64,000 bases of DNA from Bolinopsis microptera. Taxonomy: Eukaryota; Ctenophora; Tentaculata; Lobata; Bolinopsidae. The notes under the pieces were generated by a model that was given only the letters and a program-made list of their open reading frames with translations, had not been told where the DNA came from and ran no database searches. The DNA lies in NCBI RefSeq assembly GCF_026151205.1, contig NC_087074.1, positions 20,483,765 to 20,547,764 on the forward strand, written 5' to 3'. Below are positions 1 to 64,000 of the stretch, in pieces. A program made the position numbers and the translations under genes. Position 1 is the first letter of the stretch. Every line of letters begins with the position of its first letter.

Positions 1-240
1 GAAAATATAGGGTACCGGACAAAAAACATGATCCCCATATTACAGCAAAAATTGAACATTTTATTTAGCAATTTAGGTGTCCATTAATGTCCGCTAATGT
101 CCGTATATGTCCGTCTATGTCCGCCTATGTCCGTCTATGTCCGCCTATGTCCGCCTATGTCCGCCTATGTCCTGTCCTTTTTGGATTCTATGAGACAAGC
201 GGACATAGACGGACGTGACACCCCCCCCCCCCCCCTATAT
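1..240. repeat. Short tandem array and poly-C tract, possible transposon end
   Basis: About nine copies of a 10-bp unit (TATGTCCGYC) lie at roughly 86-175. A reverse-complement match to the unit (GCGGACATAGACGGACG) follows near 200-216, just before a run of about 16 C. This arrangement resembles the end of a TIR element cut by the window edge. No coding sequence is seen. Confidence 0.5.
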
Positions 241-886
241 TGTATATTATACTGATTTAAGGAATTTCTTCTCTGGATTTGACTCAGTGAGAAACAATGT
301 TAGAATGAAATGCAAACGGAATTTTATTAACATATTCCAGGAAGACACCCGGCCATATCCATGATCTGTGTCTGGAAACTGTGAACAGTAAACACTACAA
401 ACTACCTCAACACTGCTCTCGCTCAACACTAACGTGGTCACCACCCTGACAGTGCAGTAGTAACCCTCAGTATATCCATCTTTAGGAGGCACAAACATTG
501 TCAACCGTAGATTGCAGAGGATTTATCTAGAAAAATAAACATTCTATATTAAATTGAATGATAGACAAGAATTAAATGAACTGCAGCAGTTCTTGTTTTA
601 AATTATTTGAAATTCCTCAGATTTGCCGCTTCTTCAGTTATTTTGTCAGTACAGATTACTTATTTATAAGACTAAACACTAATCACTGCTGTGATTAACT
701 GTTGATCTACTTTATAAAATCCTGTGGGCTGTGTATACAGTACAGTTTTTGGGAATATGGTTGGGTTCTCACATGATTGTAATATGATTAATTATAACAG
801 TATATTTATTCTATATCTTTTTAAAAGCCTTGATAAAAACTATGTCGAAATTTCCAACGGTTTTCAATAACAATTTTGCTATTTTT
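241..886. other. AT-rich stretch without a supported gene
   Basis: An 80-codon open frame on the minus strand (about 250-498, opening at an ATG) is present, but it has no recognisable domain and an in-frame stop just upstream. I see no splice-consistent partner exon and leave it uncalled. Confidence 0.35.
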
Positions 887-2304
887 AGTGTGTAGTCAGT
901 GTAGCTTACGTTGCAATTATCGAGCTCTCTTATCTTTTGTAAATTGCGATAAGTTCAGTTTGCTGCTACTGCGTAGTTAGCCTTTGCGTGTGTACTTGTA
1001 CATTCCTATACAAGTACATTATGGAGGATGATCGTAAGGTGACCCAATCTCTGGACCAAATTCAAGGATTCGAGTATGATGAACAGACAAAATTGAAGGA
1101 CAGTGTTACTAAGTGGTTCATTACGCTGGGAAAAGAACTGAAAATCGACGACAGAGATATTTGTGGAGATATGGACAGAGAAATATTTATGGCTCCAACT
1201 GTCTATAAAAAGCATCTGGCACTTCGGCTTGTGGAAGCAATAGACCTCGTTCAACGGCATGAATGCCAGATGGGTAAAATGGAGGAGATCATATATTTCT
1301 TGAAGACGGAAGCGTTAGAAGACAAGGATAAGTTGATCAGGCTGCAGGGCCAGCTGCTTGTGCAGAAGGACAAAGAACTAGAGTTGTTTAAGACGTCGGT
1401 TAAGAAGACAGTGCAAACAACGGTGGAGTCAGGGATAAAGAGCTACAGTGCAGCTGTACAACAGAACAGTGCAAGTGGTACGGTCTGCAACAGTAACATC
1501 CTGAAGAAGGTGATGAAGAGTGTGGCTGCAGAGGAGGACAGGAGCAAGAACCTGATCGTGTTTGGGTTGAAAGAAGAAGAGGGAGAACAGCTTCCAGCGC
1601 TAGTAACCGCAGTTCTGGAGGAGATTGGGGAGAAACCTCACTTCGAAGCGACTAGAGTCGGCAGGAAGAGGCCAGGTAGTACGACTATCCGACCAGTAAA
1701 GATCACTGTCCCAAGCTCTACAGCGGTTCAACAGATTCTGACGAAAACAGGAAGACTGAGGCTAGTTGAGACCCACAAAAATGTATGGATCTGTCCAGAT
1801 AGATCTAGCGAAGAACGAGCAACGAGGAAACATCTGGTTACGGACCTGAAGAAGAAGAGGGTTGAACAGACTCATCTCGACCACTATATCCGGTACGGGA
1901 AAGTCTGTAGCCGTGATAAGAAACCACCGTGAAGCAATTCATGTCTCTCGGACACTGATCAGTATTTGAATGAGTATTGTGTATCTTAATAGTTCTCGGA
2001 CGTTATCTGTATTTGAGAGACAATTTTATAATTTATATACAAGCTATTTCTTGATTGTTTCACACTTCATATTTCATAATTTGTTTCACACTTCATATTT
2101 CATAATTTTATTACTAGGTGGAGGTGACGTTATTGAGACTTTGGGCGGCCATAAACCTCGTGTTTTAAAAGTTGTCCTCTGAACTTGTTTCACTGACCCA
2201 CGCTTTATAGCATTTATACATTTCGGCCCATTTTATATGTTTGTTCGATTTGCTGTACATTTGTATATTTGCTATTTTGTAAAAGTTTCAAATCAAATCA
2301 AATC
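887..2304 (+). mobile_element. ORF1-only LINE copy 1
   Basis: This 1.4-kb unit recurs almost identically, in reverse orientation, at about 45477-51152, which fixes its ends. The 5' end starts at AGTGTGTAGTCAG and the 3' end finishes in a short (TCAAA)n tail typical of some non-LTR elements. It carries one ORF (an RRM-like ORF1 protein) and a 3' UTR but no endonuclease or reverse transcriptase. Both copies share this organisation, so the short form itself has moved, presumably using the machinery of a full-length relative. Confidence 0.75.
1021..1932 (+). CDS. LINE ORF1-type protein (coiled coil plus RRM-like domain)
   Basis: The frame encodes 303 residues from the ATG at 1021; an upstream GTG at 988 is in frame but is not a eukaryotic start. 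Residues of about 60-150 are charged and heptad-like, suggesting a coiled coil. They are followed by a basic RRM-like region (KNLIVFGLKEEEGEQ ... RVGRKRPGS ... RPVKIT ... VWICPDRSSEERATR) of the kind found in the N-terminal proteins of invertebrate LINEs. Such proteins bind the element RNA. The frame is intact and its protein is identical to the two halves of the interrupted copy at 45844-46605 and 50875-51019, which points to recent activity. Confidence 0.7.
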   Translation: MEDDRKVTQSLDQIQGFEYDEQTKLKDSVTKWFITLGKELKIDDRDICGDMDREIFMAPTVYKKHLALRLVEAIDLVQRHECQMGKMEEIIYFLKTEALEDKDKLIRLQGQLLVQKDKELELFKTSVKKTVQTTVESGIKSYSAAVQQNSASGTVCNSNILKKVMKSVAAEEDRSKNLIVFGLKEEEGEQLPALVTAVLEEIGEKPHFEATRVGRKRPGSTTIRPVKITVPSSTAVQQILTKTGRLRLVETHKNVWICPDRSSEERATRKHLVTDLKKKRVEQTHLDHYIRYGKVCSRDKKPP

Positions 2305-2442
2305 ATGTCATTGTGTCTGAAAGGTACCACGTGACTGAAAGGTACCACGTGATCCATTGGTGATGTTTTTTAAACATAACATGTAGTGAAAGTGAAAATA
2401 AAAGTGAAAGCGAAAATGAAAACAAGAGTGAAAGAGTCCTAC

Positions 2443-2606
2443 CTTGTTGGTGCCGATGTTAACGCAGCGTCTGAGAATGCAGGATTGTCTCTTAAGGTTG
2501 GGTCCCCCGAAACACCTCATATCCAGACAGAACTTGCACGTTCCACAATTCTTACTAGTGCACTGTTCACACTTCCCACACCTCCTGTTTTTCTTCTTCA
2601 CCTCAC
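2443..2606 (-). CDS. CXXC-domain exon
   Basis: The acceptor is CTTCCAG and the donor AAG|GTAGGA. The exon encodes the full eight-cysteine CXXC finger and ends in phase 0, so more coding sequence is expected downstream on the minus strand, where only the LINE copy and unassigned sequence are visible. Confidence 0.75.
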
Positions 2607-3804
2607 CTGGAAGATGTTAAGTTAGTAGTGTCTAGACTCTTATCTAGTCGAGGATCACTCTCAAACCTGCAATTAATTTAATAGCTCAACATATAAGAGA
2701 AATATAGTATATTTAATTACATTAAATATATACTTGTAATTAATAACTAAAACTAACAGGAGGGAGACTTTCTCTTCTTCTTCTTTTTCTTCTTGGTAAC
2801 AGAGTCAGGTACCTCCTCCTCCTCCTCCTCGTCATCATCTAACTCAAATGTCTTCAGATAGGAGTTCATAATACTCGGCTTTAGTTTCCGTCTCTTTCTC
2901 TGCGAGGCATGATTAATGAACATCACGTTCATTGGATTTAGGTTATGATTACCAGTATCAGTCACAATTTTACCTTTCTTGATATATTGGGGATACGACT
3001 AACAAAAACAAAAACTAGTAAATTAACTGAAAACATACTAAGCAAAAGATAATTAAACTTACGGGGGTATCAGGAGACGTGATCTCGGTAGAACTAGCAG
3101 AGGAAGATAACATCTTATCAGGGCTGAGGTCTGAGAAGTCACTCTTTATATCTATATCTTCATGGGACCTGTCTTTTTCTTCCGCACAATCTGATAATAA
3201 CAAAAAGTTAAGTGAACTTACTGATAGTGGACATTAAAAGCAGGATTATTAGTCTACCCCTCCCCCCCCCCCCCCCCCGGCCCCCCCCCCCCTATTATTA
3301 TGATCCTATTACTGTACTTGTCTGACATGACCAACCCCCCCCCCCCCCCCCGCCCCCACCCTGTACCCACTGTACTAAGAAACTAAACACAAAACACTTG
3401 ACTACTGACCAGGCAGGGGCTCGTCCTCACTGGGCTCACCCTCACTTGTATCTGACGAGGACATCTTGAAGGGCCGGTTGCTGGCGATAAGACGAGTCTG
3501 AACAGGATATAGCTATTAGAAATGTTGAAAGGTTTGTAATTCACTTGTTATGAAAAGTAACTACACGGGTATAGTGAAAGTGAAACTAAAACCGAGGACT
3601 AAAGTGAAAGTGGTAGTACTAACGTTGCAGAGTTTCTTAGGGGAGGAGTCACTAAGGGATACGTTCATGTCACGTGATATGAGAGGTTCGGAGTAGTCGG
3701 TGTAAACTCTGTCTATCTCAGCGTGCAGCAGTAGATCTCTAACTTCCTGGTGGTGGAACACGTGATAAATACTCTTCATATCATAGTGTTTCACTTGGGA
3801 CCAT
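2443..3804 (-). CDS. CXXC zinc-finger protein gene, five exons, partial
   Basis: Five minus-strand exons join in phase: 3624-3804, 3410-3497, 3063-3190, 2758-2998 and 2443-2606, each with GT-AG borders. The last one encodes a CXXC zinc finger with two CxxCxxC clusters (CGKCEQC and CGTCKFC) and a closing CILRRC. Fingers of this class bind unmethylated CpG in DNMT1, CFP1, MLL, KDM2 and MBD1. The KFGG motif of many members appears here as CFGG. The preceding exons are acidic, Ser-rich and contain a lysine run, so they look disordered and nuclear. I cannot choose the subfamily because both ends of the gene are missing. The first exon's acceptor lies in a 54-bp triplication. Confidence 0.7.
2758..2998 (-). 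CDS. Exon of the CXXC gene: acidic and lysine-rich linker
   Basis: The acceptor follows TTTTGTTAG and the donor is CTCCT|GTTAGT. It encodes a basic patch (QRKRRKLKPS), an aspartate/glutamate run and a lysine run (KKKKKKKRK) resembling a nuclear localisation signal. Confidence 0.6.
3063..3190 (-). CDS. Exon of the CXXC gene: Ser/Asp-rich segment
   Basis: Bounded by ATTATCAG and CCC|GTAAGT. Its phase fits both neighbours. It encodes a Ser-rich acidic segment without a recognised domain. Confidence 0.55.
3240..3360. repeat. Paired poly-C tracts
   Basis: Two C-runs (about 3258-3292, with one GG interruption, and 3335-3352) lie in the intron between two CXXC-gene exons. The opposite strand would be G-quadruplex prone. 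Confidence 0.7.
3410..3497 (-). CDS. Exon of the CXXC gene
   Basis: Bounded by CTGTTCAG and CCTG|GTCAGT, 88 nt. It encodes an acidic Ser/Glu-rich segment (SSSDTSEGEPSEDEPLPG) and joins in phase. Confidence 0.55.
3624..3804 (-). CDS. Exon of the CXXC gene with triplicated 5' boundary
   Basis: The acceptor ATTAATGCAG|ATGGTC and the first coding bases are part of a 54-bp unit present three times in tandem (about 3768-3932). The exon encodes a leucine-rich segment (EVRDLLLHAEIDRVYTDYS) and ends at AAC|GTTAGT. Confidence 0.55.
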
Positions 3805-3932
3805 CTGCATTAATGGATCCCAATACTCTTCATATCATAGTGTTTCACTTGGGACCATCTGCATTAATGGATCCCAATACTCTTCATATCATAGTGTTTC
3901 ACTTGGGACCATCTGCATTAATGGATCCCAAT
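3768..3932. repeat. 54-bp direct repeat, three copies, containing a splice acceptor
   Basis: The unit includes CTTCATATCATAGTGTTTCA and GGACCATCTGCATTAATGG. On the minus strand each copy carries the acceptor TGCAG and the start of the adjacent CXXC-gene exon. 54 bp is a multiple of three. Confidence 0.85.
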
Positions 3933-4170
3933 TACCCAAAATACCTTGGATTATACGCTCATATTTGATTGTAACGATAACGTGTCGCAGTCACAGTGAG
4001 TTTACTTGGCCAATTGACTTTAAATTACGTTATGTGAGTAGACCCGACCAGTCGACCAGAAGACACTGAAAGTCGCAGGTTGATAGAAATGCACATAATA
4101 ACATATTATTACAATTTTACACTAGACATATCTGAGATCGGTACATATTTTATAAAGACGTACCAACAGA

Positions 4171-5244
4171 GGCACATATTAGGTGCGGTAAAAAAATCGA
4201 AATTATGCAGTACCGCACCCGACTATGAAGGTAAAATGTGCGGTAAGGTGCGGTAAATTTTTACCAATTATGCGGCAAATGTGCGGCGATTTTTTCGAAA
4301 TTTGTGCGGGAATTGTGCGGTTTTGTGATATAGAGTAATCAGATGATGTGGTGAAGTTACGAATGATAACTGATACACTATAATCGAAGTACGGTAACGA
4401 CGAGGGTTCCATAACGGCCTGGGTCACGGTCCCGAAAGGGCCTGGGTCACGGCCCCGAAAGGGCCTGGGTAACGGTCCCGAAAGGGCCTCGGTCACGTGG
4501 CTTAAGTATGAGTTCCAAAAGGGCCTGGGTCACGGTCCCGAAAGGGCCTGGGTCAGGGTCCCGAAAGGGCCTGGGTAACGGTCCCGAAAGGGCCTCGGTC
4601 ACGGTCCCGAAAGGGCCTCGGTCACGTGGCCTAAGCATGAGTTCCAAAAGGGCCTGGGTCACGGTCCCAAAAGGGCCTGGGTCAGGGTCCCGAAAGGGCC
4701 TGGGTAACGGTCCCAAAAGGGCCTGGGTCACGGTCCCGAAAGGGCCTCGGTCACGTGGTAACCAGGTCACGTGGCCTAAGCATGAGTTCCAAAAGGGCCT
4801 GAGTCACGGTCCCGAAAGGGCCTGGGTCAGGGTCCCGAATGGGCCTGGGTCAGGGTCCCGAAAGGGCCTGGGTCAGGGTCCCGAAAGGGCCTGAGTTACG
4901 TGGTAACTAGGTCACGTGGCCTAGGTATGAGTTCCAAAAGGGCCTGGGTCACGGTCCCGAAAGGGCCTGGGTCAGGGTCCCGAAAGGGCCTGGGTCAGGG
5001 TCCCGAAAGGGCCTGAGTCACTATAAAAGGGCCCGACTTTTAACATATTTTTGTTTTTACACTCGAAAATCTTAACGCGAAAATTTCAAAATTATGCGAA
5101 ATTACGCGGAAAATGCTAGATTATGCGGAAATATGCAGATAATTACAAAATGTGCGGAAATGTGCGGAAAACAATAAATTATGCGGAAGTGTGCGGGAAA
5201 CGGTAAATTGTGCGATCCCGCACCCATCGCACCTAATATGTGCC
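4171..5244. mobile_element. Non-autonomous TIR element carrying a GC-rich minisatellite
   Basis: Perfect outer inverted repeats (GGCACATATTAGGTGC) bound 1074 bp. Sub-terminal zones on both sides are rich in TGTGCGG/TATGCGG words. The middle is a 23-bp minisatellite. No transposase frame exists and no clear target duplication is visible, so the superfamily is unknown. Confidence 0.7.
4405..5022. repeat. 23-bp GC-rich minisatellite
   Basis: About 25 units of GGGCCTGGGTCACGGTCCCG+AAA with periodic longer units containing CACGTGGCCTAAGCATGAG, giving a higher-order pattern. The array lies inside the 4171-5244 element. Confidence 0.9.
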
Positions 5245-5991
5245 CATGCGTACCAATGCAATAACCAAGTCTTATTTATAGAATTCACTTATATCAGTCC
5301 TGGGATTTTGATTCGTATGACCATATATGGAATAATAGCACGTTATGTGATGCGTGCAATTTTTAAAAGAAAACCGCGCACATAATACCGGACAATTTAG
5401 TTGCGTTCTTTACTGTTTTCTTTTTTTGGGATAGGAGTTTGATCGCCAGTCATGCGCAACGTTGAGCTGCGATCTGCATCATCTTATGTGCACAGTTGTG
5501 TGTTGATTTTAACGATTTTCGGTGATGGCTACGTTCTCCAAACTTATATTTTCTGCAATTCTCGAAATCTAGTAACTTAATGTTCAGCATAGTTGGTTCT
5601 TCTTCTCCGTAGCATAGTTGGTTAGTACGCACTCAACGTACTTTTAAAGCACCACGCACTTAACGTACTTTTAAAGCAAAATTGCGAACTTTTCGTTGCC
5701 TAAAATAGTGTAATTCATAATTCTTTAAATAGCAACATTTGTTTCCATAAGTGACTGGCAGTTTAATACTACACAGCGCTAGTGTGCCTAGTAATATTAG
5801 TAGTAGTACTGTTATTACTTTATATATATGTAGAAAGCCCGTGGTCACAGGAAAGAAGAAAATAGCATTCTTTGATAGTAAGTTTTTATCGTATCAAAAA
5901 ATATTCATCACAACAGAAGATATAGCCGATAATTGTATATAAAACACCGGAAAACACTCCACACAACGTAATTACGAAAATACCGATCAAA
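5245..5991. other. Intergenic stretch
   Basis: No domain-bearing frame or clear repeat apart from a short duplicated word (CTTTTAAAGCA with CACT/AACGTA, about 5630-5678). Confidence 0.4.
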
Positions 5992-6267
5992 ATGTCGCTC
6001 GAAAAAGCCATTATAAGTAAAAACTGGCTGGAGAGCTGGTGGAGGTTCGTAGTCCCCAGTAGCCCGGTTCATAAAACAAAAATATTATCCAATAATTGCG
6101 GTTATATGCTTATCTGTTGAATGACTCCTCAGAACGGGCACTTGTCAAGACTTAACTCACATATGACGAGAAACGCTGAGTCCTTCCAGGAACTAGTCCA
6201 AGCGGTCGAATCTCACCGGAAGAGATACGGACTAGAAACAAAGGACGATCTTAAGAAGCTTTATTAG
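5992..6267 (+). CDS. Small two-exon gene candidate, 63 residues
   Basis: An ATG at 5992 in good context (CAAAATGTC) opens an exon to 6048. An 84-bp GT-AG intron (6049-6132, ending ACTCCTCAG) leads in phase to a second exon ending at the TAG of 6265-6267. The predicted protein is short, helical and basic (starts MSLEKAIISKNWLESWWRF, ends DDLKKLY) with no signal peptide. I do not recognise the family. It could be a small mitochondrial or cytosolic protein, or a chance model; the neat phase-0 intron is the main support. Confidence 0.4.
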
Positions 6268-6836
6268 ATTTTATGTGTAAATGTTGTTTGATATTGATTT
6301 TATTTTATTCTTAAACATAAACTGTCGTATTCAATCTATTAGCAAACCAAATATATGAACCGGGCTAGTCCCCAGTATAGCAAACCTAAGTAGTTGTTTT
6401 CATGCCAGCTTTTTGGAAAGAGGGGAGCACTTGGCCGAAGCCCCCGGAAAATGTCGCTAGATAATGGCTTTCTAGAAGCTCGGAGAGCATTATACAATGT
6501 GAAATTTGACCGTATTTCCATAATATGTTCTAGATTGTCCTTACGCTATTTTTTTATGAATTTAATTCAGAAAAGTGCTCTCAAGGGCCGGCAGGGAGCA
6601 GTGCCCCCTGCCTGTCCCAAAAGGAAGATCACGTTCCCCGGCCCCACTGGGCCAGTGCTTCCCCTGGCTACGGGCATGGTTGTTTTCGTATATTATCACA
6701 TCTTATTAATAAACTGCATTTATTTGATAGTTATGATAGTCGGATCGAGCAAAATTTTGTTGAATTGTGTTTGGCCATTCGAATAACGTTTGTCCTGAAA
6801 AATATTAGAACGTAGCTTCTCAGATGACCGAGATAT
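6268..6836. other. Intergenic stretch with a GC-rich patch
   Basis: At 6585-6680 a GC-rich patch (CAGGGAGCAGTGCCCCCTGCC, partly palindromic) resembles a repeat fragment. A 130-codon plus-strand frame is open here but shows no domain. Confidence 0.3.
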
Positions 6837-7129
6837 GATTTGCCGGGGGGGGGGGGGCCAATGACTACCAATGGAGACTTTTGGGGACTAATGGGGACTA
6901 AAAATCATGGGGACTAGAGGTCAACTCGTTGACGTAATTCACCATTTGTCCCCATAAGTCCCCAGAATTTTTGACAGTTATTTATGGTTTTCAAGTTAGT
7001 TTAATAACGATACGATCGAGATGTTTTGTCCAAGATAAGAGTAGGATAAATCTGACTTAAAAGTAAAATGATAAGCCCGGTTGTAATGTGTTCTACCACT
7101 GTACAAGTCAGTTCAGATTGAGGTAAATT

Positions 7130-7420
7130 GAAGTTTAGCTCTCGTGAAGGTAGAAGTAGCCGACTCGCTGAACTCTTGAATCTTTTGACCCATCAGCATG
7201 GACATTATCGGGGAAAAGGGTATAGGACACAAGGGCGGAAGACGCGTGGGCGGAGGTCGCGTAGGACGCAAGGGCGGAAGTTTCCTAAAAGGTTGGACAC
7301 GAGGGCGGAGGTCGCGAGGGCGGAGGTCGATCCCATGATTTGGGCGGAAGACTCGTAAAACGATCACATGTCCTAAATGCTCGACTGGTAATACTACAAA
7401 ACCGGAAACATCACACAACG
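7130..7420. repeat. Sub-terminal GC-rich repeat of the MULE (left arm)
   Basis: Clusters of GGGCGGA(A/G)G words separated by 8-15 bp occur here and, inverted, at about 9880-10075. A short fragment of the same type is at 15655-15690. Sub-terminal motif clusters commonly serve as transposase binding sites. Confidence 0.6.
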
Positions 7421-8206
7421 TACTTCAAATTGTATAAATTTTATAAGTTATATTCAATCAAAGTTATATTCAATCATTTTAGTGGTACTGATTTCGAATT
7501 CTTTGTAACTTTACAAACAAAATACACAGGGTTATACTTATAGAGAACGCTTAACGGTAATATAAATCACAATGTAATCAATCAATTTTGTCAAACCCGA
7601 ATAGAATAATATCACAATAACATAAACATTTCACATAGCACAACATCATCCTCGTACGAATGGTAGTTCTGAACTATGCTGAAGATTCTTCTATCCTTGT
7701 CGCTATTGGCCTTCCTCCTCTTAGGCTGCTGCTCTCCAAGCGAATTCGCTAAGGTCTTCTTGTCTGTCGAGGACTGTTCCATCTGGACTAGGAGATTCTG
7801 ACGTTGTGACTCAAGTTGTTCGTTTCACTGTGCAATCTTTTCGTGTGAAAACTGTTGATCATATCCCAGAAGCCCTTGTGTCATGTGACTCAAACTATCG
7901 AATCGAGTCACGTGATACATAACTTCGACTCACGTCATGAATCACCATGGTCATGATCTCATATAACACAACGGTATGTGAGGACATCACAACATCACGA
8001 GCGATCTGGGATCTGATCTGGCATCTGTAAACTGATCTGGGATATGATCAACTGTTTTCACACGAAGAGATTGCACAGTGAAACGAACAACTTGAGTCAC
8101 AACGTAGACGACTCGAGAGACAACTAGTATATTTAAGACCGATGTTGGGAATAGAAGTATCTTATTATTTAGTTCCAGCTACATCTCAACTACTACAATA
8201 ACAACC

Positions 8207-8604
8207 ATGTACGATGAAGATACAGTAAAGATTATCAGAGGAAGGACTCCTACCAGTCAGAATCTCCTACACGGTGGTTTCCGCTACTCTAAGGATGGAA
8301 AGCTTACCACCGATGGACGCCAAGCCTGGAGATGTGTGAGGAAGAAAGACTGTTGCCGTGGTCGTCTGTATACCCTGAACGAATCCTTGGTGAAAGTGAA
8401 GTGACACAGATACATAACCACGACGCTGATATCGCTGACTGTGAATTGAAAGAAGTCCTCGCTAAAGTCCAGGATCTGGCTGCTACGACGATGACTACTA
8501 ACCACAACATCGTTTGCTCCGTTACTGGTCCCATGTCTCAGGATGCACGTGCCCGCCTCCCCAACGAACAAGCGGTGAAGAAGAGGGCACAGAGAGCCCG
8601 CTGA
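8207..8604 (+). pseudogene. FLYWCH zinc-finger part of the MULE protein, frameshifted
   Basis: The frame from ATG 8207 encodes WRCVRKKDCCRGRLYT, the first half of a FLYWCH finger. The matching His pair (QIHNHDAD) is in another frame just after the stop near 8402-8404, so a frameshift around 8395 breaks the domain. The second frame ends at the TGA of 8602-8604. FLYWCH fingers are frequent N-terminal DNA-binding domains of animal MULE transposases. Confidence 0.65.
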
Positions 8605-8683
8605 TACGGAAACCCTAGACCTAGAGCGCCTACATCCCTCGCAACTGGAAGAGGACGACTGCAGATCCCTCTCCGGTGAACCT

Positions 8684-9667
8684 ATGCTTCAATACGACAA
8701 CAACCTGGACGATCGACGTGTCATCATCTTCGCAACAAAAAACAACCTGACAGCCCTAGAGCAGAGCAGCAGCTGGTATATCGACGCAACCTTCTCATCC
8801 TCACCGCAGCTGTTCTATCAGTTACTGACTGTCCACGCGGAGATGGTGAACTTCACGGAGGATTCAACCTGGTGCTTCCCTTGCGTCTACATTCTCCTGA
8901 CCCACAAGGACACTCCCATCTACATGGAAGCGTTCGGCGCCCTCAAAAACCTTGGTTCCTTTTCTCCAGACCGAATCATGGTGGACTTTGAGCTCGCCCT
9001 GAGGAACGCCCTATCGTCTACATTCGAGTCAGCCCAAGTGGATGGGTGCTTCTTTCATATCTGCCAGGCTGTCATGAGAGCTGTCGGGAGGCTTGGATAC
9101 AAGGAGGAGTATGAAAAAGTCCTGACAGATCCCTCATCTGGCCAGAAGAACTACACCCCTACACGAATCTGGATACGGAGACTGATGCTCCTAGCCTTCA
9201 TCCCCACCGAGGACGTCATCGAAGCGTTTTTCAGAATCCTGGATGATATACCGATAGGCCTCGACATTGACGATCTCCTGGCATACTTCCAGACCACTTG
9301 GATCCAGGGACTAACGACTGCCTCCGGCACCGGACGAGCTAAATTCCCTCCGTCCACGTAGAATGCCTATGAACGCAGCCACTTCAACATGAACCGGACA
9401 AACAACGTGGTGGAGTCCTGGAACAAGAAGTTCTCTGCTCTAGTCGGACACGCAAACCCGACCATCTACAATTTCATTGCAGCAGTCCAGATGGAACAGT
9501 CCTCGACAGACAAGAAGATCTTAGCGAATTCGCTTGGAGAGCAGCCGCCTAAGAGGAAGAAGGCCAACAGCGACAAGGATAGAAGAATCCTCAGCATAGT
9601 TCAGAACTACCATTCGTACGAGGATGATGTTTTAACCTATATTGATTTGCTAAAGAGTGCTATGTGA
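8684..9667 (+). pseudogene. MULE transposase domain with an in-frame TAG
   Basis: The frame shows the family signature: a first Asp in SWYIDATF, a second in IMVDFELALRNA, then the cysteine/histidine block VDGCFFHICQAV. One in-frame TAG at 9359-9361 separates this from the C-terminal part (NRTNNVVESWNKKF and a KRKK basic patch), which stays in the same frame to 9667. The enzyme class cuts and joins element ends with an RNase-H-like DDE core. With one frameshift and at least two stops the copy is probably inactive. Confidence 0.75.
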
Positions 9668-10612
9668 AATGTTTATGTTATTGCATGATATTATTCTATT
9701 CGGGTTTTGACAAAATTGATTGATTACATTGTGATTTATATTACCTTTAAGCGTTCTCTATAACCCTGTGTATTTTGTTTTTAAAGTTACAAAGAATTCG
9801 AAATCAGTACCACTAAAATGATTGAATATAACTTATATAATTTATACAATTTGAAGTACGTTGTGTGATGTTTCAGGTTTTGTAGTATTACCAGTCGAGC
9901 ATTTAGGACATGTGATCGTTTTACGAGACTTCCGCCCAAATCATGGGATCGACCTCCGCCCTCGCGACCTCCGCCCTCGTGTCCAACCTTTTAGGAAACT
10001 TCCGCCCTTGCGTCCTCCGCCCTCAAGTCTTCCGCCTACGCGACCTCCGCCCACGCGTCTTCCGCCCTCCTGACTGGTTCCCCGGGGAAAATGATGATCG
10101 ATTAGAATCTTACAGTTACTCCTCCTTGCACGATGCACAGGTCTCTAGAGTAACGGTACTGCACCACCTGACAGGGCTTTCCAATATCCATTATTCATTC
10201 AAAAGTAATAAGAAAAATTGATAATGTGTTTATTTTCCTTGCGCTACAACTCGTGTTACTAGATCAATCTGATAAAATAAGCGTATTATATATGCAATAT
10301 GTCTCCTCAATGTTGTCATTGGTAGTCGCCCCCGCCCCCTCCCTTAATTTACCTGAGGTACTCTAACAGCCCTCAAGTAGCTCCCAAGAAGTCAGGAATG
10401 TCCAGTGACCATTTATAAATATTCTAGACTTCAGTCTTGAGAAGTTTACGATCTGGTCTGGAGAAGCCAGATTTTTTGAAATCTAAATGGGGACTAATGG
10501 AGACTTTTGGGGACTAATGGGGACTAAAAATCATGGGGACTCGGGGTAAAATCGTTGACGTAATTCCCCAAGTCCCCAAAAGTAGTCATTGGCCCCCCCC
10601 CCCCGATTTGCC

Positions 10613-11051
10613 TCATGTTTTCAGATCATATGCAACATGTAATAATCTACCGTCTCTGAAAATATTAGGCGTTCAGAGAAAACAATATAGGTGTTTTAAT
10701 ATTGAATGGGCGTGGTCTAAAATATTCCATCAAATTTTGATGACGGAATCCTCGAACCATTTAGTACAGTATGCCATCTGCAAAGCAACAGCTCTCAAAT
10801 ATAAAACACGGCGGAATTATTAAGGCCAACGTATGTCCACTGACTTTTGGCCCACCCTGTATCAAATCGAAATTTATTTGACAAATTTGGTTTTTCTTTT
10901 TCAAATCAATTTTAAAACGACATGGCGGGTTTGAGCCATAAAATTCCAATTCAATTTCAATATTAAAATAGAAAACGATTTGACATCAGTTTTTTTATCA
11001 ATTTTAAAACGATGGCGGGTCTGAGCCACCATACCCCTCTTATTTCATAAT
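10613..11051. other. Truncated mariner-like end and upstream region of the HoxX-like gene
   Basis: TTTTGGCCCACCCTGTA at about 10843-10859 resembles a Tc1/mariner terminal repeat (TACAGGGTGGGCCAAAA in reverse). No opposite end is visible. The next 190 bp contain two diverged copies of AATTTTAAAACGA + ATGGCGGGT + GAGCCA, and would hold the promoter of the gene at 11052. Confidence 0.4.
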
Positions 11052-12845
11052 ATGTTATGTCATCGCAGTGAAATGTTGACGAGAATCGAGTTTACCAAAC
11101 CGCTCAAAATACTCCTGATGTCTACCAAACACAACGCGCTCAGTCAGCGAATTGCACTGGAACTCCAACGGAAAAACTGCAACATCAAAATCCAGGAAGT
11201 TCAAACAGGAGAATGCATGATATCCGCTGAGCAGAGAGAAAATCCCGATCTGATTATCTGTCCCTTCCTGAAGACGAGGATCCCCAGGGAGCTATGGAGT
11301 AGGAAGCCCTGCTTGATCCTGCATCCGGGAATAGAGGGGGACCGTGGAGCCACGTCTCTGGACTGGGCTATCAAAGACAAGAGGGCTGAGTGGGGTGCCA
11401 CCGTCTTACAGGCTGATGATCAGTTTGATCATGGTCCCATTTGGAGTACGGGAAACTTTCCCATGAACCGTCCTGACCAGAATACCCTGACTAAAGCGAT
11501 TGTATACGGGCACGAAGTTACGGACACAGCCGCTCATTGCATGACCCAAGCCATAGAGCACTTCACCAACAACACCCCTCCTCGCACCCTGGACTACAGC
11601 AGAGCGGAAGTGCAGGGTGAACTTGTACGCAACATGCGACGACAGGACCGTGTCATCAATTGGAACGAGGATCAGGAGAGTGTGGCTCTGCGTGTAAGAA
11701 TGTCTGACTCCTCTCCGGGCGCCATTGCCAGCTTTCAACTGACTAGTTACCATGGTAACACAGCTTGTGATAGCCAGCCGTTCTGGAGTGAATTGTTCCG
11801 GGCCTTCGGGGCACATCTGGAGACGGGGGATCTGAGGAACCTAAAGGGAGAGCCGGGCCAAATCTTAGGACAGCGTGATAACGCCATCCTGGTAAAATGT
11901 GGCAAGGGAGCCTTGTGGCTCTCGCATTTGAAATGTGACTTAATTAAGCTCCCTGCTATGACTTGGATTAGAAGAAAAAACCCCCACTGTGACCACATCC
12001 CAGTCCTGGGAGAGAACATACTTACAGACAGTCGGGCACCACTTCCCTATGTGCCGTACGGTCAGACCCCAGCAACATTCCAGGAAATTTGGGTTACCAT
12101 GACAGCAGACGGAGTGTTCTTTGTTAACTTTAACTTCTACAACGGCGCCATGACCACTTACCAGGCCAAGAATTTGGAGTCAATTCTACGACGAGTTGAA
12201 GAGAGTGGTCTTTGCAAAGTTATCGTTCTTAGGGGTGGGTACAACTTCTTCAGTAACGGAATAAACCTGAACACGATTGAGAGCTCGTCCGATCCAGTAA
12301 GTGAGTCGTGGAGTAACATAAACGCTATTAACGACGTAGTGCGCCGTATCGCAACCAGCAGCAAGGTGACAATCTCAGCTCTGCAAGGTAACGCTGGAGC
12401 GGGGGGTTTCATGATGTCACTTGCGAGTGACATGGTGGTGGCACGACAGGGGGTCATACTGAACCCCCATTACCGGCGCATGCATCTCACTGGATCAGAG
12501 TACCACACCTACTTCCTGGCTGAGCGGTTGGGTGAGGCGGAGGCGAGTCAACTGTTGGACACAGCAGAGCCTGTGCTAGCGGAGACAGCAGTGGATACAG
12601 GGCTAGTGGACCAGGTGATGGGGTATGGTGTGGTGCAGTTTCAGGAGCAGGTGGAGGACCTGGCGAGAAGGATGGCCCGGTACGGTACAGTTCCACGGGT
12701 TACTTTGAGGAGGGAAGAGCGGAAGAAGGTACAGGACTTTCCTCAGTTACTGGAGCGGCGAAGGGCCATGGAGCTGGAAGCCATGGCAAGGGACTTTAGA
12801 GGGGCCTCGTACGCGGAGGCTCGCCGAGCTTTTGTTCTTCATTAG
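11052..12845 (+). CDS. hoxX-like: HoxX-like protein: formyltransferase plus crotonase fusion
   Basis: One uninterrupted frame of 597 residues, the usual HoxX length. The N-terminal half is a methionyl-tRNA/10-formyl-THF formyltransferase-like module with the HoxX signature HPGIEGDRGATSLDWAI (residues 91-107) and the Asp-Gly loop ADDQFDHGPIW (121-131). The C-terminal half is a crotonase module with LRGGYNFFSNGINL (393-406), QGNAGAGG (445-452) and NPHYRRMHLTGSEYHTY (471-487). In bacteria HoxX makes the CO ligand of [NiFe]-hydrogenase from a formyl donor through a CoA-linked intermediate. No hydrogenase is evident here and animals are not known to have that enzyme, so the role is open. An internal Met at residue 8 is an alternative start. 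Lack of introns, unlike the neighbours, suggests retroposition or gene transfer. Confidence 0.9.
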   Translation: MLCHRSEMLTRIEFTKPLKILLMSTKHNALSQRIALELQRKNCNIKIQEVQTGECMISAEQRENPDLIICPFLKTRIPRELWSRKPCLILHPGIEGDRGATSLDWAIKDKRAEWGATVLQADDQFDHGPIWSTGNFPMNRPDQNTLTKAIVYGHEVTDTAAHCMTQAIEHFTNNTPPRTLDYSRAEVQGELVRNMRRQDRVINWNEDQESVALRVRMSDSSPGAIASFQLTSYHGNTACDSQPFWSELFRAFGAHLETGDLRNLKGEPGQILGQRDNAILVKCGKGALWLSHLKCDLIKLPAMTWIRRKNPHCDHIPVLGENILTDSRAPLPYVPYGQTPATFQEIWVTMTADGVFFVNFNFYNGAMTTYQAKNLESILRRVEESGLCKVIVLRGGYNFFSNGINLNTIESSSDPVSESWSNINAINDVVRRIATSSKVTISALQGNAGAGGFMMSLASDMVVARQGVILNPHYRRMHLTGSEYHTYFLAERLGEAEASQLLDTAEPVLAETAVDTGLVDQVMGYGVVQFQEQVEDLARRMARYGTVPRVTLRREERKKVQDFPQLLERRRAMELEAMARDFRGASYAEARRAFVLH

Positions 12846-12909
12846 ATTTAGTGTGAGTTACTTGTGCAGGCACTACCCAAGAAGCTCGACCAGCGGAATT
12901 CCATGCAAG

Positions 12910-13577
12910 TTTATGGTTATGTTTATGGTTATGTTTATGGTTATGTTTATGGTTATGTTTATGGTTATGTTTATGGTTATGTTTATGGTTATGTTTATGG
13001 TTATGTTTATGGTTATGTTTATGGTTATGTTTATGGTTATGTTTATGGTTATGTTTATGGTTATGTTTATGGTTATGTTTATGGTTATGTTTATGGTTAT
13101 GTTTATGGTTATGTTTATGGTTATGTTTATGGTTATGTTTATGGTTATGTTTATGGTTATGTTTATGGTTATGTTTATGGTTATGTTTATGGTTATGTTT
13201 ATGGTTATGTTTATGGTTATGTTTATGGTTATGTTTATGTTTATGTTTATGGTTATGTTTATGGTTATGTTTATGGTTATGTTTATGGTTATGTTTATGG
13301 TTATGTTTATGGTTATGTTTATGTTTATGTTTATGGTTATGTTTATGGTTATGTTTATGGTTATGTTTATGGTTATGTTTATGGTTATGTTTATGGTTAT
13401 GTTTATGGTTATGTTTATGGTTATGTTTATGGTTATGTTTATGGTTATGTTTATGGTTATGTTTATGGTTATGTTTATGGTTATGTTTATGGTTATGTTT
13501 ATGGTTATGTTTATGGTTATGTTTATGGTTATGTTTATGGTTATGTTTATGGTTATGTTTATGGTTATGTTTATGGT
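12910..13577. repeat. 12-bp microsatellite array (TTTATGGTTATG)n
   Basis: About 55 near-perfect copies start some 65 bp after the HoxX-like stop codon. Only two short interruptions (TTTATGTTTATG variants) are seen. It opens long frames on both strands (MVMF..., GYVY..., NITI...) that are artefacts of the repeat. Confidence 0.97.
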
Positions 13578-14604
13578 AAGAATTATCGCGGATTGCGGAA
13601 TACCTATGGTCGGGTGCTTGGATACTGCCTTGATAAATTCAATATGTTTTTTCACTTTTGAGAATTATTTATAAATTAAAACAATTCGAAAATTTTATTT
13701 TATTTCAAACTTGGTATTAACTACTAGTAAACATCTTGATTCCCCATTTCTCAATCGATTATTTTATCATTATCAATAAGTGCTGGGCGTGAGAAGAAAG
13801 TGGCCCGCACCACTTTCCTAGTGATGGCCCTCGACCGTTAATCACTGGTCCAGTCAATGGCTTAAGAATACCAAAATATCAAAAAATCGAAATATTAAAT
13901 ACTACTATTCGAGAATGAGTCACTCTTATAATTCAGAGTTTTCCCCTGCGATCGCCCATACGTGCAAACTGCAAATTCAGGGTTGCTTTTGTTTACTGTG
14001 CGAGTACTAAGCAAATGCGGGAGCATTTTAATTTGCTGTTAGTTGCCAAATATTTAGCATTCACGTGTACGCATTGTCTGAAATTTGGAATTTACATCGT
14101 TGTAAGTACGGTAATTTAATGCACAAATGCACGTTTGTCATGCAAAGATGACGGCTTTATTGGCACGACATTATGATGGTTTATATTGTCATTGCGTTGT
14201 GTTCAGTGTGTTTTACACTATCACCGGTTTTGTCTCAGGCTGGGATTGATAATTTAAAGTTAGAAGGACGTGCTACCTGTGGTCCTCATTACACGAGGTT
14301 GTCTATAACTGTCACCAGGGAGGTGTTACTAGGTGTTACTAGGGAGGTGTTACTAGGTGTTACTAGGAAGGTGTTACTAGGTGTTACCAGGGAGTTAGAA
14401 GAACGTGCTACCTGTGGTCCTCATTGCACGAGGTTGTCTATAACTGTCACCTGTTGTATTATCGGTGATTTGGCGGAGTGAACATTGCCAATGCCACCCA
14501 ATTAGCCGCTCAGCTTATTTAATACAAATAGTGAAATTCTTTAACTACATTTTGAATAGCATTTAAATGCAGATAACTATTGCTCCACCGATAGTCCCTA
14601 CTAC
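13578..14604. other. Intergenic stretch with a duplicated block
   Basis: A block with ACGTGCTACCTGTGGTCCTC and GAGGTTGTCTATAACTGTCACC occurs twice (about 14266-14315 and 14396-14452) around a short GTGTTACTAGG repeat. A plus-strand frame from ATG 14173 begins with a signal-peptide-like stretch but mostly translates this repeat, so I do not call a gene. Confidence 0.4.
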
Positions 14605-14622
14605 TCTTTATATTAAAGTGTC

Positions 14623-15020
14623 AATGTATAGTGTATAAACAATGTATAGTGTATAAACCATGTCAGCTTGTACAATGTATAGTGTATAAACCATGTCAGC
14701 TTGTACAATGTATAGTGTATAAACCATGTCAGCTTGTACAATGTATAGTGTATAAACCATGTCAGCTTGTACAATGTATAGTGTATAAACCATGTCAGCT
14801 TGTACAATGTATAGTGTATAAACCATGTCAGCTTGTACAATGTATAGTGTATAAACCATGTCAGCTTGTACAATGTATAGTGTATAAACCATGTCAGCTT
14901 GTACAATGTATAGTGTATAAACCATGTCAGCTTGTACAATGTATAGTGTATAAACCATGTCAGCTTGTACAATGTATAGTGTATAAACCATGTCAGCTTG
15001 TACAATGTATAGTGTATAAA
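14623..15020. repeat. 33-bp minisatellite, about 12 copies
   Basis: The unit contains AATGTATAGTGTATAAACCA and TGTCAGCTTGTAC. It is nearly perfect between copies and, at 33 bp, opens long artefactual frames. Confidence 0.95.
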
Positions 15021-15188
15021 GTGTCAATGGTTGGTTTCATTACAATCATATATGAGCGTATAATCTCAATATTTTGGGTAATTGAGATCCATCATCCACG
15101 CATTCACAATTAGAAAATTTCACTCAAAAAAAAACAAAGAAAAACAAAGTAATACCCGTGAAATGAACAAAACGAAAGGAAATGTTAC

Positions 15189-15581
15189 CTGTAAGAGTAT
15201 CTTAGGTTCCTTGATTTGCGCTGGTATTGCAGCTTGAAACGTGGGATTTTCCTCCAGTCGGGAAATGAGAAGATTCAACCCTTCCACTTCTTCTTCCAGT
15301 AAGACAGAATTACCTAGACACAAACACAATTATAACTTGATAATAACAACCACTCAACTGAAAACTTCTTCTAAATTTACAACACATTGGAACAAGCTGT
15401 GTTACCATGGTAACTGGCAGTGTTACCATGGTAAGTATGCTGTGTAAAGCTTAGTGTAGTGTAACTAGGGTAACGTGCTGGGTAAAGCTTACCCTTTCCT
15501 CTCTCTTCCATGTACTTGAGATGGCTGTGGTATTTCTCCATAACAAACCAGACCATTTCCACAAAGTAGGGGTACAGATAC
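15189..15581 (-). CDS. Two exons of an unrecognised minus-strand gene
   Basis: Exon 15493-15581 (acceptor ATATTTCAG, donor AAAGG|GTAAGC) and exon 15189-15313 (acceptor GTGTCTAG, donor CTTACAG|GTAACA) join in phase 1 and are open throughout. The peptide begins YLYPYFVEMVWFVMEKYHSH and continues as an acidic leucine-rich helix (LEEEVEGLNLLISRLEENP). I do not recognise the family; a coiled-coil or scaffold protein is possible. Further exons should exist on both sides. The acceptor of the first exon is tandemly duplicated. Confidence 0.5.
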
Positions 15582-15632
15582 CTGAAATATTTGTAGTTTA
15601 AATATTACAGATACCTGAAATATTTGTAGGCC
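15575..15632. repeat. Tandem duplication of a splice acceptor
   Basis: CAGATACCTGAAATATTTGT is present twice, 35 bp apart. On the minus strand each copy reads ATATTTCAG|GTATCTGTA, the acceptor and first bases of the exon ending at 15581. Confidence 0.75.
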
Positions 15633-15717
15633 AGGGGGTCTAGGACATATAAGGGTGTACCGCCCTTGTGTCCTCCGCCCTCGTGTCTGGTTTCCCAATC
15701 TTAGGGGATTAGCACGT

Positions 15718-16100
15718 CAAGGTTGTTAAATACGTCAAATTTTCGTGAAAGAATACGACGTATTCGGTTCTAATAAAGAATACGTCGTAATACGCCGGAA
15801 TACGGTAATTTCTATGGATTGTTAAATACGTCCACGAATACGCCATAATACGCCGTAATACGCTGAATTGTCAAAATTAAACATTACAGCTGCGCGCCAC
15901 CCTCATCATTGATCATGCATTAAATAAAGGAGTACAGTTATACATGATAACTTAAATTTGTAATCAAATTTCATGGATAATCCGATAAGATAACATTTTT
16001 TGCGAACGACACACCTTTTCGTAATACGTCAATTTTCGAGGAGGAATACGTATTCGTATTCCAATACGTATTCCCTCCTAATACGTATTTAACAACCTTG
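15718..16100. mobile_element. hAT-like MITE
   Basis: Perfect 17-bp inverted ends (CAAGGTTGTTAAATACG) are flanked by the exact 8-bp duplication TAGCACGT (15710-15717 and 16101-16108). An 8-bp duplication and CA-A-GG ends are typical of hAT elements. The 383-bp interior consists of AATACGNCGTATT-like words and codes for nothing. Confidence 0.85.
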
Positions 16101-16108
16101 TAGCACGT

Positions 16109-17640
16109 GACCGTTATGGAGAGAAGTTGTAACCAAAATTTGATGCAGCGAAGTGATTTAATGGTTAAGCCATTAATTGTCTTGTGAAGGTGTGATTTTT
16201 GCCATTTCTATTGATTGTTATATTTTGATAATAGTACTGTCATATTATACTGGGGCCACGCCCTTATACTATTAAACTGTGCAACATACGTAATAATAGG
16301 CACCAATAGATTAGGAGGCGATCAATAAAGCATCAAGTTAAGGGTATAACAATATGAATAATATTGTGATATTAAAGGTCAGGTAATTATTATACACTTG
16401 TGTTCGTTCTCTTAGTACGTTAACAGCGAAACCAGGGAGGTAATGAATGTGCCTGTGTAACAAGCGTATACTTGCTTTTATTTTTAATTGTGTTTCTTAG
16501 CCATATGGTATTTGGTTAGCATATAAACAGGTATAATATAATATATAGTGAGCGGACTTATGAAATACAACACTACGCAGTGAAAAGTTGGTCACATTAT
16601 TATTCCTAGCAGGAACCCGTCTAACTCTTAAGTGGTGTCAAGACTCAAGAGACTAAATAAATCATTACCTATTTAATTCGTGTTTTTGACACCACTTGGG
16701 GGTCCTAATTTTGGGCACTATTTCTTGGCCAATTTTTTATTTTTTGATGCTGATTTGAAGGCCATTAAGGCATTTGAGCCAGTCAAAAAAGTTTCAGTTT
16801 TATATCTTTTACGGTTTTTGCGGAACGTCGTGTTAAAGTTGATGCCGTGGTGTCAGTGAAAAATGTTACGGATATATATATATCATCTTGCTTTATATAT
16901 AGTAAGATATTTATTTATATAATTAGGGTATGTAATATATTATATAATTCTATTATATCATATAGTATATTATAAAACTGGTCAAGTTATCAGAGCAGAG
17001 TAATATTAGACAGGCTTTGGAACAGTTACATATCCAGAGAACACGGCTCAAATAATAGTATACATTCTCACAAACTGAAACAATTTGCTAGAAACTATTG
17101 ATATTTTGTGTTTTTAAATATTTTTTGATATCTTTCGTTTTTGTTTTACTCAAGTTTTGGTAACTTTCTGTTTCCAGAAAACCATGAGACACACTAAGAA
17201 TACATATATAATTGACAGTGGTACCTTGAATAAATCCGGTAGGAAGGATTCATATCACAAGGATACAAGTAGTATAATAAAGCGAATATTTTGACGGTAG
17301 TCCTTGCAGACTACTTATTCAGATCTGACAAAAATGAGGAGCTGGCCAAGAGGTATTGTTCGTTGAGTTCGGGATTTGTGCCGCACATTTAACAGAACAA
17401 TCGACCAGTCACCACTTTACATTAGCCAGTTCTTTTCAAGAGTTGATTACGTTAGCCTATCGTCTACCACTCGTCCACATGAGCAGTAAGTGAATGAAGG
17501 ATTGGTGAATCTATCTAGGTAAACTATAGGTAAAAAGGATTGGTGAAGTGGTCCTGACGACCGTTACTAATTAGAAGTGCTTACATTCAAATAATACTAC
17601 CAATACTGCAAATATCGGCTTATAATGCCAGCAAATCGCA
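16109..17640. other. AT-rich intergenic or intronic stretch
   Basis: No long frame, array or transposon end is visible. CTAGGTAAACTATAGGTAAAAA at about 17516 recurs near 59451, directly after the large 23-bp array, hinting at a dispersed repeat. Confidence 0.4.
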
Positions 17641-17654
17641 CCGTTTTTGTGATT

Positions 17655-17980
17655 CTCAGTTCTCAGTTGTTAGTGAGTTTCTCAGTTCTCAGTTGTTAGT
17701 GAGTTTCTCAATTCTCAGTTGTTAGTGAGTTTCTCAGTTCTTAGTTGTTAGTGAGTTTCTCAGTTCTCAGTTAATAGTGAGTTTCTCAGTTATTAGTTGT
17801 TAGCGAGTTTCTCAGTTCTCAGTTAATAGTGAGTTTCTCAGTTATTAGTTAATAGTGAGTTTCTCAGTTCTCAGTTAATAGTGAGTTTCTCAGTTCTCAG
17901 TTAAGAGTGAGTTTCTCAGTTCTCAGTTGTTAGTGAGTTTCTCAGTTCTCAGTTGTTAGTGAGTTTCTCAGTTGTTAGTA
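17655..17980. repeat. 26-bp minisatellite
   Basis: About 13 copies of TCTCAGTTCTCAGTTGTTAG+TGAGTT with substitutions (GTTAATAG, TTATTAG variants). Confidence 0.9.
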
Positions 17981-18759
17981 AGCCTGTCCGTTCTCTCTAA
18001 ATGAGCTCGCTGTTACGAGCCAGAATCTGCCTGAATTCCTTTAGAAAGTAGACATTGCGATATTTAAATGATTTTGCTGATGTAGTAATCATTACTGATA
18101 TTAGAGATATTACTGATATTAGAGATATTAAGGGGACATACACCAAAAGCTTTTATGCCGTGGCCCTGTTGTTAACTTCATAGACTTTTCCCGATTTCTT
18201 ATTTGATACGGAATATTTAATGAAAATTAGCAACTTACTATCTGCTAATTTAAAGTGACTACCCAATTTATATTTATTCGTGACCACGTAAATACTCTAT
18301 AAAAATGTGGGCCGCTAACTTGCCAATTAGATGGAATATAGTCTCCTCTTCCGAAGGATTACTTATTTGTCGTTCGTATATCGACTTTGTTGTGATATAA
18401 TGTATATGAGCCTTGTATCGGACTTGTCATATATGATCCATATGGGCCTTGTATCGGCCGTATAATGTATTAGTGCCTTTCAATACAAATTAGAACGAGG
18501 CCTTCATGTTATGGAGCCAAGGTTTAGACTGGCTTTTACCCGCTTAAAATATCTCCATCACGATACATAATACTGAAATATGATACATTTACAATAAATT
18601 ATGTAATCACAACATTACAATCAAAAAATGAATTTGTGCTATTATCCTTATAACATCCTAATCGACCACATAATCCCCCAAATCCCCGGCAGCTAAGTTA
18701 GAAATGTAGTTAGTGTGACCTACAGTCCATGACGTATAGTGTGACGTATAGTCCATGAC

Positions 18760-19288
18760 ATGGGCCCTGAGACCGAGTCAGCAGTCTGTAAACCCTCCAA
18801 CATGTTCAGTAAGTTCGTGGGAATAGCAGTTTCGGGCTTAGGAACAGCGGCTGTCTTCGTTATAACAGCCCTGGGGTTCGGTATGTGGCCTGATACGTAC
18901 GCTAAGAACTACTACGTGGTGGCGCTGACTGCGCTGTTTGGCTTCTTTCTCAGAGCTGTGGACTTCCTTGATAGTGTTGGTAGGTTTTTATTCTCATCAT
19001 TATCATTAGTGATAACAGTGCAGTATCATTTGCAAGAAATCAGAATAATCAGAAATTATTTGGAACTCCCAAAAACTGTCTATTATCATTAGTAGCAGGT
19101 TATAACCCAATATTTTAGGAGTATGAGATAGCCTTGGAAATGTTCAGTTCAATATTTTACACGCTATTATTAGCTTTTGTTTGAGCACATTCCACGGAAA
19201 AATTTTTTCAAGCTTCGATTTTTATTTCCTATTTTATTAATTGTATTCTTTACTTCAGGTTCAGCGCAAGTCTCTATTCCGATATTAG
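18760..19288 (+). CDS. 5' exons of an unrecognised two-segment membrane protein
   Basis: Exon 1 runs from ATG 18760 to 18979 with donor GTTG|GTAGGT. A 30-nt exon (19259-19288, acceptor TTTACTTCAG, donor ATTAG|GTGAGC) joins in phase 1 and continues SAQVSIPIL. The first exon encodes two hydrophobic segments (SKFVGIAVSGLGTAAVFVIT and YYVVALTALFGFFLRAVDFL), so it is probably a membrane protein with a short N-terminus. I do not recognise the family and cannot find the following exons with confidence. Confidence 0.45.
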
Positions 19289-19760
19289 GTGAGCAGATAT
19301 TCTTTGTTCTAACAGTGCTCAGTATAACAGACGTTTTGTCTCCCAGAGATTATACCGCATTCTACAATTATTCTTGTCTGGTATTTACAGCATAATAAAG
19401 TTTAATCATTCGATTAAATGCATGGTAGCCACAATAGGTTTACCACCAAATTGGACAGGGTGAGAAAATTCTCTAAACTGTCAAATATTGAAGAATAGAC
19501 TTTATCATGCCTCACTTTATCATGTCTCACATAGTGTGATATAATAAATGGCATTCTCGCCCGCACCCCGCCCTAGGCAATAGGCATGGACAATAATGCA
19601 ACAACCACTAGCGCAGAATACGGTACATACCATGTACTGCATACCAGGTAAAACAACCGTATGTAGAATAACTTTGCGAAGGAACAAAACAATTTGTGGA
19701 GGAGTATTAACTGCCAATTTAATGCGTGCAAACTTTGTATAACATACTGCACTATTAGAT
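19289..19760. other. Stretch without assigned features
   Basis: It follows the second exon of the membrane-protein candidate and would be its intron. No further exon could be supported. Confidence 0.3.
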
Positions 19761-19776
19761 TGGGGGGGGGGGGGGT

Positions 19777-19816
<40 letters not shown>
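19761..19816. repeat. Poly-G tract of about 56 bp
   Basis: Almost pure G with a single T near the start. Such a run is expected to form G-quadruplexes and is prone to assembly error. Confidence 0.95.
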
Positions 19817-19817
<1 letters not shown>

Positions 19818-19859
19818 GTAACTACGATGAAGTCCATGGGTAAAATGATAGTCCTAGCA

Positions 19860-20760
19860 GGTGGTTGAAGAGGTTGAGGACTGCTGTTTGAGCATGGATC
19901 GTGTTGAGGCTTTGAAGAATTCATTAAAATGTAGATCTTCGGAAACTGCCTTGTCCTTTTTAGTGGCCTTAATGCAAGCACACAGCTCTCCATCTTATAT
20001 CTTGATCCAAAAGCTTGGACAGGTCGTCACAAATGTTGATTTCTGCATCTTTGACTGTAGCATCTGCATCTGAGTCTTTGATTGTTCTTTTTGCCCGTAA
20101 ATTCACATGAAGAAACTTGCAACAAGTTCATCATAACGAAGGCATCAAGACTGGTTGCAAGCGATTTTTGTATTTTAAGAAAGAGCTTGTGAAGTATTTC
20201 CAGTCAGATGTGTTCCCTGTTTTCTATGGTCCTGCAAAGCTTTCTCAAGAACCTCTGTGATGCTTATGTCTGATCATCCTTTCTATATTGTCGCCGTGTG
20301 TCGTAATAAGATCCCCTGAGGTAGCTTGTCCAATGGGGATCTTCCTACTTTTTTTGCTAGAATGTTGAGTGTCTCTTAAGACGGATACATTCACTGTCAA
20401 ACCATGCCATTTTTTGGCTTCATTCCGACTCTCTTTGGGTGCTACCGATATTTATTATATGTCTCGGCCCGTTTCTGACGACTTGAGGCGTTTTTTCTTG
20501 GCAACACTTGTTCGCAACCTGAAGATACAGCTCAACTACTTGGTTGTTAAGGTTAAGAACGTCTTGAGGTGTTTTGCATGAACTTGTATCCAGAGTTTCC
20601 GTCTTTTTTCCTTTATACTAGGGGTCTCCCATAGCTAGCAAGAATTTGAGTCCAGCATTATCCTCACATGGCCATTGTGTGCTTCCTAGGGCGCGTCCTC
20701 GAGGCACGCAGTCTTTCTTCTGAAAGGGTTCTATTTATGTGGTCTCAGGCTAAGTGTTGT
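19860..20760 (-). pseudogene. Degenerate LINE ORF2 linker region
   Basis: Read on the minus strand with several stops, the segment contains QKMAWFDSECIRLKRH, resembling the PWFDxEC motif between endonuclease and reverse transcriptase of non-LTR elements, and neighbouring helical sequence (NQVVELYLQVANKCCQEKTP). No endonuclease or RT core remains. Confidence 0.4.
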
Positions 20761-20981
20761 GACAAGAGGTTTGTGATCGTGAATTTGTTCAAATCAAGGA
20801 CTCTAAAACTCTTAACGATCGCTTTTTTAATGTCAGTCTCCTACAGCAACATAGTCACAACGCTAGCTCCGCCATAATTCAACCGATGTGAATTCGCCCT
20901 AAGGAATCGCCAAGTACGCTGCCGTTTAGATGTTTAGATTTGCACAGGCCAGAAAGTCCAAGGAGTAACTTTCGCTCAGGA

Positions 20982-21488
20982 TTATCCACTGGTCCATGCT
21001 ATATAATGTCGTATTACTATTGATGCCTTGACAAAATTATAACCATAACGATAACCAGTACACAACGCTTCATCAAGACAACCGTGATCTTCACAAAATC
21101 CATTGCATGTAGTAAAATCACCAATAAAATCCGATGGCACAATAAGATCTAATGGCACATCGAGACCGGGTAATGAGTACTTCAAAGTGAAAATTGTAGG
21201 TGTTACCATCCCAACCTCTTTCGAAAACTTTGTGTCACAAAATGGTTCTGAAATGTTTGATCCTGAACACAATGTTTGAGGCGTTGGGTACCAACTTGAT
21301 ATCCTCGAGGATCGTCGGAACAGATCTCTGTAACACTATCTGAACCTCTTGTGCCGAAGCCCTCTGCTGATTTCACTGGTAAATATACGTAATATTTTGA
21401 GGAATCGAGGCATTCAATAATTTCAAAATATGCATCTTGTTGACAAACATTTCTCAGAAATCGATTACTTCGGCAATGGTACACACTT
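20982..21488 (-). CDS. Cysteine-containing 3' exon, possibly frameshifted
   Basis: After the acceptor TTATTTCAG at 21489-21490 an open frame runs about 93 codons (YHCRSNRFLRNVCQQDAYFE...). A second frame with comparable composition (FCDTKFSKEVG ... TCNGFCEDHGCLDEALC) takes over from about 21270 to a TAA at 20982-20984. This looks like one ectodomain exon split by an indel. No domain was recognised. Confidence 0.35.
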
Positions 21489-24400
21489 CTGAAATAAATG
21501 GTATGAGAAATAGAGATATCAACGTTGTTTTAAAACCAATGTGCACTGTACAGTGATAATCTTATTCGATCGTTATAAAAGTGAAAATAAGAATGAGCTG
21601 AAAATCAGTGTCGAATTTCCAATGTTACATTCATTTAGCATATTTCTTAATCAAATGAAATATGCTAAGATAAATGTGACACATTGAGGACTTACCGGGC
21701 TGTATATTGCAAAGAATTCCCAATGTATAAAAGATTATATTGTATTATAACCCTTTCTGATATCCAAGGAATAAGAACAGGTTATCGAAATCGTGACACG
21801 GGGGGGTGGTGGCCGTTTTAGTTCATCACAAGCAATATTTTCATCGCTTTAGTATTATTCTATTTGATTTTGCAAAGCCACTTTACGCCGTGTTTATTCT
21901 TTAGATTTTCTTGTACATCATCAATAGCACTGCTCCTTTATTTAAAATTGTGAGGACATTATGTGCAAAGCTAAATGAAAATGTAATTTTTTTTTTTGTC
22001 ACCGTGCAGTGACAATCTTATTCGATCGTTATAAAGGTGAAAATAAGAATAAGCTGAAAATCAGTGTCGAATTTCCAATGTTATATTCATTTATGCTAAG
22101 ATAAATGTGACACATTGAGGACTTACCGGGCTGTATATTGCAAAGAAGTCCCAATGTATAAAGATTATATTTATTATAACCCTTTCTGATATCCAAGGAA
22201 TAAGAACAGTTATCGAAATCGAAATCAGTTTTAGTTTCATCACAAGCAATATTTGTCATAGCTTTAGTATTATCTAGTCGATTTCGCAAAGCCCACTTAT
22301 CGTCGTGGTTTTCTTTAGATTTTTCTTGTACATCATCTAATACACTGTTCCTGTATTTAGAATTTGAGGACATTATGTGCAAAACTAAATTAAAATGTAA
22401 CTTTAATTACATTATGTTGGAGCAGTTTTTAATGGAGCGTTCAAGTATTACGTCAGCAACCGAGGGGAGAAATGCCGACGGGGGGAGGGGATGGCCTTGG
22501 AGTTGGCCTTCATGACTTCAAGAAAAATACCTGAATTTGGGCCAACAATCAACATATTATTTTGGAGTTGAGGCTTCCCTTTTGAGATGCGATCTCGGGA
22601 GGCATGCCTCCCCAGTTCAGCTCAGAAGCGGTCAGCCTCCCTTGAGGGTGGGCAAAAAGTCTGTACCCATACGTTGGGTCTAGTATCAGCTAGAATTAGT
22701 ACGGTTATAAAATTTATCGAGGCAACCAATAGACTATTAAAGGAGGATCTTTTCGAGGATCCCATTAACCACTAATACATCTAGGACATCTTGCAGTTTA
22801 CTAGGCATTGACCGTCCCTGGAAGTCCCTGTCTCCCCATCGTTAACCCGTAAGGGGTTGCACCAGGGGCGGTAGTAACAGAACTTCAAGACTCTCGGAGT
22901 CTGTTGTCGATATCTATGTATAATATATTTATGGTATATAATTTGGGAGTCTCTCTCTCCAGCAGCAGGAGTTGGAGAATGGGGACGCGTTGTGAAAGCC
23001 ACCGCAGGGAAGGCTTACAGTCGACGCCGACCAATCAAAAGAAGATGTTGGAGCAGTTTTTAATGGAGCGTTCAAATATTACGTCAGCAACCGAGGGGGA
23101 TGCTGACGGGGGGAGGGGATGGCCTTGGAGTTGGCTTCATGACGTCAAGAAAAATACCTGAATCTTAGCCAACAATCGACATATTATTTTGGAGTTGAGG
23201 CTTCCCCTTTGAGATGCAATCTCAGGAGGCTTGCCTGTCTTCAGGTATGTATCGAGAATGACTCGGGCCGAATTTTCAATTTTGTTCAGAGTTTTAAAGG
23301 AAACCACTTTTCTCTACGTTTCACGCTACCTTGGTCATTATCAGTTGAAAATATTTCTGGTCTGGGGCAAATGCTGACGTAATTATTATTGCCTATTGCT
23401 GACATGGGGGGGGGGGGGTGAAAATGACCAAATACTCGCTGACTTAATACGTGAACACTCCCCAATTTTAAATTGAGATTTATCGCTGAAATTTAAAATA
23501 TAACATGCTTATGGTTAATGGAGGCTGTATTTTGGAACATCTTGGGTAGCGTGAAGAAGCAAAATGTAACGTTTTGCCTGTGATCAAGATTATGGAATCA
23601 ACTCGCAAACTCAAAATTTGCTCGTTAATTTACAACCTCACTATTCACTTATCAATAATCCAATTCTAATCAAAATTATACTAAATCAAAAGCTTCCCCG
23701 CTTTCACAGACACACATGCAGTTTGGCATCGTCACAAAATTTGTGAATATTAAGCACTAAAATAGTTATAAATGAAGTGTTACTTACCAGGCTTCTGTTG
23801 CATCCAACAAATACGATTTATCTAAAGCAAACCAATCCTCAGCATGGTTATAACCAAGCTTCTTGCAGATAGCATTTGCTTTGTAGTCTGAGAAGCCCAA
23901 AAGGGAGACGGTTGCAGTCTGAAAACAAAAACAGATGTAAATATGGTCATATTTATAAGTTATGTATCACAGATCCTCATACTCGAACTTTATTTACTGT
24001 ATTACCTTAAATTATTATAGACGATCTTCTTTTATTTTCGTGAAATTGTAAACGGTTAAATTTTATTATTTTTAAATGATTCAGTTTTGATAATTTTATT
24101 TATTCATTTATTCATTCTTGTATAGCCAAGACGAGTCCGTTAGTGTTCTCTCTGGTAATTTCATGTTTAATCCTTTAATCCTGTTTAATCCAGATACTGT
24201 TGTTCGACTGTGCTTACCCATGGAAAAGAACTATGCGGAAGCGCAGTTTGTGCTGACAAAAACAATGTTTTGATTGACAATTTCATAATTAATTATAAAC
24301 ATTGTTGGCGGTGTAAATTATTTTCACTGTATTTCCAGTAAGTATTATGCACAGATCTGTGTCAGGTTGCATAAACAATAAACATAGGATTGCATTGAAA

Positions 24401-26901
24401 TATACACGATTTTCCATCACGGATCGGGAAATTGAGCGGCCATCCACAAAAGAAAAGCGGCCGCATACCTTTTTATTCCTTGAACTAGTGTAAATTTATT
24501 AAAGACGGAGCCATTATAGTTGCTTCCAGAAAGACAGCTTCAATAATTATGTGGAAACACAGTTTGTGCTTTAAAAAACAATGTTTTGATTGACAATTTC
24601 ACAAATTGAAAATTCATTTGCAATCTATCCAATGTTTTTGGATGCATATTGTTATTTCTTGAACTGTGTGTAGTTAAACACAGAGCCTTTATAGTTACTT
24701 CCAGAAAGACAGTTACAATAATACAATATATAAACGAATTAGTAGTCAGACCCGGTTTAGCGCTTTCGCCAAAACTACGCCGGCGCTTCCATTACTCAGT
24801 TTACCGTCTGTCCCGTAAAGAGCAAACTGGACTTCATCTGCAATAATAGATAATTATGTATTAATATAATTATGTAATAATACGATTACGATTATCAACT
24901 TATCAAGTACGCAGGATTTAATTTTTCAATTAAAACACATTAAGACTTTTCCAGTCTGATCAGTTAATTTGGTATAATATATTTACCATTTATTCCTAAA
25001 TTGAAATTATGTCAGTGAAAAGTTATGCTACACTTACAAGGACATTTGTGTACATCGCAGGTCTGGTATTCGAAATTGCTCCCTTCACAATTTGAACTGT
25101 TCACAGATATGGATCCAGGTCTACTTTTAATTTGACACAGCCTAAATCTGGAACGAGTGCCTTCTCCACAGACGGCCGAACAATCTGACCAGCTGTAGAA
25201 ATCAGACCAAGAAAATCTTTCACGACCTTGAGCATTGCCTACCGTAAAGTAGACATTTTTCTAAGACAATAGAGAAGCTGACCCTGCCTCACATATTCAA
25301 CCACTTGCCATAATATAAATACAAACAATCAAATAAAGTTTAATAAATAAGTATATACAATCACCATAGGATATTTCCTCAATTTTATTTATAGTTAACT
25401 AATTCTTGGTTTAAGCTCTTATCTTATTTATGATTTAAGGATTGTAAAATAACATTGTTAAATTGAATGTTTGCGATAGGCCTTATAGAATAAAGATAGT
25501 TCATGCATAGTTCTAGTTGTCCAACTATGCCTGACTCTCTCACTCAATTTTAAAATTTCGCTTAATATAAACACACGATAGTGACGGTTGGGGGCGAAGT
25601 GGGCCAAATATTTAACTTAAACAAACCTTCACATCCATCTTCGTCTGATCCATCAGTACAGTGTACAATTCCGTCACAGTACAAAGCATTTGGTACACAC
25701 TTACTGTAAACATCTCTACATCTTATCAGTCCATCTTCTACACACGCTGATTGAAAATCAAATCAAAATTTAGTACGGTTAACAGTTTCAAAATACAATA
25801 CGAAATATTAACTAGGTCGTAGAATTATTAGTATCATGTATATCGTGCAATTGTAAACAACGTGACTTGTGTGGTTATTGTGGTTAACTCACAATCATAC
25901 AACCACATTGACCTAATAAATGTTTATGAACAAATTTAGTTGTCAAACGAGGCCCGATTCTCTCATACAATTTTAAAATGTCGTGTAATTTAAACACACA
26001 GTTGGGGCCAATCAACCAAAATTTAGTCGGGTTAACACAATCTTTGGACTCTGAGTCTGACCGAACTGGTTTTAAATTATCACAACGAAATACTATATGA
26101 AATATTAAAAAGGCCGTATAGAATTATTAATACCCTGTGTATCGTGCAATCGTAAAAGAACATGAATCATGTGATTAATGTAATTAACTTACAATAATCG
26201 ACCATATTTCCCTTCTATGCCTGACTCTCTCACTCAATTTTATAATACCTCCTCTTCTTCGTGCCCGCTGTCGGGAATTATCGCGCTCAGCACTCAGTAG
26301 CGGTGGTATTATAGTATTATAATTTTGTGTTATTTAATACATGTCAAACAAATATTGATAATTCAAACAAACCGTCACAACCAGCTTCGTCTGATCCATC
26401 ATTACAGTCTTCTTTTCCGTCACAAAAATCATCATTTCTGAAACAACCGTCACCGTCTGCACAATTTATGGAGAACCCACAATCTGGACAAAAGCAAGAA
26501 TTATACAAAATATTGTGGAGTAAAAGAACCGACTGTTGATCGTCGAGATTGTTTTATAAGAGCTGAAGATATATGTGCTACCCGTGCGTTAAACGTGCGG
26601 TTCTTTCAACTGTGTGTTAACCATATTTAAACTGTGTCTTAACGGTGCCTAAACTGTGTCTTAACCGTTCCTTAATTTTGTTTTAACCGTGCATTAACCT
26701 TGCGTTATCGACAGATCTAACGAATTGCCAATTTTAAAACTATGTATTTTAAATTTAAGTCGAATTGATTAAAAAGTTTTAATTTTAAATTTGATGGTAT
26801 AAATTTTGTTTATTGTGACAGTAAAGCAAAAAGGATCGCTCACCTATCTCGTGACTCAAATGAAATAGCCAACACATGAGAGCACCAACAATTAAATTCA
26901 T
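20982..26901 (-). CDS. Secreted LDLa-LDLa-TSP1-SRCR-like protein gene
   Basis: Minus-strand exons link in phase: signal peptide 26844-26901, LDLa 26373-26483, LDLa 25627-25746, TSP1 25038-25226, SRCR-like 24752-24837 and 23788-23918. A Cys-containing segment at 20982-21488 probably belongs downstream. The domain set (calcium-binding LDLa modules with DGSDE motifs, a thrombospondin type-1 repeat, a scavenger-receptor-like fold) indicates an extracellular adhesion or immune-type protein. The LDLa exons are symmetric phase 1-1, which allows shuffling and duplication. The junction from 23788 to 21488 gives a stop, so an exon is missing from my model or the 3' end is broken. Confidence 0.6.
21660..21965 (-). 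pseudogene. Degenerate copy of the 22127-22373 exon
   Basis: It aligns with the intact exon but carries several indels and an inserted G-run (GGGGGGTGGTGG), destroying the frame. Confidence 0.6.
22127..22373 (-). CDS. First exon of an unrecognised gene (intact copy)
   Basis: The ATG at 22373 opens 82 codons ending at the strong donor CCCG|GTAAGT. The peptide is charged and hydrophilic (MSSNSKYRNSVLDDVQEKSK...) until a short hydrophobic end (LYTLGLLCNIQPG). No following exon could be identified before the SRCR-gene terminal exon, so it may be an alternative start of that transcription unit or an orphan exon. Confidence 0.4.
22420..23462. repeat. Duplicated G-tract MITE-like sequence
   Basis: A block of about 200 bp starting GTTGGAGCAGTTTTTAATGG occurs at 22420-22615 and 23045-23240. 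Near its start is TTCAARTATTACGTCAGCAA and, inverted, GCTGACTTAATACGTGAACA at about 23429-23448 after a G-run. These are probably ends of a small DNA transposon with G-rich interior; a relative is at about 30150-30300. Confidence 0.5.
23788..23918 (-). CDS. SRCR-like exon 2
   Basis: Acceptor GTTTTCAG, donor CCTG|GTAAGT. It encodes SDYKANAICKKLGYNHAEDW, similar to the conserved VCRQLGY block of scavenger-receptor cysteine-rich domains. Confidence 0.6.
24752..24837 (-). CDS. SRCR-like exon 1
   Basis: Acceptor ATTATTGCAG, donor ACCGG|GTCTGA. It encodes VQFALYGTDGKLSNGSAG, which fits the start of an SRCR domain, and joins the next exon in phase 0. Confidence 0.5.
25038..25226 (-). CDS. Thrombospondin type-1 repeat exon
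   Basis: Encodes WSDCSAVCGEGTRSRFRLC and later NCEG ... YQTCDVHKCP, the Trp and six-Cys pattern of a TSP1 repeat. Donor CCTT|GTAAGT. The acceptor is placed at CTCAAG|GT by phase and is slightly uncertain. Confidence 0.75.
25627..25746 (-). CDS. LDL-receptor class A exon 2
   Basis: 120 nt, phase 1-1, encoding six Cys with the calcium-binding signature CTDGSDEDGC. Confidence 0.85.
26373..26483 (-). CDS. LDL-receptor class A exon 1
   Basis: 111 nt, phase 1-1, encoding a full LDLa module ending CDGKEDCNDGSDEAGC. Flanking intron pieces (words such as GACTCTCTCACTCAATTTTA) recur at 25530, 25960 and 26225, suggesting an old tandem duplication of LDLa exons with intron. Confidence 0.85.
26844..26901 (-). 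CDS. Signal-peptide exon (proximal)
   Basis: ATG at 26901, then NLIVGALMCWLFHLSHEI and the donor ATAG|GTGAGC. Hydrophobic core and exon phase match an N-terminal secretion signal. Confidence 0.65.
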
Positions 26902-27400
26902 TCAACTAAAAGAGAAGATATGTAAAATGAAATTTTAGAACATTTAGAACATTTGAATATAATTTGAAACATTACAGAAATGTTGTACAAATCGCTCAAA
27001 CACACACACTAGGTTTTAATTCGGTAAAGTTCCATTCGAAAATTAAATGATTCTCAAAATGTAGGTGTCTAATGAAAATGTGATACTGTGTGACAAAGTT
27101 AAGAATGTCGTAGTGAAAGAGAGTTAACTGTCGATAAATTCATGTGAGGTACTATCGAAGTTCAAAATGTTGAGATGGGTGACATGATAATGACTGATAA
27201 GAAAAAGTTTTCATGTCAACTGTGCCATATAATCCATAACAGTGTGATGACTGTCAAAGTGTCGACCACTAGGTACTTAGACGAACAAGTGTACCCGAGG
27301 TGTTCTGAGAGAAAAAGGGGGCAGGCTCGGGAACACGAACGCGCGCTAGTCGCTAGGGCAAAAAAGTGAAATGCACAGTAAGCAAGTTAAAAACAGGAAA
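26902..27400. other. Stretch upstream of the proximal signal exon
   Basis: No coding or repeat signal I can support; the promoter of the shorter transcript could lie here. Confidence 0.3.
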
Positions 27401-28215
27401 ATTAAAATGCCGCTTGGGCCAAATGCAGTGAGCCAGTACGGTACGGTCGTAGGAGCAAGTGGCTCTGAAGACTAAAACTTGTGAGACTGATGAGGCTGAT
27501 GCTGAAAAAGAAGACTAAAAGAGGGGGAAGCAAAGGAGAAGGAAAGGATGCAGGGGGACAAGAAAAAAAGAAACAAGAGTGGAGACAAACCACCTGCTGA
27601 GGTCTGGCTAAAATCAGAATGCAGTGAGCGGCCCGTGTAACATAATCGTCCGTGGCAGTCTACCCCGTACGCAGACTACGGTCCAAGATTTCAGGCGCCA
27701 GAATACACCTTTTGGTGCAGAGCTGGTCACGACCAGGGTCCTCTCGGATACCCCGTCTCGGAGGTCGGGCCAATGGAGCGATCCATTGCTGTACTAACAA
27801 CCATTGTAACCCTATCACTCTGAAGGCCCCACAGTTCCTACATGGACGCACGGCCGGAAGCCCATGTAGGGACGGAAAGTCCCAAGAGTCGCTCATAGCA
27901 TCCGTCACAGATCCAAAGCAGAAGGAGAAGGAAAGAAAGAACGAGAAAAGCAGAAGAGAGCTGAAGGACTACTTTCCATCTTCATCACGAAGGCTGTCTT
28001 TGTGCTTGAGGTTCAGACTGTACATTTCTCTGATGGTTGAGCATGAAAGTCTAATCAAGTTCACATCCTGCTCGTTAAGGTTACCGTAAAGATTTTCGGT
28101 ACGAGATATGATATGTTTTATTTTTACGGCAATCTTTTGAACACAAAAATGAGAAAAAATTGTCTTGGCATTTTTTGTTGTTGATACTTTGCCCCGTTGA
28201 TTATCTTACTATACT
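27400..28215 (+). mobile_element. Probable 5' part of a LINE, no intact ORF
   Basis: This GC-richer stretch precedes the RT fragment and contains short palindromic words (GCAGTCTACCCCGTACGCAGACTAC). Short frames show a lysine/glutamate-rich segment. It is assigned to the LINE by position only. Confidence 0.35.
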
Positions 28216-28246
28216 GTGCCGTTCAGTGGTACTGGAGGGACCAGGA

Positions 28247-28977
28247 CCCGTAGATTTTATCATTTTCCTGCAGTTAAGGAAATGGCCGATCTGTTGCAGG
28301 AACAGTTCAGCTCTGTGTTTAGCGATCCGAACTCTCCTGATGTTAAGGATCCGGTTTTCTCCCCTCCCTCTATCCAGCACCCACAAGAACTAGAGGACTT
28401 TAGAATTAGTGACGAAGATATCATGTCAGCTATACAAAGTATCTCTACAGATTCTGCTTGTGGACCAGACGGAATACCTACAACTCTCTTGAAAAACTGT
28501 GCTAAGGAGTTGTGTTCTCCTATACGTATTATTTGGGAGGAATCATTCGAAAACGGTACAGTGCCATCGTTCTACGAAGACACCTATATTACACCACTAT
28601 TTAAAAAGGGCGACAGGGCCAAGGCAGTCAACTACAGACCAGTTGCTCTCACTTCGCACATCATCAAAGTGTATGAACGTATCCTCCGTGGTTTTATGGT
28701 TGACTTCATTGAGAAAAATCAGTTACTCTGCAACAACCAGCACGGGTTCCGCTCAGGAAGAAGCTGCATCACCCAGCTGTTAAGTCACGTAGACGATATA
28801 GTTCAGGGTCTTACTAGAAATGCAGACACTGACGCTATATATTTGGATTTTGCCAAAGCTTTTGATAAGGGCGATCATCGATTACTGCGTCTGAAAATGA
28901 AAAGATTTGGGTTTCATGAGAAGGTGGTAAACCGGATCCGATCCTTCCTGACTGAAAGAAGGCAATGTGTTGTGTAA
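28247..28977 (+). pseudogene. LINE reverse transcriptase, N-terminal half
   Basis: Recognisable non-LTR RT blocks: SACGPDGIPTTLLKNCA, ITPLFKKGDRAKAVNYRPVALT, NNQHGFRSGRSCITQL and motif A, AIYLDFAKAFDKGDH. The frame stops at TAA 28975-28977 before the catalytic YxDD block, which is absent. The family is CR1/Jockey-like in overall style; exact clade not determined. This copy cannot encode an active enzyme. Confidence 0.8.
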
Positions 28978-29204
28978 CACATTGGGCTACCGGACAACTG
29001 AACCCAATTTGGACTTTTCCTAGACAGGGTAGCTTGGGAAAATAATTATAAACCCAATCAGACTACCTAATTAACTTTGAAACGACAACTGAACCAGGCC
29101 ACTCCAACGACTAGGAGGAGACCTCTTTAATCTTCATGTAGCATGTATGTATTACTATTAATATTTTACCGGGGTAAGCACAGGGCTCCAATGCTCTAAA
29201 TTAC

Positions 29205-29693
29205 AGTGGTCATTATCTATCCTATAGAAGCCATCTGGAGTATTGCTGTCCTCTGTGGAATTGCTCTAAGAACAAGGACATCCAACAGCTAGAAGGGACG
29301 TTCACATCGAAAATAGATGGCACCCAGCACCTCAACTACTGGCAGAGATTAAAGGCCCTAAATCTGATGTCATTGCAAAGAAGAAGAAAACAGTATTTAA
29401 TCATCAACATGTGGAAAGTTCTGCATTGCAAGTGTCCTAATGATATTGGTATCCAGTTCTCGGTGACTCTCAGACATGGTCAAAAAGCAGTTGTGCCTAG
29501 TATAGCTAAGTCCAGCAGTCAACGTAATCAAGCACTACATGACAACTCATTTGCAGTCACTGGACCTCGATTATGGAATGTAAATTATTGTAATCCCAAC
29601 ACATATGAACTTTGTCAAGTCATTTCCGGACGAGCCTCCAGCTCCAGGATACAGCCGTCGATGTGGAAACTCCTTGCTGGATTGGAGTGGTGA
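29205..29693 (+). pseudogene. LINE ORF2 C-terminal remnant
   Basis: After about 200 bp of unrelated sequence the LINE resumes with SHLEYCCPLWNCSKNKDIQQ, the typical post-RT block, then GTQHLNYWQRLKALNLMSLQRRR. The gap means that the catalytic centre was deleted. The 3' end shows an AACAAAGTAACAAAGTAAG tail at about 29760-29785. Confidence 0.7.
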
Positions 29694-29789
29694 TAAATAA
29701 GTTTCTATACTGTCCGGGGGTCGACTTCTTTGATGGCCCGATAGAGGATTCTATGAAGCCCAACAAAGTAACAAAGTAAGTAAGTTTGG

Positions 29790-30050
29790 ACCATAATCGA
29801 TGACAGGGTGTCTAAAGTGTATCTTGATGGAATAATGTTTACTTCTTTCAAGGTTATGCAACACCAACATCAGATAAAATTGTTTAGTTGTACAAATTAA
29901 TACATACATATTGTAATATGAAGGAATACGGCACGAAATGAGCAACAAATTGTGTATATTATTAGTTATTATACAAATTAAAACTTATACAAATTAAATA
30001 TATAGTTTCTCTATTGTGGATCAAATTAAGAACTTAAAACGAACGCTCAC
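29790..30050. other. AT-rich stretch between LINE and distal signal exon
   Basis: Nothing recognisable. Confidence 0.3.
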
Positions 30051-30111
30051 CGTGAGTCAGCTGAAACAGGCAACAAATAAGAACACCAACACCAACAAGT
30101 AGATTCATCAT
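30051..30111 (-). CDS. Signal-peptide exon (distal paralogue)
   Basis: MMNLLVGVGVLICCLFQLTH followed by CACG|GTGAGC, clearly related to the exon at 26844-26901 in peptide, phase and flanks (both have a run like AGAAAATATGTA just upstream). It is either an alternative first exon of the same gene or the remnant of a tandem gene copy separated by a LINE. Confidence 0.6.
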
Positions 30112-30149
30112 GAACCTAAATCAGAAAATATGTACAGTAGTATGGGGTT

Positions 30150-30300
30150 GTTCACATATTACGTAATCAGCTGAGGGGGGGGGGGTTCCGAATGATTACG
30201 TTAGTGAAATTTTGACACAAACGTTATGTGTAAAACTGATTACGGAGGGGGGGGGGGATAAAAATGTTCCAAAAAAGATTACGTATTTGTCCGCCCCCCG
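30150..30300. repeat. G-tract MITE-like fragment
   Basis: GTTCACATATTACGTAATCAG followed by a G-run, a second G-run, and AAGATTACGTATTTG resemble the G-tract elements at 22.4-23.5 kb. Confidence 0.45.
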
Positions 30301-30399
30301 TCGAGAAAACGGGCGCAATCCTTGTTATAATTATACGCTCAGAACAAAATTTTGAAAGCAGTTTGATAACTGATACAAAATATTTATATCACCATCGAC

Positions 30400-30479
30400 T
30401 TACTGGGCGGCGCTCAGCCTGTCATTCCGCCGAATCTCTATTATGTTTATGAACATAATAGCCTGGGGTCCCCAGGTAA
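30400..30479. mobile_element. 80-bp MITE, copy 1
   Basis: Starts TTACTGGGC and ends CCCCAGGTAA; flanked by 8-bp duplications with one mismatch (CCATCGAC at 30392, CTATCGAC at 30480). Shares GCTCAGCCTGTCATTCCGCC with copies 2 and 3. Confidence 0.8.
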
Positions 30480-30487
30480 CTATCGAC

Positions 30488-30982
30488 TGGTTACTAACAA
30501 AAGGCTTCTAAGCAATCAACGAGTTATTTAAGAGTTGCAATCAGGAGAGGTATATTTATAAAAAGCAAAGCTTCAAGCTCCAGCGAGTGATGAGTTCTTT
30601 TGTCTACAAACGACACAGCCATAAAATATAAAGAAAAGTTTTGTACTTGCTGTTGGACACGTACTAAAGTTCGACAAGCCCTGAAGTTCAACTCTGTTCA
30701 ACTTCAGTGTGATATATGGACGGTAGCTTGATACGTGCGGAAGTCCGACGAAAGAACTGCAGTCAGCCTACGCAGTCTAGAGGCTGACCAACTAGCATCA
30801 GAGAATGGGTCCCTATGTTTTAACTGCCCCCGGCCCCGTTGATTTACTTTAAGTCCTTTGTCTTTTGAAACAGATGTTGTTCCTTGACCTTCCGAGATCG
30901 TTTTCCAAGAAGCCCTTTACCTCACCAAGACATCATAAACGGTCTGCTTAATATTATCTCACATATTATCTCACATACACTC
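30488..30982. other. Stretch between two MITE copies
   Basis: No gene or repeat recognised. Confidence 0.3.
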
Positions 30983-31059
30983 TTACTGGGCCGCGCTCAG
31001 CCTGTCATTCCGCCGAATCTCTATGTTTATGAACATAATAGCCTGAGGTCCCCAGGTAA
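30983..31059. mobile_element. 77-bp MITE, copy 2
   Basis: Same family as 30400-30479, with the perfect 8-bp duplication ATACACTC on both sides (30975-30982 and 31060-31067). Confidence 0.88.
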
Positions 31060-31067
31060 ATACACTC

Positions 31068-31490
31068 AAGGTCGACCTCATTGTCCAACACGGTTTTGAG
31101 GAGCCATTTTGCACACTTCAACCTTGGACGAGTTCCGCAGGTGGTTGATACCAATAAGTCAGTCAGTAAGTCACTTTATATTGATTTCATTGTCGTTGAA
31201 TATTTTTTACAAATACAGCAGTTTGAACTAAGCTCAAGAATACAAATTCTATAATTGGAAACATTAAGCAATACATTTTACAAATACAGAAATTATTCTA
31301 CAACAATAAATAACAAATTAACATTTAAACCATTCTTAGTCGAAGTTTAAACCCTTTCAGGGATCTCTGTTAATGACCCTTTTTTACGTAGCAATAATCT
31401 TGAATTTTGCAATGTTCCCATAAAATTGGTCGGATGATAAAACTTTAATCCCTTGTGAAGAATATCATATCAATTTCATGCTTCTGATAT
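31068..31490. other. AT-rich stretch downstream of CAPS
   Basis: No coding signal. No polyadenylation site can be placed with confidence; the 3' UTR of the CAPS gene would start in the adjacent array. Confidence 0.3.
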
Positions 31491-32041
31491 TCAGTCTGCA
31501 TCAGTCTGCATCAGTATGCATCAGTATGCATCAGTATGCATCAGTATGCATCAGTATGCATCAGTATGCGTCAGTCTGCATCAGTCTGCATCAGGCTGCA
31601 CCAGTCTGCATAAGTCTGCATCAGTCTGCATCAGTCTGCATCAGTATGCATCAGTCTGCATCAGTATGCATCAGTATGCATCAGTATGCATCAGTCTGAA
31701 TCAGTCTGAATCAGGCTGCATTAGTCTGCATCACTCTGCAACAGTCTGCATCAGCATGTATCAGTCTGCATCAGTATGCATCAGTCTGCCTCAGTCTGTA
31801 TCAGTCTGCAACAGTCTGCATCAGTCTGCAACAGTCTGCATCAGTATGCATCAGTCTGCATCAGTATGCATCAGTCTGCAACAGTCTGCATCAGTATGCA
31901 TCAGTATGCATCAGTATGCATCAGTCTGCATCAGTCTGCATCAGTCTGCATCAGTATGCATCAGTCTGCAACAGTCTGCATCAGTCTGCATCAGTCTGCA
32001 ACAGTATGCAACAGTCTGAATCAGGCTGCATCAGTCTGCAG
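31491..32041. repeat. 10-bp array (TCAGTMTGCA)n overlapping the CAPS stop codon
   Basis: About 55 copies, mostly TCAGTCTGCA or TCAGTATGCA. The last coding bases of the CAPS gene (Ser-Ala-Asp-stop on the minus strand) are read from the terminal repeat, so the array forms the start of the 3' UTR. Confidence 0.95.
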
Positions 32042-32183
32042 ACTCTGACTCCGAGGAGTCGGAATAGCCGTACGCATAGTTCCGGGTAGTATCTATATTG
32101 AGGGTGTTCATTGTTTCCTCGTACTCTATCCTGTTGTGTATCATCCGGTAGGTGGCGTTTCTGAGCTGCTCTTCTGTCAGACC
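32031..32183 (-). CDS. Cadps: CAPS exon 24 (terminal)
   Basis: Acceptor CACCCAG|GGTCTG. Encodes GLTEEQLRNATYRMIHNRIE and an acidic tail ending at TGA (32031-32033), corresponding to the vertebrate C-terminus. The tail runs into the 10-bp array. Confidence 0.85.
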   Translation of the reverse strand, partial: GLTEEQLRNATYRMIHNRIEYEETMNTLNIDTTRNYAYGYSDSSESESAD

Positions 32184-35100
32184 CTGGGTGAGAAGTAATG
32201 TTATAGGAGGGTTCGGAGTTGACTACCTTATCGGACGTTATTTGACCGGACATTGCGTGAAAAGACATAATTTTGAACGGACATTAAAATGAACGCTAGG
32301 GACTCCAGCGTCCAATTAATATCCGTTCAAATAAAATCCGATAAGGGTGTCATTTAATTAGGTTACAAGCTATCAGGTTCCAAGTCAGAATTCGGATGTA
32401 GTGCTTTATTCGACCAGTTCATTGATTAGTGAACAAGTATCTGATCAACAACAAACAATGTATAGTTATCGCAGAGAAGTTTGGACCTGTGAAGAGAATT
32501 CGGAGAAGAGAGTTTTGAAGATGGTCGAAATGGCACATAATTGGAAGTGATGCATGTCGATATTCTCCCTTTCGGTCAGCCAGTCTGCTATTGTCGTCAG
32601 TAAGGAGTTATACCTGAAATATACCTTCAGACATTGTTCAAGAGTTTGTAGCATATCAACTTATGGAAAATGTAATTAGAATAAAGCGACGAAGAAGTTA
32701 TTAGTTAGGTTGAATTTAAATTTAACTGTGAGATGCAATACACGATAATATTACCAGCAAAGTAGAAGACAGCTTGTCGAGCTTGGGTGAATTTCTTGTT
32801 TCATCTGAACATTGTTCTGTCGAACGTACGAAAACAAGGGTTCAACTATCGCAAGCTTGGGACCCATTATCCTGACATAATAATTTGAAGTTTGAAAACA
32901 CGATAATTACGATTATACTGTATTTAGACACGAAGGTGAACACATTAAAGATTAAGAGACACCCCCAGATCTGATACATGGCTAGAAAGATAAGAATAGC
33001 TTACGTATATAAATGAGAGAAGATAGAGTCCTTGTCATATCGGCTGAGCTTATCGAGAAGGATATCCAAACATTGGCTGAGTTGAGTGCAGACAAACTCA
33101 AACATTACGTTAATCCTCTGCGTCAGCAGGTCGTTTATCTCAGTTCTGTAGCTATACTCACCTGGATAATCATAAGATGTTTAACTAATAGGTTATTCAA
33201 ATATTTGTATAACTTATTTATTAGATTTTCGGATAAGGGACGAATGACTTAATGACTATGAGCACCCCATGATTTGAGATAAAATGTAATCAAATTTCCT
33301 ATCTTCAAATCTTTCCCTTTGAAATTAGAATAACAGTCCTAAAAGTGACAAATAAAGATTTCAGAAAACTAATTACTGCTGTTAGAGTTAGTGGCGTTTC
33401 CACAGAGTTCGTTTGCGTGGATACGAACAGTTATACAGGAATTCATCATCACACAAACTTCGTCTGGTAGGACAGAGTTGTAGGTTATCACGTTCCTCTA
33501 CACAACAGTTATTATCATTATTAACTTATAAGTAATTAACTTATTATTATTATTAACATATAAGTAATTAACTTATTATTATTATTAACTTATTAGTAAT
33601 TAACCTATTATTATTATTAACTTATAGGTAATTAACTTATTATCATTATTAACATATAAGCAATTAACTTATTATTGTTATTAACTTACAAGTAATTAAC
33701 TTATTATTATTAAGTTATATATATTATTAGTAAGTAAGAAGAGGGAATCAATTAACCTCCAGTTAGAAATGAGTTTACATACTTGCTGGTAAAACGGACA
33801 ATCACAATGTATATATTTCAATCTTGTCAATATCATTTGGAAAACCTGCAGGTCAAATTGTCGCCAGGAAAAAACCTGTAAACGAGGGTAAGTCTGAAGA
33901 ACTCCGTACACTTTACTGACAAAACAGTCAAATATCTCAGCAGTTGTTTTTTGGGTCCTGCTCTGGAGGTGTTCGGAGAATGTTTTGTCAGGCCACCTCA
34001 GCTCCGCGACCAGTTTCTGGGTATTCTTTACTTGAGCAACGATATCCAGTACAGCGCAGCACGAGAAATCCTGGGCAGGTGGGTTTTAATGTTATTGATG
34101 GTTAGTTGAGGTTTACTCCAAAAATTGATCTTATAGCTATTAGCTATCATCTTTTATCTAAAGCTTATGATAGATAATTCGAATATTACTACGACAGAGT
34201 TTGAAAAAAATTTGCAAGAATCAGTTTAACATATTAAGTTACATTAAAGGTTAAAAACCAAGGAGTTCTCGGTGCTAAATACCTCAGTACAGTTTTCGTT
34301 GAGCCACGTTTCTCTTTCTAACGCATCCTCTAACTCTTCCCTCAGTGTGGACTCCTCTTTCTCCAGGTAACTTACTATGTGAGGAGCAAACACCTGACAA
34401 AGATAACTTACTATGTGAGGAGCAAACACCTGACAAAGGTAACTTAATATGTGAGGAGCAAAACCTGACAATGGTAACTTACTATGTGAGGAGCAAACAC
34501 CTGACAAAGGTAACTTACTATGTGAGGAGCAAAACCTGACAATGGTAACTTACTATGTGAGGAGCAAACACCTGACAAAGGTAACTTTCTATGTGAGGAT
34601 TGAGGAGCAAACACCTGACAAAGATAACTTACATGTGAGGATTGGGGAGCAAACACCTGACAAAGGTAACTTAATATGTGAGGAGCAAACATCTGACAAA
34701 GGTAACTTACTATGTGAGGAGCAAACACCTGACAAAGGTAACTTAATATGTGAGGAGCAAAACCTGACAAAGATAACTTACTATGTGAGGAGCAAACACC
34801 TGACAAAGGTAACTTACTATGTGAGGAGCAAACACCTGACAAAGGTAACTTTCTATGTGAGGAGCAAACACCTGACAAAGGTAACTTACTATATGAGGAT
34901 TGAGGAGCAAACACCTGACAAAGATAACTTACTATATGAGGATTGAGGAGCAAACACCTGACAAAGATAACTTACTATGTGAGGAGCAATTAACACCTGA
35001 CAAAGATAACTTACTATGTGAGGAGCAAACACCTGACAAAGGTAACTTACTATGTGAGGAGCAAACACCTGACAAAGGTAACTTACTATGTGAGGAGCAA

Positions 35101-38100
35101 ACACCTGACAAAGATAACTTACTATGTGAGGAGCAAACACCTGACAAAGGTAACTTACTATGTGAGGAGCAAACACCTGACAAAGATAACTTACTATGTG
35201 AGGAGCAAACATCTGACAAAGATAACTTACTGTGCGAGGAGCAAACATCTGACAAAGGTAACTTTCTATGTGAGGAGCAAACACCTGACAAAGGTAACTT
35301 ACTATGTGAGGAGCAATTAACACCTGACAAAGGTAACTTTCTATGTGAGGAGCAAACACCTGACAAAGGTAACTTACTGTGCGAGGAGCAAACATCTGAC
35401 AAAGGTAACTTACTATGTGAGGAGCAAACACCTGACAAAGGTAACTTAATATGTGAGGAGCAAAACCTGACAAAGATAACTTACTATGTGAGGAGCAAAC
35501 ACCTGACAAAGGTAACTTACTATGTGAGGAGCAAACACCTGACAAAGGTAACTTTCTATGTGAGGAGCAAACACCTGACAAAGGTAACTTACTATATGAG
35601 GATTGAGGAGCAAACACCTGACAAAGATAACTTACTATATGAGGATTGAGGAGCAAACACCTGACAAAGATAACTTACTATGTGAGGAGCAAACACCTGA
35701 CAAAGATAACTTACTATGTGAGGAGCAAACACCTGACAAAGGTAACTTACTATGTGAGGAGCAAACACCTGACAAAGGTAACTTATTATGTGAGGAGCAA
35801 ACACCTGACAAAGATAACTTAATATGTGAGGAGCAAACACCTGACAAAGGTAACTTTCTATGTGAGGAGCAAAACCTGACAAAGATAACTTACTATGTGA
35901 GGAGCAAACATCTGACAAAGATAACTTACTGTGCGAGGAGCAAACATCTGACAAAGGTAACTTTCTATGTGAGGAGCAAACACCTGACAAAGGTAACTTA
36001 CTATATGAGGATTGAGGAGCAAACACCTGACAAAGATAACTTACTATATGAGGAGCAAACACCTGACAAAGGTAACTTACTGTGCGAGGAGCAAACATCT
36101 GACAAAGGTAACTTTCTATGTGAGGAGCAAACACCTGACAAAGGTAACTTACTATATGAGGATTGAGGAGCAAACACCTGACAAAGATAACTTACTATAT
36201 GAGGACCAAACACCTGACAAAGGTAACTTATTATGTGAGGAGCAAACACCTGACAAAGGTAACTTACTATGTGAGGAGCAAACACCTGACAAAGGTAACT
36301 TTCTATGTGAGGAGCAAATATCTGACAAAGGTAACTTACTATATGAGGATTGAGGAGCAAACACCTGACAAAGATAACTTACTATATGAGGATTGAGGAG
36401 CAAACACCTGACAAAGATAACTTACTATGTGAGGAGCAAACACCTGACAAAGGTAACTTAATATGTGAGGAGCAAACACCTGACAAAGGTAACTTACTAT
36501 GTGAGGAGCAAACACCTGACAAAGGTAACTTACTATGTGAGGAGCAAACACCTGACAAAGATAATTACTATGTGAGGAGCAAAACCTGACAAAGATATAA
36601 ATTAAAAGGTGAGAAAAACTATGTATATCCTAAAAAGACATATGTGATCGGCACCCTCTAAACCTTTATAGGACAGGATTACTGTATATTACTATACAAT
36701 ATGCATTACTACACAATATAAATTACTATACATTCCATTACTATACATTCCAATAAACGGCGTGATTGTCGCCAACCTGGTGAAGATGCATGTGGAACTT
36801 TCCGTATCTGAGTTCCTGTTCCTCGTAGAAGTAAGCGTTGAGCTTGTGAAACAATGGCAAGATATCCCGTGACCCAGACTCATGTGTGACCAGTACTGAC
36901 TCCATGTCCACTCCGTACAGTCGCCAGAATGTTTCATTCATCTCGTACATCATCCTGTCATACACGTTAAGGGCTTCTCCGTAGTGTTCTAGAGTTTCTT
37001 GGAGGAACTCAATGCAGGCATCAGCTAGCTGGATCATGTCATCCAAACCTGGATATGATTTACTTTTAATCGGCCGCCCGTTCAAGTCATGAACTGTTCA
37101 TTCATTTTAAAAATGACACGAAAGACAAGGTTTACACATTTATCATTTAACTAGTGTAACCCAGCCTTCGGCCGGGATTTCACTACCGCAGTTAAAAAGG
37201 GTAGAAGTATTTACCCGCTGAGTCAGTAACACATAATCGCATAATCAGTTCTTTCTCGTGGATAATTAAGTCATTATTAGGCGCCACATTCCATGATCAT
37301 AAGGTCCGTACACTCTGTACCACGTCCGTACACCCTGTACCACGACTATTACACCTCATCAATCCCGTCTTGAACTGCTATCCATTTTTATTTAAATCGT
37401 TTTAGAAATTAACCCTTATTAACTCCGCACCACACCCGCCGTCCCGCCTATTATATTTGAAAACATGCATTACATTGTTGTATGAAAGTATGAACTCTCT
37501 CTACAGTCCAAACAGTCCGCAATCAGTGCCCTTCACCCCTAAAATTAAAAAGCTTATAGTATTACTTGCGGGGCTAAACTAATTATGATTCATGTACCAA
37601 CGCTACATAATCTGCAGTAATGGAATAGAGAGCGAATAGGGAGAAAAAGTGAGCCATTTTATGTCACATTTGTGGTACAGAACCATCAATTAAACCACTT
37701 ACCAACGGCCGATTTTTTCAAAATTTGCTTATTCGCTTCGTCAGAGTTTTGTCGGCACTATACCGAAAAAAACCAGTCCCGTAACTCTTACCGCTTTTAA
37801 AATATAGCCGCTCGGAAATTTCCCGCACACACACATACACACATACATACATACAGATTTATTTAAATTATTGTTTAAGATTTATTTAAATTATTGTTTA
37901 AGATTTTAATGGCACAAAAGTCAATTCATATGACTGTGAAGGTTCAGCAACAGTCGAAAATACGACAGAAAGGAAATATTATGTGCAATAAATAAGATCA
38001 GCACTACACAATGGTCATTGCATACTTTACCGGTAAAGTCTAAATTGAATAGTTTGAGATTTCCTTTACATTTATATTTATGCATGTGCCCCACGGGGAT

Positions 38101-41100
38101 GAATTTCTTATTACCATTGATATTATATATATTTTTTGAGTAAACATTGGCTGGTACCACGGACCAGTCCCCAACAAAAAAACCACGGACCAGGGGCCTC
38201 CATCTGTTCCATGTTGAGCTGTCTAAGAGTCTGTTGGCTGATCTGAAGGTAGTTTATATAGGCTCCCTGTTCCAAACACTTCATGGTCTGTTTCCGGCAT
38301 TCCAGTGATGTCATCTCCTCTTCTTCGTATGCTACAGGTATTCGGGGTTATGTAATTGTAAGTGAGGATTCTTAAAGGGAAAGGGACTCTCAATAGAATC
38401 GTCTCAATTTACCCTACGACGATAAAATGATACCAAAGAATCGTAAAAATGAGTAATGTTGTACACGGCGTACAAACGAACCTAGAAGATCCGGCAGATC
38501 TACTTTCAACTCAATTTTGTGAGTTAATACTTGTTCCAGTAACTTTATCGTGGTTTTCAAAGCGTTGTCCGGTCTCCCAAACGGGAAACTGTTTCTAAAG
38601 TGAGTGATCTGTTGCATGAGGAGCGTCTTCAGTTGGGCTCGAACCTGGAAATAACACTCAGTTAGCACTGGAAACTGGAGCAACAAACACGATTGTTTCT
38701 TTCGATTGAGGCTATAGATACTGATGAGGTTTTTATACAGTGTATAAATTTGGTAAATGTGTATAAAAAGGGAACGTATTAAGTGTAAAGCATCATTCAC
38801 TGTAAGAGTAGATTGTAGATGTTGACAAAGTTAGATTTAATATCACGAACTACCTGATGAAACTCCAGGAACTCCTCTTTAGTAACGGTCCAGACTCCGT
38901 CGTCACTGGTTTTCCCCTGTATATAATTGCAGCAGTTCTTGAAGAGATCCCGGAACTTATTCGGGTCTATCACGAAACCTTTCTGAGGAGAGAGAGATTG
39001 TTTTAAATTGTTTTATCTGTGATATGACTGCATAAAATTTGTCATTTCATCTCCATCCAGAGAGGCGTTTAATTGCATTGGCACATGATTAAAAAATACA
39101 ACCTTTATAATTACAACAAAATGTTAAACAACAATAACCTCTGCGTAGTTGACAAGCTCCTTCAGATAACTAAGATGAACAGTCAGATATCTGATACCAT
39201 ATCTCTCAGCATACTCCATCAGAGCAAACTCCTGGCCGGTAGACAGCCAGCCCCTGCACGCTGTAGACTCCTTCTTGATACGGTATTCTAGTGTCAGATG
39301 CTGCAGCGTCCGGAATAGGAAGTCCTGGTTAAAATTAGTTAGATTTTGAACGCCATTCTTGAAACACCCTGTAGGTTTTACAGGTGTTTGTTAACGCTTG
39401 TTGGCTTTATATCATTACAAATTGATGAGAGAAAAGTGCAGCACAGGTGGTACTGGTAATCACCAATATCTCTAACCTGATCAAGTTTACAGGGCTCCTT
39501 AGATATCAGCATATCCAGACCAGCCTTCCTGATATCATTAACATCGTTTCCTCGGATATTATCAGACTTCTCTGGGCGGGTTGTTTGCCCAGTTGCCCTG
39601 TAAAGAGCGTTCACCCACAGTTGCTGGGTGTGGGAGTCTTTAGCTCCACACGTCACCTCTTCTCCTTCCTTCAGTAGTCGGAACTGTAATGTTATGTTTG
39701 TTAAAAATTGAGGATTTTTCCCAGTTCTTAGCGGCTCAGTAGAGGTACGATCTAGCGAGAAGCATTATTTGATGCGCGGCACGGTCAAGTACCGTGCATC
39801 GTGCGACGCGCTACTACAAGTAAAAAGGGGTGGAAGGAGCGTCATTTCACTGCTCATGCCTCGTCCGTCAATACGAGCCACGTGGTGTATGATTTGCTTG
39901 CTGAGAAATGTACAGCCTACCTTTATGAGCTAATGTTACACTTAGCTATATGGACACGTTCATTTGAGTTTGAGGATATTGGTAAATATAAGTGACCCTT
40001 TTAAACGGCACAGTGTAGTTGACTTTGTCACACTATGAAATTACACAAACCCTTGAAGGTTAGGATAATCGTCTCATCCTCTAGGCTAACTTTGTCACAT
40101 AACGATATCTTAATCAGGTGATAAGATATCGCTTAAATACGGCCGGCACGGAAATGGTTACATTATCACACTATAAACATGTGACAGAGTAAATATGGAC
40201 CCCTTGCTGCCGTTTTTGACCAAAATTTTGAGTGTCCAGTTGATTGGATGGGTACATATGACCATTACCTACATATTTGACGACTTTTTTCGTTAGATGG
40301 TGCACTCAGGTTTACTGTGTCTCCAAAATCGAGATGACCCTAATACATGGTAACTAATCTATATTATATCTCAAACTCTACATCCGGTACGGCTATGCAC
40401 ACATGATATCTCTCTCTGCCATGAAACATGGCTAACCTTTTAAACTGTGATTCAAAACCTAAAGCTAAACTAAAACTCAACTGGGCTCTCCTTTGTCACC
40501 AAACTAAACCAATAAGTAATTTAAGATTATTATATTTTTCTATATTTGTATACTGTAATTAGTATATTGACGTAGTGGATGGTTGAGGGGGTTTCAAGCA
40601 CAGGTCACTCTCAAATCCTAAAGATAAGCAGTGGCCTTCGGCACTTGAAACCTCTTCAAACCTCCCCTGATTTATTTATTATTGATATTGTTTGATTGTG
40701 CCGTAAAAATAAATATTTGTTTTATTAAATATTTGTTTTATTTATTATTTAAGAAAATATGTGAAGAATGTTTAGGGAACCCTGATAAGCAATGCTGAGT
40801 AGTGTAGGTTTATTTAATGGCCTGGAAGTGCTAGGAATTGTTATTATATCATATAGTCGCAAGGAATTAAAACACAGAAGGCACAGACAAGTTTACTTTG
40901 TCACATAATCTTGATGATATCTGAACATGTGTGAAATTGAACAAATAATGATATACCAGCTTAAACCCTTTGTATTACGTACTATGGATCAAACAACACT
41001 GCTAGTACCATGCACCAGTCACATAAATCATTATCGGGTGGTAATATGTTAACAGTGTCACAATTAAACTACCGCAACATGGTCAAAAATAGGGTAATTT

Positions 41101-44100
41101 CGTCACAAAAAAATTATTATAACTCTGTCAGCTCCTTGCTGGCAAAATAACTAGTTTATCGAAATTTTTTTGATGATAAAGTTACATAGTATTCTAATAG
41201 AGGTATAGTTCTTCAAAATAGGGGCAAGACATGTTTACTTTGTCACATCAGTTATTATAAGAGTTAGGTAATCGTCATCAGATTAACCGATCTTTTTCGT
41301 AGTATGGATCGATTAATATAGGCAATAAAGCATCCTAATTCCTATGCCAATTTTAACACACTATCTTGATATTGTTGGGGCAGGAAAAGTTAATTTTGTC
41401 ACATTTTTAGTGACTTAGACAAATTTAACCTGAAATTGTTAAACTTGAGCTCTGATGTTCTGGACAATATTCTACCAATTTTTTCTGAAAGAATGTTGAA
41501 TTCTAATAGAGTTATAGAATATATAGATCTTCAAAATAGGGGCAAGACATGTTTACTTTGTCACATCAGTTATTATAAGAGTTATTAAAGGAGACTATTT
41601 CATTATATAATCATTGTTTTTAACCTATTTGCGATTTCGTATAATTTTTTGTGACAATGTAAACATCAACTGATCTTAACTTGCATCAACTACATTGTCA
41701 TCATGTAAAGTTTTCCCGCCTTTCAAACCAAAATCAGATATAAATAATTCGCCCAAAATTTTAAATTCCATATATTGTGACAGAATTAACCTCATGTCCC
41801 AATAACCAAGTGCCTGTATTAGCTAACCTTTCAAAGCAACATATTTAAGGGCTATGATTGGTACTCCGTACTTGGTAGATCAACCATCAAATAATGAGTA
41901 AAAAGGGTTTTGAGGACACATCACAGTAGAATAGAGGTATGGTATTCTGAGTGTGACAAAGTTACCTAAATATTGCCTTGTAACCGTTCAATCCGTGCCC
42001 TTTAACCAATGTTGTATCATAATTGTTAGATTGACCTAATCTACTATGTTTCAGGCCAAGGAATGGTAATTAGACAACTGCAGTTAATTAAGTCACACAA
42101 AATGTGACATTTGATACATTTTAGTGCCTAACAACAATAGATTTTCTTTCTGAGCAGTGCATATGGGAGTATGGGTTATGTGGCTAATGTTCAGAACTTC
42201 TGAACGTGCTAGGTTAATAGATGTCAAAATTAAGCCACTATCGTCAAAAACGCTATTATTTTTATTTACCAATATCCTCAAACTCAAATGAACGTGTCCA
42301 TATATGACATAATATTTTACAATCAACAGCATGCATGATAGAGGGACGACGCAAAGTGTTTAAAATAGGCAGTTTTACTGGCTTAATTAACTGTGGACCC
42401 CTCGGCTCAGTTTACAAATTTGGGCTGTATGTGACCAGATGGGACCAGTCTTCGTAATCTGCCATTATTAAATTTATGAAACGTTTCTCAATATGTTTGA
42501 CCGATGATACAGTTTCTGAGTTCTAAATTATTAGTTCGTCCTTATAAGCTGACATCGGTAATTTATATCTTTGCAGTATCTGTGTGAGCAAGATATAATT
42601 AGCATCTTGTATTATTTCATTCAATTTACACTTCAACCTATTTCAAAACCTTACGCTTCTCCATTAGATAATGTCGTCAAAGTCGGGACTTCGCAAAAAG
42701 ATTTTGGAAGAACATCGTCGAAGGGGATCAGCATGATTTTATGGTCAGGAGAGAATAGAAAGTTTAGGGCCATTTATTCTACCCCCAATTCCTGACAATA
42801 AGTTTATAGATGTGATTCCTGAAGGAACGGAGATAAAGGGGGTGAATCTGACTGAAAAGGAGCACCAGGATGCTTATGAAGCTGAAGTTTTAGTGTATAG
42901 AGGTTTAGAGGAAATATATACAAATAGTAAGCCAATTTCCTATTAGTGTTCCATTAGTAATCTATACATAGTAACTTTAACAATAATTCCGTGATGGTAG
43001 CAACACGCACGATACATTTCTCTACCGTTAGCAACAGCAACGCTCCAGCCCTAGTTGGATGGAAATTCTCCGATAAAACATACTCGAACTGAATTGAAAA
43101 CTCCTCCAAAAAGAACCTGGAACTTTGCCAAAACATACCTGGAACTTTGCCAAAACGAACCTGGAACTTTTGCAAAACGAATCTGGAACTTTCCCAAAAC
43201 GAATCTGTAACTTTTACAAAACGAATCTGTAACTTTTGCAAAACGAACCTGGAACTTGGCGTCCTCCTCGCAGTCCTGGTGATCGGGCGAGTAGTAGTTC
43301 ACAGTGTATCCCTCCAGAGTTAACATCTCATTGGGGGTGGCTTGTTTCTCCTTGTAGCTACACAGACAGAACACGATCTGACCCACTTTGACCAGCACAA
43401 TGTACCGCTGCTTCCACTTCTGCCAGTGCGATGTTCCTCTAATGTAGAGTAACCTGGTGATCACGTAATGTTAGTTGGGTAACAACTTGAGGTGTGTTGA
43501 ACCAGCTAGAGAAAATACATAGATACATGTACGTCTACTGATTGAGGAGCACTACCCAGAGGCATTACTCAAAATACAATAAAATTGAAGATATAAAGTA
43601 TTTATGGAACTTTACGGCAAAAACGATATAAACGACAAAGAACAGCTAAAAAAGAACAGCTAAAAAAGAACAGCTAACCCTCCAAGTTTCATGTTCTCAG
43701 GTTTATCCATCTTGACACAAGTCTTGATCTGTAAACCAAAGGCTTGATTGGGGAGTGCCACACCACCTTGTCCTACCTCCACCTTGGCTTCTAGGTCGTC
43801 CCACTTTGGCTTGTCTGACAGGGTTTCTGGCTTCATCTTGAACAGGATCTGGAGATATTCTTACTTTACGAGGCATATTGACAATTTGTGTTGTTTACAA
43901 TTTGACACTGAAGCATATAAAAACACACTAATTTGTAAACAATGTTTACAAGTTGATGCCAACTGAAACGTTGCCCGAACCCTATCAAACTAACCTCTCC
44001 AATAGGACGTCCCTCCATATAAAGAGGGTTATTACTCTCAATCCTGAGACAGACTCTAACACTGGGTAGAGGTTGTTTAGTCTGGAACTCTGCCTTGTTA

Positions 44101-47100
44101 GTCCACACCGGGTTTTTTTGACTGACAAGGTGAGTACACAGCACTTTGTTTGTCTGTCCCTCTATATCCATGGCACAGAATGCTTTACGTTCAGGCTGAA
44201 CCCCTTTTATTCCCGGGAGACCCCTGGAGAGGTTCTTCAGTTAGAGGGTTACAAATAATTATAATAACTTTTAAACTCAGGCACTGCAGTCAACCTGGAG
44301 AGGTTCTTCAGTTAGAGGGTTACAAATAATTATAATAACTTTTAAACTCAGGCACTGCAGTCTACCATCAAAGTTATGTGGATCAGTGAATATAGGTTGA
44401 ATTTTCGTTTAATTATCCCAAAAATGGTGTTGATTTTTCTCAAAGTGTAATCAGTTTTATTCTACTGTAGAATCCACACATAAGTTACTTACTTAACTTC
44501 CATAACCTCTACCTCGACGTTAAAGTTAAGGACGAAGTCATGTTTGCAAGGCAGACTTTTACCAACTTTATCACTACCATCAAACTGCATCTGGTTCATA
44601 TCTGTTTGATAGCACTTATTATTATATCGGCTGATACGTGCGAGGATATGAAGAACACAGCACAATTTCAATAAATACTACAAAACACTCATTCACTGAA
44701 CCTATCTACCTTTCATGGGGTTGGTATGTTTGTCTTGAAGTCCCCGTACATTCTTCCTCTCTTCTTCCCGGTACTGGGCTGCCATGTCATGGTGTATAAA
44801 CAAGTAAGGAGGACGTTCCCCGCTGTTAACCTACAGGGTAGTGGAACTTGTGTGGCATTCAGATAAGAAATGGGGGTTCCACTGGAGGTGAACTTTTATT
44901 TGTAAACTGTAAACTGATAGATGTTTTAACACGAAAGTTGAAATAATTAGAGCGGCTACTAGAAGAAGCACTTACCCTAGCAGATCTGTTCTCAAGTTCC
45001 CTCCTCACAGCTGCAGTTTGCTCGTCATTATTGTTCAGCTGCATTGCATTAAACAGTAGTTTGTGTTCGTACGATGTTACCTAATAGAGCACTGCGTTCA
45101 ATGAATTGTTGGGATTTGAACTGTTCATCTTAAGTCGTGTAAATATTGCAAAGTGTGCGCCATCAAAATATTAGAATTTCAAAAAATCAGTCCAGCAAAA
45201 TTAGGAGTGGTAGTTTGCAGGTATAACTATAAATTAGGAGTGGTAGTTTGCAGGTATAACTATAAATTAGGAGTGGTAGTTTGCAGGTATAACTGCAAAT
45301 TAGGAGTGGTAGTTTGCAGGTATAACTGAGTGGTAGTTTGCAGGTATAACTGAGTGGTAGTTTGCAGGTATAACTGAGTGGTAGTTTGCAGTGGTAGTTT
45401 GCAGTGGTAGTTTGCAGGTATAACTGTGGTAGTTTGCAGGTATAACTGTGGTAGTTTGCAGGTATAACTAAGTGATTTTTTGATTTGAAACTTTTACAAA
45501 ATAGCAAATATACAAATGTACAGCAAATCGAACAAACATATAAAATGGGCCGAAATGTATAAATGCTATAAAGCGTGGGTCAGTGAAACAAGTTCAGAGG
45601 ACAACTTTTAAAACACGAGGTTTATGGCCGCCCAAAGTCTCAATAACGTCACCTCCACCTAGTAATAAAGTTATGAAATATGAAGTGTGAAACAAATTAT
45701 GAAATATGAAGTGTAAAACAATCAAGAAATAGCTCGTATATAAATTATAAAATTGTCTCTCAAATACAGATAACGTCCGAGAACTATTAAGATACACAAT
45801 ACTCATTCAAATAGTGATCAGTGTCCGAGAGACATGAATTGCTTCACGGTGGTTTCTTATCACGGCTACAGACTTTCCCGTACCGGATATAGTGGTCGAG
45901 ATGAGTCTGTTCAACCCTCTTCTTCTTCAGGTCCGTAACCAGATGTTTCCTCGTTGCTCGTTCTTCGCTAGATCTATCTGGACAGATCCATACATTTTTG
46001 TGGGTCTCAACTAGCCTCAGTCTTCCTGTTTTCGTCAGAATCTGTTGAACCGCTGTAGAGCTTGGGACAGTGATCTTTACTGGTCGGATAGTCGTACTAC
46101 CTGGCCTCTTCCTGCCGACTCTAGTCGCTTCGAAGTGAGGTTTCTCCCCAATCTCCTCCAGAACTGCGGTTACTAGCGCTGGAAGCTGTTCTCCCTCTTC
46201 TTCTTTCAACCCAAACACGATCAGGTTCTTGCTCCTGTCCTCCTCTGCAGCCACACTCTTCATCACCTTCTTCAGGATGTTACTGTTGCAGACCGTACCA
46301 CTTGCACTGTTCTGTTGTACAGCTGCACTGTAGCTCTTTATCCCTGACTCCACCGTTGTTTGCACTGTCTTCTTAACCGACGTCTTAAACAACTCTAGTT
46401 CTTTGTCCTTCTGCACAAGCAGCTGGCCCTGCAGCCTGATCAACTTATCCTTGTCTTCTAACGCTTCCGTCTTCAAGAAATATATGATCTCCTCCATTTT
46501 ACCCATCTGGCATTCATGCCGTTGAACGAGGTCTATTGCTTCCACAAGCCGAAGTGCCAGATGCTTTTTATAGACAGTTGGAGCCATAAATATTTCTCTG
46601 TCCATATCTCGGCACTATCCGTCGCGGAGTAGAGTCCGCGGCGGAGCCGCCGGACTCCGAGCGGACTCCGAGCGGACTCCGAGCGGACTCCGGCGGAGCC
46701 GCCGGACTCCGAGCGGACTCCGGCGGTGCTCCGCCAAAATGTATTTACACTGGACTCGAGTACATTTTGGCGGACTCCGAGCGGAGCCGAGCGGACTCCG
46801 AGCGGACTTTAAAGTCCGCCGCGGACTCCGAGCGGCTCCGCGGCGGCTCGGCGGAGTGTCCGCCGCGGACTAAGCCACTAGGCGGACTCCGGTCCGCCGC
46901 GGACTCCGGCGGAGTGCTTGGCGGACTCCGCCGGACCTCTCCGCCAGACTTGAATCCGGCGGAGTCCGGCGGAGCTTGGCGGAGTCCGCCAGCTCGGCGG
47001 ACTCCGCTCGGAGTCCGCCGGACTCCAACAGAGTCCACTGACTTCCGACCTCCGACTTCCGACCCTCGGCTAAATTTGTCACGTGACATACAACATAGCA

Positions 47101-50100
47101 TTTTGCAATATTGTGGTCAGATGAAAAGGTCGCTAGTGATAAACCTTAACCATTACCCTCACAATGTCAATAGTGTACAACTCTAGTCCTAACTTTGACC
47201 CTATAATGTATAAACGTTGACCCTAACCCTCCACCAAACCGTCCGCAGCGAAATATCAATGTCATTGACTGGTCACGTGACCAAAACAATTTTTGTCATA
47301 TTATCTCATATAGGGAAGCGTTTTTAGTTTTACCCTACACGTTGCATGTGGCGTCATTCGGCCGGATCCCAGCAAGCAAAAATACGTCGACCATCACAGG
47401 ACGACGCCAGCCAGCACTCTCTACGCTCTTCGAGCTCCGATCGTCCTGTGACGAAGTAAGGACGAAGCCTGAGGTCCTCAGGTAACATCGACCACCGATT
47501 GAAAATTCAAAGATTTTTTGACATAAAGGTCAAATGTAAAACTAAAATCTTGATGTTGATTGATTGACGACGTCAATTTTTGAGCACAGCGCGAGCGCAT
47601 GCGGAAAAGGACCGCGTAGCTAGTTGTATCACGCGGTGACCCCCACGGTCGCTTCACTATACAACGTATGACAAGTAGCTAGTCAAGATGTTGATAAATA
47701 TTTGGCTTGTGGCGCGATGTGTTGCTCTAAGTATAGCCCTCTCGCTTGCAGTAGCGTGCGACCGCCGGAAATGACTTGTGGAACAAGCGCGCCCGCAGCG
47801 GCGCGAAAGCACCTGGTTAGCTAGATGAACGCGATGTGCCTTGCATTGTAGGATGAAATCCTACTAGCTGACGCCACTCGCAGCTGTGATGTTCGCTGTA
47901 CGTCAGCGATCGAAATTTATACGCGTATCACCCGTTAAGATGTGCCACCCGACGCGCCACGCAATTTTTCTCGTTGCTCGTCGCACGTCGACGAACAACG
48001 AAGCTCGTTGCGACGCGCAATGAGCTGCCAGGCTAGGACATCGTCCTGGTCCAACAAATTTTGGCGAGCGCGAGCGATTTTCTCCAAAAATTTAATGAGG
48101 GCGCCGACTTCCACTCTGGCTAGGTTTCTTCTTATAGGGGGTGCACGATAAAAATAAAGTTGCTTGGATTTTAAAAAATTTTGTACCACTGTTTTCTAGA
48201 GACTGTGAGAATTTTCACAATACCAAATTTGTTATACCTTTTTGGAAAGATCAGTGAGTTTCGCCTAGGTGCCATATTTGATGGTGCGCGGCTTTTGGAG
48301 CAAAAGTAGCTGTAAAAGTCGCGTAATTTGACCAAATTCGTCCAAATTTGACCATTTTTGTCGTATTATTCGGATTTATCTTCAGTTCCTTAAATGAGAT
48401 CATTCTGGAAATTGGCGACGACCTTCCAATTGGGCTTTCACAACTGTCCGAAAAATTTGGTGGATATCGGAGTTGATATAGTAATAAAAATGGGGCAAAA
48501 TACGCTGCTTTTAGCTGTAACATAATGTCTGATGGTTGGATATGCTTTAAATTTTTCGGACACTTTCCTTGTAAGTTTATGAGTAAGCTTACCAATTTTT
48601 GTTGCAATTGGAGGTCGGGAAGGATACTCTATATCTATTTGTTTGAAGAAAATTGTGCTGGCCGAAATTAGCGCTAAAAAACCATCCTTCAGTCGGCACG
48701 CGCGGCTCACTGTCGATGGCGCACTACCTACTTCTTACCCAGCGCGCGTTCCTTAATGCTCGGTGAATTTTGCCGCGCCTCTGGTGAGAGAAACGACCTT
48801 GAGATTAGCTGGCTAAGTAACTGTAAGGTTTCTTCTATAACGCCCACTAGAGTCTAGTATAAACTAAACTCCACCGTACCAACTTGGCGTAGTTTGATAA
48901 TATAATTTAGTTATCATAAACAATAAAGTTTATGAGCTGATATCAGATATACCTCACTGCGCGCGCAGTGAGGGACACATAACATGTGGCAATTATTGAC
49001 TTAATAACTGAGAAATTTTTAAAAATTGAATCATATCAAGATCAAGACTGGGGCACTCGTTTGGGGCACTTGTTTGGGGAACTTGGGGCACTCGTCTGGG
49101 GCCCTTGAGGCACTACATCAAAAACCAATGTATCTGATGCAATCGTCTGAGGCACTAATTTTTGATGCACCAAAAGATAATTTGACGCACTTATCAGAGG
49201 CAGACGTCTGAGAAAGTTGAGCACTTGCCAAAGGCACTTCATGCTTTGAAGCACAGAGGGGGGGGGGGGCCAATGACTACCAATGGAGACTAATGGGGAC
49301 TAAAAATCATGGGGACTAGAGGTCAACTCGTTGACGTAATTCACCATTTGTCCCCAGAATTTTTGACAGTTATTTATGGTTTTCAAGTTAGTTTAATAAC
49401 GATACGATCGAGATGTTTTGTCCAAGATAAGAGTAGGATAAATCTGACTTAAAAGTAAAATGATAAGCCCGGTTGTAATGTGTTCTACCACTGTACAAGT
49501 CAGTTCAGATTGAGGTAAATTGAAGTTTAGCTCTCGTGAAGGTAGAAGTAGCCGACTCGCTGAACTCTTGAATCTTTTGACCCATCAGCATGGACATTAT
49601 AGGGTCGATCGCTGACGTACAGCGAGCAGCACAGCTGCGAGTGGCGTCAGCTAGTAGGATTTCATCCTACAAGGCACATCGCGTTTACCTAGCTAACCAG
49701 GTCATTTCCGCCTCCGGCGGTCGCGCGCTACTGCAAGCTTACCTGAGGACCCCAGGCTTTAATGTTGTTAATAGAGATTAGGCGGAATGACAGGCTGAGC
49801 GCGGCCCAGTAACTGCAAGCGAGAGGGCTATAGTTAGACTTAGAGCAACACATCGCGCCACAAGCCAAATATTTATCAACATCTTGACTAGCTACGCGGT
49901 CCTTTTCCGCATGCGCTCGCGCTGTGCTCAAAAATTGACGTCGCGTCGTCAATCAATTAACATCAAGATTTTAGTTTTACATTTGACCTTTATGTCAAAA
50001 AATCTCTGAATTTTCAATCGGTGGTCGATGTTACCTGAGGACCTCAGGCTTCGTCCTTACTTCGTCACAGGACGATCGGAGCTCGACGAGCGTAGAGAGT

Positions 50101-53100
50101 GCTGGCGTCGTCCTGTGATGGTCGACGTATTTTTGCTTGCTGGGATCCGGCCGAATGACGCCACATGCAACGTGTAGGGTAAAACTAAAAACGCTTCCCT
50201 ATATGAGATAATATGACAAAAATTGTTTTGGTCACGTGACCAGTCAATGACATTGATATTTCGCTGCTGGCGGTTTGGTGGAGGGTTAGGGTCAACGTTT
50301 ATACATTATAGGGTCAAAGTTAGGACTAGAGTTGTACACTATTGACATTGTGAGGGTAATGGTTAAGGTTTATCACTAGCGACCTTTTCATCTGACCACA
50401 ATATCGCAAAATGCTATTGGCTATGTTGTATGTCACGTGACAAATTTAGCCGAGGGTCGGAAGTCGGAAGTCGGAAGTCAGTGGACTCTGTTGGAGTCCG
50501 GCGGACTCCGAGCGGAGTCCAAGCTCCGCCGGATTCAAGTCTGGCGGAGAGGTCCGGCGGAGTCCGCCAAGCACTCCGCCGGAGTCCGCGGCGGACCGGA
50601 GTCCGCCTAGTGGCTTAGTCCGCGGCGGACACTCCGCCGAGCCGCCGCGGAGCCGCTCGGAGTCCGCGGCGGACTTTAAAGTCCGCTCGGAGTCCGCTCG
50701 GCTCCGCTCGGAGTCCGCCAAAATGTACTCGAGTCCAGTGTAAATACATTTTGGCGGAGCACCGCCGGAGTCCGCTCGGAGTCCGGCGGCTCCGCCGGAG
50801 TCCGCTCGGAGTCCGCTTGGAGTCCGGCGGCTCCGCCGCGGACTCTACTCCGCGACGGATAGTGCCCATATCTCCACAAATATCTCTGTCGTCGATTTTC
50901 AGTTCTTTTCCCAGCGTAATGAACCACTTAGTAACACTGTCCTTCAATTTTGTCTGTTCATCATACTCGAATCCTTGAATTTGGTCCAGAGATTGGGTCA
51001 CCTTACGATCATCCTCCATAATGTACTTGTATAGGAATGTACAAGTACACACGCAAAGGCTAACTACGCGGTAGCAGCAAACTGAACTTATCGCAATTTA
51101 CAAAAGATAAGAGAGCTCGATAATTGCAACGTAAGCTACACTGACTACACACTGGTAGTTTGCAGGTATAACTGAGTGGTAGTTTGCAGGTATAACTATA
51201 AATTAGGGGTGGTAGTGTGCAGGTATAACTGACCTCTAGAATCTTCTGGAACAGGGTGTAGAGCTGGTTCTTGTTGAGTTGACCCTCAGTGTTGGTTACC
51301 CTTCTATCATGTTCCTCTGAGCTCTGGGATACTATCTCGTCATACTCCGTTATCCACTCGCCTGGAGAGAGAGAGCGTTACTTAGAGCGTTACTTAGAGC
51401 GTTACTTAGAGCGTTACTTAGAGCGTTACTTAGAGCGTTACTTAGAGCGTTACTTAGAGCGTTACTTAGAGCGTTACTTAGAGCGTTACTTAGAGCGCTA
51501 CTTAGAGCGTTACTTAGAGCGTTACTTAGAGCGTTACTTGGAGCGTTACTTATAACGTTACTTAGAGCGTTACTTAGTGCGTTACTTAGAGCGTTACTTA
51601 GAGCGTTACTTGGAGCGTTACTTGGAGCGCTACTTAGAGCGTTACTTGGAGCGTTACTTAGAGCGTTACTTAGAGCGTTACTTAGAGCGTTACTTAGAGT
51701 GTCATTATCAAAATCTTGAGCTGCTGTAATCAGTTATAGTATGTAATATGGTAATGAGTAATAGAGTACTTTTGTGCATTTTTTCATACTACAATGGTAA
51801 AAACAGTTCTTAGTACTTCAGCGTTACACTCCGTTTTGTATTTCTATGAAATTCCACTGTTATTTTCATCTAGCATATAAAGTATATAATATAGTATATA
51901 CCCTCCAAACTGATAGTAATTGCTTGGGAATTGCTCGAATAATTGTCAGCGATACCAACAGTTGTTCATGTTTACGTCACCCTGACGACACCAGTGAACT
52001 GTTCTAGTGTTCCCGGTGGTATCTCAAAGACAATCAAATCAAAATATTGCACCCGTATTCAAAATTCATTATGTTGCTCAAACTCATCAGCTGATCTATA
52101 TACAAACAGCCGGGTCTGACTGAGAGAATTAGTACACTGTGATTGTTGTCCTAATATCAGACTATACCACAATCCTGTGGTGGATAGTATTTCTGATATA
52201 GTATTCCAGAAAGCACACTATTGTGGGCTTACTTGTGTTGGGCTAACGAGTGTACACCCAACATTCCAACATTCCAACAATAGTCAGTAGTCACCATGGT
52301 GACTAGTCAGTAGTCACCATCAATCAATCATAGATTCCGTTCATAGCATTCATAAACTGTACTACAATCTACTCCCGGAATATAACTAACTAATTGCTCA
52401 CTAATTACTCACTAATGGTGTACAAGTGGTGGTCATTTTTTGACACCCAGGACCAGTCGGAAAACTGGTCATGTTCTGAAAGGACCGTGTACTCACCTAA
52501 ACAGTGATCATTCTCAGATCATGTAGAATTTGTAAACATGAATTTCCAAATATTTTCATTCATTGCCGAATTTTAGAGCGCTTACTTGAACCACAATGCC
52601 TGCTCAGACTTTAATAGATACGGATAACCAAATACAAGGATGAGTATATTATACGCTAAAATCAAAAATGTACATAATATTCTTGAAATTTGATACACTG
52701 ATCAACCAAGTTGCTGACATAACATACTGTCTAAATACACACCATTTACCATGACGTAGGTGGGAACACCACCATTATACTAAAAGTCATCAAATTATTA
52801 TTTCATTGGTTTTTACATCAAATTATTATTGCAAGTACAAATTGTCTTTGTCAAAATCCCGGTACCGGTCACATAACTGCTAATAATGAAGTTATGATCA
52901 GTCGATAACTTGATAAAGTAAGTAATAACTTGATAAAGTAAGTAATAACTTGATAAATATAAAGTAAGTAATAACTTGATAAAGTAAGTAATAACTTGAG
53001 AAAGTAAGTAATAACTTGATAAAGTAAGTAATAACTTGATAAAGTAAGTAATAACTTGATAAAGTAAGTAATAACTTGATAAAGTAAGTAATAACTTGAA

Positions 53101-54918
53101 ATATTAAGTAACTCACTGAGAAGCTCCATTCTACTGTATTAAGTAATAACTTGATAAAGTAAGTAATAACTTGAAATATTAAGTAACTCACTGAGAAGCT
53201 CCATTCTACTGTATTAAGTAATAACTTGATAAAGTAAGTAATAACTTGATAAAGTTAGTTATAACTTGATAAAGTAAGTAATAACTTGATAAAGTAAGTA
53301 ATAACTTAAAATATTAAGTAACTCACTGAGAAGCTCCATTCTACTGTATTAAGTAATAACTTGATAAAGTAAGTAATAACTTGATATAGTAAGTAATAAC
53401 TTGACAAAGTAAGTAATAACTTGATAAAGTAAGTAATAACTTGATAAAGTAAGTAATAACTTGAAATATTAAGTAACTCACTGAGAAGCTCCATTCTACT
53501 GTATTAAGTAATAACTTGATAAAGTTAGTTATAACTTGAAATATTAAGCAACTCACTGAGAAGCTCCATTCTACTGTATTCCTGATCATCAGGGAGCTGA
53601 CATACCAGCTGATAGATCTTCTTCTTGAAGACATGCTGGAAATCTTTTGTTGTGTACCTGCGGGATTTGACCTTATTTGGTAATGTTACCTTGGCGATAT
53701 TACCTTAGTGAAACATGATTTTTATAAGGAAGGCAATGTTTACTGGGAAGGGAGGTAAGCTGAACATCTCTAAGGGAGAAGTCAGTCGTAATATTTGAGG
53801 GAACGAGAGACCAATTGTGGAGGCAGGTTTTAACTTTAGTCAGACAGCAGTAGCACGAGGTGAAATACCCTGCTTATCATCCCAAAAAGAGACATAAGTA
53901 GTAAATAAGTAAAAGTGTAGTTACCCTCCACTTTTAGTCATCTCTATAGCACGCTTACTCATGAGAAACACGCTGAAGAACCAGTTGACCGCTTCTATAA
54001 ACACAGCTGAAAAGTTCAGCTCGTCAATATTTCACAATACATGTTTGTTTAAATCACCTAATTCGAGTTGTATTGTGAAAGCATGAGCAACTAACCATTT
54101 ACCAGTTACCAAGACAGCAACCCCTGAGGTTAAAATATAGGCACTCACTTTAACTTAAATGTAACTTTTAATTTTAAATCTTTAAGTAAGAGATAGAAAG
54201 CGTAAAGAGAAAAGTACTCTAAAGAATCTGAAGAATCTTACCGTCTTTGGAGCTGATGTTGTCAGGAGAGTCCAGATAGTCTTTAAACTTATCCTTCATC
54301 TTCGTTAACACAATCTCGTTGATATTCATGTACCTGTCATTTCAGCGTCATCAAACACGCACAATCAACACTTTATATTAAAACAAAACAATACAGTTGT
54401 ACGAATGAAAGCTTGATGAAAACAATTGGAATAGCACCAAAAGGAAAATGTCCTAGAAAAGTATCTATACTTTTTCTTGTTTATAAGCTTTTTAATAACT
54501 TTTTATAAAATAGTTTAGAAACTTCAATTCTCCGTTCACACTACTACACAGTTCACAATATATACCTGTATCCACGATCAGAGGCCTGTTTAGTAGTAAA
54601 GGGATAAGCAATACAGCGAGATAAGAGTATGTAAATCTGCTTCTGAGTCTTCTTGTAGGCTTCCTGTACTGGGTCCTTCTTCAGCTGAACAGGGATTAAT
54701 ATGATTATTAGTTAAACATAATCAAGCATAATTAAACATAATTAAACTTAATTAATATAACTACTGGACAACTGATGCAAAATTAAAAAACCAACCGTTG
54801 TCCCGAAAGTGAAACCATTCTTAAGATTCTCAGCTTTAACAGGATCTAGTTTGATCTTCTCCTGATCATTCAACTCGTTCTCACTCCCTGATTCCTCAGA
54901 TTCACTGTTCTCTATCAT
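32031..54918 (-). CDS. Cadps: Calcium-dependent secretion activator (CAPS/CADPS) gene
   Basis: About 24 minus-strand exons give a protein of roughly 1200 residues (vertebrate CAPS is about 1350). Order: acidic N-terminus (MIENSESEESGSENE), the conserved RCIAYPF block, a helical region (FNAMQLNNNDEQ), a C2-like domain, a PH domain (HWQKWKQRYIVLVKVGQI ... LWVNALYRATGQ), then the MUN/CAPS region (QQITHFRNSFPFGRP, KCLEQGAYINY, VFAPHIVSY, DKLSRYD) and an acidic Ser/Glu tail. CAPS primes dense-core vesicles for calcium-triggered exocytosis, binding SNAREs through MUN and phosphoinositide through PH. All but the exon 22/23 joints agree in phase. Introns are packed with arrays and transposons. Compared with vertebrates the sequence is strongly diverged but collinear. 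Confidence 0.92.
32487..32654 (-). CDS. Cadps: CAPS exon 23
   Basis: Donor TCACAG|GTCCAA. Encodes LLTTIADWLTERENIDMHHF, matching the C-terminal MUN block (CTWLTDRMDLQLH in vertebrates). The acceptor near 32654-32665 is not fixed. Confidence 0.75.
32764..32820 (-). CDS. Cadps: CAPS exon 22 (borders uncertain)
   Basis: Encodes SPKLDKLSSTLL between exons 21 and 23; donor GCTG|GTAATA. The phase to either neighbour is not fully consistent, so the borders are tentative. Confidence 0.4.
33005..33151 (-). CDS. Cadps: CAPS exon 21
   Basis: Encodes EINDLLTQRINVMFEF and LDKLSRYDKDSIFSH, matching the vertebrate KIDELIEE ... LAKLSRYDEGTLFSS block. Donor ATAC|GTAAGC. Confidence 0.8.
33505..33725. repeat. 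Degenerate AT-rich tandem repeat, about 31 bp
   Basis: Six or seven units of TTATTATTATTAACTTATAA+GTAATTAAC in CAPS intron 20, ending about 30 bp before exon 20. Confidence 0.85.
33757..34070 (-). CDS. Cadps: CAPS exon 20
   Basis: Acceptor CTGCCCAG. Encodes VAELRWPDKTFSEHLQSR, equal to the vertebrate IRDLHWPEEEFGKHLEQR block, then the following MUN helices. Donor TGGAG|GTTAAT. Confidence 0.82.
34283..34393 (-). CDS. Cadps: CAPS exon 19, whose start is the first unit of a minisatellite
   Basis: Acceptor CTTTGTCAG|GTGTTTGC. Encodes VFAPHIVSYLEKEEST and LERETWLNEN, matching vertebrate LFAPLVVRYVDLMESS and FERESWEP. The acceptor and first nine codons are the terminal copy of the 34364-36598 array. 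Donor CTGAG|GTATTT. Confidence 0.82.
34364..36598. repeat. 36-bp minisatellite made of a CAPS splice acceptor and exon start
   Basis: About 60 units, mostly 36 bp with 35- and 43-bp variants. On the minus strand a unit reads CTTTGTCAG|GTGTTTGCTCC then TCACATA|GTAAGTTAC. It thus holds the acceptor of exon 19, its first bases and a good donor consensus (GTAAGT). In the exon frame one unit encodes VFAPHIVSYLCQ without a stop. Confidence 0.95.
36777..37048 (-). CDS. Cadps: CAPS exon 18
   Basis: Acceptor ATATCCAG, donor CACCAG|GTTGGC. Encodes MIQLADACIEFLQETLEHYG, FWRLYGVDME and ILPLFHKLNAY ... GKFHMHLHQ, collinear with vertebrate MUN sequence (FLSLFAVDMD, GKFHKHLQ). Confidence 0.88.
37049..38190. 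other. CAPS intron 17
   Basis: Unique AT-rich sequence with a short CACACATACATA tract at about 37825-37855 and a duplicated AAGATTTATTTAAATTATTG (37853-37900). No inserted gene seen. Confidence 0.5.
38191..38331 (-). CDS. Cadps: CAPS exon 17
   Basis: Encodes CRKQTMKCLEQGAYINYLQI, the vertebrate VIRKCLEQAALVNYSRL block. Acceptor TGTAG; the donor CCCTG|GTCCGT is weak but phase-correct. Confidence 0.82.
38482..38644 (-). CDS. Cadps: CAPS exon 16
   Basis: Encodes LLMQQITHFRNSFPFGRPDN, nearly identical to the vertebrate QITHFRYCFPFGRPE motif that marks the start of the MUN/CAPS region. Confidence 0.92.
38854..38982 (-). CDS. Cadps: CAPS exon 15
   Basis: 43 codons, phase 0-0, encoding FVIDPNKFRDLFKNC and DDGVWTVTKEEFLEFHQ (vertebrate MIDPTLLHYSFAFC ... 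GIGTVTVEEKERFEEI). Confidence 0.85.
39139..39324 (-). CDS. Cadps: CAPS exon 14
   Basis: 62 codons, phase 0-0. LTLEYRIKKESTACRGWLST and FALMEYAERYGIR match vertebrate [20 protein letters not shown] and VLDEYCARNGVR. Confidence 0.88.
39477..39683 (-). CDS. Cadps: CAPS exon 13 (end of PH domain)
   Basis: 69 codons, phase 0-0. Encodes FRLLKEGEEVTCGAKD and LWVNALYRATGQ, the C-terminal strand and helix of the CAPS PH domain. Confidence 0.9.
39949..42302. mobile_element. 2.35-kb TA-target TIR element in CAPS intron 12
   Basis: Inverted ends of about 40 bp (TATGGACACGTTCATTTGAG, then TTTGAGGATATTGGTAAATA) are flanked by TA on both sides. The interior has no transposase; it repeats words such as GTTTACTTTGTCACAT and holds a diverged duplication (about 41193-41270 and 41500-41586). 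TA duplication suggests a Tc1/mariner-type non-autonomous element. Confidence 0.7.
42671..42946 (+). pseudogene. Unrecognised plus-strand ORF with one in-frame stop
   Basis: From ATG 42671 the frame reads MSSKSGLRKKILEEHRRRGS, meets TGA at 42734-42736, then continues in the same frame (LGPFILPPIPDNKFIDVIPE ... EHQDAYEAEVLVYRGLEEIY) to TAG near 42946. Composition looks coding on both sides. It lies antisense in CAPS intron 12 and may be a retrocopy or an old exon; family unknown. Confidence 0.45.
43080..43248. repeat. 22-bp array derived from the CAPS exon 12 donor
   Basis: About seven diverged units. On the minus strand they read AAGTTCCAG|GTTCGTTTTGC, copying the last bases of exon 12 and its 5' splice site. 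Confidence 0.85.
43249..43453 (-). CDS. Cadps: CAPS exon 12 (PH domain)
   Basis: Encodes SHWQKWKQRYIVLVKVGQIV, CSYKEKQATPNEMLTLEGYT and VNYYSPDHQD, the first strands of the PH domain. Donor TTCCAG|GTTCGT lies in a 22-bp array. Confidence 0.92.
43679..43848 (-). CDS. Cadps: CAPS exon 11 (C2/PH junction)
   Basis: Encodes ILFKMKPETLSDKPKWDDLE and VKMDKPENMKLGG, matching the vertebrate segment ending RMDKPQNMKHSG that precedes the PH domain. Confidence 0.88.
43995..44223 (-). CDS. Cadps: CAPS exon 10 (C2 domain)
   Basis: Encodes AFCAMDIEGQTNKVLCT, NPVWTNKAEFQTKQPLPSVR and LYMEGRPIGE, collinear with the vertebrate C2 domain (YCTMEVEGG ... GDFSTTHALPAVKVKLF). The acceptor lies in a two-copy repeat. 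Confidence 0.88.
44224..44365. repeat. 68-bp tandem duplication including the exon 10 acceptor
   Basis: Two nearly identical copies containing CCTGGAGAGGTTCTTCAGTT. Each carries the minus-strand acceptor CTGAAGAACCTCTCCAG. Confidence 0.8.
44493..44601 (-). CDS. Cadps: CAPS exon 9
   Basis: Encodes FVLNFNVEVEVMEVK, the first C2 strand (vertebrate LSFSLEVVIMEVQGLK). Donor GTTAA|GTAAGT. Confidence 0.85.
44710..44830 (-). CDS. Cadps: CAPS exon 8
   Basis: Encodes MAAQYREEERKNVRGLQDKH, a helical linker with limited similarity; phase joins both neighbours. Confidence 0.75.
44976..45080 (-). CDS. Cadps: CAPS exon 7
   Basis: 35 codons, phase 0-0. YEHKLLFNAMQLNNNDEQ and VRRELENR match vertebrate FEHQLLYNACQLDNPDEQ ... 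IRRELDGR. Confidence 0.92.
45190..45476. repeat. 24-bp minisatellite in CAPS intron 6, left part
   Basis: Units of AGTGGTAGTTTGCAGGTATA+ACTG with deletions. The array continues at 51153-51233 on the far side of the LINE insertion, so it is the pre-insertion site. Confidence 0.92.
45844..46610 (-). pseudogene. LINE ORF1, C-terminal part of the interrupted copy
   Basis: About 253 codons identical at protein level to residues 51-303 of the copy at 1021-1932. The upstream coding part lies beyond the inserted element at 50867-51019, so the gene is broken. Confidence 0.85.
46625..47045. repeat. CG-rich short repeats in the left arm
   Basis: Dense GGCGGACTCCGAGC and TCCGGCGGAGT words in both orientations; the counterpart in the right arm is about 50480-50850. 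Strong hairpins are expected. Confidence 0.85.
47916..49254. other. Unpaired core of the GC-rich TIR element
   Basis: Short frames only (longest about 118 codons on the minus strand). At 49055-49130 there are imperfect GGGGCACTNGT repeats. No domain recognised. Confidence 0.5.
49255..49603 (+). mobile_element. Solo left end of the MULE family
   Basis: This matches 6845-7203 of the complete MULE, from the G-run and CCAATGACTACCAATGG through GACCCATCAGCATGGACATT, with small deletions, then abuts the right arm of the GC-rich element. The rest of the MULE is missing. Confidence 0.85.
49739..49812 (-). mobile_element. 74-bp MITE, copy 3
   Basis: Reverse-oriented relative of the MITEs at 30400 and 30983. 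It interrupts the right arm of the GC-rich element and has the perfect 8-bp duplication CTGCAAGC (49731-49738 and 49813-49820); the left arm lacks it. Confidence 0.88.
50875..51019 (-). pseudogene. LINE ORF1, N-terminal part of the interrupted copy
   Basis: Starts at the ATG complementary to 51017-51019 and encodes MEDDRKVTQSLDQIQGFEYD... up to the insertion site, identical to copy 1. Confidence 0.8.
51153..51233. repeat. 24-bp minisatellite in CAPS intron 6, right part
   Basis: Continuation of the 45190-45476 array. It abuts the exon 6 donor directly: on the minus strand GAG|GTCAGTTATACCTGCA leads straight into the units. Confidence 0.88.
51234..51361 (-). CDS. Cadps: CAPS exon 6
   Basis: Encodes EWITEYDEIVSQSSEEHDRR and NKNQLYTLFQKILE (vertebrate SSWMAKFDAIYR ... 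SKEQLYEMFQNIL). Arrays abut it on both sides: the 24-bp array at the donor and the 12-bp array a few bases from the acceptor. Confidence 0.88.
51372..51702. repeat. 12-bp array (GAGCGTTACTTA)n
   Basis: About 27 units next to the exon 6 acceptor, with a few substitutions. Confidence 0.95.
51703..52894. other. CAPS intron 5, unique part
   Basis: AT-rich sequence with no frame of interest; a direct repeat of ACTAGTCAGTAGTCACCATN-like words occurs at about 52282-52322. Confidence 0.4.
52895..53556. repeat. 20-bp array with four copies of the exon 5 end and donor
   Basis: The main unit is ATAACTTGATAAAGTAAGTA. Embedded at about 53101-53140, 53174-53215, 53311-53350 and 53464-53505 are copies of AACTCACTGAGAAGCTCCAT+TCTACTGTATT, which on the minus strand is the last part of exon 5 followed by its donor (CTTCTCA|GTGAGT). 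Confidence 0.93.
53557..53657 (-). CDS. Cadps: CAPS exon 5
   Basis: Encodes YTTKDFQHVFKKKIYQLVCQ and LPDDQEYSRMELLS, equivalent to vertebrate [20 protein letters not shown]. Donor CTCA|GTGAGT. Confidence 0.85.
53935..54006 (-). CDS. Cadps: CAPS exon 4
   Basis: 72 nt. AVNWFFSVFLMSKRAIEMTK matches vertebrate [20 protein letters not shown]. Confidence 0.85.
54242..54333 (-). CDS. Cadps: CAPS exon 3
   Basis: Encodes YMNINEIVLTKMKDKFKDYL (vertebrate KISKQQLQTVKDRFQAFL). Acceptor CTGACAG-type, donor GACG|GTAAGA. Confidence 0.83.
54566..54684 (-). CDS. Cadps: CAPS exon 2
   Basis: Encodes KKTQKQIYILLSRCIAYPFT, including the RCIAYPF motif conserved in CAPS proteins. Acceptor CTGTTCAG, donor TACAG|GTATAT. 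Confidence 0.9.
54796..54918 (-). CDS. Cadps: CAPS exon 1 (first coding)
   Basis: ATG at 54916-54918 and 41 codons of acidic sequence (MIENSESEESGSENELN), like the acidic N-terminus of vertebrate CAPS. Donor ACAACG|GTTGGT. An acceptor-like CCCTTCAG about 40 bp upstream suggests a separate non-coding first exon. Confidence 0.8.
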
Positions 54919-55044
54919 GTTGTTGTCATGGCAACTCAACTTGTTCTCTCATCATACTGAAGGGCCCCTAACTACATACCTACACACCTGTACCTGGGTA
55001 GTGTAAAATAGTGTGACATTCCTGGTTACTATAATTATACATTG

Positions 55045-55587
55045 TACATTATATTACATTATATTACATTATATTACATTATATTATATTATATTACATT
55101 ATATTACATTATATTACATTATATTACATTATATTATATTATATTACATTATATTACATTATATTACATTATATTACATTATATTACATTATATTACATT
55201 ATATTACATTATATTACATTATATTACATTATATTACATTATATTACATTATATTACATTATATTACATTATATTACATTATATTACATTATATTACATT
55301 ATATTACATTATATTACATTATATTACATTATATTACATTATATTACATTATATTACATTATATTACATTATATTACATTATATTACATTATATTACATT
55401 ATATTACATTATATTACATTATATTACATTATATTACATTATATTACATTATATTACATTATATTACATTATATTACATTATATTACATTATATTACATT
55501 ATATTACATTATATTACATTATATTACATTATATTACATTATATTACATTATATTAAATTATATTACATTATATTACATTATATTAC
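55045..55587. repeat. 10-bp array (TTATATTACA)n
   Basis: About 54 copies, nearly perfect, immediately upstream of the first CAPS coding exon. Confidence 0.97.
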
Positions 55588-56166
55588 ACATTATATTATA
55601 CATTATATTATACATTATATTATACATTATATAATACATTATATTATACATTATATTATACATTATATCATACATTATATTATACATTATATTATACATT
55701 ATATTATACATTATATAATACATTATATTATACATTATATTATACATTATATCATACATTATATTATACATTATATTATACATTATATTATACATTATAT
55801 AATACATTATATTATACATTATATTATACATTACATCATACATTATATTATACATTATATTATACATTATATTATACATTATATCACACATTATATCATA
55901 CATTATATTATACATTATATTATACATTATATTATACATTATATCATACAATATATTATACATTATATTATACATTATATTATACATTATATTATACATT
56001 ATATTATACATTATATTGTACATTATATTATACATTATATTATACATTATATTATACATTATATTATACATTATATTATACATTATATTATACATTATAT
56101 TATACATTATATTATACATTATATTATACATTATATTATACATTATATTATACATTATATTATACG
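55588..56166. repeat. 12-bp array (ATTATATTATAC)n
   Basis: About 48 copies directly continuing the 10-bp array, with single-base variants (ATATCATAC, ATATAATAC). Confidence 0.97.
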
Positions 56167-56664
56167 TTATAATATTTTATAATTCGAATGGCGATCAGAG
56201 ATCCTTAACAAATGTGCATTGTTGATGAATAAAAGGTAAATTTCAAAACAAATCCACGGAGATACCAGACTGCTTACTGTCATATCTAGTACTGTTGTAC
56301 AATATGACGTCAAATGTTACACATTAAAGTTCAAAAGTATTTACAGAACAGTAGCTGAACTTGTTTACCTAGTGTGGTAATCTGTTAGAGTCTGTCATAC
56401 TGTAACAACAGGAATATGCTGGGAAGAAAGCACCAAAAATTAAGATCGATGGACGAGAATAAAATTGAACAAGGTAAATTTTAAATCCTTTCAATATTTT
56501 AAACTTTAAAAAGGGGGGGGGGGGGAGGTTGGCTCCAGACAAAGAAAGTAGTGGTTACATAAAGAAAGACAAGTAGATTATAATAACTACGTCTCAAGTA
56601 GCTGGCATGCCATATTCTCGAAACTTACCTATATTGGGTATAATTATAATGTGCTGCTTTTAAA

Positions 56665-56796
56665 TAGATTCTGATCGTTACTAAGTGACTGAAAAGCAGA
56701 TTCTGATCGTTACTAAGTGACTGAAAAGCAGATTCTGATCGTTACTAAGTGACTGAAAAGCAGATTCTGATCGTTACTAAGTGACTGAAAAGCGGT
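56665..56796. repeat. 32-bp direct repeat, four copies
   Basis: Units contain GATTCTGATCGTTACTAAGT followed by GACTGAAAAGCA. Confidence 0.95.
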
Positions 56797-57009
56797 GGTT
56801 TTGGAAAAGAACGAGTCTTACACTTACAGAGGGCGATTTAACACAATAAGCTGCTATTGTTGTAATTGTTATTAATGAGTATGAATGAGCTTGTAGTAAG
56901 CAATACTATTATACTTAGGCCTACGCTTCATCATTCATTCTGCTGAATCATTGTGTTATGCATGGTATGGTAAACAATAGTGGCCACATACCACATAGGG
57001 TGTACATAT

Positions 57010-59440
57010 ATTCACCACCATGTACGTGAGGGTGAAATCATCATGTACGTGAGGGTGAAATCATCATGTACGTGAGGGTGAAATCATCATGTACGTGAGG
57101 GTGAAATCACCATGTACATTGTACTTGAGGGTGAAATCACCATGTACATGAGGGTGAAATCGTCATGTACGTGAGGGTGAAATCACCATGTACGTGAGGG
57201 TGAAATCATCATGTACGTGAGGGTGAAATCATCATGTACGTGAGGGTGAAATCATCATGTACGTGAGGGTGAAATCATCATGTACATGAGGGTGAAATCA
57301 CCATGTACATTGTACGTGAGGGTGAAATCACCATGTACGTGAGGGTGAAATCGTCATGTACGTGAGGGTGAAATCACCATGTACGTGAGGGTGAAATCAT
57401 CATGTACGTGAGGGTGAAATCATCATGTACGTGAGGGTGAAATCATCATGTACGTGAGGGTGAAATCATCATGTACATGAGGGTGAAATCACCATGTACA
57501 TTGTACGTGAGGGTGAAATCACCATGTACGTGAGGGTTAAATCGTCATGTACGTGAGGGTGAAATCACCATGTACGTGAGGGTGAAATCGTCATGTACGT
57601 GAGGGTGAATTCATCATGTACGTGACGGTGAAATCATCATGTACGTGAGGGTGAAATCACCATGTACGTGAGGGTGAGATCATCATGTACGTGAGGGTGA
57701 AATCACCATGTACGTGAGGGTGAAATCATCATGTACGTGAGGGTGAAATCACCATGTACGTGAGGGTGAAATCATCATGTACGTGAGGGTGAAATCACCA
57801 TGTACGTGAGGGTGAAATCACCATGTACGTGAGGGTGAAATCATCATGTACGTGAGGGTGAAATCACCATGTACGTGAGGGTAAAATCATCATGTACGTG
57901 AGGGTGAAATCATCATGTACGTGAGGGTGAATTCATCATGTACGTGAGGGTGAAATCATCATGTACGTGAGGGTGAAATCACCATGTACGTGAGGGTGAA
58001 ATCATCATGTACGTGAGGGTGAAATCATCATGTACGTGAGGGTGAAATCACCATGTACGTGAGGGTGAAATCATTATGTACGTGAGGGTGAAATCACCAT
58101 GTACGTGAGGGTGAAATCATTATGTACGTGAGGGTGAAATCACCATGTACGTGAGGGTGAAATCATCATGTACGTGAGGGTGAAATCACCATGTACGTGA
58201 GGGAGAAATCATCATGTACGTGAGGGTGAAATCATTATGTACGTGAGGGTGAAATCACCATGTACGTGAGGGTGAAATCACCATGTACGTGAGGGTGAAA
58301 CCATCATGTACGTGAGGGTGAAATCATTATGTACGTGAGGGTGAAATCATTATGTACGTGAGGGTGAAATCACCATGTACGTGAGGGTGAAATCATTATG
58401 TACGTGAGGGTGAAATCACCATGTACGTGAGGGTGAAATCATCATGTACGTGAGGGTGAAATCACCATGTACGTGAGGGAGAAATCATCATGTACGTGAG
58501 GGTGAAATCATTATGTACGTGAGGGTGAAATCACCATGTACGTGAGGGTGAAATCATTATGTACGTGAGGGTGAAATCATCATGTACGTGAGGGTGAAAT
58601 CATCATGTACGTGAGGGTGAAATCACCATGTACGTGAGGGTGAAATCATCATATACGTGAGGGTGAAACCATCATGTACGTGAGGGTGAAATCACCATGT
58701 ACGTGAGGGTGAAATCATCATGTACGTGAGGGTGAAATCATCATATACGTGAGGGTGAAACCACCATGTACGTGAGGGTGAAATCATTATGTACGTGAGG
58801 GTGAAATCATTATGTACGTGAGGGTGAAATCACCATGTACGTGAGGGTGAAATCATCATGTACGTGAGGGTGAAATCACCATGTACGTGAGGGAGAAATC
58901 ATCATGTACGTGAGGGTGAAATCATTATGTACGTGAGGGTGAAATCACCATGTACGTGAGGGTGAAATCATTATGTACGTGAGGGTGAAATCATTATGTA
59001 CGTGAGGGTGAAATCATCATGTACGTGAGGGTGAAATCATTATGTACGTGAGGGTGAAATCATCATGTACGTGAGGGTGAAATCGTCATGTACGTGAGGG
59101 TGAAACCATCATGTACGTGAGGGTGAAATCATCATATACGTGAGGGTGAAACCATCATGTACGTGAGGGTGAAATCATTATGTACGTGAGGGTGAAATCA
59201 TTATGTACGTGAGGGTGAAATCATCATGTACGTGAGGGTGAAATCATCATGTACGTGAGGGTGAAATCACCATGTACGTGAGGGTGAAATCATCATGTAC
59301 GTGAGGGTGAAATCACCATGTACGTGAGGGTGAAATCATTATGTACGTGAGGGTGAAATCATTATGTACGTGAGGGTGAAATCATTATGTACGTGAGGGT
59401 GAAATCATTATGTACGTGAGGGTGAAATCATTATGTACGA
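57010..59440. repeat. 23-bp minisatellite, about 100 copies
   Basis: Consensus ATGTACGTGAGGGTGAAATC followed by AYC. Variation is concentrated in the last triplet (ACC, ATC, ATT, GTC), with local higher-order patterns; early units carry an insertion ATTGTAC. Nearly every unit contains TACGTGA. Confidence 0.97.
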
Positions 59441-60825
59441 TGAGTGAATCTAGGTAAACTATAGGTAAAAATATAATATTAATCATAAGCTAAAATGTAC
59501 TAATCTTTGTATTCTAAATGGGGAAAAAGAAGAAACATTGTCAGTCAGTCGAGAAAATTGTCAGTCAGGTGGCCGCTTTCATCCATTACCAGTGAGTATA
59601 GCTATATTCGGAGATAAATGCTGGTTTCTACCCTTAATAGTTAATACCTTATGAAAGTCAAGAGAACGGACGTTAACCTCTAGAACAACTCTATCCACGT
59701 GTACATGAGAAAAGCGCACTATTTAGTCCTGTATAACTCCACTACACGATATCCCACAACAAGACATGCCGGGGCATGTACAGGTTACTATAGTTACTAC
59801 AGGTACTACTGTACCTCTACTGTTTAACAAGTTGGTGCTAAATTAAGGTAACTGCGCTGCCACTTTATATCCAGGCCTTTTAGCGTATAGCAGTGATGGA
59901 TGACCCGTGACATATGAAATATTAATCGATTTGCACCAAGTTACGAAATACACAAGACGGTCGCGGCAGTAACAAAGAAGGCAGTAATGAGAGAGTATAT
60001 TAAACACTGTTCCCACGGTTCACACTATTACAACACTCAACACACAGACACAGCTGCTACAAGGGCACACTGGCTGGTCAAATGACTCCTTCAATTCTCA
60101 TTAATTTGGCGGGGGAAGTGGGGGTCAGTGCCATAGTAACCACAGTAACCATAGTAACAGTGCCAGGTTACTGGTTAGAGTGATAACAAACTGATAAAGA
60201 GAAACACACTACACACTACGTAACACACTAAACAGACACTTCAGAAGCTAGAACTGTTACTCACGAGCAAATTTTAGGAGAAGTTTCGAAGAAAAATACA
60301 TCACTAATTATACGTCACTAATACGTCACTAATGGACAATGGTGCTAAACATCACAATATATTAGCAACATATTAGCTGCTAATCAGTTCATTAGTAGAC
60401 GGTAGCTATGAACTGGGCGGTAAAGTGTACACACTACAGACGGTATCAGCAAACTCGCACTACAGACCCAGATGGTGGGTAACTAGGTAACAGAATGGTA
60501 ACCATGTAAGAGGACGCTGGGTAACTAACATGTAACAAGCTTTTCTCAACACTAAAATAAGCCCTCATTATTCATTAAGTGCAATGAAACAATTCACACG
60601 GAACTGGAGTGCACCAGTTACCAGGACGACAATAAATATAGAACATAACAAAGGCGCGAGCCAGTCTCAAATAGTATATACACTTGGAGGCTGTATGTAT
60701 ACGGTATATAACTCCAAATAAGGAATAATAGGTAGTCTCATGCAGCTCTCAGAGTCGCCCCCAGACCATGCCTTAAAAGCGTACCTCACTATTACCGCTG
60801 ATCGGTTACGCTGTACTACTGTTTT
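59441..60825. other. Intergenic or 5' intronic stretch
   Basis: No ORF of interest. GTAACCATAGTAAC-like words cluster at 60135-60165 and ATACGTCACTAATG words repeat at 60300-60335. Confidence 0.4.
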
Positions 60826-60829
60826 TTGT

Positions 60830-60990
60830 CGTCAACACGTGCGCTAATAATCCAGGGCTACCGGTCACGTGGGTTCAGCGACGCGCGCACGCTCCGTCAC
60901 TTAGCAACACTTGGACCAACCAGTGGTATCGCAGTAGAGTCACGTGATGAGGGTCGGCCAATGAGCGTGCCCCACGTGACCACGTGACCC
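60830..60990 (-). promoter_or_regulatory. E-box-rich promoter-like segment
   Basis: Five CACGTG sites (60836, 60866, 60941, 60973, 60981) and a CCAAT box (about 60958) lie in 160 bp of locally GC-rich, CpG-containing sequence. It sits between the CAPS 5' end and the RhoGEF 3' end, so a CAPS promoter is the natural candidate; orientation is inferred only from that. Confidence 0.5.
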
Positions 60991-62214
60991 ACAGAGTAGC
61001 TGTACAAAGGACAAATGTGGTTGGATTTGGAACTATAGGCTCGGTGATGTGGGCCCTGTAGATATCTTCTTCAATTAACTCACGCCAAGTGTAGTGAGTC
61101 TATTAGGGCTAATAGATGACACATTTAATAACATTTAATGGCCCGGGCTAGTAGATTGTAGTATGGTACCAGGTGGTCCAGTGCAAGGAGCACAGGTGTT
61201 ATCTGAACAGGTTATCAGCATTACATTGCCGTTCATCACGGAGTATATTAGATGGATGCAAGACACTTTACCATACTATATTAGGGTATATATTATATAT
61301 ACCCTAAACAAAGAAACAAGACACTTTCCCATACCCTACACTTTGTTTTAAACAAATAGGGGTTAAATTTCGAGGGATAAAATATCTTCCCCTATGACTA
61401 TTGACTATGAGTATCACGTTTGTATAAAATACGAATCCTACGCATTACGATTCTAAGAATGTTGACTGTTTACTGTTTAGGAGTTAAAACTAGCAATTGC
61501 GGTAATTGCCAATATAATAAATAGCAATGGCTGCGTACTCACTACGCGAAGATTTTCAAAACATCCAGGGAATTTTCTTGCATAATACCATTTACTGGTT
61601 CAGTTGTAGTGATGGCAAAACAAATAATAAATTGGATGAAGATATCTAAAATTCAAATTACAAACACAGCACACATCAGAACTACATCTCAAAAAGCAAT
61701 AAATTTCAAATATCAGTTAAAAATATTTTGAAATTTTTGTAGAGGTGTATAATGATAGTAAAGTTCTTAGACAAATTGTTTGTTAAAGACCTCTATTTTT
61801 ACCAATTTCGAAAACTTAGATATTTGCCAACATTTTAATCCGGTCACTTTTGAAATTGAAATAAAACAGTTTACGAGTAGATACATGCAACGTAAAGTAC
61901 ACGTGAAGTACATGTGAAGACGGATCAATAGATTGAAATGAAATGTGAATAACATATAAAAATCTGTTAAGTAAATGGGGTAGAAGAAAAGTAACCCGTA
62001 ATATACTGCAAATCACAATATAATTCAATACGTAACACTCAGCACCATTTACAAACATTCTTTTGAGTTCGCTTGAAGTAGCTGGACATATGCCCTTGTT
62101 ATGTATAATGTATCTTCTTCCATATTTCTTCTTTCTCAGCAAAGAACTTCTCAGATCTGACGAGTAAATAACCAAATAATATCCCAGAGGAGGGTTTTGA
62201 GTCAATCAGGACGT
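60991..62214. other. Intergenic stretch
   Basis: No recognised gene. A minus-strand frame at 61816-62205 overlaps what would be the 3' UTR of the RhoGEF gene and has no domain. Confidence 0.4.
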
Positions 62215-62317
62215 TTAAACAGAGTCCTTCATTTGGAGGGACGAGGAAAGGAATTTGTCGTAATCCATGATAATATCTGCTACATTCTTTATTAGCTCCG
62301 CTTTTGCTTCTATCAAT
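62215..62317 (-). CDS. RhoGEF terminal exon
   Basis: Acceptor AATTTCAG|ATTGAT. The codon split AG|A joins the previous exon; encodes LIEAKAELIKNVADIIMDYD and ends ...MKDSV-stop. Confidence 0.75.
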
Positions 62318-63782
62318 CTGAAATTACATGTTTATAAAAAAGTTACCGGTTACGGCAGCCAGCCGTCCATATGGGATGATATCGAGATTTTCACAATCTG
62401 GACTCCCTTTTATAAAACCAAAAACAATCTCGCAATTAATCAGACGTAAATTTGCTCTTAAAGTCTTAACAAATGTCTTACCCCTTAATTAAATCCTAAA
62501 ACTGACCTCGAAGCGAGAACTTTTATTAAATCCTAAAACTGACCTAGAAGCGAGAACGACCCTCTGTTGGGCGACAGTATCTGTAATTTCAAACACATGA
62601 TTGTGAGGTAGGTCTCTCAGTTGGAGACAGGATACCGGGTAGAACTTCTTTAGCTGGTACTCCTCTTTTGGTGCTTGGGCTGTTTTCTCTGCTAACAACT
62701 TCTGGGGGTGTTCATTTTATGTGGTTGTAAAGGGAATATCCAGTTTATCATTGCCCAGTCAATAGTGAATCACTGAATGAACTTGGTGATCCTTCTTTTC
62801 GTGAAACTGGAGCTACTCTACTCAAATTGATTTTGTCAGAGAGGTTGAAACAATTACCGGGCCGCCCTCAGATTCTACAAATCATTTAAGTGTTTAAACA
62901 CTCCGATTATCACACCGCGGCTCATAAAATGCAACACTCACATTAAAAGAATGTTTTTTCTTAATCTTTATCCGCTGAACGAGAGCAGCCCCTTTCTTGT
63001 ACACCAGTAGGAGTAGTCCAGTGTCAGACTCCGGTACAAAGTTCTCTATGTCACGTGTCTTTACCTCCACCACTGAACCGTAGTGTAGCAGCTCTTCTAT
63101 TGGACCTGCACAGAGGAGGGCTCTATTTCTTGTCGTTAAGAATGTAGATTGTAAAATGTAGGGAATTCAATATAGAGAAATTGGCAAAATGAAGGCAGCT
63201 TTTCAGCTTTAGGTATCAAAGATCAAACCATGGAATCCAACTAACCGATCAAGACTTCAAGTTTTCTGTTGTTTCTATAAAGACAGCTGAACTCTTTCTG
63301 CATACTCAGTTTCTCATCAACAGCTTTTGCTACTCCTTCTAACATTGCGCTCGATCCTGCACGATACATTATATATTTATTTAGATTGGGGTTTTAACAG
63401 TCGAATAGCTACTTATTTTCCATCTGTATGATTGAAATGTACTCTTTGACGCTTCCTTTTAAAATTATCCACAGAAAATTGCAGTTTTCCAATTCTTACG
63501 CAAACTAACATCAATGATCAACCTTAAATCTTTTCATCTAAAATATTAAACAAAACTGAGATACATCATTTCTACAACCGCACTCACTTCCTATTTTCTC
63601 ATAAAGCACACCAGTCCTCACATGACCCCTGATCTGAATCTCTCTGCACATAGCAGGGTAGTCAGCTATTCGCTGTATCGGCATCATAAGCCCTGCATCC
63701 AGGGAGTGGGCCGGGTCTCCGCTCGGGTTACATTGCTCTAAATACTTCTCCCATCTCACTGCGTCATCTTCGTTCATCTGAC
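62215..63782 (-). CDS. Dbl-family RhoGEF (DH-PH), 3' part of gene
   Basis: Five minus-strand exons join in phase: 63588-63782, 63246-63356, 62942-63105, 62544-62701 and 62215-62317. The first encodes the end of a DH domain with its hallmark LMMPIQRIADYPAM; then a helix (VAKAVDEKLSMQKEF), a PH domain (YGSVVEVKTRDIE ... TGLLLVYKKGAALV ... SCLQLRDLPHNHVFEIT) and a short helical C-terminus (LIEAKAELIKNVADII) ending at TAA. DH-PH proteins load GTP onto Rho GTPases at membranes. The subfamily is not determinable because the N-terminal part is outside the window. Confidence 0.82.
62544..62701 (-). CDS. RhoGEF exon with duplicated donor
   Basis: Donor CTTCTAG|GTCAGT. The last 14 bases plus the donor are repeated 37 bp downstream (CTTCGAG|GTCAGT). 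Use of the second donor would shift the frame. Confidence 0.75.
62942..63105 (-). CDS. RhoGEF exon, PH domain start
   Basis: Acceptor CTGTGCAG, donor TTAAT|GTGAGT. Encodes IEELLHYGSVVEV and the LLLVYKKGAA strand of a PH domain. Confidence 0.8.
63246..63356 (-). CDS. RhoGEF exon, DH C-terminal helix
   Basis: Acceptor CGTGCAG, donor GATCG|GTTAGT. Encodes AMLEGVAKAVDEKLSMQKEF. Confidence 0.78.
63588..63782 (-). CDS. RhoGEF exon, DH domain core
   Basis: Acceptor TTTTCCAG, donor GGAA|GTGAGT. Contains AVRWEKYLEQC and LDAGLMMPIQRIADYPAMCR, the conserved region 3 of DH domains. Confidence 0.85.
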
Positions 63783-64000
63783 CTGGAAAAAGGGCGTTAG
63801 ATGTTTTTAAGAAGGCTGGCTGTTCATTTAGTTTGGGTTTTTACCTTTCAGCAGATTTGCAACAATAACTATTGTTTCTCAAAAATGGTACATTAAGCTG
63901 GCACTGCACCAGCGCACCATGCGCGGCTCAAATCTGCGCGCGAAATGTCAAAGAAAGTGTTTAAATCTAACTTTAATCACAAAATAAAAACCGCGCAATC
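63783..64000. other. Intron of the RhoGEF gene, cut by the window end
   Basis: No feature apart from a CG-rich patch (GCGCACCATGCGCGGCTC). Confidence 0.4.

Follow-up and report, generated by a model that had tools for sequence, protein, structure and literature searches.

The 64,000-nucleotide stretch of the Bolinopsis microptera genome analysed here (contig NC_087074.1, positions 20,483,765 to 20,547,764; "the window") raises the question of how the spliceosome deals with an exon that is preceded by some 60 tandem copies of its own acceptor and first codons. Tandem Repeats Finder (TRF) delimits this array in the window with a period of 36, 60.1 copies and 90% matches. Cutting the array at the acceptor core yielded TTGTCAG in 60 of 60 copies, that is 59 decoys plus the authentic copy before position 34393. 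The copies lie head-to-tail on the minus strand, and each unit combines the last 9 nt of the intron with the first 27 nt of the exon, with the consensus GTGTTTGCTCCTCACATAGTAAGTTAC for the exon start and CTTTGTCAG for the intron end. In the authentic copy the 27 exonic nucleotides (VFAPHIVSY) lie within the array and the exon then continues to its donor, GAG|GTATTT, at 34283. Most decoy units are 36 nt long (41), the others measure 43 (nine), 35 (five), 39 (two), 42 or 34 nt (one each); 24 distinct sequences occur among the 59, with recurring multi-unit blocks. A 20-mer across the junction has 43 exact matches in the genome of 264.65 Mb, every one of them within this array, while the same pattern read backwards, used as control, has none. 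As far as exact matches go, the junction is confined to this locus, and the dispersal to other loci that is the trait of introner-like sequences was not found. The array is real and far beyond chance. Coordinates are collected in Table 1.

Table 1. Tandem arrays, splice signals and exons at the array locus, elsewhere in the window and at other loci of the genome
Feature	Position	Strand	Unit and copies	Remarks
Acceptor-plus-exon-start array	34365..36594	-	36 bp	59 decoy units and authentic copy
Authentic CAPS exon, VFAPHIVSYLEKEESTLREELEDALERETWLNENCTE	34283..34393	-		111 nt; last array copy makes up its first 27-29 nt; MUN profile 140-183
Authentic 3' splice site, CTTTGTCAG	34394..34402	-		PWM score 3.6
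GTAAGT within authentic exon	34370..34375	-		18 nt from exon start; present in 41 of 59 decoys
Branch-point-like CTCAC	34414..34418	-		A at about -23; in exon-derived part of preceding unit; motif only
Intron before 5'-most copy, long pyrimidine-rich stretch TTTTTCTCACCTTTTAATTTATATCTTTGTCAG	36586..36635	-		joint highest decoy score, 7.2
Non-repeated rest of array intron	36595..36776	-		182 nt; donor CAG|GTTGGC at 36776
Upstream CAPS exon	36777..37048	-		ends GKFHMHLHQ; MUN profile 47-140
Downstream CAPS exon	33876..34070	-		MUN profile 192-246; 3' edge likely, not certain
CAPS donor array	52905..53580	-	about 75 bp	last 23 nt of exon ending 53557, then GTGAGT; 5 exon-edge copies
CAPS donor array, PH exon (ends 43249)	43105..43257	-	22 bp x 7	last 9 nt of exon, then GTTCGT
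CAPS acceptor duplication	44223..44366	-	71 bp x 2	CTCTCCAG and 1 exon nt; acceptor at 44224
CAPS stop-codon array	31491..32040	-	10 bp x 55	from last codons and stop (GCA GAC TGA) into 3' UTR
CAPS array before acceptor	51372..51699	-	12 bp x 27	ends 10 nt before acceptor of exon at 51361
CAPS repeats after donor 51233	51170..51230	-	33 bp	from intron +4; unit recurs at 45198-45474, other intron end
CAPS array after donor 43678	43637..43677	-	14 bp x 3	from intron +2
Probable acceptor array	3768..3932	-	54 bp x 3.1	TTAATGCAG and 36 nt of open frame WSQVKHYDMKSI; candidate exon near zf-CXXC-coding stretch
iGluR exon acceptor array (C8)	L031:1688-3296		52 bp x 31	unit not a multiple of three
iGluR exon donor array (C4)	L034:35-1545		54 bp x about 28 (>20 copies)	46 nt exon end, then GTAAGAGT
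Dynein heavy-chain exon donor array	L073:9506-9671		30 bp x 5	12 nt exon, then GTAAGT

The domains predicted exon by exon with Pfam, C2_CAPS (1.3e-9), PH (4.1e-6) and MUN (1.1e-9 and 1.7e-7), follow the CAPS/CADPS order, and tblastn with a human CAPS sequence, which served as a probe only, agrees on gene and exon identity. On this sequence evidence, the gene is CAPS/CADPS, which encodes a nerve-secretion protein. The exon behind the array matches the MUN profile on its own with 20.8 bits, which is below the family cut-off of 24.2, but the profile runs on through three successive exons. Since the array exon sits between its two neighbours in the genome as well as in the profile, its assignment as a MUN exon is secure. 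VFAPHIVSY aligns to a conserved stretch of CAPS and the array is intronic, thus the copying would have run from the exon into the array. For the exon model every junction was inspected by hand and its string shown to be unique, and unsettled edges were omitted; an automatic spliced alignment of the human CAPS sequence to the window had returned many spurious tiny exons and was replaced by these junctions. The preliminary description of the locus, made from the letters without database searches, had already named the gene, counted about 60 tandem copies of acceptor plus exon start, placed the authentic acceptor at 34394 in front of VFAPHIVSY and read the 36-nt unit as VFAPHIVSYLCQ in the exon frame, and in all of this it was right.

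It had also seen two possible outcomes, namely that the spliceosome ignores the decoys or that the exon is hypervariable, with upstream acceptors being used and 12-residue VFAPHIVSYLCQ repeats inserted in the MUN domain. The 36-nt unit is indeed open in the exon frame, and if splicing joined directly to the nearest decoy, the protein would gain exactly 12 residues and no stop codon. The nearest decoy is, however, the only one that works: the second-nearest unit is 35 nt long and shifts the frame, and 58 of the 59 extensions contain a stop before the exon end, further units meeting one whether in frame or not. Unit lengths drift freely, and since 15 of the 59 (those of 34, 35 or 43 nt) are not multiples of three, the frame is not maintained along the array. 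Moreover, an insert would land inside a conserved domain. A hypervariable exon is therefore highly improbable, and the expectation that the nearest decoys, in the plural, would lengthen the protein in frame is true for one of them. That the decoys are ignored fits the array much better.

Every copy offers an AG, and upstream of 56 of the 60 there is a branch-point-like YTNAY whose A falls in the range from -45 to -15. Usually this motif is CTCAC at -23, which is supplied by the exon-derived part of the unit before. We scored the acceptors with a small matrix built from the 18 other CAPS acceptors, on which the authentic acceptor is the lowest of the 19 scored in the gene, the other 18 all being higher, and 28 of the 59 decoys score equal to or above it. 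Local sequence is thus not enough to tell the right copy from the others. The best upstream context belongs to the 5'-most copy, so that simple first-AG scanning would predict the wrong choice; the pyrimidine-rich stretch upstream of this copy is probably the ancestral acceptor context. Both the weakness of the authentic site and the favourable position of the 5'-most copy speak against the explanation that we prefer below. Every copy keeps the acceptor core unchanged and 18 of the 59 decoys no longer have GTAAGT, a pattern that might suggest selection for the core or against the donor; we do not claim such selection since variants spread among units by repeat turnover.

It might also be possible that the units are used as 18-nt microexons, giving in-frame VFAPHI inserts, or as steps of recursive splicing during intron removal. 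The preliminary description had credited each unit with an 18-nt exon followed by GTAAGT. This holds for most units as far as the donor is concerned (intact in 41 of 59) but not for all, and 29 decoys have 18 nt between acceptor and GTAAGT, eight have 25 nt, and four have 21, 24 or 17 nt. An in-frame segment from AG to an intact GTAAGT is thereby offered by 29 decoys with 18 nt and by three with 21 or 24 nt. There is precedent as well: in potato the end of an intron was duplicated in tandem together with the start of the exon, which activated a cryptic GTAAG and generated a new intron and exon (PMC4974935), and in human tandem repeats an AGGT site can work in both roles, as donor and as acceptor (PMC10809524). 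However, an exon of 18 nt would be very short, and neighbouring decoys are only 18 nt of would-be intron apart, so that microexon use would require the skipping of units. On the donor matrix of the gene, ATA|GTAAGT does not exceed 6.2, compared to 7-11 for most real CAPS donors, and besides the 18 units without GTAAGT nine more have an out-of-frame segment. We therefore regard microexons or recursive splicing as unlikely. The wider proposal that splicing proceeds stepwise through the array, that some transcripts carry one or more in-frame 18-nt VFAPHI microexons, and that array length sets a diversity of protein or expression between individuals, is very unlikely.

Taking the anatomy of the array, the identity of the exon, the frame loss for nearly all decoys and the recurrence of edge arrays, all of which are directly established, we consider it very probable that the array is a minisatellite of the kind termed mirage, a tolerated growth rather than a special device, from which splicing drops all but the outermost copy. 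A short tandem duplication would by chance have spanned the 3' splice site, taking 9 nt of intron and 27 nt of exon, and slippage or unequal exchange would then have extended it within the intron until it comprised about 60 copies. Nearly every unit would bring its own branch-point-like CTCAC and AG, so that the copy adjoining the exon stays a complete acceptor at any array length, which would explain why the array is tolerated. Splicing to the last acceptor would discard every decoy and leave the protein unchanged. The downstream donor of the 111-nt exon may define the exon and thereby select the last copy among near-identical sites, and the purine-rich exon body GGAGAAAGAGGAG possibly also contributes to this choice. 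More generally, this genome might form minisatellites readily and selection might remove those inside exons, while those that cross a splice site would survive since splicing to the outermost copy keeps the protein unchanged.

Where the intron itself came from is a related question. Introns can arise when a piece of exon with an AGGT in it is duplicated in tandem, in which case the array would be the body of the intron (Rogers-type gain). Such gains are documented and most units do contain a CAG|GT junction, but in such a gain both splice sites come from the duplicated segment, and here the intron, which runs from the donor at 36776 to the acceptor at 34394, has its donor (CAG|GTTGGC) and 182 nt of its sequence outside the array. 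In addition, the unit contains true intron-end sequence. This origin is accordingly quite improbable, and the array looks like growth inside a pre-existing intron.

Tandem repeats spanning exon-intron boundaries have been named mirages in amphioxus, where they occur in Adh3 and in the globin genes BflGb6 and BflGb9, with further cases cited (PMC3087553). They lie at the 5' or the 3' boundary, repeat the AG or GT signals and vary between haplotypes, and splicing was normal by RT-PCR (PMC3087553). The CAPS array resembles them in that its unit spans the boundary, splice signals are present in many units and the authentic boundary is the outermost copy; arrays at both boundary types are likewise present in the genome. 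Every mirage feature that we checked in the sequence was thus found, and we therefore class the array as a mirage. It differs in its host, a ctenophore instead of a cephalochordate, in being known from genome sequence alone, and in its dimensions, with about 60 short units compared to 3-6 units of 150-160 bp in BflGb6 and units of 10-72 bp in Adh3 (PMC3087553). Among the papers searched, none described mirages in ctenophores, although this does not prove that they are lacking there. The kind is known, though little studied, and the CAPS case stands out by its copy number and by how frequently arrays of this kind turn up again in a small sample.

Other known systems are more distant. Internal tandem repeats in human segmental duplications are also of minisatellite size, also sit at exon-intron boundaries and also offer alternative splice sites, but they are often exonic, have few copies and are partly transcribed as alternative introns (PMC2812944), whereas the CAPS array is intronic and non-coding. 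The dual-specific AGGT arrays of human UBC share the CAG|GT junctions repeated at fixed spacing; there each repeat is a complete protein unit in frame, and the number used varies (PMC10809524), while the CAPS units lose the frame and run into stops and are not in-frame coding monomers. The intron gain in potato RdRp started from a duplicated segment that, as here, held branch site, acceptor, exon start and a cryptic GTAAG (PMC4974935). That was one duplication which made a used intron, unlike the roughly 59 CAPS copies, which most likely stay within one intron.

What the preliminary description missed is that the array is one case of donor, acceptor and stop-codon arrays that recur in the gene and the genome. 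The exon-edge copies of the 75-bp CAPS donor array are at 53569, 53494, 53339, 53204 and 53129, and in the PH-exon array decoys 2-4 read CAG|ATTCGT. Three further CAPS arrays (units of 12, 33 and 14 bp) start or end at most 10 nt from an exon. Outside CAPS we covered a small sample of glutamate-receptor, dynein and kinase loci, in which most kinase matches were single-exon. The 52-bp iGluR unit consists of 19 nt of intron end, including CTAAC and CCCCCAG, and 33 nt of exon start. In the 54-bp iGluR donor array all spacings are multiples of 3, yet the first repeat contains a stop, and CAG|AT replaces CAG|GT in 5 of 26 copies. The dynein array came from regions fetched by exon position, blind to repeats. 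This recurrence also bears on whether long-read assembly could have inflated a short array. Assembling tandem arrays is difficult, and a single assembly supplies the copy number, but an artefact would have to account for the 24 distinct sequences and recurring multi-unit blocks among the decoys and for similar arrays on other chromosomes, which makes it extremely unlikely.

To compare array positions with the exon model, we placed arrays at random over CAPS. In four cases an array reaches 5-40 nt across an exon edge, compared to 1.0 expected, and 93 of 5000 random placements reach four; this excess is modest (p about 0.02, with a hand-curated exon model). No array overlaps an exon away from its edges against 4.0 expected, 26 of 5000 placements having none. 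Thus, arrays in CAPS avoid exon interiors, not exon edges. A test of distance only, between array ends and exon edges, gave a weak excess, with five within 10 nt against 1.5 expected, and was not significant within 5 or 20 nt; of the two tests, the one on edge crossing is the clearer.

If edge arrays are as common as the small sample suggests, a single ctenophore genome would contain a large set of natural experiments. In each of them acceptors or donors that are nearly identical would compete by the tens, and nothing but position and exon context could settle the outcome. The choice of the spliceosome among equal sites is an old question that such arrays would make directly testable. They would also provide a route for the lengthening of introns, and possibly for new introns, in one of the earliest animal lineages.

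Several minor observations were made alongside. A change from CAGG to CAGA at the junction is frequent in three arrays (43105-43257 and 34365-36594 of the window, and L034:35-1545); it could reflect mutation bias, shared descent or selection against decoys, the numbers being too small to choose. The best PDB matches of the glutamate-receptor ligand domain of this genome are entries for ML032222a, which is from the ctenophore Mnemiopsis. In the CAPS intron at 45198-51233 of the window, a 24/33-bp unit is found at both ends with element-like sequence between, as if an insertion had split one array. A near-identical long open frame occurs in three places of the window (943-1932 on the plus strand, 45844-46614 and 50615-51097 on the minus strand); a Pfam search with the first copy returned no match, and the frame probably encodes a mobile element protein. 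At 11025-12845 (plus strand) lies an intronless open frame of 606 amino acids with formyl-transferase N and C and enoyl-CoA hydratase domains, an arrangement known from bacterial HypX, and it is followed by a 12-bp array of 56 copies. A MULE transposase domain (8579-9361) and a reverse-transcriptase domain (28201-28977) are encoded on the plus strand of the window.
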